Shown here: positions 1 to 64,000 of the stretch, in pieces
How the letters are laid out: every line of letters begins with the position of its first letter
Numbering within the stretch: position 1 is the stretch's first letter
Origin: Apostichopus japonicus
Lineage: Eukaryota > Echinodermata > Holothuroidea > Aspidochirotida > Stichopodidae
Reading direction: 5' to 3'
NCBI RefSeq assembly: GCF_037975245.1
Contig: NC_092582.1
Location: forward strand, 15,712,077-15,776,076
Length of the DNA stretch: 64,000 nt
Translations under genes and position numbers: made by a program
The notes under the pieces: generated by a model
Database searches by the model: none
Told to the model about the DNA's origin: nothing
Seen by the model: only the letters and a program-made list of their open reading frames with translations

Positions 1-1965
1 AATCGAATTGACGCTAATTGAAATTAATAATGTTAATAAACAATCCTAACATTCTTTATAATGATCTTAATCACAAACACACACAAGAATAAATCCATCA
101 ATATTGAGAAATAATTACAGTTTGGAGATTCCTTTTGAATACAGAGTAAGAAGGCTTATTCTTAACATTATCCTGGAGATTATTCCACGTTTTTATAGCA
201 CGAATACGAGGGTTAAAAGAACTTATAGTACTTCGTTGGGATAAAACATGTGCGTTATTACAATGGCGTGTTTGATGGTAGTGGATTACTATATATAAAA
301 TCTTTAAAAGCCTCGGGTAGCAATCCATTCCATGCTTTATATGCAAATGTTGCAAGCTGGACTCTTATAATATCATTTAGTTTTAATATATTTAATCTTT
401 TGAATAATGGGCTAGTATGATCACGTGGTGCAGCATGTGAAATATGGCGGATAGCTCTCTTCTGGAGGACACATAGGTGATTAAGATTTGTAGAATAGGT
501 TCCTGACCAAATAGTCGTGCAATAAGTTAATTGGGGTAAAATCAGAGTTATATAGAGTGTTCTGAGTATATTTGTAGGTAAATAATGTTTTAATTTGCAT
601 ATAATACCAGTATTTCTAGCCACTCTGTTACAGACTGCTGATATATGATCACGCCACGAAAGTTTATTGTCTATGTGTACACCCAAGAACTTAGTAGTGT
701 TAACCCGATTAATAATTTTATCATTCATGGTAATATTGTGATCCCATCTGAATGAGTGACTAGCATTAAACACCATAAAATTAGTTTTTTCTATATTAAG
801 AGATAATTTGTTTGCTGCAAACCAGCTGGAAAATTTAGTTAGTTCAATAGAAACAGTTTTATGTGATGAGAGTAGATTTTGGGAATCGAAGAAAATATTT
901 GTGTCGTCGGCAAATAATATTGTTTTAGCAATATCGGAGACATTAACCATATCATTGACATAAATTATAAATAGTAATGGACCTAGTATAGAACCCTGAG
1001 GAACTCCGCAAGCGATTTTAGCAAGTTCAGATTTAGAATTTTTATATAAAGTGTATTTGGTATCTATTTGAAAGATAACTATCTAGCCAATTTAGGGTTG
1101 TTCCTCTGATACCATAAAAAGATAATTTACTTAGTAATATTTTGTGATCGATGGTGTGAAAAGCTTTGGATAGGTCGAGAAATACGCCTACACAGGTATT
1201 ATTCTTATCAAGACTATTATAAATATTGTTGACTGCATCTGCTAAAGCTAATTCTGTAGAATGGTCAGGACGAAATCCGTACTGCTCGTTATTAAGAATA
1301 TTATATTTACATAGAAAACTGTATATACGATTAAACATTAGTCGTTCAATGATTTTTGAAAAGACTGACAATAAAGATATAGGGCGGTAATTCTCAAAAT
1401 GACTAGGGTCTCCTTTTTTAAAGATTGGTTTTACCTTAGCTATTTTAAGCTTATCCGGAAAAATGCCGGTGTTAAAAGAAATATTGCAGAGATGAGTTAA
1501 AGGCTTTACAATGTATGGGATAACTTGTTTGATAATACCTGGCTTAAAGTCATCATAGCCTGCTGCTTTATTTGGTTTCACATTTGTGTGAGCAACTTTT
1601 AAAACTTCTTCTACTGTAACTGGATATGTAAATATGGAATGGCATACCTTGTCATTATTATGTAAAAAAAGTTCCGCTTTTAGTTTAATATTAATCTTAT
1701 ATACTAGCGAGGTTATAACCAAGATTTACAAAGTATTTGTTAAAGTTGCTAGCGATGTCATTATCATTGCTAATTTCGCAATCATCATTTTTAAATGTTG
1801 CTGGATATGATGAGTCTTTACCGTTTTTATTGAGAATTTCATTAATTGTACTCCAACTACTGTTTACGTTGTTTCTACTCTGCTTGAATTTATCATAAAA
1901 GTATAGTCGTTTTGAATATCGTATAACATGGTTTAATTTATTACGGTACAGTGGGGTATTACGGT
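1..1965 (-). mobile_element. 3' part of a CR1/jockey-like non-LTR retrotransposon (LINE)
   Basis: Minus-strand coding remnants run from about 1965 down to 98, then a non-coding tail continues to the window edge. The order is a linker upstream of the reverse transcriptase, the reverse transcriptase, and a LINE-type C-terminal segment. No endonuclease domain is present, because homology stops near 1965 where an unrelated tandem repeat begins. This is the usual 5' truncation of LINE copies. The polymerase motifs resemble the CR1/jockey group; the exact clade is inferred. Confidence 0.85.
98..1965 (-). pseudogene. LINE reverse transcriptase, frameshifted
   Basis: Three reading frames carry consecutive parts of one reverse transcriptase. 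From the 5' side: about 1965-1050 holds the fingers motifs (KPIFKKGDP, NYRPISLL, QYGFRPDHST) and motif A with catalytic Asp (FLDLSKAF). About 1080-258 holds GVPQGSILGP and the second catalytic site FADD, followed by thumb sequence. 300-98 holds a C-terminal segment ending in VFKRNLQ. The frame changes near 1050, just after SNRYQ, and again near 260-300. Motif A reads AFHTID where most relatives have AFDTID. The copy cannot make a full enzyme. Confidence 0.85.
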
Positions 1966-2170
1966 ATAGTGGGGTTTTTATTACGGTATAGTGGGGTTTC
2001 TATAAATTACGTTACCCAGAGAGTGTAGTGGGTTCCTTAATACCCATCTATTCTTAAAGTGTGGTGGGATCTCTATATACGATACCCATATGTTCTTATA
2101 GACTACAGTGGGGTTTCTATATACGTTAGCCCATCTATTCGTAGAGTGTGGTGGGCTTTCTATATTTTAT
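1941..2170. repeat. Degenerate tandem repeat
   Basis: The motif TACGGTATAGTGGGGTTT and decayed versions recur about seven times. At first they are about 20-25 bp apart, then about 55 bp apart with CCCATCTATTC between them. It abuts the truncated 5' end of the LINE. Confidence 0.6.
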
Positions 2171-3190
2171 TTGTCATTGTTGATGTAGACGTTGTTTCTA
2201 ACATTTCTCTATTTGTTTACTTTGTAAATCTTCTCCAGAATAAAATATGACAAATGTAAAGAAACCAATGAATGTCATTGGTTTCGCCTCATGACGACAC
2301 TATCACGTCACATATTTGGCTACATGTATAGCATCATAATTTAAACCAAAACATCAAGTTTTTGCGTACAACCTTGTGGAAGAACTATTCAGTCATATCT
2401 TGTAAGATACAATTAATAGTGCGGTTTACTTAGACTCCACTTTAATCAGGTTTTTACTGGTATCATTTTTCTTTTAAAACTTGGTTTAATTGAAAACCCT
2501 TCTTCAGTTCAAGGGCAGCCAATCTTCGTCAACACGTAGATTCTACAACAGAAAACGAGATAGGAAACAATTTTCTAATTGGAAAGCAGCTTAAGTGATG
2601 TCAATCTTCATTTGTCAGTGTTGACAAATGGCCAATCTTACTTGATGAAAGGTGAATTTACGTTCTCTTGTAAGTAGAGAAACGAAATCCAAGTATTAGG
2701 AAACCAAAACGTGTTCATCTTCAGAACCTTATTTATTGACCGGTTTCGCGACAGTTTAGTTGCGATTTTGTTTAAAAGGAAACCTAACGAAAATCAACGG
2801 CTGATTGGTTCAACACGACATTTTGGTGAAATGATTCTAGTCCGGTTGATGACGTTATCAGTGAGCCCCAGCTGCATTACAATGAGGCGAGTAATTTGTC
2901 AGTAGTCATGTGGATTGGCCAGCTGCTGAACGTTATCGTAAAACAGGGACCACTTCCTCCCCAACACCCCCCCCCCCACCCACCCACCTCTCTCTACAAA
3001 ATATCATGAAATCATTAAACACGACAATACATTATCACAGGTTCTACTTAACTCTATGTGGGACAACACAACTAATCATGTACCACCAGTTAGGTTACCT
3101 GTCCTCAATGTGTATACCATCATATATAACAATCAGTTCATAATACAACATCATTACAACTCACTACACATATTCTTCGCACAAATCTTA
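2171..3190. other. No gene seen
   Basis: AT-rich sequence with scattered short open frames and no domain, splice structure or codon signal. A C-rich tract lies at 2960-2990. No structured RNA was recognised. Confidence 0.5.
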
Positions 3191-3192
3191 AT

Positions 3193-3259
3193 GCAATCAG
3201 TGTCAATAGCCTAGTTGGTAAGGGTGGGGGCTGGCAGTTTATTCACTATTCTGGATATA

Positions 3260-3312
<53 letters not shown>

Positions 3313-3340
3313 GCATTTGCTGTTAATGTGCAGCTTATGT
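3193..3340 (+). repeat. Internally deleted SINE copy with (TA)n expansion
   Basis: The sequence matches the tRNA-derived unit at 19.6-20.4 kb: TAGCCTAGTTGGTAAGGGTG (A-box half), then directly GGGGCTGGCAGTTT and the TTCACTATTCT tail. The B-box half is missing. The tail's short TA stretch has grown to a perfect (TA)n tract of about 55 bp at 3257-3311. Confidence 0.6.
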
Positions 3341-3867
3341 ATGTTTTGGTGTATATATAGATTGTTTTGTCTACCTGCGAAGACATCCGTAGATTTAACG
3401 TCATGATACATGGACGTAGGTAGCGGCAACTCATCTTAGAGTTAGCCTACCACATCTGTAGGTCATAAGTGCATGATGTAGGCGATACAAGTTACAACCT
3501 CGGTTCTTTTAGACTAGCGACTACAATTGACGGTTTTCTACAACTTATGGCTTTGTGGATATCACATAACGTTTCTTTGTCTTAATGCGGTGATTGCTAT
3601 CCATTCAAGCATTTTGTGCTTAGTAATTAACGACAATTCCCTGAAGCAACGCAATTCTTGGTTGAAGGTTATAAAAGTTAGATTTTATGTTCCTCACACC
3701 TGCCGCACATAGAGCGCAGGACAGGGTAACTAAGGGGCGTGGCCTAGGTTACCTGCAACATTGTCGCGAAAGTTCCATCCAATCCGATCGTTGGTCATAT
3801 AGACTATTCAGTACGGTAACTACTCCAGTGTCATGTTCGTACGTCACAGGTGGTAAAATTTCTTAAC

Positions 3868-3912
3868 TTCCAATCGGTGGCTCCGGAATGATCGTCCGAC
3901 CGACTTTAAATT
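3868..3912 (+). promoter_or_regulatory. Lectin A promoter (CCAAT box and TATA-like element)
   Basis: TTCCAATC at 3868-3875 and TTTAAATT at 3905-3912 lie 155 and 118 bp before the start codon. They align with TTCCAATC and TATATAAG upstream of lectin B. The TATA element is weaker here. An ACGTCA (CRE-like) half site lies just upstream at about 3841. Confidence 0.4.
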
Positions 3913-4022
3913 ACAAGACACGCCGCACAAAAGTTCACTTGACAAATCGTCTCCGTTGAAGACAGAATTTTGAAGAGAAATTTGTTTGTCTCAACTTTGA
4001 AGATCTTTCTACATCGACCAAA

Positions 4023-7000
4023 ATGAAGATCAGCGTACTACTATTTGTGGTCCTGTTTGTGAGCCAAGCCTGGGCCAGAGGTAAACGGGCTGAGGCTTGC
4101 GTTACCTGTCCTGAAGGATGGACTTTCTGGGGAAGTGCCTGCTATCGGTAAGATAATTCACTAAAGTTTTCAAAACAAGCTGGCCGAGTATATCGAATTA
4201 AAGTAAACGTTGACAAATTGGGTCCAAAACCCGTAGGTGACCCACAGTTGGATGAAAATTTAACATTAAGGTGCGTATATACCGTATATTTTCCATATAG
4301 CCACAAAAGAATCTCGTACATTCAGGTAATTGATATATTTGATTGTTCTCAACATGCACCGTTCATGTAGATACACTCGAGCATAAGAAATAGGATCACA
4401 GTGCGTTTCTCCCATTAACGTCAGAAAATTTTAGAAAGGCTTAAAGGATTTGACAAAGGTTGTTCTGAGCTACTCAGTTGGTATATGTCAATCCCCTCCC
4501 TCCCTCACCCGCACCCCTCCCGCCCCACCCCACCACGGTGTCCGTAAAGGCCATAATATACCCCATCGTAACTTTGCGCAAATAGTCAGTTGTCAGTTGA
4601 GCCTGGTTGATCGTAAACTAGTATACGTTATATAGTGCAAGAGATGATATTGTCCTGAGCTCTTAACATATACATACTGGAATCACATACTTGGGATATT
4701 TTTTCTAATGCTATTACCACTCTATACCCTTCATCTCACATCCTGCCTTAAAGCACTCGTATACGGACAAGCGTGACCAGATCAATCTACATAATAACAT
4801 CAAAACTGCAGTATGACAGGTCCCCCCCCCCCCCGAAAGGAATAAGTGCGGTATTCCAGAACCTAGCATGGATATACTCAGGATGTGTTACCTGATTAAT
4901 TCGCAGATGACATTGCAAGGGTCCTACCTGTACCGCATAAGATTTATCACAGGGGTTCTACTCGTAATGTGTAAGGTTGGTATGTATACAAAAAGAACTT
5001 TATTTTAGAAAATATAAGTCTTCTGCCGTTCAAGCAGTTATCTTCTTTACATATATAGTTCCACATTTGTTTTCATTTAAAGCCAACTTACATTACCCCT
5101 ATCAGCATAATGGTACTGACCTAGACAGCTTCAGATACGTGGACTATTGTATCGGGGGTTACCAATTTCTGTGTTCAACAAAGACATCTTAACTACATAA
5201 TAGTATCAAGATTTACTATTTTGATAGTACCATGTAAAATTGTTATGTTACTTTGAATTTTAATCAACCTGTGGATGTTTTTTCTAACATTATCAAACAG
5301 TGCAGACCCTACGATTTTAATATAATTACAACCTTTCTGAGAAAATGACGGTCTAACCGTCTCTGGCCATAGGATATTTATTGACGAAGTCTTCGGCATT
5401 GAGTACAGTTTTTCTGTATGTGTTGCCGTGATGGACGAATCTAACGGTAACAGTAATTACCGACTTTGCGATGCGCGTTATAGTCATTGCCGACTTTTCA
5501 ATCCGTGGTCCTCCCTCACAATTTTGCGAGGTCGGTAAGAGTGACTCTATAGCTTTCCCTTTCGGGGAAAAATTCACACACTCATACTGCGCATATTGCA
5601 TTTACAAGTAAGTGCTGTGAAGCTTCACGTAAAAGTACATGATGTGCAGAGAATTAGTATTACATCTAATACTCTATCGTACATTTGCACCATTGAGTTT
5701 GAATGTCGACCAATAACGAATGTAAAGAATAGTTTTCTGGTTATATCAAGTACTGTCTGGTTGTATAAATTTACTGCCACTTGAAGTACTTTCTGGTTAT
5801 ATATATGTACTGTCAAGTACTGTCTGGTTTTATAAATGTACCGTCACTTGAAGTACTTTCTGGTTATATAAATGTATTGTTAAGTACTGTCTGGTTATAT
5901 AAATATACTGTCACTCGAAGTACTTTCTGGTTATATAAATGTACTGTCAAGTACTGTCTGGTTATATAAATGTACTGCCACTTGAAGTACTTTCTGGTTA
6001 TATAAATGTATTGTCAAATACTGTCTGGTTATATAAATGTACTGTCACTTGAAGTACTTTCTAGTTATATAAATGTACTGTCAAGTATCGAAATGTAAGG
6101 GTGCCATCAAAATATTCAAAATCATTATACTTCACATCATTATACTAGCAACTTTCGGCAAGGTGCTGAATTGTTCACTTTATATTTCCATAAACTGCAG
6201 AAAAGTGTCGAATTGACTATATACTTGTTGAGTTTAAACAAATTAAACAAATAAAATTGACAAACTACTCACCTGCCACGATCTTTGTGATTCAACAGTT
6301 TTCCACAAAATGTCCTCTTTAACTAGGTCAGTTTTGAAATTTGACAATTGGTACCGAATTGATCATTGATGAAAAGGGATTTGGTTAATTTAACATTTTG
6401 TTGCAAATGTTACAGAATAAGATATCCTGTCATTTTTTTTTAACAAACTCGTTTCTATGCTCACTTAACGTCAAATGAATAATTTATCATTTTGCAGGTT
6501 GCGGGTGAATGATGAATTGTTGAAATGTGAATGCAAAACATTTTGTCATATTTGCAACTAAATGAGGAGTTTATCACTTCATAAATCTACGGAATTGATA
6601 AATTTGTGGCAAATTGTTAGTCATTTGGTTGAAAAAATGCTAATAAACTGTACAGAGAGATCGGCACGACTGTAGTTAAATATTTTACATGCTCTAATGT
6701 CGCTAATTGATATCCTTAATATCAAAGTATACCAGGAGTAGGCCGGTGTATTCACCCTAAAAGCACAATCAAAATGGACGGTCGATAAAACCATTATTCT
6801 GACTATAACTACATTGTGAAATTAATTTAATTACAACAGAAGAAAAAGAAGGGTGTTTACAGGGTTAGGTCTATACGGACCAACTATATCGATGTTACTT
6901 GACAATTCTGAAGTGATTCTGAAAATTTTGAGAGTGGTGCTTGCAGTGTGCATCAATGAAAATTATGCAAATGATTGGATTGTTATCTAGGTGAATGACA

Positions 7001-9738
7001 TATCTACGGTTGGCCCCTGAAAGAATTAGACATTATTTGAGCCTCTGAAGCGTTTGATAAATGTATTTTCAAAAGTTTCTACGAAAGGTGAAATGTTGTA
7101 AAATTTTCGGGTTATCAAATGTAGCGGTAATTCAATGCCTCAATGTAGGTTGAATCTGTTGATTAACTTCATCGAAATTCAGTTCATTTGTAACCATATT
7201 TCCTGCGTGGATAAACGATTGACTATTTTCAAGAAAGACAACGACATGTTTGACACAATTGCCTTGATGACCTCGGTTACCGGTTGCATCGACAAATTAT
7301 CCCAAAGGAAACAAAATCATATCTTCGTGATAACAAAATGCTATGACGATATGGATTTGACCTAAAGATTCAAATATTTATCGGCAAGTTTGCTAACCAA
7401 TCGACGTCAGACCAAAATATCTCTTTAATGTTATACGCACCGTTCCAGTTCAGGAACGACCCTTGAGAGTATACCTTCCAGTTTACCCGTATACAAAATG
7501 TAAACGTTTCATATGTCAGAACGAAAGTTGTCACAGTTCTGTTGTTATTTACAGAGTTAAAATTTAACAATCGTGGTATATATAGGTATGGAATGTTATG
7601 TATTTTATTGTATCGGATAGATTTTATAACGATTTCATGACAGATTGAAAAAATAGCAGTACAAGTTATATCGATCTTTCAAATTCAATTAATCCCTAGA
7701 TTTTTCAACAATCCTAAATCTACTTGGGACAGTGCTGAATCTTGTTGCAATCAGTACAGTGTACGGAAAGGTTACAATCGCCGCCTGGGTCATCTGGCCA
7801 CCATTACTTCATCTGAGGAAAACAGCTTTTTATTGAAGTTGTGGAAGACTATAAGAAGAGACACGGTATGACTAAACATGAAATATTGTTGTTTTTCTAA
7901 CCATCATACAATATAATAATAATCGTTTGAAGTGTGGACATTGAAAGAGAGATTATACTTTTCAATGCCAAATATACTAGTACGTAAACAACATCATTTA
8001 AGTTCCTTATCATATAAGGTTCCAATGCAAGCAATGTTTAACCCACCTTGTGTTGAGTTAGGGATCTGTTTTTTCAAATGAAAATATTTATTTTACGTTC
8101 TGAATCAGATAAACCGTAAGATAGGTTGAGGAGAGAGGAGGGGGGGGGGGGAGTTGGGGGAGAATCACTTGAAATTTAGTATGAATACTTTTAAAACCGA
8201 CTGAAAAAGGCACTGATATCTAGAGCCTATTTATAGTGCTCAATTAAGTCGTACGAATATCACGAAAAGAGCTGTCATCTTCATTCAAGCTAACATGTGA
8301 AAAAGGTATTATTTTGGTTCCAAATTAAAACCACAATTTTGACATACTTGTTTAATATTAATTGACTTGACTAGAGAAAATACATGGTGGGTAAAGTTTC
8401 ATGAATCGTTATAGTATATCCTATAGACCAGGGTTTCCCTAACCTTAACCCCCCCCCCCACGAACCCCTGTCCACGAACCCCCAAATTATCGAGACACGA
8501 TCTGAGTCAATTTTTATACTATAATACCCATAACAGCCTGTGTCTGTTTCATAATTCAGTTATTGATGCACGGTACGATACTACTATATGGCAACATATG
8601 CGTATGGAACGCGAAAAGAGTTTGTCAATAGGTACGACTTTTGTACATTAAATGATAAATCAGATTTTAGTTTAACAAAAAGTACTCTAGTTTGACTTTC
8701 AGAAACGTCTCACGGACCCCCTGGGAGGGACTCACGCACCCCCTGGGGATTCATGAACCCCAGTTAGGGAACCCCTGCCAAAGACAAAGACTTCTATGGG
8801 GAAATAATCCAGGATTACAAATGGCCTTTATATTATTACTATATTGTGAAGAAACGCCGTAAGACGTTCATGAAATTTGGACAGCCCATAACCGTTTATA
8901 AACACGCGAGATTATACCTATTTGAGGCATTCCCCACTCTGCGATGCAAAAACAAACAGCTTATAAAACGGTCTTTAATGTTATCAGAAACCTAAAAACA
9001 ATTATTGTTCAGTATGAAATTATAAACTACAACTCATATTGTAGTTTGTTTCCAGTACTTTCATATGCTAAAGTTTTCAGTTCATATCTATATAGACTAA
9101 GTTTGAAAGCATTACTTCGTGTCAAAAAAACATTTCACATCCTAGACATTTTCGAAAGGTGTGACCAAATCAACATCCTATGAAGTCGCCGTGGACCAAC
9201 ATATTTAATCCAGTCGGACATAATTGCTTGTCAAATATGGTCAGTCTGTACACTCTCTACAAGAGACAACACATTCTGCGACACCTAGCGAAACCAAAGA
9301 AATTGGAAAAGCTAGGGGGTGGGGTGGGGGAGGGGGCTGTATGCCGTGTGTATTGTGTTTTGGGAAAGTCTGTGCATGTCGTTTATGATACAGACACCTT
9401 GTCCTGTATGAAGAGCTTGCAAACCATACTGCCGGACGCTGAAGAAGAGAAACCTAAAGAAACTTTCTAAATACTATAGATGCGATCTAAAACAAACATA
9501 TACTCTCTTTTTGCAGCGAGTGTGGCTCGGCTACAACGACAGAGAAACCGAAGGGAAGTTTGTCACCGTGGGAGGTTGTGCTCCTAAATTCACATTTTGG
9601 GACAAGAACGAGCCAAATAATCAGGGCGGAGAAGATTGCGCAGTCATGTGGAATTCTAACAAAAATAGTGATAGCGGTTCTTGGAATGACGTTCCTTGTC
9701 AAAACCAGTATTCTTTTGTCTGTAAAATAAGTCTTTAA
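4023..9738 (+). CDS. Secreted C-type lectin A (three exons)
   Basis: Exons are 4023-4147, 7700-7865 and 9517-9738, all with GT-AG borders; phases are 2 and 0; 170 aa. Residues 1-18 form a signal peptide, probably cut after AWA. The mature protein is one C-type lectin domain. It opens with CPEGW and an N-terminal disulfide hairpin (long form), followed by the WIGL-like VWLGY, the Ca2+-site EPN inside FWDKNEPNNQGGEDC, and the WND motif. EPN normally gives mannose/GlcNAc-type specificity, so Ca2+-dependent glycan binding outside the cell is likely. There are nine Cys, so one may be unpaired (a doublet SCC in exon 2). It ends in VCKISL, as B and C nearly do. No duplication arm surrounds it. I am sure of the family; the ligand is inferred. 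Confidence 0.9.
4148..7699 (+). other. Lectin A intron 1
   Basis: A 3.55-kb phase-2 intron that starts GTAAG and ends CCCTAG. It contains C-rich tracts (4493-4540, 4821-4834) and the 67-bp tandem repeat. I see no other gene in it. Confidence 0.8.
5748..6088. repeat. 67-bp dimeric tandem repeat, about 5 copies
   Basis: Each 67-bp unit has two related halves. One starts AAGTACTGTCTGGTTATATA and is about 36 bp; the other starts AAGTACTTTCTGGTTATATA and is about 31 bp. The AAGTACTTT anchors at 5784, 5851 and 5918 show the exact period. It lies inside lectin A intron 1. Confidence 0.85.
8429..8777. mobile_element. hAT-like MITE in lectin A intron 2
   Basis: The 349-bp element begins CAGGGTTTCCCTAAC and ends GTTAGGGAACCCCTG, a 15-bp inverted repeat with few mismatches. 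Flanking 8-mers are CTATAGAC and CCAAAGAC (6 of 8 match), which fits an 8-bp hAT target duplication. No transposase is present. A related copy lies inverted at 36617-37134. Confidence 0.75.
9315..9336 (+). other. G-quadruplex motif
   Basis: Four G runs of 4-5 are separated by single bases (GGGGGTGGGGTGGGGGAGGG and onward), about 180 bp before lectin A exon 3. A near-identical motif lies in lectin B intron 2 at 20967-20985. Confidence 0.6.
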
Positions 9739-9923
9739 GCCAATCAACCTACATTGTGGATTGCAATAAGCTACGGTTTAACTCTAACTTAACACGTCAA
9801 TGGGGAATCTCGTATTTACAAATTGATATCTAGACTTTGCTATATCTTAATATCTAAATTCCATTTCTTTTCTCTCTGTAGATTATAGGGCGTAATTATT
9901 GGAGATATGCTTGTATTTCGTTG

Positions 9924-9929
9924 AATAAA
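9924..9929 (+). terminator. Lectin A poly(A) signal
   Basis: Canonical AATAAA, 186 bp after the stop codon. It sits in a 3'UTR block (GATTATA...TAATTAT...) that is recognisable after lectins B and C. Confidence 0.65.
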
Positions 9930-9938
9930 CTGGCATGA

Positions 9939-10250
9939 ACTAAACTTATGACATAGATTATATTACAACTACGTCAGTTTCTTATACTACACCGTAGTCA
10001 GTAGTATTTGCAATTCAAGCACATTCTTCGAAGTTCATCTGTACAGACCGTATACGTATACATGCAGACATTTTCAAATAATTTAGTTTATTGACTCCCC
10101 CCCCTCCCCCTCTCTCTCTCTCTCTCTCTCTCCAAGACTTTGTCCCTCGGGCAGTCGGGGACATTTTAAGTAACCGATTCTACAGTCCTCGATGTCAGGC
10201 CCTTAATTTCAAAAGTAAGAATCGACTAACATATAGATTAAAAAATATAT
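9939..10250. other. Intergenic, (CT)n microsatellite at 10108-10132
   Basis: No gene is seen. A C-rich run (10096-10109) passes into (CT)n. Confidence 0.6.
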
Positions 10251-10298
10251 TGTGTAAAAGTAAGTTGGCCTGACGTCAGGCCAACTTACTTTTACACA
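10251..10298. repeat. 48-bp perfect palindrome
   Basis: The left half TGTGTAAAAGTAAGTTGGCC (10251-10270) plus TGAC is followed with no spacer by its exact reverse complement. The dyad centre is GACGTC at 10272-10277. Pairing stops at 10250/10299 (T opposite T). Confidence 0.95.
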
Positions 10299-10815
10299 TT
10301 CTCCTACACAGGCTCTCTAGTGGATAAGCAGTTTGCTAATTTGTTTTATTTATTTAGATTAATATATTATCAATATTTTCTGGTTATTATCTAATTGATA
10401 AAAGTCTTAATCAATATTGATCGATTTTTATGGTCACATTCATTTCTGTGACTAATTATATAGTTCATCCACAACTACAAGTACGTTCCAAGAGCTAAAA
10501 CATTTCTTTAAAGAAGCGTTCATTAAAAACAAAATAGGAATCAGAAATCTGTAGTTTCTATCAAAGCGTCACGGTGGAATAAATCTTGCTTTCGGTTGCA
10601 AATCTATACTCCTATCTTTGTTGTCTCTGCTTTACCGTATTATGATGTTTCGAGTTCAAGGTTCACGGGACTATAACATGAAGCCCAAATGAAAATAACT
10701 GGATAGTAATACCAATGTTCAGTGACACCTTGACAAATATTGTCAAAGTTATGAATACCATGAAAACGGATGTATGGAAACTGTCGGGAATTATGAAAAG
10801 TATACTGCATACATA

Positions 10816-11199
10816 CAGAGGGTAGGAAGCTTCCAAAAGGGGGGGGGGCACTAAATCAGAGGGGCACTTTCTCATTCCACAACCACCACTCGTTATGCTT
10901 GAACCGATACACATCGGCCATATCACTTAAATATATATGATGTGTTAGGATGCTATCAATACTATTTATTGAGATTGTTTATTATTAACCGTGCTAAAAA
11001 AAATGGAATACCATTTTAAAAATAGCATGTACAGACTAAAAATAAATAATTAAAATAAAATATTAAAATTAACAGAAGCTTAAGATATCCAAAAGACAGT
11101 TCTTCATCAAAGGGGCACATTGTATTTGGCAGTAGGGCACATTTGCTATTTTAGAAAAAAATGCACGTACCCCCAGTGCCCCCGGCTCCTACCCCCCTG
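10816..11199. mobile_element. hAT-like MITE, GGGTAGGA terminal family
   Basis: The element starts CAGAGGGTAGGAAGC and ends with the complement of CAGGGGGGTAGGAGCC. Flanks are CATACATA and CATATATA (7 of 8 match), consistent with an 8-bp target duplication. The interior is G/C-run-rich near the ends and AT-rich in the middle. The termini resemble elements at 34803 and 43186. Confidence 0.7.
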
Positions 11200-11210
11200 C
11201 ATATATAGCT

Positions 11211-11976
11211 TTGTAAACTGTGACCATTTTAAAATATCTAGTAATACTAATAATATCTAGTAAGAAAGAGCAGGGTCTTTGCTTGAAGAAAGACGATACC
11301 TACGGAAAACCAAACGTTCCATAACTATCGATAACTATATGTATGACAAGTCAAGTGTTATCTGGAAATGTCGATCTCTTCACATATGATGATCACGGCC
11401 GGACTGGGGCATAAAATTGCAACCTGTTTAGGGGATCAAACCGGAGCGGTTCCGAGCCGGAATGAAGATATGACAGTCTGCCACTGGGCAAGACGTATAG
11501 TAGATGCACATCCGATGTAAGGCTTGTTGGTTTTGAAACGAAGCGGATATCACTAAGTTAATAAGCAATCTCCTGTGGGAAGCCAAACGTTCCATAAAAC
11601 ACCGAAAACTATGTAAGATTTCAAGTGCTACAATAGAGATGTCATGTTCAAAACAAATAAAAGCATGTCAGACTTTATATCTTCAGTAGTGGTAGGCGTA
11701 TGATAAGGAGCGTCAGGTTATTGCCATAGTAACATATAGCACATTACAGAACTTTGGCACACGATTTCGAGTACTTCATTGAGGCTCTAAAAGCACAACA
11801 GACTTATTCAACGAAAGCCTTTCAGCGATGGATTCATTAATGATAATTTGTTAGACGAAGAAAAACAACACTTTATTCCGCATCTGTGTAATTTTTGCCA
11901 AATGGTGTTTTCTAGCAAATTAAACTAAACCAATGGAGTACTTCTAAAAGAAGGCGAGATCGCAAGCCGCCATATA
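11211..11976. other. No gene seen
   Basis: Unique-looking AT-rich sequence without recognisable coding or RNA features. Confidence 0.5.
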
Positions 11977-12038
11977 TGTGTGTGCGCGCGCGTGCGTGCG
12001 TGCGGGTGCGTGTGTGTGCGTGTGTATGTGGGTGTGTT
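11977..12038. repeat. (TG/CG)n microsatellite
   Basis: An alternating purine-pyrimidine tract of TG, CG and TGCG steps, about 60 bp. Such tracts can adopt Z-DNA. Confidence 0.8.
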
Positions 12039-12539
12039 TAACGATACCTGCTACTTAAAAGGAAGTTGTTTGCAACAATATTGACATATGTTATTGTATC
12101 CACTTTATTTTATTTATTTTTGTGGATTGTAAAAACATCTGAGTTTCTTCCTCGAAAAAACACATATATAAATCATCTGTGGACTTCGTTCATTAGTAAG
12201 GAATGTTAACTTACCTGTGTATCTCAAATAGTAACGTGTCCCACGTTAACTCAGACTCAGAGGAAGGTCCATTGGCGAAGTTCATATCGGGATCTAAAGA
12301 CAAAAGATCGGCACATTTTAGTGCATACTCTATCATATTATCAATTATGTTGGCCTTTATATGCAGACGATTTGTAGCAAGTTTGTTAAACAATCATTTA
12401 GCAATTGTATAAAAAATACCTGGCTGAACAGACAGGTTATTTGAAAAACATATAGTCTTAAATGGGCCTAATGAAATTAATTTTGCCATGTTTACAGTCA
12501 TATTCATTCTTTTTGATGTTTGGATGTTAAAGAAGATGA

Positions 12540-12559
12540 CACACACACCCACACACACG

Positions 12560-12603
<44 letters not shown>
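12540..12603. repeat. (AC)n(AT)n compound microsatellite
   Basis: An interrupted (AC)n tract is followed directly by about 13 AT repeats. Confidence 0.95.
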
Positions 12604-12604
<1 letters not shown>

Positions 12605-14229
12605 CACAACAAAATATTCGCGATAAAAAAATGTATGGGTTGTATTTTGACATTAAGATGCAAGAAATGTTCAACAAATTTGATAGGCTGTCAATTTCAG
12701 CCACCAGAATATCACTTTTAGAAGACCGAAGTTAACATCACTCCATTTCGACCGTAAAAGAATCAAGTCATTTCGAAAGCGTTATAAATGTTACACGTTG
12801 ACTCATGTGTTTGAATAACATGGTTGAATAATTAGCCAGATGTTTCATAAATAACGGTTACCAACATCATGAAAAACATGAACCGGATTAATATGTCTCA
12901 TGAATTTGTAATTACTGTCCTCACTCTGATGTGTTCAAGATCTAAAGTATATAGGCCTAATCATGCTTTTCATACGGCCCATATGTTCACTGAAAACTAT
13001 ATTTCGACCAATAAGATAACAAGAATAAACTTGAGAATAAGGTCTTAAAAATAGGTGGGGTTAAGTTTGATTGTTCCGCACATTAGAGAGAAATTGTCCT
13101 TTGCAAAAACAAAAAAACAGTTTAGCATTCCTTCGCAGCTGCTTCAGTCAACGATCTACAAATAAACAGCAGGGCCAGTTCAAAATAACCATTCTACCTC
13201 CTGAAACTAAGATGAGAACAAGCTTACCAAGTTCCCCGAACCGCTCACCACCCGCTCCTCTCTTGAAAGTTAACAGGTTCATTACAACTTTTTGACCGAT
13301 TTGGTTTACTGAAGTGTCCAAGTTTTTAACCACAACTTCCCAAAGATCTCCTATTCTAGCTAATTGCGCATCATATTACACAGCTGTATTTTAAAACTGA
13401 GAATACATTGCCTATTAGCATGTCTTGAAATATGATTTAGAAATTTGTTATACGAATGCTAGCTTTGTGAAATATTAACGTTTTGAAAAGAACTTGTTTT
13501 CTTTCAAACTATATTATGAGACTAAATGATCAACGAGACTATATGTGGTATTATCAGGAATGATGCTGAGCAAACTGTGATACAACCTTTAATGAGTTAA
13601 TAAGTTGACTCCAACAACTGACGCACTAACCACTAGAAAATATGACTTTTCTAAATAAATAATCATATAACCACGAAGGTCGTGCATGGGTGTATTTTTA
13701 TTGTAGTGAGCGTGCGCGCTACAATATTGGCATTACTGGCCAAGTGAACGATACCTATATGACTGGACGTTGCCACTTAAAGTTCCATATAGTCTCTGTA
13801 CATTTGCAGGTTTAGAGGCTAGCTGCGTAGCCAACTTATTCTGAGCCTGCCAGGACAGAGCCGTCTCTACATACGGCTCTGTGTCACGTCGCTCACAAGC
13901 GCCCTCACTTTGTAGGTATACACACATACCCCGTGGTGTGTTGTCCGATCAAAAAACTAACACCATGAATAACCGAAAAGTTCTCTAATACTGCAAGCAC
14001 TCCACGCGCACTACAATACTGCGTATTTGCAGACAAATGCAGTTCTAGTTTTTTCATGGACTCCAAACCTCTGTCTTTTACCTTGCATTCTAAACATTGT
14101 ATACAGAACGTGCATATATATATGCATGGTTAAACTCACAAAATGGAAGCATATATGTGTCTCATAGTTGGATGTAATATAAATCACGATTAACTAATAT
14201 TATAAATTCGATATCTTTGTTTAAACTTG
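12604..14229. other. Intergenic, no gene seen
   Basis: Short open frames only. One perfect 10-bp stem with an 8-nt loop (ACAGAGCCGT, 13855-13864 / 13873-13882) is visible but matches no RNA family I know. Confidence 0.5.
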
Positions 14230-15839
14230 TACAAAATGGTAATCAACTTTCACTTCTGATGAAAGAATAAGTTGCATTAGGGAAGTTACAATTCATTTCA
14301 AAAATATATAAATCAAACTTCTTTAAGTCAATTTCATCCTTTTGCTAATAGTCACTACATAGTTGTATTTTAAGGTATAATCCCCCCCCCACAACCCACC
14401 TGACCGCCCCCCCCCCGTCAGAGGTATACGTGGTTTCGCCTCTGCTTATTATGTCAATTGATAACTCGAGAAGAGTTTTTTCTTTCAATTAGAAAAAATC
14501 GTATCAAAGCAGTAAAAATGTTAAGAAACGTGGTTAGCTTAGTACGCCAGTTTAACAGTATCATTAACTGTTATAATATCAATCACTTTATAGTAATTCA
14601 ATCTAAAAAGAAATCAAGAAACCTCCAAGTGACATCAAACTATACTTGGCATCGATATTTAGTCATTAATGTTGAAACGGTTTTACATGAAACACAAATT
14701 AACCATGAGCACGATGACTTTACCATTATTTTGAATAACATGATTGGAATAATCAGCCCGATTTGTCAATTTTTCAGGAATAAATTGCTCTAAAACAAAC
14801 ATGACTAAAAACGATATATACCTTATGAATTATTCATGTTGGGTAGCATTTACACTTTTGTGGATATATGAATAAATTATTGGCTTATTTAAGTTTTAAT
14901 GAGACCAATATTTTCACCAAAAAAAGGAGATTGACAATCAATATAAACTATAAGGTCATAAACTTGCAAATAATATGACAGATGTTTTCTTAGAAATGCA
15001 AGCAGGTGTTTACTTTGATTAATTAGCACATTTAGTTTGGATACAAAAGCCAACATTTGTTATACAACACGCAACATATGTTCGTATAATGACGTTGTTC
15101 TTTGTCAAGGGTATCGAACATTAGAGGGAAATGGATAAGTATTTTTTTTTCACCAGTTTCAATGAACATTCTTTTAATGGCTTTAATAACACTGATAATC
15201 AGTTTAAATGCATCCTAAGACTTGAACAATAGAAAACAACCTCGAATCCACGGTTTGCCCATCTGAAACGGTTGCGTAGTAAAAGGAAGTCAATTTAGGA
15301 AACAGACGGGATGTTAAATTTGTTCATATCTCATATATTTCGGAGCACGACCTCACCAACTTCCATCCTTTATCAATCATAACGGGTTTTCTCTTTCTAA
15401 TTTACCTTGTTTCACATTTTAAACACGGTCCACTAATATACAACGGTCCCAACTTAAATAATCTATGCTCTCAGACGAGTTATATACTTACTATGTTAGC
15501 GTATAACACCACGACACGAGATATACCTTTGGTCAAGATGTAATGTTAGTGTAACTTTGACAAATGGTGTTTTGGAAGAGCTGTCAAGGGTAAGTTACGA
15601 TATAAAAACAGTATGTTGATAATTTTTATTTAGAATGCCTTTACCCAATACCAAACGTATCATATTCTACTAACAAATTAAAAGGGAAGTCTGTTTGCCC
15701 ATATTTAAAATGACTTGAAAATGGTGTAACATATCGGTGTCTACGACCCCGTCATCTCCTCTACCGTCACCGCACCCATCGCCACTCATCCCCATCGTCA
15801 GTCGGGAAAAATTCAAATAGCATAGACCTAACCATAGAC

Positions 15840-16065
15840 CTTATTTATAGTCTAAATCGGCTTCAGCATGCATCATTTGTCAAATGAACTTTAAATTTCT
15901 CTGGAGGAGGACCACCAGAAACCACTACATAGGAGTCCATTTGACAGATCTCAGGACCACACAACCTACTTTAGAAACCACTTGATTCGCATCTGGCCCT
16001 TCCAAAGGGTTCATGTCCCTATATAAATCAGTCGGCGATAGTTAGCATTCCACCCCCAACCCCCC
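15840..16065. repeat. Dispersed repeat, family also at 44.5-44.9 kb
   Basis: It shares blocks such as GGAGGACCACCA, CATNTGGCCCT and AATCAGTC with 44545-44935, in similar order and spacing. No termini or coding capacity were identified. Confidence 0.4.
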
Positions 16066-17302
16066 AACCCCCTCCTCCCCCAAACAAACATATACATCTT
16101 TTAAAATATTTTACATGCCAATGCAATTCATAATTGCACTGGTAAAATATTAAGGGGGGGGGGCATCGCTTTAATGTCCGTGAAGTACTTCATAGGGAAG
16201 CGGCTGACGGGAAGTTAGGGGAAATTAAATGAATTGAACAGATTCAGTGAAACTTTGGTTTTTTGAAAGCTGATTCTTGCAATGAGTTTGCTCTTAGCAT
16301 GATGTTTAGGATATTTTATCGAACTTTTCAATAGTATTAATGTAACACGCAGAGCAAATATTTGTTGCATATCATCCATTTCGCTATATAACAGCTTTTT
16401 GGGTTGATATTGACATAAATTTGATTTTATTCGATAAATTCCATAACAATGTGAAAGTGAGCACTTCAAAAAGTGAAGACGAATAGCTCTTGCAAATGAG
16501 TAGTTCAAGAAAGTATATTTTCCTATCAAATTCCTTTTAAATTTAAATTTTTTAGATTTCCTTTTAAAATTCTGATGCGTGCCACTTTGGCTTCCACATG
16601 AAAAGCTGGTATGGAACTGTGTCTGTGCGAAAAAAAAAACGAGAATTTGATTGAGTTCTCACTCATTACACTTCGCGTGATCAAACGTGTGCATGGCTTA
16701 GTTTGATAACTTTCAGACCTATTTTAAAAAGCATTCGGGAGATAATTTACCATCTGATAATATTTAAACTTCCGTCAATAATATTATCGTATCATAATCA
16801 AAATAATGATCTTTCCCATCCAGCTGACTTTTGACCAAAATTTACTGAAACCGTGTGATCTTATCTACGGATATACATACAGATACACTTCTACCTTGTT
16901 GACAGAATCTGACATATATATTAAACTAATTTAATGATATCTTAAATTAATAAAAAGATATCTTGAAATATTTAAAGGATTCTGGAATAAAGATCAACAT
17001 GGTTTGACATTATATACGGGACCGTATGCGCATGCATGGAGGCACGGAGGCAGCAGTATATACTCGGATAAATCTGACTTTTCTGCAATGATGCATCTAT
17101 ATCGCTAAATCATACAATTCTACAACGGTAATATGTAGGCTACAATAATGAACATGTGCGATGAACTGTTTGCTCCCAAAGAGCTATTTTAAGTCATTAT
17201 TTCATACTGTTTTATTGCTTTGATTAATGTGATGGATTCCAGTAACTCGTTTGTCTTTCTGTTTGATTTTTCTTCTTCTCTGTTTATTACTTAGTTTAAG
17301 CC

Positions 17303-17880
17303 TTAAAGGATTGGTTCAGGTGTTTGACATGTCTATTTTGTATAAAAGAGCACAAAAAGACAAAAAGAACAGTGAAGAAACTACCATGATAGCATGCTCT
17401 GCTAAGGAGATATGACACTTTGAAGATATCAAAATATCTTTGAAAACGACTGGTGTAGAAAGATTTACTGTGAGGGTGTGATGTCACATCCTCACGTCCT
17501 TAACATTTGTGAATATATTTCTTTAAAAATTATTTACATTTTTTAACACATTTGAAAATAATATAATCAAAAATTCTTCAGATGTTTAATCTCAATCATA
17601 CTTGCTTTGACAAATATGAGATCTCCTGACATATCTTTTGGTTGAAAGTCATGAAATCTCACAAAATATTTAGAGAAAAAACAAAGACTTTTCATGAATG
17701 TGAGGATGTGACATCACAGCTAGTCAGATTTCAGCAGTTTCTACACAATCTGATAAAACTTTACACTTGAATATCTCTTTACCGAAAAAGATATTTGAAC
17801 AGTTTTTTCACCATTGTGTTTATTTTATTGTCCTCTTTCATATAACATAAACATGTATGACAACTGAACCAACCCTTTAA
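17303..17880. mobile_element. Foldback MITE with TTAA target site
   Basis: It starts TTAAAGGATTGGTTCAG and ends in the complement of TTAAAGGGTTGGTTCAG, with TTAA at both borders. The interior is also self-complementary: GTGATGTCACATCCTCAC near 17478 pairs with GTGAGGATGTGACATCAC near 17700. The 578-bp element therefore folds into one long hairpin. The equivalent right-arm site (about 33541-33544) lacks it. A TTAA target suggests piggyBac- or Kolobok-type mobilisation. Confidence 0.8.
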
Positions 17881-18070
17881 AGAGATAAGAGATCTGGAAT
17901 TTTCTCATCACTCCCAACATTATACTTCTCTATAAGCAGAACGACTAACGAGGTGTGGTCTATGGATTCTCCACGAATTAAAATGGACGCGAAGTTTAAA
18001 AGGTGTGTTCAATTTGGACCAATCGCTCGTATCTGATATCCGTTTTAAGGTCATAGGAGTAACCATTCAT

Positions 18071-18155
18071 TTCCAATCTTCCTATTGGTGGTTTCATAAT
18101 ATTGAGCATTAGATCGATTCTGCCATTTTCTCCGGCGGAATACAACTTATATAAG
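18071..18155 (+). promoter_or_regulatory. Lectin B core promoter
   Basis: TTCCAATC and ATTGGTGG at 18071-18090 are followed by TATATAAG at 18148-18155, 107 bp before the start codon. The same order and spacing occur before lectin C, and a weaker form before lectin A. Confidence 0.6.
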
Positions 18156-18261
18156 GGAAAGACATGCACACATAGTATCATTTGGTTGCTCGTCTCCAAC
18201 AGAAAAGGCAGTTTTGAATAGAAACTTATTTCTTTCAACTTTGAGATTCTCATCACCGAAA

Positions 18262-21017
18262 ATGAAGATCGGAGTAACAATTCTGTTATTGTTCCTCGGC
18301 CTGGCCATGGTTAATGCTCGTTGGAAAGTTTGCAAACCTCACCCGGCACTTACCGGATGTCCTGGAGGATTTACCCGCTGGGGACGTGGTTGTTATCGGT
18401 AAGATCTTTAAGTAACCGGTAAAATAGTTTTCATTTTAATTGAACCTTTTCGCTAAATATTGAAAAAGGGTTGGGGGGTCACTTTCACTCGAACTCTACG
18501 TAACAATTGCACTCATAGTACTAAAGGTATGCTTCCGATCCTTGTAGTCTTATGACAAGTATGCTTCAAGGTATTACGAAATGCAGACTGCAGTGCAGAT
18601 CATAGCGTATTTTAATGATTCCACATATCTCACTTTTTAGGATAACAACAAAAATTCAAGGTTCATTTTTCACTAACAACTTCATGTACAAATATTCTTC
18701 ATTTATATTAGTAGTATTTCTACATTGTGAGATTGACGCCAAAAGTATACGCATTATCCTAAAGTAGCAAATGTTTCGAACGGTGTTGGTCGAATTTTAA
18801 TCACATCGATTGAATTCAATTGATTTGAAGAAGAAAAAAACAATCACTGAGTTTAAACATTATCATTATTATTTATTTTGAAAAAGAAACTATAAAACCT
18901 TTGCTTAATCACTTATTCAACAATGAACTGTTTCAATTAAGTACATTGACGGTAATTACCAGGGCTGTTTTTAAACAGAATAGCAAAACGAGCAACAACA
19001 AAAATAACCACAATAATAATAATAATAAATAAAAAAGAAAAGATGACGCCAAAAACGAACATTGGATTGAAAACCACTTGTGTTTTCGTCGTAACTTCTA
19101 GCCTAACCATACACAAGCCCAAAGTATTGTACAATGTATTGGATTAAATGTATAAATGAGAGCAAGACGTATTTTTTGGATTAATACTTCTGTAAGTAGA
19201 TAACAATAATGTTCCTTCATGCAACGAAAGGTATGTTTATTATGTTGACTAACTAACTTTGTTGATAGTGAAATGGCAGTTCTGTTCATTATATTACTAC
19301 TGTGTTACCCAGTTTTCCATTCCGTTGTAATCACTGTTTGTTACATATTTTACATATTGACATATACTCACTACGATTTCAATTATATATATCTTCATTT
19401 GCCGTTGACCTCTACTTCATGAACATAAAGTCTTTTCAAAGTATCTCTTTCGAAATCCGGCTTTAGGAATCACAAATGATTTCGAGTTGGGTAGCATCAT
19501 GTTTGATCTCTAGAGTAAGGCAAAATATGTCATCAAAAACAGAACTAGTATTGTTCGATACAGGTGACAAACGCCTACAGTGGAATTGCGACCTTCCTTA
19601 CAGGTTTCTAACCTCTGGACATACAATCAGCGTCCATATCCTAGTGGTTAGGGTGTCCGCACATAAAGCGGAAGGCCCGGGTTCGAATGACGGTGGAGGC
19701 TGGAAGTTTTTCACTGTTCTTGATTTTCCAACAAGTTACGATTTCAATTATATATATCTTCATTTGCCTTTGTCGTTGACCTCCATTTCATTAACATAAA
19801 GTCTGTTCAAAGTATCTCTTTCGAAATCCGGCTTTAGGAATCACAAATGATTTCGAGTTAGTTAGCATCATGTTTGATCTCTAGAGTAAGGCAAAATATG
19901 TCACCAAAAACAGAACTAGTATTGTTCGATACAGGTGACAAACGCCTACAGTGGAATTGCGACCTTCCTTACCGGTTTCGAACCTCTGGACATACAATCA
20001 GCGCCCATAGCCTAGTAGTTAGGGTGTCCGCACATAAAGCGGAAGGCCCGGGTTCGAATGACGGTGGAGGCTGGAAGTTTTTCACTGTTCTTGATTTTCC
20101 AACAAGTTACGATTTCAATTATATATATCTTCATTTGCCTTTGTCGTTTTACCTCCATTTCATTAACATAAAGTCTGTTCAAAGTATCTCTTTCGAAATT
20201 CGGCTTTAGGAATCACAAATGATTTCGAGTTGGGTAGCATCATGTTTGATCTCTAGAGTAAGGCAAAATATGTCATCAAAAACAGAACTAGTATTGTTCG
20301 ATACAGGTGACAAACGCCTACAGTGGAATTGCGACCTTCCTTACCGGTTTCGAACCTCTGGACATACAATCAGCGCCCATAGCCTAGTTGGTTAGGGTGT
20401 CCGCATATAAAGCGTCGACTCAAAATCCCTTTTGGGTACGCTCTTTAACTTGTTTCCTTCTTTCTCTTGCTTTCGAACATAGATATTTCCCCCAGAAGTA
20501 TAATTGGGTTACCGCTGAACGTTACTGCAACCATTTTAGACAAACTAGAACTCGAAGAGTCAACAGAGCTCATCTTGTCACTATCGACTCTGCGAGGGAG
20601 AACAACTTTATATTGAATTTCTGGAGAAGGCGACGCGGTAGAAATACGGTATTATAAATATTGCACTCTTTTATATAACTATCAGGAAAATTACGCTTGA
20701 TTGTAAACACAACATAAAAATTGTTTTCATTGCATTGATGTCAAAAAAAATATAGTGACCAGATGTTAAAAAGTTTTATTTAATCAGGTGGTAACTTTCG
20801 CCATATTATGAAACCTATATTAGCCTTATATGAGAAATAAAGCCAGCAATATTGTTTACGTTATTTTCAATACTATCATAATGTCTATTATTGTTCCCCT
20901 TTGTTTTGTGTTTTAGGGAGTTATTTATTGATTGTTTGATGTTGTTGTTGTTTTCGTTGTTTTGAAGGGGTGGGTGGGGGAGGGGTTTTTTTTCGTTGAC
21001 GCAATTGAAGGCAATGC

Positions 21018-21104
<87 letters not shown>

Positions 21105-21605
21105 TACACAATGGTACAGAATAGTAACTTCCAATTTTATCTCCTCTTCCCACTGCAACTTGGTTTATTGCACAAAAAGATAGCACAGCATTCCCCCCCC
21201 CCCCCCCCCGCCCAAACATGGTCTTCAGTGACCTATGCCCGATAACATCCATGGAAAATTCACAGTGAAACACAATCACACAAGTAAGAGTGGCTCTTCA
21301 CACGCTACTACGGTGCATTGAACTCAAAAGAGTTGAAAACCACAGTTAGAACATAAGTATACTATTCTACTTTCTTTTTACAGGCAGTATGGATCGGCTT
21401 CCACGATAGAGTACATGAAGGCAAATTTATCACACCAGGAGGATGTCTTGCTACATACAGATTTTGGGACAAGGGCGAGCCAAATAATCTGCACGGAGAA
21501 GATTGCGCGACCATGTGGAAAACCCACCGCAATAGGGATAACGGTGCCTGGAATGATCTTCGTTGTACAACCGGGTTGGGTTTCATCTGCAAAATAAGCC
21601 TCTAA
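18262..21605 (+). CDS. Secreted C-type lectin B (three exons)
   Basis: Exons are 18262-18398, 20483-20648 and 21384-21605, with GT-AG borders; phases 2 and 0; 174 aa. The signal peptide ends near VNA (residue 19). The single C-type lectin domain has CPGGF, RYC, the WIGL-like VWIGF, EPN in FWDKGEPNNLHGEDC, and WND, ending ICKISL. Eight Cys are present; one (KVCK) is N-terminal to the domain. Exon 2 ends in a strongly basic run, FWRRRRGRNT, absent from lectin A. EPN suggests mannose/GlcNAc-type sugars. The start is set by the signal peptide and by the CGAAAATGAAGAT context shared with lectin C. It is the left-arm partner of lectin C. Confidence 0.92.
19366..20412. repeat. 371-bp tandem repeat containing a SINE, in lectin B intron 1
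   Basis: CGAAAT anchors at 19451, 19822 and 20194 give a period of 371-372 bp. One partial and nearly three further units are present. The last is cut after CCGCATATAAAGC, only 70 bp before the exon 2 acceptor. Units are almost identical, so the array is young. It is not present in lectin C intron 1. Confidence 0.9.
19630..19800 (+). repeat. tRNA-derived SINE (copies within the 371-bp array)
   Basis: A pol III A-box-like TAGCCTAGTGGTTAGGG and a B-box GGTTCGAAT lie about 43 bp apart, followed by an unrelated tail ending in TA repeats. Copies are at about 19630 (A-box variant), 20003 and 20375; the last is truncated before the B box. The tRNA of origin was not determined. Confidence 0.7.
20967..20985 (+). 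other. G-quadruplex motif
   Basis: GGGGTGGGTGGGGGAGGGG lies in lectin B intron 2, close to the (AT)n tract and about 400 bp before exon 3. Confidence 0.6.
21021..21102. repeat. (AT)n microsatellite
   Basis: About 41 uninterrupted AT dinucleotides in lectin B intron 2. A run of about 18 C follows at 21192. Confidence 0.95.
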
Positions 21606-21764
21606 GTCCATCAGATTGTAATGTTGATGATAGGTTAAACTAAGAATATGGAAAAAAGTGCCCCTATCTTCATTCTGCCTGGATATCATATCTTTGGAAA
21701 ATCTTGTTTCTTTTCTCTGCAGATTATAATATGTATAATTATGGTTGTTAGCTTATGCTCGGTT

Positions 21765-21770
21765 AGTAAA
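21765..21770 (+). terminator. Lectin B variant poly(A) signal (AGTAAA)
   Basis: At the position of AATAAA in lectins A and C, lectin B reads AGTAAA, a known weaker variant. The surrounding 3'UTR is conserved. Confidence 0.45.
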
Positions 21771-23290
21771 TCCAGTTTTCCCTTACACTTGCATTCCTGT
21801 ATTGCATGGGACGTTGGACCCCCCTCCTATTGTTAGAGTACCTCAAAAGTGTCCATTTTTATCAAATTTAAGTGCCCCCTTCTTAGAATGATTGTAGCCT
21901 AACCTTTTCTATTTAATGTAATGAAACCAGTGTCTTTTTTAGTATTTAAAAATGTGAAATTCCGTTGTGAGTTTAGGCAGACTGTATTTAGACGATAACG
22001 GTAGAGGGAAAATGCTATCAATTCGGTGAAAAAAAAAGGAAAAAAAGGAGAGAAAAGGCAAATTCCATGATGCTGCACGAACCTATCAAACACACTTACA
22101 AACATTCCTGTCGTTCTTAATAAATATACGGTAACCATTGAGTGCCTAGAGTTTCTTTTAGGTTAGCTCAGGTTTAAGGTTTCGTAAGTACCTGTAGTGT
22201 AATAACCTCCTTGTAATTGTATTCCCAATGTTTTTTTTTTCTTCTTCTGATTTTATTTTTTGGTGCAATGTCAGTGAATTGTTCACACACAACTGTGAGT
22301 TTACAGTGGGTATGCTCAAGATCATATGATTTCTGTTTGCCCACAAACATAATCCAAAACTTGTAACAAGATAAACGAAGTCATAATATATATAGGGAAG
22401 GAACATAAAGTATCAAAATCGATGAGGTTTCTTAAAGTATTTCAAACTGTCTACTTTACTATTGTGTGCTTACACAGTGAAAACTATTTCGAAGTCTGTG
22501 ATTTCACGCACCTTATTCTAGCTTCATTTTGTTATTTAAAGGCCACCAGTATTTGCGTGTCCTGCATGCTACTGCATGTTGAAATGACTGATAACTCAAT
22601 TTACAACCTAACTCGGCGAATGGTGTCCCTATCTGACAGCTTTATAACTGAACACTTGCTAATGTCAACCACGGGCAAACCTCTTTTGGGAAGAATATAT
22701 ATTAATATATATAGAAATCTTTAGAGAAAGTTAAATTTTGGAGAAAGGTAATCTCTAACGCGTAGTTCATCTTGACAAAGTTTGACATTACATATATCAC
22801 ATTCTCCACTACATTAAAGGACTTAATTAACAGTGATGACAATACACGCAGAAAAATATGATTTCTACTACAGTTACAAAACATTTCCGTGATTAACTCA
22901 TTTTAAGGTTCAACAATTTTTCAAAAGTTATGTTTATAAAGTTCTCTAAAGAACGATTTCGTAACAATTTGTAAGAACCAGAAAACAACAGCGTCTATTT
23001 AAAGGTGGTAGAATACATCTTCTTTCCAGTTGCATAACTAATATTCTCTGTTTGTTGTTTTTCTCTTCTCATTTTCAAAGAAAGAAAGTAGATAACTGCT
23101 TAATGGAAAAATATAATACGAATAATAAACCTTTGTATCCTATACTGACAACTAGTTTTGAGGTACTGAAGTTTTCGTATTCAGATGGTCGCCTCCACCC
23201 CGTCCCCACACCCTCCTTTTATAGTTTGGAACTCTTACTGGAAGAGAACTAAAGTATTAAATTATTTTCTCTATCTCTTTTGATCTAATG

Positions 23291-24330
23291 TTAATTAACG
23301 CTTTCGGTCTACGAATATTTTCATTTTCAATACGCATTAACAAGTCTTTGACAGCTTTAGTAGAACACATGCCCGCGGACCTCACTTTGCCCATCTGTAC
23401 TTATAAACCCATCCCCAAGGCACGTACTCATTGAGTTAATCATCCGTTTACCCCCGCCCCCCAACCCCCTTCCACCCTTCTTACCCCCACCCTCTCTGAC
23501 GAAAACAATTGGCGCCCTTTAAATCATCGCATGGAGTTATGATGTACTTTGAATTTGTTCGTACATAATGAAGTGAGTGCTTCATGATTTGTCCAGTGCA
23601 GTGCTGAAATTAAAGGGGCCTACAACTTGAAGAAATTGACCAAAAGTCACGAACGTGCATCGTTTGACATGTAGATTGGAAGGATCCGGAAGTGACTTCA
23701 TTTTATTACTTTTTCGAGACTAAATCTTCATAGCAACACACTATTTGATAGATTAATAGATATGACAGTTACAAATTATAACGGTATGATATGAATAGGT
23801 TATACGAGACATATCCTCTCAGAGCACACATTAATTGTAATCTATAATTCACTTGTAGGAGATCATTTAACACAAGTGTATTGATAGGCACTCTTGTGTA
23901 TGTTTGATTTGCTGGTATAGCGTATAATTCAGTTTCTTAAAAAAAAATAAAAAAAAATAAAAAACTATTTTCAAGAATGGAAATTTATCCCAAAAGTATA
24001 GTGCGGTTTATTATGGACATGGCAAAATTAATTTCAATAAAAAAACTTCAAAAGAGTTAAAATGTGGACATTAAAAGTGGAAATGTTGAGTTTGAACTCG
24101 GAAATTTCGACGAGTAAATAATAATAAAAATCAGCAGTTATTTTTACGACCGTTTAAGCGACCACAACTGTTGGAGAAACCCGGAAGGTCTTATGGGATT
24201 ACATCTTACACGTCGGGTGGCTTCCATTTCAACATTTTAACTCAAATTTGGAATCTCTTCAATTTAGAAAGTCATTTCAGGTGGGAAAACTGTAGATTGC
24301 TCTTGGATAGAAAAGCTATCTTACTATATG
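23291..24330. other. Spacer between inverted arms, no gene seen
   Basis: AT-rich with C-rich tracts (23450-23500). No domain, RNA or transposon ends were recognised. Confidence 0.5.
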
Positions 24331-24425
24331 ACCCGGCCGGGCATAGAACCAGTAACCTCCCGATTGCTAAGCCTCATTGCTTCAAATGCCACCGCCTTTA
24401 TCCACTCTCCTGCAGCACCGGTAAG
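24331..24425 (-). repeat. tRNA-like (SINE head) sequence
   Basis: On the minus strand, GAGTGGATAAAGGCGGTGGC resembles a class II (Leu/Ser-type) A box. About 40 bases later comes GGTTACTGGTTCTATGCCCG, a decayed B box and T arm. The acceptor stem does not pair well, so this looks like a SINE head, not a working tRNA. Confidence 0.4.
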
Positions 24426-25289
24426 ATTCAACATTCCGACTTAATGTGAAAATTGTGAGATTAAAAACAAAATAATGTCGCGAACAAGTGTCAAATTTCG
24501 ACTTTCAAATTCGATATTTAATGGAGAAGTATGGATATTTTAAAGATGCAATTTTTTGGATTAAAAGTCAAACTTTCGAATTTTAAGGTCAATTGTATTT
24601 AGAATTAACTTCATACCCCCCCCCCCCCTCCTTGTTTTACCATGTCTTTGTCATAAACCACCGTATATAAGTTGTGTATATGTTGCGCCTGCATGGAAGA
24701 CAGCTCTATGATCAAATTGAACACGAATCGCAGAAAAAGTGTCGTATTATTTCCGAGCATGATTCTTTTGGTTTCCCAACAGGGCTAAATATGGGGTCAC
24801 TCATATCGACCATGCACACTTTTGAGGGGGGGGGGGGGGGCAATGACTATAACGCAGATCGTCAGTAAGTACTATTACGGTTAGATTCGTCCAACACGGC
24901 AGCAAACAGAAACACAGCACTCAAAGCCGAAGCCAAAGTGAGTTAATCAAGTCACACATCCGGAGGCTATGCATGCTAATTTCTTCAATACCGCCCTCAT
25001 TACCTTTCGGGGGGAAACATTTCATACTGTTGTTTTGATTTCATTTGTAAAGTTGGACACACGTGTAGCAGGTGCAGCTTGCTTTATAAACAACATGGAG
25101 AAACATGTATTAAAGTAAGTTAGCTGACATGTTTCACAAAGAAAGGTTATGATTTCTTAAGTAACCCACACATCAAAAATATTGCTTTTAGTGCTGCAGA
25201 CCACGGCAATTGCCTTGATTTCAAAATAGTAATTATTTTGAACGGAACGTAATGATAACGTATACCCTACATAGTTGCAAATGGATATT
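24426..25289. other. No gene seen
   Basis: AT-rich spacer with homopolymer runs of C (24616) and G (24826). Confidence 0.5.
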
Positions 25290-25422
25290 CGTTAAACTAT
25301 CATTTATACCCAGAGATCATCTTTGTTGAGTACGTTCCTACTCCCCCCCCCCCCCCACGTTAAACTATCATTTATACCCAGAGATCATCTTTGTTGAGTA
25401 CGTTCCTACTCCCCCCCCCCCA
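25290..25422. repeat. 68-bp tandem duplication
   Basis: Two copies start CGTTAAACTATCATTTATAC at 25290 and 25358. Each ends in a long C run, and they differ mainly in run length. Confidence 0.95.
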
Positions 25423-25676
25423 CCCCTCCTTGACTTCTTCACAAAAGGTTCACATTGGCTCCTTGGCCTCATCAAGTCGACAATTATACATTTGCTACAT
25501 TTTTTGGCCAGTAGAAAACTTTGCTGAGGGTCTTGGTCCTATTTTGGAGAATGATATTTTCAGAGTAAATATTTTTTCTAAAGAGGCCGAGTTTGGTAAA
25601 ATCTTAAATTCGATAAATTTCCAGCTAACCGCTATACTGCAGTAAGGGAACAAACGTATATAAGACACGTACCTTA

Positions 25677-27249
25677 CAATAATCAGAAGTAAATATCCAC
25701 AAGGGTGTTGTTTTGCTTCCGTTATATAGTCACCATTCGAATTTCCTGTAGACATAGCTGTATAATCAGAAGTAAATATCCACAAAGGTGCTGTTTTGTT
25801 TCCGATATATAGTCACCATTCGAATTTCCTGTAGGCATAGCTGTATAATCAGAAGTAAATATCCACAAAGGTGCTGTTTTGTTTCCGTTATATAGTAACC
25901 ATTCGAATTTCCTGTAGGTATTACTGTATAATCAGAAGTAAATATCCACAAAGGTGCTGTTTTGTTTCCGTTATATAGTCACCATTCGAATTTCCTGTAG
26001 GCATAGCTGTATAATCAGAAGTAAATATCCACAAAGGTGCTGTTTTGTTTCTGTTATGTAGTCACCATTGAATTTCCTGTAGGTATTGCTGTATAATCAG
26101 AAGTAAATATCCACAAAGGTGCTGTTTTGTTTCCGTTATGTAGTCACCATTCGAATTTCCTATAGGTATTGCTGTATAATCAGAAGTAAATATCCACAAA
26201 GATGCTGTTTTGTTTCCGTTATATAGTCACCATTCGAATTTCCTATAGGTATTACTGTATAATCAGAAGTAAATATCCACAAAGGTGCTGTTTTGTTTCC
26301 GTTATGTAGTCACCATTCGAATTTCCTGTAGGTATTGCTGTATAATCAGAAGTTAATATCCACAAGGGTGTTGTTTTTTCCCGTTATATAGTCACCATTC
26401 GAATTTCCTGTAGGTATTGCTGTATAATCAGAAGTAAATATCCACAAAGGTGCTGTTTTGTTTCCGTTATGTAGTCACCATTCGAATTTCCTATAGGTAT
26501 TGCTGTATAATCAGAAGTAAATATCCACAAAGATGCTGTTTTGTTTCCGTTATATAGTCACCATTCGAATTTCCTATAGGTATTACTGTATAATCAGAAG
26601 TAAATATCCACAAAGGTGCTGTTTTGTTTCCGTTATGTAGTCACCATTCGAATTTCCTGTAGGTATTGCTGTATAATCAGAAGTTAATATCCACAAGGGT
26701 GTTGTTTTTTCCCGTTATATAGTCACCATTCGAATTTCCTGTAGGTATTGCTGTATAATCAGAAGTAAATATCCACAAAGGTGCTGTTTTGTTTCCGTTA
26801 TATAGTCACCATTCGAATTTCCTGTAGGTATAGCTGTATAATCAGAAGTTAATATCCAAAAGGGTGCTGTTTTGTTTCCGTTATATAGTCACCATTCGAA
26901 TTTCCTGTAGGTATTGCTGTATAATCAGAAGTAAATATCCACAAGGGTGCTGTTGTGTTTCCGTTATGTAGTCACCATTCGAATTTCCTGTAGGTATTGC
27001 TGTATAATCAGAAGTAAATATCCACAAAGGTGCTGTTTTGTTTCCGTTATATAGTCACCATTCGAATTTCCTGTAGGTATAGCTGTATAATCAGAAGTAA
27101 ATATCCACAAGGGTGTTGTTGTGTTTCCGTTATGTAGTCACCATTCGAATTTCCTGTAGGTATAGCTGTATAATCAGAAGTAAATATCCACAAGGGTGTT
27201 GTTGTGTTTCCGTTATATAGTCACCATTCGAATTTCTTGTAGTATTGCT
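25677..27249. repeat. 83-bp minisatellite, about 19 copies
   Basis: Each unit contains TATAATCAGAAGTAAATATC; anchors at 25761, 25844 and 25927 set the period at 83. A four-unit block of 331 bp is repeated: its diagnostic AAAGATGCTG variant starts near 26198 and again near 26529. It sits at the centre of the inverted duplication. Confidence 0.95.
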
Positions 27250-27857
27250 GCAAGCCAGTTAACGGGTCATATTGCTAAGCGTTCTGGACTACTCATAACC
27301 CTTTTTTAAAGTCTATTAATACACGTCTATACTACTTCATATGGAACATTATGAAAGGATGATGAACAATTGCACATTGTCAGTAAGAATAATAACGACG
27401 GTAACTATTGCTGATAAATTGACTGGGTTCTCCAATACCCATTTACATGATTAACTTAAGACTCATTGAGTAACGTGTTGTTTAAAGTGAGGCTATAAAA
27501 GGCATCCCAGTAATGGTATAAAGAGAATTAAGTTAAGTCCTATTGAGTTGCAGAATGAATTGGATATACAACCTGAAGTCGTAGACATTCCGTGACTAGA
27601 TCAAAGTTTATTAGATGTATTCAACGGATAGATCGACCGCATACTTACAAACTGTTTAAAACAATAATCAACTAGGCCTATTGTTAATGATCAACAGATC
27701 AATTTGGCTGTAAGAAGCAATTACTCCCTGTTCAATCTGAGCTCCAATGAAAACGATCCATACGGGGAATAACCAACTTGACAAACGGTTCTTGAGAAGC
27801 TCCATAGCTTCCAAAAGAAATTTTGGCTCAGATCGTTTGCAGTTTAATGTTCCCCCT
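27250..27857. other. No gene seen
   Basis: AT-rich sequence between the minisatellite and the U2-associated repeat. Confidence 0.5.
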
Positions 27858-28232
27858 TCTAGGGGAATCGTGGTACACACCTGACGATGATCAAACAGTC
27901 ACAGTCTCGATGCAAGGGGACTGGGGTTGAGAGCGGATCAGTCGGGTTTTTTTCGTGCCCAGGTTCTTTCCTTGGTGACTTTTCTTGAAAAGTGCCATTT
28001 GGTACTACCAGTGCTCATGCAATGAAGTATGTAGCTTCTCGGCCTTTTGCCTAAGATCATGTGTAGTATCTGTTCATTTCTTAGGGGAATCGTGGTATAC
28101 ATATCTGACTATGATCACACAGTCACAAGTCTCCATGCAAGGGGACTGGGCTTGCGATTAGATTAGTATAGTTTTGGTTGTTTGGTCATCGTGCCCAGGT
28201 TCTTTCTTGGGTGACTTTTCTTTTAAATGGGA
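27853..28232. repeat. Two copies of an unidentified ~140-bp unit
   Basis: Copy 1 (about 27857-27990) and copy 2 (about 28082-28222) share AGGGGAATCGTGGTA, GATGCAAGGGGACTGGG (first A/C variable) and CGTGCCCAGGTTCTTTC, then GGTGACTTTTCTT. I could not match the unit to a known snRNA or SINE. A U2 head directly precedes copy 2. Confidence 0.7.
28031..28076 (+). pseudogene. U2 snRNA 5'-end fragment
   Basis: GCTTCTCGGCCTTTTGCCTA, then AGATCATGTGTAGTATCTGTTC, matches the first ~45 nt of U2 snRNA (stem I and the branch-point region GTAGTATCTGTTC) with a few substitutions (GGC to GCC in the loop, CAAG to CATG). Homology ends before the Sm site and 3' stems, so this is a truncated U2-derived sequence and not a functional gene. 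Confidence 0.8.
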
Positions 28233-28510
28233 CCAGTTTACAAACGCTTGATTGCAGTGCACTTGTGGGAGAGGGGATGGGGGGGGGGGTTGTTGATAAA
28301 GTACATGCATTTCAGAGTGATTTTATCGGTACGTATGGTGATATACATACATTTTATTCTCTTATATATATACCTCAGAAAATAATTTTAAGAAGCGATT
28401 CCAATACCTGATGAAGGCCAAATACTAAAAGCAAGAATTGAAAAACAGCGGCAAAATTTAAAATATTTTCGCCATTGACTCAGATTTGTGGTATTTGACT
28501 TCACCCAGTT

Positions 28511-29219
28511 ATGTGCCACTTGACTTGACTCAGGTACGTGGGACTTGACTCGGGTACGTGGGACTTGACTCGGGTACGTGGGACTTGACTCGGGTACGTG
28601 GGACTTGACTCGGGTACGTGGGACTTGACTCGGGTACGTGGGACTTGACTCGGGTACGTGGGACTTGACTCGGGTACGTGGGACTTGACTCGGGTACGTG
28701 GGACTTGACTCGGGTACGTGGGACTTGACTCGGGTACGTGGGACTTGACTCGGGTACGTGGGACTTGACTCGGGTACGTGGGACTTGACTCGGGTACGTG
28801 GGACTTGACTCGGGTACGTGGGACTTGACTCGGGTACGTGGGACTTGACTCGGGTACGTGGGACTTGACTCGGGTACGTGGGACTTGACTCGGGTACGTG
28901 GGACTTGACTCGGGTACGTGGGACTTGACTCGGGTACGTGGGACTTGACTCGGGTACGTGGGACTTGACTCGGGTACGTGGGACTTGACTCGGGTACGTG
29001 GGACTTGACTCGGGTACGTGGGACTTGACTCGGGTACGTGGGACTTGACTCGGGTATGTGGGACTTGACTCGGGTATGTGGGACCTGACTCGGGTATGTG
29101 GGACTTGACTCAGGTATGTGGGACTTGACTCAGGTATGTGGGACTTGACTCAGGTATGTAGGACTTAACTTGACCAAGGTATGTGGGACTTGACTTGACT
29201 CAGGTATGTAACACTTGAC
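28511..29219. repeat. 20-bp minisatellite with 25 perfect copies
   Basis: CGGGTACGTGGGACTTGACT is repeated without change from 28551 to 29050. One CAGG variant precedes it. Afterwards come three CGGGTATGTG units, then three CAGGTATGT(G/A) units, then irregular remnants. Confidence 0.98.
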
Positions 29220-30258
29220 TTTGGATGGGTCTAAGCACAGGTGCATGGGAAAAAGCGGCCCGCGGGCACGTTTTAGGCTCCCCAACAGAAAGCTTTCTAA
29301 GACATGTTAATACATATTGAAGAAAGGGATATATTCGTAGACCTTTGTGAGGACGCTGTTAGTTGTTTGTGGGCAATGTAGGTTATTTTAAGGAAAGTAT
29401 TTAATAGATTTAAAAGAGAGAGAGAGAGAGAGAGAATAATTTAATACTTTAGTTCTCTTCCAGTAAGAGTTCCAAACTACAAAAAAGTAGGGTGCGGAGA
29501 CAGGGTGGAGGCAACCATCAGAATACGAAAACTTCAGTACCCTAAAACTAGTTGTCAGTATAGGATACAAAGGCTATTATTCGTACTATATTTTTCCATT
29601 AAGCAGTTATCTACTTTATTCATTGAAAGTGAGAAGAGAAAAACAACAAATAGAATTATGCAACTGGAAAGAAGGTGTATTCCACCAAATTTACCATTGA
29701 CGTTGTGGTTTTCTGGTTCTTACAAGTTGTTACGAAACGTTCTTCAAAGAACTTAAACAAAACGTTTAAAAATGTTGAACCTTAATCACGGTAATGTTTT
29801 GTAACTGTAGTAGAAATCATATTTCACTGCGTGTATTGTCATCACTGTTAATTAAGTCCTTTAATGTAGTGGAGAATGTAATACATGAAATGTCAAACTT
29901 TGTCAAGATGAACTACGAATAAGAGATCACCTTTCTCCAAAATTTAACTTTCTCTAAAGATTTATATATATGTTTTCTTCCAAAAGGGGTTTGCCCGTGG
30001 TTGACATTAGGAAGTGTTCAGTTAGAAAGCTAAAAGCCGTTATAGTCTAAATACAGTCTGCCTAAACTCACGACGGAATTTCACATTTTGGAATACAAAA
30101 GAGACACTGGTTTCATTACATTAAATAGAAAAGGTTAGGCTACAATCATTCACACAAAGGGGATCTAAAAATTGATAAATATTGACATTATTGACTTACT
30201 TTAACAATAGGAGGGGGTGCCGCCCCACGCAATACAGGAATGAGAGTGTAATACTAGA

Positions 30259-30264
30259 TTTATT
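30259..30264 (-). terminator. Lectin C poly(A) signal
   Basis: AATAAA on the minus strand, 160 bp after the lectin C stop codon, in the conserved lectin 3'UTR block. Confidence 0.6.
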
Positions 30265-30423
30265 AACCGAGCAAAAGCTAACAACCGTAATTATACATAT
30301 TATAATCTGCAGAGAAAAGAAACAAGATTTTTCAAAGATTTGAGATTCATGCAGAATGTATAAACAGGCACTTTTTTCCATATTCTTAGTTAGCCTATCG
30401 TCCCACATTACAATCTGATAGGC

Positions 30424-33152
30424 TTAGAGGCTTATTTTGCAGATGAAAGCCAGCTTCGTTGTACAACGAAGATCATTCCAGGCACCATTATCCCTATTGT
30501 GGTGGGTTTTCCACATGGTCGCACAATCTTCTCCGTGCTGATTATTTGGCTCACTCCTGTCCCAACGTTTGTATCTAGGAAGACATCCTCCTTGAGTAAC
30601 AAATTTGCCTTCGTGTCGTTTGTCGTTGTAGCCGATCCATACTGCCTGTAAAAAGAATGTAAAAAAGTATACTTATGTTCTAACTGTGGATTTCAACTGT
30701 TTTCAGTTCAATGCATCGTCGTAGCGTGTGAAGAGCCACTCTAACTTGTCATTTCGTATATTTGATTGCGGGATTCCGGGGAATGTTACCCCTGGACCCC
30801 CCCCCCCCGAGAAATGTTTTTTCTTCCTCGGGATTTTAACTCGCTAGGAACGAGTTAGAAATATTAAAATCATCTAAAATATTCCAAATCTGCCGAATTG
30901 GCGATGACGTTGGCTCCTCAGTACAGGGGGGCTTAAATGTTAATGATAATCCATTGTTTATAAATTCTAGTAACTAAACCAAACCATATGAATAACAAAG
31001 TATCATTTGATGGCATATTCAATATATATCGTTTTATGTTTATGTTTTAATACATTGTAAACATGGTATTTGAGACCATAAACGTCTTACGTTTTGCCTC
31101 TGAGGAACTGACCTAATGACCTGTAGGTTAGACTACCTCGTCCAGCCGCTTTCATTGATGATCCTCGGACGTTTAAATGGTCATTTCGCAAGATATTAAA
31201 AGTGGTCCAGAAGTGCATGATGGACTTATTGCAGTAATTGCTATATAGCGGTCTTTAACATAACCAAATTAATTTTGTGTCTAAAAAACACCATTAAAAC
31301 AAAAGAAAAACACTAACTAAATCATTATTTTGAGGGATATGAAATGCTTTTTGTCTATTTCTTCATATTGAAAATGACGACATGCATGATCAAGTTTAAG
31401 CTGACTTTGTAGATATGTAGATATAATGACAGTATTGAAGGTTAAATAAGGTAAGGACTATTGCTGGCTTTATTTCTCATTTAAGGCTAATACGGGTTTC
31501 AATAATAAGGCTGGTCATAATATTGTTGTGATATCCAGTACAAAGAACATAATTTATATTTTGTGTTTACAATCAAGCGTAATTTTCCTGATAGTTACAT
31601 CGAAGAGTACAATATTTAGAGAGTACCGTATTTCTACCGCGTCGCCTTCTCCAGAAATTCAGTAAAAAGTTGTTCTCCCGCGCAGAGTCGATAGTGACCA
31701 GATGAGCTCTGTTGACCTTGTGAGTTCTAGTTTGTCTAAAACGGCTGCAGTAACGTGCAGCGGAATCCCAAGTACACTTATAGTTAAAATATCTATGTTC
31801 GAAAGCAAGAGGAAGAAAGGAAACAAGTTAAAGAGCGAACCCAAAAGGGTTTTCGAGTCGGCGTCATTTGTTATTCTTCGATATTAGGGACATAATCGTT
31901 CTCTCATTAAGTGGTACAATCAGAAGAAGTAAGAGCCACATCTTTCCAATGTGAATAGGACTGACAATCCGAGTAAGTACAATCTTATGAAGATGTAGGA
32001 TATTGAGCATGGACTTTATAGGAAATACGTTAGCATTATATATATTAAATAAATGGATGAATGAAAATAATAAAAATGTTTCCTGTATATACAGGATCTA
32101 CAGTAGTAATAAAATGAACAGACCCGCCATTTCACTATCAACAAAGTTAGTGTTGATCCACTGTACTAGTTGTCAACACAATTCTTTCATACATTTCGTT
32201 GCATGAAGGAACATTATTGTTATCTACTTACAGTAGTATTACTCCAACACGCCTTGCTTCCATTGATTGTAACATTAATCCAATACATTGAACATTACTT
32301 TGGCTTGCGTATATTTAGACTAGATGTTACAATGTTATCAAAACTGGCGGTCAATCCCACTTTCTTTGGAGTCGTTCTTTTATTTTGTTGTTGTTGTTCC
32401 TCGTTTTGCTAGTCTGTTAAATAGCCCTGGTAATTACCGTCAATGTAATTAATTGAAACACGTCATGTTTAATATGTGGTTCAACAAAGGTTTTATGCTT
32501 TCTTTATAAATTATAAAATTTCAGGGGAAAAAAAACGATAAAAATCGGAGATTTTCTTTTTTTAATTCAATCGACTTAAATCGATGTGATTTAAATCGAA
32601 CCACACTTTTCCAAACATTTCCTACTTCAGGATAATGAGTATAATTTACGATGAAATGCTCCATTAGAGCGCGTCAGTCACACAATGTAGATATAGTACC
32701 AATACAATAAAAATAATATTTCTACATGAAGTTGTTAGTAGCCTAACAAGTCAAGAGACACGTGTAATCAGTCAAATGTGATATGATTTTGTACCAAATA
32801 TACTGCAGTCTGCATTTTGTAATACCTTTAAGCATACTTGTCATACGAGTAAGAGGGTCGGAAGCATACCTTTAGTACTACGAGTACAATTACAACACAG
32901 AGTACGAGTGCAAGTGACCCTCCTTTTTCCATAATCCGCGAAAAGGTTCATTTAAAAAGTAAATAAAACAACATCTTACCGGTTAATTGGAAACTACAGT
33001 CAAAAATCTTACCGATAACAACCACGTCCCCAGAGGGTAAATCCGGAGGGACATCTCCTGCGCGAACCTGGACGTTTCAGGAAAGTCCTCCAATGAGCAT
33101 TAACCATGGCCAGACTGAGGCACAAGAACAGAATTGTTACTCTGATCTTCAT
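30424..33152 (-). CDS. Secreted C-type lectin C (three exons)
   Basis: Minus-strand exons are 33152-33013, 31792-31627 and 30645-30424, with GT-AG borders; phases 2 and 0; 175 aa with no frameshift or stop. Signal peptide cleavage is expected after VNA (residue 19). The mature N-terminus is basic (KRPGSRRRC). The domain has CPSGF, RYC, VWIGY, EPN in RSEPNNQHGEDC, and WND, ending ICKISL. It lacks lectin B's upstream Cys (KVCK) but gains one in exon 2 (YKCTW), so both have eight. Exon 3 differs from B at 16 of 73 residues and exon 2 at 12 of 55, mostly in its first half. The FWRRRRGRNT run is kept. Both inverted genes look functional. Confidence 0.92.
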
Positions 33153-33260
33153 TTTCGGTGATGCGAAAGTCTCAAGTTGTAAGAAATAAGTTTCTATTCA
33201 ACGCTGCCTTTTTTGTTGGAGACGAACAACCAAATGATATACTGTGTGTGCATGTCTTTT

Positions 33261-33341
33261 CTTATATATGTTGTATTCCAGAGAGGAAAAAGAAAGAATC
33301 GATCGAACTCTGAATATGAAATCACCAATAGGACGATTGTA
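33261..33341 (-). promoter_or_regulatory. Lectin C core promoter
   Basis: TATATAAG on the minus strand at 33268-33261 is 109 bp before the start codon. An ATTGGTG element at about 33323-33330 is upstream, as in lectin B; the CCAATC copy has become ACAATC. Confidence 0.55.
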
Positions 33342-34802
33342 AATTAATGTTTACTCCAATGACCTTAAACGGAGTAGGCAATACATACACGATCAAAAAT
33401 ACGAGCGAGTGGCATATAGCCATCCCTTGTAAACTTCGCGTCCATTTTAATTCATGGAGAATCTATAGACCACGTCCCGCTTAGTCGCTCTGTTAATAGA
33501 GAAGTATATATTGGAAGAAATTTCTAGATCGCTTATCTCTTTTAGGCTCAAACTAAGTAACAAAAAAAGAAGAAAGAAGAACAGAACCGATAGAAACACG
33601 AGTTACTGAAACCATCACATTAAAACAAAGCAATAAAACAGTGTGACAGAATGAAATAATGACTTACAATAGCTCTTGGGGAGCAAACAGTCAAAGGCAC
33701 ATGTTATGTACCGTAGCCTACATATTACCGTTGTAGCTTGGTATGGTTTAGTGAAATATATGCATCATTGCAGAAAAGTCAGACTCAACCGAGTGCATAC
33801 TGTCTCCGTGCCTCCATACATGCACCAACAGTCCCGTATATAATGGCAAACCATGTTGATCTAGTTTCTGGAATTCAAGATGTCTTTAAATATTTCAAGA
33901 TATGTTTAATTATTTAAGATAAAATTCATTTAATTTAATATATGTGCCAAATTCTGTCTAAAAGGGTGAAATGCATGTGTATCTATTTGTGTATAAGATC
34001 ACACAATTTCAGTAAATTACTTCAAAAGTCAGCTGAATGGGGAAAAAACATTTGACTATGATACGATAATATTATTGACGGAAAGTTAAATATTATCAGA
34101 TGGTAAATGAAAGTTTCCTAATCTCCCGACTGTTTCTCAATAGGACTGGAACTTATCAAACTAAGCCATGTACACTTTTTATCACGCGAAGCTTAATGAG
34201 TGCGGACTCAATCAAATTCTCGCTTTTTTTTCTCGCACAGACACATTTCCATACCAGGCTTTCGTGTAGAAGCCAAAGTGAGATGCTTCAAAATTTGAAT
34301 TCATTAAAATTTAAAAGGAAAATGTACTCTCTCGAACTACTCACTTTCAAGAGCTATTCGTCTTCACTTTATGAAGTACTCACTTTCACATTGTTATGGA
34401 ATTATCGAATAAAATCAAATTAATGCCAATATCAACTCAAAAACTGCTGTATAGCAACATGTATGATATGTAACAAATAGTACCATGTATGTTACATTAA
34501 TACTATTGTTAAAGTTAAAGTTTATTGTCAAATGATGCATTCTGAAGCCAATTTAGACTATAAATAATGTCTATATTTAGGTCTATGCTATTTCATTTCC
34601 CCGACTGACGATGGGGGTGAGGGGCGATGGGTGCGGTGACGAGAGGGTAGGGTGATGATTGGGGAGGGGTTGTGGTTACCCATATGTTCACCAGTCTAAG
34701 TCAAATATAGGCATACAGACTTCCGCTTTATTTGTAAGTAGAATATGATACTTTTGGTCATGGGTATGGCATTTTAAAGGAGATCAAAAACATACTGTTT
34801 TA

Positions 34803-35162
34803 CAAGGGCGTAGGAACCGGGGGGCTGGGGGCGCCAGCCCCCCCCCCAGTGAAAAATGTGGAGGGGCGGAAGTATCATTCCGCCCCCCCCCCCCCGCTTC
34901 GGCAAGTCAGAAAACCCCTTTTTCATTTCCAAATGAGAAAAAAATCTCATTTGGAGCACCAAATTGCATCTAAGGCCAGGTGAAAATGCAAAATTATATA
35001 CAAAATGAGTGGGTGGGTTGAAGTGTGCTATATTGCACCAAATTGCATCTGAGGCCACCTGGAAATGCAAAAAAAATCCAAAGTGGAGGGGGACACCCCC
35101 TCCCCTTAGACCCCTCCCCCAGGCCGGCCATCAGTCTTCAGCCCCCCCCCCACTCAAAAGTG
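34803..35162. mobile_element. hAT-like MITE in the right arm
   Basis: The 360-bp element begins CAAGGGCGTAGGAACC and is flanked by perfect 8-bp duplications CTGTTTTA (34795-34802 and 35163-35170). The matching left-arm site near 15601-15612 is uninterrupted, so this is an insertion after the duplication. The interior has G/C runs and two copies of CACCAAATTGCATCT. Confidence 0.8.
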
Positions 35163-35790
35163 CTGTTTTATATAGTATATTACACTAAATAATACTTCCA
35201 AAACACCATGTGTCAAGATACATTAGCATTTTGGCCTTGTATCCAAACTAAATGTGCTAATTAATCAAAGTAAACACTTTTGCTTGTTTTTCTAAGAAAA
35301 CATCTGTTGTATTATTTTCAAGTTTATGACCTTATATAGTTTATATTGATTGGTATACTCCATTTTGTTGTAAATATTGGTCTGGTAAAAAGTTTAATAA
35401 GGCTTTATTTTATTCTTATATCCACACATGGTGCAATGTTACCCAAATAAAATATTCATGAGGTATATATTGTTCTTATTTCATGTTTGTTTTAGAGCAA
35501 TTTATTCCTGAAAATTTGGCAAATCGGGCTGATTATTCCAATCATGTTTATTATAAAAATATTTTTGTTAAATATGGAAAAGTAAACGTGCTCATCTTTT
35601 AATTTGTGTTTCAAGTAAAAGTTTAAACCGTTGTTTTGAATGACTAAATATTGATGCTGAATATTGTTTCGTGTCACTATGAGGTTTTTCATTTCTTTTT
35701 AGATTGAATTACTATGATCGAATCATGTTTACATTTTCAACATTTTCTATCATCACAAGTGAAAGTGGATTGCCATTTAATGAGCTCTAT

Positions 35791-36616
35791 ATATTTATAT
35801 AAATTAGGAATTTTTCTCTTTTAAATTTCATAACGGGTCACTGCCAGATATTTTTCATATTTTTTTCTCTATATGACAATAGATTTCATTCATATATACA
35901 ACAATCGTTCTAATAATATGTTACAAACACCTAAGTCCATGGCTTATATGTATTACTCTCAGGTTAGATGGTCTGGTGTCTCCCTCTAGTTTTCTCTAAG
36001 TGAAAACATTAGGAACAGCAAATCAATTTAATCTTATAAAATGCATCTTAAACCTTACGGTATCTAGTCACGAATAATTTTCGTATAGTTCAGCCTTATT
36101 ACGAGCGTTGTATTAATTTTTCCTTTCCCAGTTCTGTTAAACCCATATGTGTGTTTTTTCTACATGATGTGTTTCCTTTTGTCTATATGGAATTTTATTT
36201 TCTTGTTTGAGTGTTTGACTTTGTAAGGCACCAGACTGGCAAAGTTATTTTGTTTCTGGTCCAGCTGCTTCATTGCTATATATAACTATATATTAACAAG
36301 TATATATTATTGTAATTTAATGGCAGAAATGAACGAGACGAAATCAAATGTGTCCATACATAAATTTATCCCGCCAGACAACGAAACTTATAGGCAACAT
36401 TTTCTATCTTCATTTTTATTTGGAAATTTCAAAGGTATTATAGGTGTTACCCCCCCCCCTCTCCTTCCCCCAAATAAAACACTTTACCTTGTTTATCATT
36501 TTCATTAGTTACTATAGTATTACTATATTCCTATAAACATTATTCGTCGCTAGTTGTACGCCAATACGATAGGTCGAATACAAACTCAATGTAACTCACG
36601 TTTAAACGCTATAGAA
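35791..36616. other. No gene seen
   Basis: AT-rich sequence beyond the right arm. A short C/T tract lies at 36450-36470. Confidence 0.5.
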
Positions 36617-37134
36617 CAACGGTTCATTAACTAGGGTGCAAGAACCCCCAGGGGTTTCGTGAGTCCATCCCATGGGGTTCATGAGACGTTTCTAAAAGTC
36701 AAAACTATAGAGTACTTTTTGTTGAACTAAAATCTGATATATCACATAATTTAGTAATGTACAAAAGTCGTACCTATCGACAAACTCTTTTCGCGTTCCA
36801 TATACGCACATGTTGTCATAAAAGTACCGTACCGTGCACATGTGATAAATAACTGAATTATTACTTTGGTGAAATTGGTGTACGCATGACAGTACCTCGT
36901 GAAGATAAAGAGCTGATCTCATCTTGAAGTTTCCAAATAAATATTTGTTCATCTCTTGTTTTTTTTTCCATTCCAATATTACACTATGAACTTGATCTTT
37001 TACGAAGCACTGTTTTGCGTATTATAGTATAATAATGACTCAGATCGTGTCTCGAAAAGTTGGTGGTTCGTGGACAACACTGACATCCACAAGGGATTCG
37101 TGGGGGGGGGGGGGATAAAGTTAGCGTAACCCTG
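36617..37134. mobile_element. hAT-like MITE, second copy, inverted
   Basis: It begins CAACGGTTCATTAAC and ends GTTAGCGTAACCCTG, flanked by CTATAGAA and CTACAGAA (7 of 8 match). Internal sequence matches 8429-8777 in reverse, for example around TCGCGTTCCATA. About 150 bp of extra sequence is present. Confidence 0.75.
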
Positions 37135-38328
37135 CTACAGAAGAATAACGGAAACGGGTAAAAACAAGAAGTACCGCCCATAACCTCGCTTACCTTTGTA
37201 TTTGTGTCTGAACGTAATATATAGGCCAACGTCCTTTATACGAAAAGACGCGTTGCTGCGCGTTCGATTGACAAATAATAGCCTAAGCTGTTACGGGATT
37301 AATCAGGTCTTCCCAGGGTACATACTGTCAACGTATCGTGTTTATTTGAGGATTTTATTTTGTTGTTTCAACTCTCTTTAACCAACATTACGCTGCTCTT
37401 GTTTAAATAATTTAGGCTATACCAGCGGGTGTACAGCTTACATACAGTATAGACCCTATACTAATGTTGCAATCTTCTTAATTCGATACCTGATACAAGC
37501 CAGGTAGACCCCGAATGCTTTATTGACGGTCACGAAATTTTTTCTTTCATTTTTAGTGTCATTTACATTTGTGGGAATATTTGTCGTTGAATAATTGATA
37601 TCACTGCTAAAGATTGGATTAATGGTGGAATTAGAATTCAAATAAAAGACTTAATAAATAGCTATTTCCTTATAGCCTACATAATTATTTATAACCTGTA
37701 TGTAGTCGTTTCTTATAAGGCTTTATTAATTTAACATCTGAAAGTATTGACAATCGACGACTGCATAGGCATTGATGGATTCAAGGCGAGATGGGGGGTG
37801 GGGATGGGGGAGGCATGGAGTCTTCATGTATTTTTGTCTAAGAACTGTACTTCTTTGGACCAAAAGAAGAAAATGCGTTACTAATGGTACTTAATATATA
37901 TATTAATAACATAGCAGCAATTTACTTGTAAGTCCCTCCGAAATATGGCTTCCTTGCCCTTCATGGTGAATGTTCGCCAGGAACTGTCACCACCCCCCCC
38001 CCTTCCCCTAACAAAAAGTCCTGTATACGCCACTGATAGCCTAGTTGCGGTTTGAAGACACCAGATCAAAGAAAGCCAAAGACGATGCGCAGGTATCTTT
38101 TTAAGTGGAACCTATACGGTGATCCACATGGGACATGGGTTTTTTTTTTTAAAGAAGCTTATATCAAAATGTGGATTCTTTTAATTTATGATAAATTGCG
38201 ACGTTCTTAGGAATATCGACTCTTGTTGTTTTCTACTCCACGATTATAACCTTTGGAATCGAAATTATCGGTAGATTAATTTCCATCGAAATATGTTAAA
38301 TATTGTTAGCAAAACATAGCAATTGAAT
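37135..38328. other. No gene seen
   Basis: No coding or RNA feature. A G-rich patch lies at 37793-37815 and a C run at 37991. Confidence 0.5.
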
Positions 38329-38681
38329 AGGTCGAAAGGACTCACAAGGATTTTCAGGAACTAACACGTGTGATGGTGAATCACATGTGCTCGTCTTCAG
38401 ATGACGAGTGCGTTATCGGATCACGGGCCAAAATCCGATATGCATGCCTGGACGCACTCGTGATCAGGATCACATGTCGACGGAGGATCAGGTCACGTTA
38501 TCATATGACGAGACATAAAGTGCATTATGACGTTATCGTGATCTGATAACGTATTGACTATCTATCTTCCATAATATGGTTACTACATTACGATACTGGA
38601 ACAGGTCACATAGACTCGCAAGGGATTTCAGGAACTTACACTGTGTTCACGTGAGATAGTGAATCACATGCGCTCGTCATC
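38329..38681. repeat. Direct repeat pair flanking a dyad-rich segment
   Basis: Copies at 38329-38400 and 38602-38681 share ACTCGCAAGG (C/A variable), TTTCAGGAACT, GTGAATCACATG and GCTCGTC. Between them lie several short dyads: ACGAGTGCG/CGCACTCGT, TATCGGAT/ATCCGATA and GTTATC/GATAAC. Confidence 0.65.
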
Positions 38682-39054
38682 AATTCTTATAGTACAGTTT
38701 GTGAAACTGAACCGAAAATCGATTAATAATAGGAACGAGTCTCACCAGCTTCACAATATGAAGACTTGAACGAAGTTTAATTGGCTTGGAGCTAGATAAG
38801 ATACATCTGTGTTGTGCGTCATACATCATTATACAACACCTAATTATATTCCGGCCATTTTGATTGGTCAATTGCTCGTCGATTGCATGCAAAATCCGCT
38901 CTATTGCACTCTATGAAATAGAACCATGTGTTATACTTTTTTGATAGCACTTTTTTCAATGGTAAGAGAGCAGAGAAACCTGTCTGTTCAAAACAATCTG
39001 TTGCATGAGTGCATTTTACATCCAATTATATCCAAATTTGAAGGTGTTGTATAA

Positions 39055-39211
39055 AACAAATAATGAATGGTTTCCATTCGTGCAAATATTTCATTCGTTG
39101 AAAGATGTAATTTGTTCCATTCAACTCTGCTGCGCCTCGTTGAATGGAACATTCCATCTTTCAACTCATGAAATATTTGCACTATTGCACTCATAACCAT
39201 TTATTATTTGT
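39055..39211. repeat. Foldback element (70-bp arms, 13-nt loop)
   Basis: The arms 39055-39125 and 39139-39211 are imperfect reverse complements, sharing CAAATAATGAATGGTT, GTGCAAATATTTCAT and GTTCCATTCAAC. The loop is TCTGCTGCGCCTC. No target duplication was identified. Confidence 0.85.
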
Positions 39212-42200
39212 ATACTAGTACACGCTCCTTTCTTCTGCCGCAGTTGATTTGCAATAAACCAGTAGCAGAGTGTCAAAAAAAAAAGTTAAGTCAACCGAGT
39301 ACGCGGGCGTCCGCACACATTTGGCTTCATCATTGGGTACGTAACTTCTGAAGTATGTAGGCGCTGTAATAAATCACGAATTGATGCATGCGCGCGTCAA
39401 CGCGCCCCTGTGCGCTAGCTTCATCGTATAAAGTGTATATTAGAACATTAAACACCTTTCCACGGTAGTGCGTGTATAATATATTTTAACCACATGTCAA
39501 TGAAATCCGTGCTTCCATCAAGTACAATATGTAGCGCACACAAAGGTCGATAACACATTTCTGTTTAAGCGCGCACGATCACGCTCTATATAGATGACTT
39601 TGTGAGTGAATAATTCACGAAGTATATGATTGGCTGATAATCTGTATAAGCCTTTATATACATCGGGTTTGCTTATATCAACACACACTATTACTATCTA
39701 TGTTATAAATACGTTGAAGCATCAACAGTGAACACGAACATATTCGATTACTATATACGGTAAGATATTTTGATCTTTCATTCTTCAAAACCACTTATTT
39801 AATATTCTATCAAATTGAGCTGTTGTTTCACGTTGTTTAGGTGCAGTTCTCGTGAAAGTACAAGATACAGGCGTTCAATGTCAAAACAATACATTAAGCC
39901 TCTTTGGGGCTTTTCTATATGATGCAGCCACATGTCAATCAAGAGCACAACCACTTAACACCCCCCCCCCCCCCCTCCCAACTGGTAGACAGGCAATTGC
40001 AACATCAAAGTCCTAGTGTACAGTACATTTAAGTATCTCTGTTTAAAAATATGTATTTTTACAGTAGAATACCTACTTTTTTACTTATATTACATATATC
40101 TGTATATACCACGATTTCCTACATAGGCTAATGAATACCGCAAGTGGTCGATCTGTGACTTCTTAATTGAAGGAGATTTGCACTATCTTTATTTTTATCT
40201 TTAATTGTATATGCGGTAAGTTAAGTATATGTACCGACTTTGTATATTTACGACAATCGTGAAAACTGTCACTTTATGTTTAGCACATACAACAACAGTT
40301 TGCTCGCAACTTACATATCAAATGTATTCATATCAATGCAATATTTCTAACAACCTACATGATTATTTAGACACATTATGTGCATACGTAGCCACATAAA
40401 CTACATAACGAGAATATAACCCACAAATGTTGGATAACACGTTTAGCCTATAATGAATATGCAAATTGCCAATGTCCCGTTGTGTGGTAAATGATATACG
40501 GTAATAAAGTGTTATTGTGCATTCACACAAAGATTAGATAACGGGTATTAAGTCACTATAGCCACCGTTAAACACTGTTTATTCTTATCAACTTTATGCA
40601 ATTAAAAGAGCGTTAAACTTTTATTTTATAGGCTATGTACAACAAATAGCGACTGTTAATTTACGGTATCACGGGGCTATTACGTTCTGTTATTTTCAGA
40701 ACGGGCTATGATCGTTATTAGCTAACGATAAATAACGTTTCCCGTAATTTTAGCATTAAAAAACTTATATTGTACAAAATGGTGTGCCACAGTAATATTG
40801 CATAAACATTGCACATATAATTTCCTTTTTTGTAACAGTGGATTAATAACATGTAACCTATATGCGCCACAAGCTAAAATTCTTCAAAATTCGCAAACTA
40901 AAGCACCATTTTGCATCTAAGCAGTAACATTTTACCTCTTCCTACCTCCACCCCTCCCGACCATCCGCGTCTGCAGTAATAAAAGGTGGTTGCGCCCCTG
41001 ATTTCAACTTTAGTTTATACATTTAGGCCAACTTGTTGGAGATGATTTACGTCATTACTTATCGTATCAGGAATTTCCCCATTTTGTTCGTTTCTGGTTT
41101 GCTTGTAAGCATTAACAATTTGTGATGCATAATGCAAGGAACCGAAATTATATCAAGTCAATGTGATATGTTCATGGCTTGTACAGATTATCTGGTGCAA
41201 GGCGGGAAGCGTTTTCTTTGTCTCTCAATGAGCCTCCCCATCCACCCCACCCCCTTACACATACATACATCCTTATCTCTATTTCCCAATTACACACTCG
41301 CATATTAGTTTGATGAAATTTGCCGTGGGCATCATTGTTACAAATCGACGGAACCTTGGACCGTACCATTTTACGAAGCGCGCATAGGGAGTTTGCATGC
41401 GTTATAAAATAATGCAACACAAAATACGTTGCTATGGGTATACGCTGCAATAGTGCACCACCGCTGCCGTATAGAAATTCGCTGACAATCCTTTTTCACG
41501 ATTAAGTTTGTGCGCACGCGTACTCGCATCGGGAAGCTCTATTTTGGGGTCGCCCCCTATTTTCTTCAATATGCTCTTCCATACTAGCTGAACCGGCACG
41601 GCGTGAAGCTGGGGAACATTGCGTACTACCGCATTTCTATTACGCAACTAATTGCGTATGACATCACGCGTAAAAGTTTGTGAAAGCGTGAGCGCGGTAT
41701 GACAACACATGTGTTACAGCGCTCACGTTGGCCCTATGGTAAGTACATCTGCGTGCAAACGTCGATTTACAGAAGTCATCGCACGCAACATCACGCATTG
41801 TGACTAAGAGTGATTTAATAATGGGTTATGTTTCTGATTGGATGAAATTGTTGAATATTCCTATATATATATGTAGTTCAGGTTTGTTTGTATCAACAAA
41901 CTTTATCACTATATACACGTACGTCGGAGCATTGAGTACAAGTTCGTTACAGTATATTTACTTATTAAAAGGTAAGAGGTTCTTTTTTATCTATACGAAG
42001 TTGGTCGTTTGTACGATTTTGTTCTGGAGTTCACTTAACAAAGGCATAGTCCTCACATCTAATTTAAATAAAATTTAGATAGTAGAATTAGCTACTCACT
42101 GGAGACAAACAAAAAAGGATTCCTTTAGCCTGTGCTGCGTAACAATCTTTATTATAGATAACGATTTGTCTTTGTGTGCTGGGGATGAGCGGGAGAGATG

Positions 42201-42423
42201 GATTCGGGGGGGAGGGGAGGGTATTGATATTGAGACTAGTATTATAGATGAGCCGCGATGCTATGCGGGGGTCTTATTGATTAGGCCTAGAACATTTGCT
42301 ATATAATGAACAAGCAATGGGAACAACGCTGGGGTTACAATAAGGGGAATTCAGTAGTATGGTGATATTGTGGTGATGCCTCTATAACCTTGCGATAGAT
42401 TATCATACAGTACCCAGCTGGAT
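39212..42423. other. 3.2-kb intergenic stretch, no gene seen
   Basis: Only short open frames without recognisable domains. It contains a C run (39961) and a short block at about 40893 (CACCATTTTGCATCTAA) resembling the interior of the MITE at 34803. Confidence 0.5.
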
Positions 42424-42520
42424 GTAACATGCGTGACATACGCAAGGGGGGGGGGGTCCGGGGACTATTCTTCCAGGTGCGTATCCAGGGGGGCGTTGGG
42501 GCGCGCGCCCCCCGGGTAAG

Positions 42521-42652
42521 GAAAAGAGGAGAGAAAAAAAAGAGAAGAAAAAAGGGAAAAGGAGGGGAAAAAAGAAAAGGAGGAGAGGAAGGAAGGGAAA
42601 AGAAAAAGAGAAAAGAGAGAAAAAGGAGAAAAGGAGGGAGTAGAAGATAGCC
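42521..42652 (+). repeat. Polypurine tract (~130 nt)
   Basis: Almost uninterrupted A and G on the plus strand after a GC-rich block with a GCGCGC core. It can form triplex (H-DNA). The apparent Lys/Arg/Glu open frame is a composition artefact. Confidence 0.9.
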
Positions 42653-42929
42653 AAGACCTCGGGAAGAGCAAGATCTCTATTATATACACAGGGTAACCAG
42701 TGACAGATCAAGGATTACGGAGGGGGTGTGCGCCTCACCCTACCCCTTACCCCGAAAACTCCATTTTTGACGTTTCCGTTTTTCCTCTCTCACTAATGTA
42801 CTTGAACTCGACCGAGTCGTCGGGGAACATAACGCATTTCGGGAAGAGGGCGACCGCCCCCCCCCCCCCGAGCAAATTTTCTTTATGACATCGCTAGTAA
42901 TTTCAAAATAGACAATGCTTAGATGCAAC

Positions 42930-43085
42930 TTACAAGGCCTGGGAAGTGTCATTTCCAGCGATCTGGGAGGCATTTTCGGCCAAAATTTTTCTTGTATGCT
43001 TCGCGCCAACTCATGGTGGCGCTTCGCTTAGATAGTTTGCCTACAGGCTTCGCCCTCCCTTGGCAATTACTCGCTACACGCCTGT
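42930..43085 (+). repeat. Dispersed repeat copy 1
   Basis: Core TTTCCAGCGATCTGGGAGG, TTCTTGTATGCTTCGCGCCA, then TGGTGGCGCTTCGCTTAGAT. The same core is at 44150-44250 (+) and 63770-63890 (-). Confidence 0.7.
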
Positions 43086-43185
43086 TCGAATTTGTAAAGC
43101 AAAGAGCAGATATAACATCATATCAATGAGCATTGAAATGCATGTTCCACGATGAACAGCCTCAAAAACTGTCAATGTGTGTAGT

Positions 43186-43612
43186 CAAAGGCGTAGGAGC
43201 CAGATTGGATTTGGGGGCTGTAATGACTTGCCCGAAAAAAAAGCCAAAATTTTTCGCGCGCCAAGCGCGCATTCAACATGTCGATGCCAATATCATATAG
43301 GCAAGATCGGTCATTACATTGTATGGCATCATGTACCGCACGGTCCGTGAAAGTTGCACAGTATACCGCCGGATGCTAATGTAAACAACCAAATGTCCTA
43401 TGTAGATGGAGAAAAAGCATATGATCCATTTGTCAAAACTCTCTTTTACAGTAGTAATGTCGGCCAAGCTAGAACTTTATTTAAATTAGCAAGGAGATCA
43501 TTTTAAGCTATTCATTGCTATTTATTTTTCTTTCAGTAGGTGCCCGAAAAAAATGGGAAAACAATTGGGGGGGGGGCTGCAGCCCCCGCCTCCTACGGGA
43601 CCTACGCCTATG
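43186..43612. mobile_element. hAT-like MITE, GGCGTAGG terminal family
   Basis: It begins CAAAGGCGTAGGAGCC and ends in the complement of CATAGGCGTAGGTCCC. Flanking 8-mers TGTGTAGT and AGTGAAGT match at 6 of 8. The interior has a GCGCGCCAAGCGCGC dyad. A truncated relative lies at 63432-63715. Confidence 0.65.
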
Positions 43613-44084
43613 AGTGAAGTGTTCGGTTTCGATATACCTGATATCGGAAATATCTGCTTTTTTCTGTTCCTTCAACCAAGTTTTGTAAAAGCCATTATAA
43701 GAGGTTGCAATATTTCTACACCAATAAATTAACTGTGTCGGAATTTTCCAAAATTTCCTCACCAACATTCTTCATCATACTTTCCTCTACTCGTTCAATT
43801 TTGACCTGTCTGTTAGGGGTTCAAGGAGGTTTTTCTATATTGGTTGTCTATAGATTGAATTTTCTGCAACATTATGGGTATGTTTTCAAGTGATTTTATT
43901 TACGAGAAAAGTGAATTTTCAAATTCTCAACAAGTAATGGGCTTAAAACCTTCAAAAGTGGGGCTTTTGGATATTGTGGGCCGTGACGTAGAATAACCTA
44001 CAAAAGCAATGATCCATTGGACATGCAATCAGGTCGAACATGATGTGTGACTGGTGACAATCTTCAAAAAGGTTATGGATGGAA

Positions 44085-44285
44085 AAACTTTTGGGAAATA
44101 CTTGGTTCTCAGGCAAAAGTGTACATCTGGTTGCTCATTTTCAAGCCCGAGAAGTGCCATTTCCGGTGATCTGGGGGGTATCAAAACCAGAAATTTTCTT
44201 GTACGCTCCGCGCCAACCGATGGTGGCGCTCCGCTTAGATAGTAATTCGCACCCCCAGGGTTAGAAAATCCTGGATACGCGCCTG
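44085..44285 (+). repeat. Dispersed repeat copy 2
   Basis: Same core as 42930-43085, reading GTACGCTCCGCGCCAACC and TGGTGGCGCTCCGCTTAG. Confidence 0.7.
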
Positions 44286-44544
44286 TCTTCCATCCCCCAA
44301 ATCCAATGGCCAGTCTGGAAATTGTTCAGTTGGGGGGCCATTTTGCATTTATTCGGGGGAAGGAAGATTTAGATCATTACTATAGGCGTACCCTCCTCAC
44401 CAACCCTCCTCTGTTGACAACCTTATACAAAGAATTTATTAGAAAAACTTTATGTTTAACAGCTACTTATATAGACCTAATTTATAGTCTGAACATGCCA
44501 GAATGCACCCTTGATGTCTCGATGTTATAAAACAAATTCTGCAG

Positions 44545-44935
44545 GGAGGACCACCACTTATGAGACAGCTTCAATGAGCCAAGGGCAGCGCACGTCCCCC
44601 TCCCCCGCATTACATACTACTTAATTTGCATATGGCCCTCCCACAAACATTTAGGCCACTACCTACATCAATCAGGGGAATTTGGAGTTTATTATTAAAT
44701 ATTGTCACAATCTTGCAGCAGAGCTACTTATTGGTAAACTAACTATACCTCAGAATACACCATTTGACTGATATTTTTTCCAGAGAGAAGACCCTCAGAT
44801 ACCCTACTGTATGTAGGAGTCGGTTTCAATGACCCCAGTGCAGTCCCCCTCTATAAATAAAATCCCTCATTTACCTATGGCCTTTCAACAAAAGTTCAGC
44901 CCCTACCTAAATCAGTCAAATGTTGAATTTACCCT
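44545..44935. repeat. Two copies of the 15.8-kb repeat family
   Basis: Copies at about 44545-44690 and 44795-44935 share CTTCAATGA, CAGTCCCCCT-like blocks, ATATGGCC(C/T)T and ACCTA(C/A)ATCA with each other and with 15840-16065. Confidence 0.4.
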
Positions 44936-45573
44936 CTCCCCCACCTTTCAAAATCCTGTTCACAACACTGTGTAAAATTGTCCACATACCAGTCCGAATT
45001 TAAAGAATGACGCATTTTAATATGGCTAGGGAGTAATGCTGTCACTATATATCGCCAATAAACAAATAGTCAAATATTGGCAGAAAGGGAAATAACCCCC
45101 TCCTTGTCCCCCTCCCCTAATAAAAACAGAAATTTTAAAAGTGTTAACTAAACTCTGATAAAATGGTATGTTACAACCCACCATCCAAGGAGTGCTAGAA
45201 TGGGCAATTGACAGACATCCCACTCAGCCTGCATCCTTAACCCCACCATGATCTTGTCGTCACCCACCAACCTCTGTGCTGACATGAACAACACAATTAA
45301 AGGCAAAACCTGGGGCAAATGTGACCGCTTTATTTGATTGGAAACAATGCATAAACTTTAAATTAACTGTGAGGGGAGGGGTTAGATTGAAATTGACAAA
45401 ATCAAGGGGGCCTTTTCCAGACCTTGTTACTATCAATTTACAAATTGTTCCATTCAACTCCCTCTAATACCCACAACACTTCTTCGTCAACTCAAAGTAA
45501 CACCAGACCGTGACTCATATTTTTTCTCTATTTTCTCATTCATGATTTTAGAATTCAAGCACAAAAATCAATA
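44936..45573. other. Region upstream of the coiled-coil gene
   Basis: No clear TATA box. The promoter and the 5'UTR start cannot be placed from the sequence. Confidence 0.4.
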
Positions 45574-48500
45574 ATGGAAGCAAGTGTGGATAATGAAAGT
45601 AAGTTAACTTAATATTATTATTCTTACTCATTACAAATATTATGATGTAATTCAGTATCGAAGAATAGATATCAAAGGAAAAAGTCATACATTACAGTGT
45701 CATGAACATAATACATAATAGCTTGGCTGCAGTGTAAAATTTATTATACATTTAAATCAATGGCTAAAGCGAGCTGCCAGCATATTCTGTACTAAAAAAG
45801 AATCTGTTTTTTTTTCTTGTTAAACCATTGTTTATAATGAAATCAAATGAACATAGTCAGATGATTATTGTTTAATGGATTTCATCAAGTTATCCAGATA
45901 ACATCGAACACTAATTATGATATAACATTTTTTTAAATACTACAAATGTATTAAATTTTGACATTTATGGTAAAATACATGACATAGAAATTAGTATAAT
46001 TTTGTGGTTAGGAGGATATGTCAAGCTATGTGTGTTTCAGTTGTATGCAAATCAAGCTATTATGACATCGTGATGGAAAATATAATGCCTACACCAAAAA
46101 TACTCTAAAAAGACTGGATCATTGAAAAACAAAACAACAGATTCTACAATGGAGTCACTTTCCAATTGAACTCAAAACTCATATTTCTCCTGAAAAGTCC
46201 AAACAGCAATCTACCTTACATAAGTTCTACATTATGGATATCAAAGCTGCAATTAACCATTGGGATAAATCGACCAAGTCATACCTCTTATCAAATATGT
46301 GTATTAAATAATATGCCATAATTGGATACACCTTGTTTCTCCAATGAAATTACTTTGGTTATATTGTGTACCCTCCCATTCGATAACGTCACTGAACATT
46401 GAACCCATATCAATTAAAGATATTTGTTCCATTGAAGGTCCTATGAAATCAAAAGGGTGGGCTTTTCAGCCCATTTACCCGCTGGTGGACACCAACATTA
46501 TCGAACAGCGGGAAGCAGCTATGGCTGAAATGGAAGCAGCCCCCATTGGATCAGCTATCACTGGTCCACCATCACCTCCATCGACTACCAAGCTCACACC
46601 CCTTAAAATGACATCTGAGGCAGTATGGGTTGGAGGTCAAGTCAGACCAAGGACGTCTCCTGGAACCCGAATTGGTCAAGAATCAGGCATCGACAGTCCC
46701 TCAACCAGTACCACTGGGCCAAATGGACCACAAGAGATGAAAGGAGCATCTGACTCTGGTATGGCAAGTTTTCTTAAAGTCTCGCCTCTGGTTTCAGATG
46801 GAGAAGTTGAACCCCAACCAGATGTGATGACATATCTTCCATCTTTCTCAACACCAAATCTCTTCAAGCCAGAGAAAAATGAGGGAAAGGAAAAGAAGAA
46901 GAAAAAGAAGAAGACAGGCAAAAAGTCAAAGAGCAAATCTGATATTGATTCCATTCTTTCACTCCTTAGTGATTTGGGAGAGGAAGAGGATAATGGGATG
47001 CAATTAAAGGAAGATAATGACAGCAATCTACCTTTGGAAGAAAAAGTTGGAGAAATTACATCGATGCCTCCCAGAGAAGATACGTCACCACTCCCAGAGG
47101 AACCTCTTTCTTCAGTCAATAATGTAAAGAATGAGGAAGAATCCCGACAGGGAAATTCTTGTAATAATGTTAATATGGTCACTGTGGATAGTGGCCTTCC
47201 ATGTCCTGCAAGCCATCCTTCTCCAACCAAGGTTGCCAGTCAACCACTAGGCTCTTTAAAATCTCTTGGTTTTCTAAAACCAATAATTCATGTATCTGCA
47301 ATTGTTGATAGAGTATCGCCTACCCTGCCACCCTTAGTCAGTTCCAACAGGGCAGCATTTCTGCAGGCACCTCTTAAACCTATTGGCTTGTTGCAGCCAT
47401 TAGAGAAGCAGCAAAGCCACAACCTCACTTTGCCACTTCCATTGGTGAAGAAAGCACCGTGTCAACTTAATCCACTGCACCCTATTGAAACCACTCTGAA
47501 GAACAAGAATCAAGAAGAGATTACACAAAACGAGTGTAGACAGATACAGGAGAGCAGTGACATCAAAGACGATAACTCTGCTGAGGTTGTGAGTGAAGAT
47601 GAAGATTTCGTTATGGATGAAGAAATTTCCTTCTCTGATCAATCAAGTCTTCCAGACAATAGTGGCCAAGTCCCTGAGCCTGATTTGGAGACTGGCTTTG
47701 AAGAAAGTGCACGAAAGCAGGGTGACTTAGAACAAGAGGACATGAAGACACTGGATGTTGAGATCGGTGAAGCAATTGATACAAGCTCTGTCTCTCATAC
47801 CTTGAGCACAAGTTATTTCTATGGGAATAATGATGAATGTTGCAGTTCAGAGACCAGCAATGAAGGGATTAGCTGTTGTTTCAGTCGAGATGAAGATGCA
47901 GCCGATTTGGAAGAGGTTGAACATGAAACTGTCAATCAAGAAAACATACCAATCCTCCCAATTGTACAGTCCGGTGTCTGTCCTGATAATCCAAAACCAG
48001 AACATCAGTTGGCAGACTGTGCAAAGCCAAACAACACTGTTATTGCTGAAGGAGAGAAGTCTGAGGAAGATATGTACTCTGACTCCTGGACTGGTGGATC
48101 CGACCAATCAAGTGAGGACTCAAATGACGATCACCTTGACAATGACAGCTGTAATTCAGAGGAAGAATCTGTAGGCCGACTCTCTACCATTCTAGAAGAA
48201 TGCAAAGATTATATATCTGAAGAGGGAGGGTCGGTCATAGATGAACCATCTGACCAGATCAAACCAGCTGAAGACAGAGCATCTGACCAGGAAGAATCCC
48301 TGTGGGATGATGAAACTGATCAGTCCAGTGATGTATCAGAAAATAATACGCAAGACATTGCAGAAGCATTCAAATCTGACGACACTGAAGGAGGCAAAAC
48401 TGGTGACAATGTTAGCGAGATTGAAGAATCAGATGCTGGCTTATCAACGATTCTGGAGGCAACAGAGGAGGAGTACAGTGAATATGAATCAGCCAAAGAA

Positions 48501-51500
48501 GCTGTCATTGAATGTGAAGAGGAAGCATTGCAAAAGGCTTCTGAAAACAATCTGGTACAAGCTGATGAGGAACCTGAAATAAATAAGGCAACAACTCAGT
48601 CAGTTGAGGAGTCCATCCCAGAAGAAATCTCCTTTGAAGATATCAGTGCCGAAAGAGATGCTTACAGTGTAAACACTGACCGCCTTAGTGATGCTTCTGA
48701 TCAAATATTTTACAATGGAAATGGAGAAGATTGTATGACCAAGAAACCAACAGCTACAAGCACATTTGAAGAAACAGATAAAGTTCTTCAAAAAGAAACA
48801 GCAATGGTGACTGACAAAGTACTGCAAGAAAGGAATGCTACAGTTGAGAAGTTAGAGCTATGCAAAGCACCACTTACCTCCAATGGTGACTGTGCTGAAG
48901 ACAGTTGTATCAAACATGCACATGAAAACGATCAGTCAAATCACAAGCCGCAAATGACAGGCATCTTTGATGCAATTGAGAAGGTTCTTCAGCGAGAAAC
49001 AGCACAAATTATAGAGCAAGTTTTGAAAGAAAGAAGAGAGAAGTTAGACTCAGCTGAACGATTGCCTACAGGCAATGGAGATAATGGTGATAATGCCTGC
49101 AAAAGCGGATGTAGCCTCTTCGATGAAAGTAATGACTGCTGTATCAGCAAGCAGTCAGGCAGCCACCAGTCTCACAGGCTGGGCCCAAAAGGCAGCCATG
49201 ATGAGCATTACAGTAGCATTACTGGTCATTTTTTTAAGCAGTTTAACAGACAAGGCAACACTCAAAATGAGAGTCAACAGTCAACTACTCACAGCCAAAC
49301 TGACGAGCAAGAGAAGAGCAGTACCATGAGTGGGTGCAGCCTCTTTGGAGAGAGCCATGATGGTCACATTAGTATGCTGTCTGGCAGACAAGGCAAAGCT
49401 TTAAGTGGTCACAGCCAACAGCCAACCAGTCACAACGAAGCAGGAAAGCTTGATGACCATCAGACAGCCAGCAGCATAAGCAAATGCAGCCATTTTGATG
49501 AAACCGATAAGTGCCAGAGTGGCAAGCAGTCTAGCAAACAAGAAGACAACAACTGGGAGAAAAACATTCCGAAGAGTCACAGCCAAGACGAGTACAGTCC
49601 TGACCAACATCAGCGCAGTTTCAGCGGAAGCACTAGCGGACGCTTCTTCTCTGATGCAAGTCAAGATAATCACAGCAGGAACCAGTCACAGAGACAAGAG
49701 AAAACTCCCGACGCACAATCCTGTCTAAAGGAAATCTTTTCAGAGGGCTCAAAAGACAGAATAGCTGATCAAATTATCCTTTCAGTTACTCAGCAAAACC
49801 AGAGTAAGGAGAGTTGCCACAATGTCACAATTTCAACTGTACCTGAAAAGAATTTGAAAGTTACAGATAGTGATACAGAATCTATGGAAGGGATTCCAAA
49901 GAGCCAACTGAGTTATGACGACAATGAACTAGATGCCACTGACAAAGAAATGCCAGAAATTGGAAGACTAACCATTACAAACCTTTCTTCTGTGCTCGAT
50001 GGCATTTCCTCAAGTGAGAAATTCAGCATTAAAGAAGCATTCATTCAAGCTTGGGTGGACGAGAATACTCAGTTGTTGAAAGATGGACAACTTGTCAATG
50101 CATCAGAAGATTACAGTGAAGATGACAGTGAACCTATCAGTCAGATGGAGGCAAAAGAAGATCAGGTTTCAATATGCAACCATGACAGTGACCATTCAGA
50201 ACAGCTGGGCACACCCCTCCACAATAAAGCAAGTGAAGACAAATCAGGAAGCTGGGTGCAACCAGCAGTGAGTAGTTCTGACATCTCCATTCCATCTGAA
50301 GGAAACATTAAAGCCAAAAGTCACATCTCATGTGAATCTGAGAAGAGACAGGACAAGAGTGACCAAGATTCTGAGCTTGATCTTCCTCTGAGCCAAGTAG
50401 GGAGTAATGAGAACAAATCAAACATGAATGGTACACAAGAGCAAATACATGATGAGAAGAAGCATGCTGCAAATGTTGTTAAAGACGACAGCCTGACCTT
50501 GCAATGTAACAGCTCTAGGACAACACATCCAAAGGAAACATTCAGTATGACTGGTATCCTAAGAGAGGAATTTGCAAAGTTACAAAGTCTCTGCAACAGG
50601 ATGGAGGGCCACAAGCAACAAGATCAACATATGCTACCAACTCCTCCTGTTACTCCTACTTCAACTGAATTGTACCATAGATTATCTCTGACCGAACAAG
50701 AAATAAGAGAGGCTAAAGTTGAGGTACAGAAACTTAAAGTAAAAGGTATAAACCACATAGCAGCCAAATCAAGTCTTAACAGCCAACTGCAGAAGAGTAT
50801 TGACGATGTTAACAAACTTAACTCCAAGCCTTTGTCACAGATGGAAATAGAGAGAGGCAAGGTGCAAGTCCTTGAAGAAAATCTGGGGGATCTGAAGAAC
50901 GAAATGAAGAAGTGGAAGATTGATCATGAACTTCAGTTGAATATGATGGAGAAAAAATACCAGTTCAATGAGATCAAACTTCACACAGATCTGAGCTTGG
51001 CAAAGGAAGAGTGTACATCCTTGAAATTAGACAATGAAGTAAACAGGCAGAAGTATGAGAAATCACTAACAGACTTAACCAACCAAAATCAAAAGTTAGA
51101 AACAATCATGGATCACCTCAAGAAGAAGTTGCACTTGGCTGAAAAAGAAGTGACTGCTAAGCACAAGGCTATACAGAGTTGGCAAGCAGCTTATGGAAAG
51201 ATGGCTACCTCAGTAACAGAAGTACAAGAGAGTTCAAAGCTAATGAGCGATATGATGAAGAAACAAGACAGGAAGATGCAGCTGATATTCAAACAACTCT
51301 CTACAAGCAATGACAAGGTGTCAAAACTCGAGGCAGACCTTACAAGATCTCTAGAAGAGAGATGTGCAGTGGAGACCCTCAGAGATTTATCACAATTGAA
51401 TCTGGAGGCCATGAAGGAAGAAATGCTGAAAATGAAGGAACAATTTCAAGTCATAGCTGCACAAAACGACAAGGAATTGTTAGATTTGAGGAATCAGATC

Positions 51501-54500
51501 CAACAGAATCAACACCAGGAGCAATTGGTAAGGGGAGAACTGACAGACAAAGAAACTTTCTTGAAGAATCTTGAACAGAAGGCAGATGTCTTGAAAGTTC
51601 AAGTCAACAAACTTGAGATAGAACATAAGCTTAAAGACAACCAGATCTACTCATTTGAACAGCAAATTGCTAAATCACAGAAAGTTGAAACTGCCCTCAA
51701 AAAGAAATCTGTGGAACTGATGGATCGGCTGACAGAGATCACAACATCAAATGAAGCTTTGAAAGCAGAGAAATATGAGTTAAGCAGGAGAGTGGCAGAA
51801 CTAGAGAGCCGGTTCTCATGCCAAACCCAACATGCAACCTTGGTAACACAGCAACTCGCCGACTCACAAAATGATGTAAGTCTAAACAAAACACCAAAAC
51901 AATGTATCAATGTAGTTTCCTATAAACTTTGAATCCTTAATGTGATAAGAATGTTCCGGATTTTAGCACAAAGACAAGAAATGATAGCTTCCCTGAAACT
52001 TTGAATCTAAAATGATTTTTGATACCCAGAGTGGTGGGGGATGCTATAGGAATGTAATAAAGTTTATAACACAGGAAGGACTTTCTTTCTTTAAATTGTT
52101 TCAAACCAGAATGCTCCATGTTCCAGGTCATAATTAAATCACCGCAGCAACCTAGGTGTTAAATATGTGATTAATTGTGATTAATACTCACCTATAACCA
52201 GTCTGGAGAACAAATCTGTCAGATTCAAATGATCAAATAAATATTAATTTAGTTATCTATCTTGGAATGCAAAATGGTAGAAGGGTTGCTTGAGTTGCAT
52301 TAACTGCTGCAACTGGTATGCGTGTATCAACACTCAGTTTGTTTTGGTCCAATGGTGACAAAAGTAGATACCAAAAATCAAATATGATACATTCACTAAA
52401 TTGTTACCTTTACCATCTATGTGTTATAATGATTCAAATGCCTTGTTTTTTGAATGACAGATCAATTTAAAAAAAACTGACAACTATCTCTTATTGATGA
52501 TAACTAACCTTCATGATGAATTCTTTCCTTTCTCACTTTGATGAAAAGGTGGAAAAATTGGATGGTCTCTTGAAAGTTGCAAGGACTGAGATCACCCAAC
52601 TCAACCAATCATTCCAGGAGGTACAGAAGCAGTTGAAGGAAAAAGAGATTGCCCATCATCACAGTGACTCTCTCATCTCTTCCTTGGAGGAAGAATTACG
52701 ATGCCTGAAGGACAAAGAAATGAAAAGAGAATCACTAGGTACCTTCACATGTGGGGAATGAAAGCAAAATGTTTAATTATACAGAAGCAGTGTTTTGGTG
52801 AATTAAACTGAAAATGACACAGCTACAGTATAAAAATAGTCACAGGTTTAATTTAATTTGTGTGTGATTATGAAAGAACTGTATGGTTGCATTTTATTTC
52901 TAACATTACAAAATATAAACACATTCAAACACATTATAAGGAGTATAATGTCCCATTCTAGTGATGTGATACCCCTTCCCACTGTATATATTTCAAATCA
53001 GCTCAGGTCTACGCTATTTCTAAAAGAAATGTGGACATTGTCGACTGAAGAACTAGTGCTATTCTTAATTCATCGTTTTTGAATTCTTTTCTTTATTGTT
53101 AAAAGTATTACATACAAACAACACACACTTCTGAGGGTTTGCCATCTTAATTGTGACAGCATTACATGAACTAACTATAAACCATATTGTTTGTGCTTAT
53201 TTGTATTTGGAATGGTAAAAGTGGTTACAATTTAAGTATAAGTCTCTGCTTTAGATAATTATTATGAAATCATTTCAATTACAAATAAATGGTAAATGTA
53301 ACTTCCATAGTTTTCTAAATGTTTATATTTAAGATCTTCTAATGTTCACCCTTTCTATTATACTTCAAGTCCATGACAAAGAGCCTGTTTCAAGAAATAC
53401 AGTTGAAACAGATTTGAAGAGGGCAGAACACGAGAGAGCTGAAATTATGCTACAGTTAAATGATCTTCGCACCCACATAGTTGATGCAGACATCAACCAA
53501 TCTCAAAAGGATGTGTAAGTTAAAGTTAATTCAAATTAAATTTTTAGAACCCCCAAATCTTCACTTAATTACTATAAAACATATGATAGCAAAACTTAGT
53601 TAATTACCTAGTCTGATATGAGTTATTGGTTGAAAAATTTCAATGTATGTATCACTATTTTTGTTTTTTAAGTTTTCAATAAAGTATAAGTATTTAATAT
53701 CTTATTGTACATATTTCTAAACTTTTATAAATTATTTTCCTTTCAGTATAAAAAGTCTGAAAAATGAAGTTACTATTCTGAAGGCTTACCTTGCCAAAAA
53801 GATTGAGAAACTCTATTCTGCTGAGTTGTTAGCTGAAGAGCGAGCCAGCATCATCAAAAAACTGAAATTGAGAGAGAGGAAGACCTTGGAGAGGATGAAG
53901 CTCATCTCAGACAGTGAAGATGATGAGGTAAGATAAAAATAAAAATTACACAAGGGAATAAAACATTGGTTGGCCATTCTTGAAAAGGAAGAGGAACTCT
54001 ACCAGTTCACATTATTAAAGTCATTAAATCTACTTGGACTTCAACATGTTGCATTTTTGACACACAAAGTCTAGTGGTATATTTGACAGTTGGGAGGAGC
54101 TGGAGTCAATTCTATGATTTATCTAAATAAGCCAGATACAACTCCGTACATATACAATTTGAATATTGGAGAGAGACAGAAAATTTACAGTTTGAGGGCA
54201 TGAAAAAGTGAGACAAGAACACTGCCTTTGTTTATTCTAAACAAATCTGGATTGTGCATCCAACTACAAGTGTTCCATTTGTAACCTACATTGTTTTTTC
54301 TTTCTTCAATATTACCTATAAAAGCCGATTACTTTGCTTGCGCAGGCCCTCAATTAATGATTTGAACTGACAGTGTGTTGGAAAACACGGGACACTGTTA
54401 TTTCTTGCTTGTTACCTGCTGAATTACCAAGTCTTAGAAACGCTCTATTAAAGCATACAACTTGAATGTGTTTCTGCATATACTGTATTTTCGAAATATT

Positions 54501-55914
54501 TTACAGATTAAAATCAGGGCTGAAGTGAGACGAGAGTTTTCAAGAAAACTGCAAGAGAAGAAGAAGAAACTCAAGAATGAGTGTGCTCTTGAGAGGTACT
54601 TGACCAATTTCTTCTCTATTAACACTTATCGTTCATGTACAGTAATGCTTTATTGACAGTATTGCCCCCCCCCCCCTCCAAATAAAAACACCCAGAAAAG
54701 GTTTTAAAGGCATCGTTATAATCTAACAAAAAATCTTCTCTTTCTGGGTCAGTTATTGCCTTTAGAGTCTATTCCAGAAAGATATTTGCCAGAAATATGT
54801 AACATGCAGGTCCCAAACAATTTAACAGTACATACCAACCAACACTAAAATAGATCTTCGGTTTAACAGCATTGGTATCGCATGCAGTAATATCTAATTC
54901 AGAGTCCACTTACCTCCATCAATCTAGCTTAAATTAGACCATTGTTAAGTTCTCCTCTGCTTCTATCTTACAATCATCTGAGACTCAGAGGTATAATCTG
55001 AAAAGATAAAATACTGAAATTTGTTAGTTAGTTTTAAATTGTACTTGTTCCTCTCCTGGTTTCTTTCTTCTTTATCTTATTCAAAACCTGAGCTACAGTA
55101 GTAACCATAGCCAAATGGACATCAAAAGAGCATGTACCATTCAACCACATATTAGGACCAATCTCTCACTTGTCCCCCTCTGATGCCTCCTTTCTTAAGG
55201 ACCCACATCCACCACTGCATAAGCTGTAGTGATATTTCATGTGCATATTGTAAATCTGCTTTGAATATTTAATCAATAATGATAAGGTACTTGATTTCCC
55301 CCTTTTCTACAGGAAATCAATGCTGGATAAAATCAACTGTCTGAAACTTCAAGTGAAGGATCTACAGATGAAAGATGCCAAGTACAGGTAAGTCCACAGG
55401 AGAGAAATATGACAAAATATGCTCTGTGAAATTAAGAAAATGTTCTCGACATTTGTCTTAAAAATTATATTGAGACAATGTCAATTTAATGCATCAACAT
55501 AGTTGAAAGTAACATTACTACCTCTTATGTGAAAGGCATATATACACTTACATAGTGTTGACAAATAGCTTATATGTGTTATATTTTCGTTTCCTTTCAA
55601 AATGCAATTTTGAATGACAATGTCTGTTACAATTCAATGTTTTGATCGTTTTTAAAATGTAACTATTGAACCCACACACCTGATAATTACTTCCTTTACC
55701 TCTTTTAACCAAAGATCTATCAAATGTGAATGAAAGTGTCCTTAACTTGGAACTGCAACATATCCTCTTTCTTATTGTAATGCTATGCTGCTTCTTTCTT
55801 CTCTACAGGCATTTTTACCAAATCGACAATAAACGGGCTGTCAAAATGGACTTCGAGCAATCATGCTGCCGAGAAACTGAAGCTCCCAAGAACTTATTTA
55901 AGTCTTCGGGATGA
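45574..55914 (+). CDS. Large acidic coiled-coil protein, eight exons, 2082 aa
   Basis: Exons are 45574-45598, 46438-51875, 52549-52738, 53370-53514, 53747-53927, 54507-54595, 55313-55387 and 55809-55914. All borders are GT-AG and phases agree throughout; total 6249 nt with stop. The start (MEASVDNE) has A at -3 and G at +4. The first acceptor is the least certain; without it, translation could start at 46443. Residues ~156-176 are Lys-rich, possibly a nuclear or basic targeting patch. About 180-1400 is low-complexity, acidic and Ser-rich with internal repeats. About 1416-2050 is predicted coiled coil. I do not recognise the family. The layout resembles centrosomal or cytoskeletal scaffolds, but that is inference only. 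No enzyme motif is visible. Confidence 0.85.
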
Positions 55915-56054
55915 AGCAGCTACAGCAAACCTTCTCATCTCTTTGTTTTACTCTTTTGCCTCATATGGAAGTTTTTCAACAAATAACTTGAAAAACTCTT
56001 ACCAACCTGGAACAGCTTTGGAAGTATCAACTATGAAAGTTTGTCGTCGAGCTT

Positions 56055-56320
56055 AAACATTTTGCAAAACTGGTGGACTCTTGTCAACCATGAGCAACTA
56101 TTGCCAACCTTGAACACTTCTGCAAACTTTGAACAATTTGTTACCAAGCTTGAACATTTTGCCGACCTTGAACACTTTTGCCAACCTTGAACACTTAATA
56201 CTAACCTGGACCCTTTTTGCCGGACTGGTAGACTTTGATCAACCATGAGGAATAATTCACCGACCTTGAATGCTACCAACTTTGAACAATTTTGCCAACC
56301 TTGTTCAATTTTCAACTTTT
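56055..56320 (+). repeat. Degenerate ~19-nt tandem repeat in the 3'UTR
   Basis: Units like TTTTGCCAACCTTGAACAC recur about a dozen times after the stop codon and before the poly(A) signal, with substitutions and small indels. Confidence 0.75.
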
Positions 56321-56502
56321 CATTCTTCATTTCTATTTCCATTTACAAATATTTACAAAAATATTATATCACATTTGAAAAACAGACAGGAAAACCCACT
56401 GACGGAAAATTCAATGAATTTACTGTAAAAATGTTGTAAAGTTCATTGAAGAGAACAAATTAGTATATTACAACTTGAATTTTGTTAATGATAAATTGAT
56501 TG

Positions 56503-56508
56503 AATAAA
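56503..56508 (+). terminator. Coiled-coil gene poly(A) signal
   Basis: Canonical AATAAA, 589 bp after the stop codon, in an AT-rich end region. Confidence 0.65.
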
Positions 56509-57598
56509 ATAGTAAAACACAAAACAATTCTGAATGGCATTACTTTTTTCTCAAAACAGTGTACAGTTTCCAGTAGTGAAATTTGCCATTTAAGGAATAA
56601 TCTTGAATATTATACGTCTCCCTTCTTCTGTCCCTACTCTCTGTAGATCAGCTAGAAAGTATGAAATGTAAAAACTTACTTTTGAGTAAACAATTAAACT
56701 TAGCCCTTGCCTCTGAAAGGAGAAAGAGAATACAGTAGCTGGTCACCAGTACAAACAGTTTTGAAACACTTTTTAGTGACACCCTTTTCTCTTAAATTTC
56801 AGACTACCTGTAAATTTGCAGACCGACATTACTTGCCTGGAGAGCTCCTGTTCCCCCTTCACCTCCCATATCCACATTCCCTTCCCTTCCCCCTATCACC
56901 TCCCCCAAACATGCAAAAGGAAAATGGGTAGACTATATTTACGCTCTTCTATCTGAGGTTATGGACGTTCAACTGTTCACTTTGCTAGTACTTTGTATTC
57001 ATATGCAACACTGTGACGGGAATAGGTAAATAACTGCAACATTTGGAATATTTGTACACAAATCAAACCTTGAATGGATTAATAACAAAGGACAACAAGT
57101 TTCAATTTCCATTCTGCAATAGTAATAAATTGGTAAATTGCTAAATTGGTATTTTTCAATGCTGATATGGACCAATTTGTGCAAGTACACCATTTTTGGA
57201 GGGTGCCCAGATAAGGGGTATGGAAAATAGCAAAAGGAAAATCCCAGCTATTTTGCAAGTAATGATATCACATATTGTAATGTAAGTGAAAAAGTCTGGA
57301 ACACTTGATTGAAGGAATTTTTTCTCATATGTTTGGGTGTAATAAATCACTAGATATCTCAGGCATTTTAAAGGTTGGTTGATGAAGTAAGTAGTGATGA
57401 TGTTTTCCATGTTTGATGTGTATCTTACAAGCAATACCTTACCCTGGCTTTTGAATGTAGATCGAGGATATAAAGTTTGGTGGTGAGCGTATGACTGTGG
57501 TGACAGGAAACAACAAGTTATACAAATTTTGGACCGTTTTCATCACTAACCATAACCAAGTAGCGATCTGTAGGCTAGTGTAACTGAGGCTTAGCCTA
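56509..57598. other. Intergenic, no gene seen
   Basis: AT-rich with a C/T-rich patch at 56850-56905. No recognised features. Confidence 0.5.
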
Positions 57599-60500
57599 CA
57601 GTAGTAGCATGGTGGGCTCGTAATTGACGCACTTAAGGATTTGATCAACGATATCTATTTAATTCATTCAACAAATTCATTCAACTTCTCTGTGTTTTGT
57701 TTATACTAATATTTTACTGTATTCTGAATGTAACTTTATAACTTTGATTTTTATGTGTTTTGCTGCAGGGCGACAAATTTCCATATCTTATGGACGAAAT
57801 AAATATCTATCTATCTATCTATTTAAGGAAAACCCCAAAACAGTCACATCTATACGATTTTCAGATGTATAGTATCTCTTAAATAAAATAACCCCAAAAT
57901 ATTTATTCTGCTGTTCCCACAAAACGTACAGTTGAGAAGAAACTAACCCGAAGACGTCTGGCTTGTGAAGTCCGCGAATACCCCGTAATTGACACATTTG
58001 TCCATAGGTTACTGTGCGTGTATCCATTGACTTTGTACGCTGTTTGTCATGCTCTGAGCCTCTCACTTCGCATCAGACAAGACAGGTCACAGAGAGGTCA
58101 CGAAAGGTTGATGAACTTTCATCTTATAGGAGTATAAAAGGTTTCCTTGAAAATATAAAAACTATAAAAAAATTAATAATGTCTTCTTATTCTTCCTGGA
58201 GACAATGGGGGCATAAGAAGGTCTTTCCAGTCTCAATGCTCTCCTTTGTTTCAGGGACACAAAACTCCAAATGTGTCCAATGAGTGCAGTGTTCACATTG
58301 TCCCCAATTAACAAGCCTAACTTCCCTCCTTAGGAAATCCCTCAAAGTTGGGGGAGAGAACCTCTTACAAACACAACAAACATCGTTGCTACATTCCTGA
58401 CTGGAATCAGAGTCATTCTGGGGTTGAGATGGTTTTCTGGATGTTTCTTCGAAAGGTGACTTGTTACTTTCACCTAGTTTTGGGGATTCCCTTGGGGGAT
58501 CACGATTGGCAGTTGTGTTTGATGGGCCCTTGGACTCCTCTATAACTTTTCTGATTTTTAGAACAATTCTATCTTCTGTGATTGCTACACCTCCTGGCCT
58601 GTATTTGTACTTTCTTTTTGTGTTTTTGGGTGGTTTGGGAGTTGACATCTTGTCTTTTAGAAAAGCGTCCAATCTGTCATCATCATCTCTTGAGTGATGT
58701 GTGTCGGCAGCTATTATGCTTCGGCTTTTGTTTTGAACAGCCACATTAAGATGTTCTGCAGGAATGAAATGCAGTTTGCTGACTACATCAGGCTCAACTG
58801 GATATATACCTGTCTTTCGAAAGGAAGTAACTAAATTTGCTGGGGTGAAAGACTTCAGAAAGGCTTTGGACATAAGTTCACAAATATGATATCTTGTGAT
58901 ACCTTGCCCAGGATTTTCTCGCATGAACTTTTGACACTCCTTGTGATAAAAAGTTTTCAAAGGTCAAAACATGGTAACATCCATGGGCTGTAGAATATGG
59001 CTAGTGTGAGGGGGGAGTACGAAAAGGATTATGTTTTTGGAATGGGCGTAATTAATTAACTCCATGGAAATATGTAACGAATGTCCATCATATAAGAGCA
59101 GCACATGTTCGTCGGAAGCTCCATTCGGTAAAAACTTTGAGAAATGATTCTCAAGGTAATTCTTAAAAATTTGGCTATTACTCTAACCTGAGTCTGACAT
59201 GCTAAAACCACTTCCAGGAACAGCACCATTCTTTAGCATGTCATTCATCCTTTTCCCTTTGAAAATAAAAAAAGGAGGAACAGGCTGCCCGATGGCACTC
59301 CCAGCAGCTAAAACAGTGGTCATGGCACCACGGTCAGTAACGATAGAATTAACTTTCATACCTCTCGGTGCCACCACTCGATGGGGATTATGTTCCACCT
59401 GAAAGCCACTTTCGTCTTCATTAAAATTAAGTGTGGGTTTTCTTTCAGATTATACTTATTCATGATATGGTTGAGCTCCTGAAAGTAACACTGTAGGACA
59501 GTCTCTTCACTTGTTGCCTTAGCCCTCCTGAGGCTAAGTTTTAAAGGTGTAACAACTTTCAGTTCTGGCCATCTATTCAGGAACCTGTCCAACCAACTCT
59601 CGGTAAATATCTTTCCATCATTTGCCTTAATTTCTAAAAAAACTGACGTATTAGTCGCTAACTTAATAACGTCCGACTGAGATATTGGAAAACCCAGTTT
59701 GGCCAAATGAATTACGTGGTCTTTCAGTTTCTCCTCATGCTGTCTTGGTATGATTGTTTTTTTCCCCATGGGAAAGTCAATTTTGTCTTTTCCTCTCCTC
59801 ACAAATCTTCTCAAAGAAGGCTCCGGAACCCCACATATCTTTGCGGCTTTATGTACTGGCCACCTCTTTTTCCTGACCAAGTTAAAGGCCCTCTTCATAG
59901 ACTTGTTATCGTACAAACGATAACATTTCCCCTACATAAAAAAATATGATGCATGTGAGTTTCAGGACATCTCTTTGTTTGGGAATTTGAGAATTTTAAA
60001 CCAAATTTTTAATACATATTACTTTTTTTTTTGGGGGGGGGGTTGGGCAGCTTGTTTTGTGGGGGAAGGCATTCTGTAGCTGAAAGTATGTCAGGAAGTC
60101 TTAAAATATAACTCTACCCTGTAACTACTGTACCCTTCCGCCATCCCCTACCCTCCCGAACAAACAAAAACAGCAGACTAAAAGAACAGTAATCTTTGTA
60201 TAACAATCAAAATCATAAATTCTCTGTTGTGCATACTGCTTTAAAGTGAACTAAGTAATATGTAAATTTTTTCGAGCGGTAAACAGCTGATTGACGACAG
60301 CAGAGTGTAGGCCATATCACACACACACACTATACATGCCAATATGTAGCAGACGGATCGTTCCTACGGAGTAGTGGATTCATCTCGAGGTAATTTACGA
60401 TAATTTTAGAGAGTAAGATTTCCAAATGCGAAATGTACTTGCAATAATGGGGGAGTGTAGAAAAAGCTTCAAAATTTCATCTTCACATACCTGAAAAGTA

Positions 60501-60642
60501 TTCATACTCGTGAAAAACCTATCTCTACTAAGGTGTAAAATGGTTAGGTTGTCTTCAGTATGGTTGCCACGGTGATAACTAGGAATATTTAGAGGTGCGT
60601 CAATTACGGGGGTGCGTCAATTACGAAGCATTCGCTATACTA
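57599..60642 (-). mobile_element. pogo/Tigger-like DNA transposon, decayed
   Basis: Inverted termini are CGTAATTGACGCAC at 57619-57632 and its complement at 60595-60608 and again at 60612-60625. The outer ~20 bp also align loosely (left CAGTAGTAGC, right AGTATAGCG), next to TA dinucleotides as expected for a TA-targeting Tc1/mariner-pogo element. A degenerate internal copy of the motif is at 57984. (TATC)n lies at 57804-57822. The single gene inside is a broken transposase. Confidence 0.8.
58187..59916 (-). pseudogene. pogo/Tigger-type transposase with C-terminal PHD-like finger
   Basis: From the 5' end (59916): an N-terminal psq-type helix-turn-helix (VHKAAKICGVPEPSLRRF), a CENP-B/Tc5-type DNA-binding segment (FTESWLDRFLNRWPE), then the DDE domain. 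Catalytic acids are seen in NEDESG (about 59420), LLLYDGHS (about 59085) and LQPMDV (about 58990). It continues to a C-terminal CVC...CEHC...FC...CPHC zinc-finger pattern (58215-58330). Breaks: a one-base frameshift just before NEDESG, a stop where relatives have Trp (about 59185), and a TGA before PLKTFYH (about 58965). It cannot make an active enzyme; pogo/Tigger assignment is by motif. Confidence 0.85.
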
Positions 60643-60713
60643 CTTATACATATTTACTACTAGTAGTGGTACTACAGTACTAGCCTTGTACAAGTACTAA
60701 TAGCATGGTAACT

Positions 60714-61183
60714 TCGAAGTTCGGACACCTAAGCCTTAAAACACCCCAAAACTAGATCTTCTGGTATAAATCACCTGAAAATATACTTGATATGGTGGGA
60801 GAATTGTGTTATATTACGATACACGGCCAAACTTTCTTTCCTGCAAACTGCTTTCACGTTGTATTCCAAGAAGATTCTTCGTGATTGTGGAACTGGTATT
60901 TCTTTGCTAGAGTTTTGCGAAGTTCGGACACCCAACCCACAGTGTGTCACTGGTGATAAAATTGGTGGCGCAGTTGCTCTTTCAGTAATTATAACAGACT
61001 TCATAGATCTCCGTCATTTTATTGACAAATATGTAACTATTTTCTTGCAAACGGGTCATTTTGGCGAGAAAACAACTGTAGCTTCGTACTTTTTGGTGAA
61101 ATTTGGCTCTTCCTGTAGGTTGTCATGGTGAAATCCTGTATTTCTTAGGGTGTCCGAACTTCACAGTGTTCCGAACTTCGCAA
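60714..61183. mobile_element. MITE with GAAGTTCGGACACC termini
   Basis: It begins CGAAGTTCGGACACCTAAG (60715) and ends with the complement at 61144-61162, plus a second partial motif GTTCCGAACTTCGC at 61168-61181. A further copy of GCGAAGTTCGGACACCC lies inside at about 60916. The 114-codon open frame inside shows no domain. It lies about 70 bp from the pogo element. Confidence 0.65.
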
Positions 61184-61965
61184 TACTTACTATACTAGGC
61201 AACAGATGTAGAGAATCCTAGCCTAACTTACTGTAGTCGCAATGCTTGGCCTAGCCTAAAACCGTTCATATTATTTATTTTCGTGTATTCAAAATGCATC
61301 TTAATGAAACTTAGTAAATAACTTACTCAAACACATGTCGTCCACTGATTGTTTCGCAAATTCGGAACTACGAGCAATTATTCTAGGCTTAATAATATAT
61401 CGTCAAAAACAAGGTTAGACCATCGAATTTATGTGTACGCTGCGCCGATCAGCGCTGAGCTATCCTGACCTTACAGTTGTATGGCAAGCCGACGGGACAA
61501 TAACAGCTGTCTACTGCGCGTGCTCCAAATAATAAATTTTCCAAATGTTGTGTATTTATGTCCTAAATAGTCTTTACACTTTCATTATTTGTAAAAAAAA
61601 AATTGCTTAGCAATCGATTTCAGCCACAAGATTATCCTTTAACTTTCATGATGGGTTCCAAATAAGCTATAATAGCTCTATTTTTGTGGAAATCGCTGGA
61701 CTTTGACTTGTTCGTCAAAGGGTTTCTGAATAGTGATTAGGAAGTAAGGTTGGCTATTTACAACGCAGTGCAATTCCTGTGACACAGCGTAGGCCACTAC
61801 TATACTTACAACGAAGATTTACAATTTATTGTCAAATAATTATCAAATCAGGGTGAAATTTATTTTGGGCGGGATTTATTTCCGGGGGTAATTTGTTTTG
61901 GTTATGACGGGATGCGGGATGAGGTAGATTTGATACGTAGGGGGTGAACTTAGTTTCGACAGAGG
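61184..61965. other. No gene seen
   Basis: No coding or RNA features recognised. Confidence 0.5.
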
Positions 61966-62185
61966 AAATTCATTTTTGATGAAGACAATTTATTTTTAAT
62001 GGAGTAAATTACTTTTTGATGTGATTTAGTAAATGTACTTTTGATGAAGAAAATTATTTTTGATGGAGAAAATGTATTTTGTTGGGCTAAATTTATTGTT
62101 GATGAAAAAAAGTTTTCTTGATGGAGTAAATTTATTTTTGATTGAGAAATGTATCTTTTTTTATGTAAAAGTTATTTTTGGTGTA
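61966..62185. repeat. Degenerate ~20-bp AT-rich tandem repeat
   Basis: Units resembling AAATTTATTTTTGATGGAGT recur about ten times with substitutions and length changes. Confidence 0.65.
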
Positions 62186-63431
62186 ATTAAATGAACTTCT
62201 TCTTATATTTTGTTTTTGCGGTAACGGTCGACCATATACTTGTACATAGGCTACTAGGAAAGCAATATGCTTCTGTCACTGCCAGTGAAATGCCAAAGGA
62301 CAGACGCAGTCTTGCGGTAATCTAATACTGATCGATGAAAACTTTGGTTACATCCTTCGCCGTTGTATATTGTTCAATTAAAAGCCAAACTTCAATTTCT
62401 TGGAACCTAGAAACTTCGTTGAATTTAGATAGGCAGGCTAAATTTTACTGTTGTTACGTCCCAGCAGTACAGATAGAGCAGTACAAAAACTGTTTCGTGG
62501 AACCAATTGACGTTTTTTGTTTAAATAGAAACATGATAAAGATGGCTCGGGCTCACAATTCTGTGTATGTTTTTCATATTCGTTATTTTAAGAATTTCTT
62601 ACGATCTGAAAGTAAATTTGGCACTGATCATTGCCTAACGTTAAAACGCATACTCTATACGTAACATATAGCAGTGTAGGTCATGACGCTTTTGGGTGAG
62701 CTCTTAATTTATTTGCGACAATTACGAAGAGGCTCCTAAAATTATGTGATCCATACCGTACCAATAGGCTGATAATTTCCTTCGGCCTAGTCTGGTTAAG
62801 TGCTTAGTATATGAACAGCCTATAGTGTACCTTTCTTTTTCACAAAGCTATTTCCCGTATCTATTTGTTGCCCAGAAAACGCCCCGGCAACGCTTTCGAT
62901 TGATACTGTCTTGAATATTTCTCACAAGCTATCTTATGTTTTTCCTCTAGTTTTGGCAGATTGGCTCTCGAAGCCAGTAAGGTTTGCCAATCCCCAAAAT
63001 GTTTATTCGTGTGCTCCTTCCCGCAGTCAGCCAGTTGGGACGATTTCCTAACGCTAATACCCCTCTTAACTGTACACTAATATTATGCTCTCAAAATACA
63101 CTGGTATTGACAGTACAAACAGTTCCTAACTTTGATCTGATAGAAACATGATATTTATACTGCTTGTAATGACAATACGTATGCTCTGTAGCGGGACATG
63201 ACCCTACATTATAGACAATTTCGAAGCCAGTTGGGTCAATTTCCTAATGCTGATACCTCTCTAAACTGTACACAAGTAAGAATAAAGATTTTGTAGTTTG
63301 CATAAGTTTACGCCACTCCAGCTTTGGAGTAATGTCCAAGACGTTAGTTGTAACGGACATATCCTTGGGCATGTATATATAATGCAAGTATAAATATATA
63401 TATATTCGAGATAGGCATAAACGGTCCGTTA
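62186..63431. other. No gene seen
   Basis: A 109-codon open frame at 62335-62664 shows no domain or conservation cue. Two copies of a CCAGTTGGG(A/T)C(G/A)ATTTCCTAA block (63030, 63220) mark a diffuse duplication. Confidence 0.45.
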
Positions 63432-63715
63432 ATTTGATTTGGGGGGGGGGGGGGCTGTAACGACTTCCCTGAAAAATCTAACCAAAATTTTTCGCGAGCT
63501 ATACGCGCGCGTTCCACATGTTAATATGCATATCATAGCCTATAGGCATTCATCGGTTATTACATCACATGCCAATAACATAAAATCATTTTCCGTGTTA
63601 GTACCCTTCCATATTGGTTAGAATTATTGGGGAAGTCGTTACAACAATCATGATAATAATATAAGTTTAACCATTGAAAAACAAATTGCAAATTATTCTT
63701 CTTTCAGTAGGTGCC
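63432..63715. repeat. Truncated copy of the 43186 MITE
   Basis: GATTTGGGGG...CTGTAACGACTT, CCAAAATTTTTCGCG and TTCTTTCAGTAGGTGCC match 43211-43545 in the same order. The left terminus is missing. Confidence 0.6.
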
Positions 63716-63895
63716 AGTGGCGGAGCTAGGGGTATTGGTCAGGGGAGAGGGAATGGTCTGTAGGGGCGCTTTCGACACTATCTAAGCGGAGCGCCACCAC
63801 AGGTTGGCGCGAGGCGTACAGAATTTTTTTGAGTAAAGAAACTCCCAAGATCGCCGGAAATGACCCTTTCCAGGCCTTGCTAGTTTGCAGATAAA
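63716..63895 (-). repeat. Dispersed repeat copy 3
   Basis: Minus-strand core TTTCCGGCGATCTTGGGAG and TGGTGGCGCTCCGCTTAGAT. It ends at CTAGCTCCGCCACTGG, and the opposite side continues towards the window edge. Confidence 0.65.
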
Positions 63896-64000
63896 CGAAG
63901 AATAAATAGGTGTCATAGCCATTTGTCAGAAAATTGCACCAACAAAATGTGACAAATGTCAATAGGTATTTGAGAGCGCAATAAAAAAGTCAATAATCGC

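Follow-up and report, generated by a model that had tools for sequence, protein, structure and literature searches.

An old inverted duplication of a C-type lectin gene in the sea cucumber Apostichopus japonicus

Two C-type lectin genes of Apostichopus japonicus, here called B and C, face each other within a window of 64,000 bases (the whole stretch of DNA that was analysed), each in one of two arms that are reverse complements. Inverted DNA duplication is a known route of gene family growth, and the B/C pair is a real, old lectin duplication of this kind, ordinary in itself. The locus is a clear case in the lectin family of an invertebrate and includes an insertion younger than the event, and its best interest lies in a second inverted duplication within the same family. 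Very probably the pair arose as an inverted segmental duplication long ago and both genes were retained, an account that overlaps with two of its rivals, tandem duplication followed by inversion and gene conversion between the arms.

Inverted arms

A self-comparison of the window, proposed as a check in the preliminary description, shows the anti-diagonal and confirms the inverted duplication claimed there. Seven main minus-strand blocks pair 14,590-23,278 with 35,715-29,423 in collinear order, each covering 305-1,541 columns and scoring 244-894 bits (E of 8.7e-65 or lower). Small additional blocks occur at the outer end (14,234-14,274 with 35,778-35,738) and at the inner end (23,306-23,358 with 29,343-29,289), and together they delimit the arms listed in Table 1. 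The arm ends given earlier agree with these to within about 110 bases or better, the inner ends having been stated to 0.1 kb. The arms mismatch at 13.0% of 4,767 aligned ungapped sites (K80 0.143); outside these sites, each arm consists of insertions or unalignable DNA. Twenty shuffles of arm C, a rough control in which pairs of bases were moved, gave best scores of 25.6-31.9 bits against arm B. Among ten 8-kb pieces drawn at random from the genome, nine had no inverted repeat of at least 300 columns, and the remaining one was a 22-bp satellite throughout. An extension of the arms to 8.4-8.8 and 36.6-37.1 kb was rejected because 8,429-8,773 is a dispersed repeat, with 1,283 first-look candidates in the genome, the best 40 of which were scored.

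Table 1. Coordinates of the duplicated arms, lectin genes and repeats in the window
Feature	Position	Strand	Details
Arm with gene B	14,234-23,358	+	collinear minus-strand blocks against 29,289-35,778
Arm with gene C	29,289-35,778	-	collinear minus-strand blocks against 14,234-23,358
Spacer between arms	23,359-29,288		5,930 bases
Lectin gene A	4,023-9,738	+	exons 4,023-4,147, 7,700-7,865, 9,517-9,738; 170 aa
Lectin gene B	18,262-21,605	+	exons 18,262-18,398, 20,483-20,648, 21,384-21,605; 174 aa
Lectin gene C	30,424-33,152	-	exons 33,152-33,013, 31,792-31,627, 30,645-30,424; 175 aa
423-bp stretch	15,899-16,321		arm B only; arm C continuous (junction comparison)
Element of about 570 bp, inverted ends	17,309-17,878		arm B only; dispersed in genome
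371-bp satellite array	19,366-20,414		intron 1 of gene B; TRF
636-bp stretch	22,002-22,637		arm B only; single copy in genome search
83-bp tandem array, 19 copies	25,679-27,250		TRF; matched only here in genome search, which can miss repeats
20-bp tandem array, 32.5 copies	28,522-29,170		TRF; matched only here in genome search, which can miss repeats

As in an inverted segmental gene duplication, the reverse-complement collinearity runs through coding and non-coding DNA, and the introns are common to both copies, which argues against retrocopying. The alignable parts of intron 1 mismatch at 15.5% (896 sites) and those of intron 2 at 12.5% (304 sites). The likeness described for the promoter region is also borne out, the proximal 5′ flank (17,879-18,261) being common to both arms with 13.4% mismatch. 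K80 amounts to 0.151 in the distal and 0.148 in the proximal 5′ flank, 0.184 in exon 1, 0.174 in intron 1, 0.132 in exon 2, 0.137 in intron 2, 0.139 in exon 3, 0.130 in the proximal 3′ flank and 0.082 in the distal 3′ flank. Eight of these nine site classes thus lie between 0.13 and 0.18, and the whole segment was therefore copied.

Elsewhere in the window, an uninterrupted stop-to-stop frame of 1,874 codons occupies 46,308-51,932 (+), with a strong A-over-T skew and no Pfam match at E 0.001. By eye, two frames at 258-1,725 (-) resemble LINE reverse transcriptase and two at 58,187-59,931 (-) resemble a pogo/Tigger-type transposase.

Lectin genes of the cluster

The exons of B and C measure 137, 166 and 222 bases and 140, 166 and 222 bases, respectively, and their intron phases are identical. 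All introns are GT-AG and the frames are open, in keeping with the earlier view that both genes are intact with clean splice sites. Both products match Pfam Lectin_C (PF00059) above the curated cut-off of 22.6 bits (B, 60.5 bits, E 3.1e-16; C, 63.8 bits, E 2.9e-17). EPN and WND are motifs of the calcium and sugar site of these proteins; in an alignment of A, B and C read by eye, both motifs and the core cysteines are kept in B and C. Directly after the EPN motif, B has L where C has Q, and each protein has an extra cysteine at a position of its own, residue 24 in B and residue 53 in C. Judged by the general structure of the C-type lectin family, these two changes could alter sugar binding or chain pairing. 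Exon 3 is identical at 57 of 73 residues, and a recount of the other 16 gave the number reported before.

A third complete gene, A, lies at 4.0-9.7 kb on the plus strand and makes the locus a small lectin cluster. It was recognised by a tblastn match, has EPN and WND motifs and a spliced translation free of stops, and its DNA likeness to B is confined to the surroundings of exon 3 (246 columns, 73.6%). Gene A, the stretches specific to arm B and the second duplication on C1 (both below) were missing from the preliminary finding, which was right about the duplicate pair; the names B and C used there suggest that its reader had seen gene A.

Sequences confined to arm B

Comparison of the junctions identified four stretches in arm B that lack a counterpart in arm C. 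The element of about 570 bp is bounded by inverted ends (17,303-17,382 and 17,801-17,880), and arm C is continuous at this site. Its best 39 other copies among 608 first-look candidates are full or nearly full length and 96-97% identical. Because these relatives are so much more alike than the arms, with their 13% mismatch, the element was inserted after the duplication.

The 371-bp satellite forms arrays on many contigs, with 89-93% identity among the listed matches of at least 700 bases, and arm C has 236 other bases opposite the array of gene B. Elsewhere in the genome these arrays often advance in steps of 746 bases and lie near (TA)n runs. The 636-bp difference may equally be a loss from arm C.

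The spacer

The spacer does contain two tandem arrays, as had been described, but they do not fill it: tandem repeats with a period of at least 10 cover 2,407 of its 5,930 bases (40.6%). The further suggestion of a fragile or repair-prone centre is unsupported, because two of ten randomly drawn 8-kb genome pieces contain 41% tandem repeat or more, because the spacer of the C1 pair is free of arrays longer than 250 bp (such arrays are present in one C1 arm), and because the arms share no identical run longer than 53 bp, a length at chance level that 625 of 2,000 shuffles reach. The two arrays are most plausibly incidental. Also in the spacer, at 24,117-24,423, is a dispersed repeat some 300 bp long; its best 39 other copies, from 40 scored of 6,632 first-look candidates, are 87-91% identical.

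Divergence, selection and relationships

Over the whole coding sequence, B and C differ by a dN of 0.151 (bootstrap 0.109-0.197) and a dS of 0.253 (0.157-0.373), with dN exceeding dS in 2.4% of codon bootstraps. Purifying selection on the two genes, as estimated from these codons, would be weak at best, because coding dN is about as large as intron divergence. For exon 3 by itself dN is 0.117 and dS 0.240, and 8.4% of bootstraps have dN above dS. These values, and an exon mismatch that resembles that of the flanks, do not show positive selection on this exon. Faster evolution of one copy was rejected: when A serves as outgroup, the unique residues of exon 3 number five in B and three in C, with 11 unique bases in each, although in the protein tree the branch of B (0.22) is longer than that of C (0.079).

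An exon-3 tree of 21 rows (A, B and C with 18 lectin matches picked from 150 rows; 74 columns) places B and C as sisters with support of 82/87 and gene A with four C15 genes (88/84); support is strong for three of its 18 inner branches only. Two lectins on different chromosomes, L027 (C1:9.743 Mb) and L031 (C23:4.231 Mb), differ at one of the 68 exon-3 residues read.

A second inverted lectin duplication

Lectin neighbours less than 100 kb apart usually share a strand (29 of 33 pairs with an 8-kb merge), and four pairs are opposite. Three merge settings gave 24-31 same-strand pairs against the same four. The counts derive from 100 of 150 lectin rows with E up to 0.01 (the 50 weaker ones were dropped), with rough merging of exons and scoring of the best candidates. 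Two of the four opposite pairs are inverted DNA duplications: B/C and a pair on C1 at 9.859-9.916 Mb. For the other two (C1 8.874/8.881 Mb and C15 0.945/0.998 Mb), the pieces compared, 9.5-10 kb each, have no similarity at the DNA level. This count concerns lectins only and does not imply an excess over other gene families.

Like B/C, the C1 pair consists of convergent lectin genes in inverted arms, here about 17-18 kb long (C1:9,859,157-9,876,074 against 9,897,351-9,915,711). Unlike B/C, it has a QPD-type exon 3, is younger, and has a spacer of about 21 kb without arrays above 250 bp. Its arms align in eight blocks, seven of them 88-96% identical and the outermost 82%, with a mean mismatch of 5.6% over 15,671 sites. 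Divergence along one arm runs from 1.7% to 8.5%, and none of 500 shuffles yielded so low a 1,000-site window. The lectin entries of this region are L013, L014 and L033-L037 (C1:9.855-9.919 Mb).

Taken together, the B/C and C1 pairs suggest the testable idea that the lectins of this economically important echinoderm expand repeatedly by inverted duplication. In its full form the proposal is rather improbable: inverted duplication would be a recurrent growth mode of sea cucumber lectins, the arms would exchange sequence, and convergent pairs would become mosaics, with sugar-site exons that diversify and flanks that stay similar in places.

Origin of the duplication

In the proposed sequence of events, a segment of roughly 6-9 kb would have been duplicated in inverted orientation, copying one C-type lectin gene with its introns and both its 5′ and 3′ flanks, perhaps through DNA repair or template switching. 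The outcome would be the convergent genes B (+) and C (-), clustered with gene A. Arm B would later have gained the 570-bp element and the 371-bp satellite. Both genes are probably still functional, as predicted from their sequences, and their products may be secreted lectins of the EPN type that bind sugars and differ in residues around the sugar site. That the innermost 640 bp are less diverged may stem from later copying between the arms or from local constraint.

An alternative course, in which a head-to-tail tandem duplication was followed by local inversion of one copy, is unlikely. Most lectin neighbours share a strand, which makes tandem copying the common mode in this family, and gene A (+) stands beside B in just such an arrangement. 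However, the inverted likeness spans exons, introns and both flanks, for which a single inverted event is the simpler explanation, and the C1 pair is built in the same way. Inverted repeats are a recognised source of misassembly. An assembly or haplotype artefact is scarcely credible here given the 13% mismatch, the many indels, the arm-specific insertions and a window without a single N; the earlier judgement that the divergence is too great for a haplotype artefact holds on the same mismatch and arm-specific stretches. The published A. japonicus assembly is, moreover, based on HiFi reads with a contig N50 of 17.20 Mb, according to the available part of its description (PMC10344927).

Gene conversion between the arms, which would have kept part of the segment alike, is a doubtful but real possibility alongside the inverted duplication. 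The innermost block (22,638-23,278) differs at 47 of 606 sites, against 573 of 4,161 elsewhere (Fisher P 1.8e-5), none of 2,000 B/C shuffles contained so low a 600-site window, and the uneven divergence of the C1 arms points the same way. Yet block and window sizes were picked after the data had been seen, local constraint or rate variation predicts the same pattern, and a genome search with the non-coding flank gave no copy beyond these two with which to root the comparison. The chance-level length of the longest identical B/C run also speaks against conversion; a palindrome with conversion-maintained arms is marked by near-identity or long identical runs, and here the mismatch is 13.0% and the longest run 53 bp.

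Comparison with known lectins and duplications

In the PDB, B and C both match CEL-I best, with modest scores of 72.7 and 79.1 bits. Like B and C, this sea cucumber protein (PDB 4wqq, 1wmy) has a single C-type lectin domain. MBL-AJ and AjGBCL are described A. japonicus lectins, the latter with an EPN motif, in the portions available of PMC4232515 and PMC8713890. A 27-base AjGBCL primer from the available text of PMC8713890 has one exact match in the genome, on C8, in a search allowing at most one mismatch, and its backward control has no match; AjGBCL is therefore most likely a different gene from B and C. In literature searches on sea cucumber lectins that are expanded or duplicated, in tandem or inverted form, none of the titles or opening lines of abstracts that came up concerned this locus, and the word "lectin" does not occur in the available text of the assembly paper (PMC10344927).

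Inverted pairs of young genes have been described in Caenorhabditis elegans, where newborn duplicates often lie at adjacent loci in inverted orientation, according to the accessible part of PMC2728529. The B/C tract differs from these in being old, with its 13% mismatch, and in comprising a whole gene together with its flanks.
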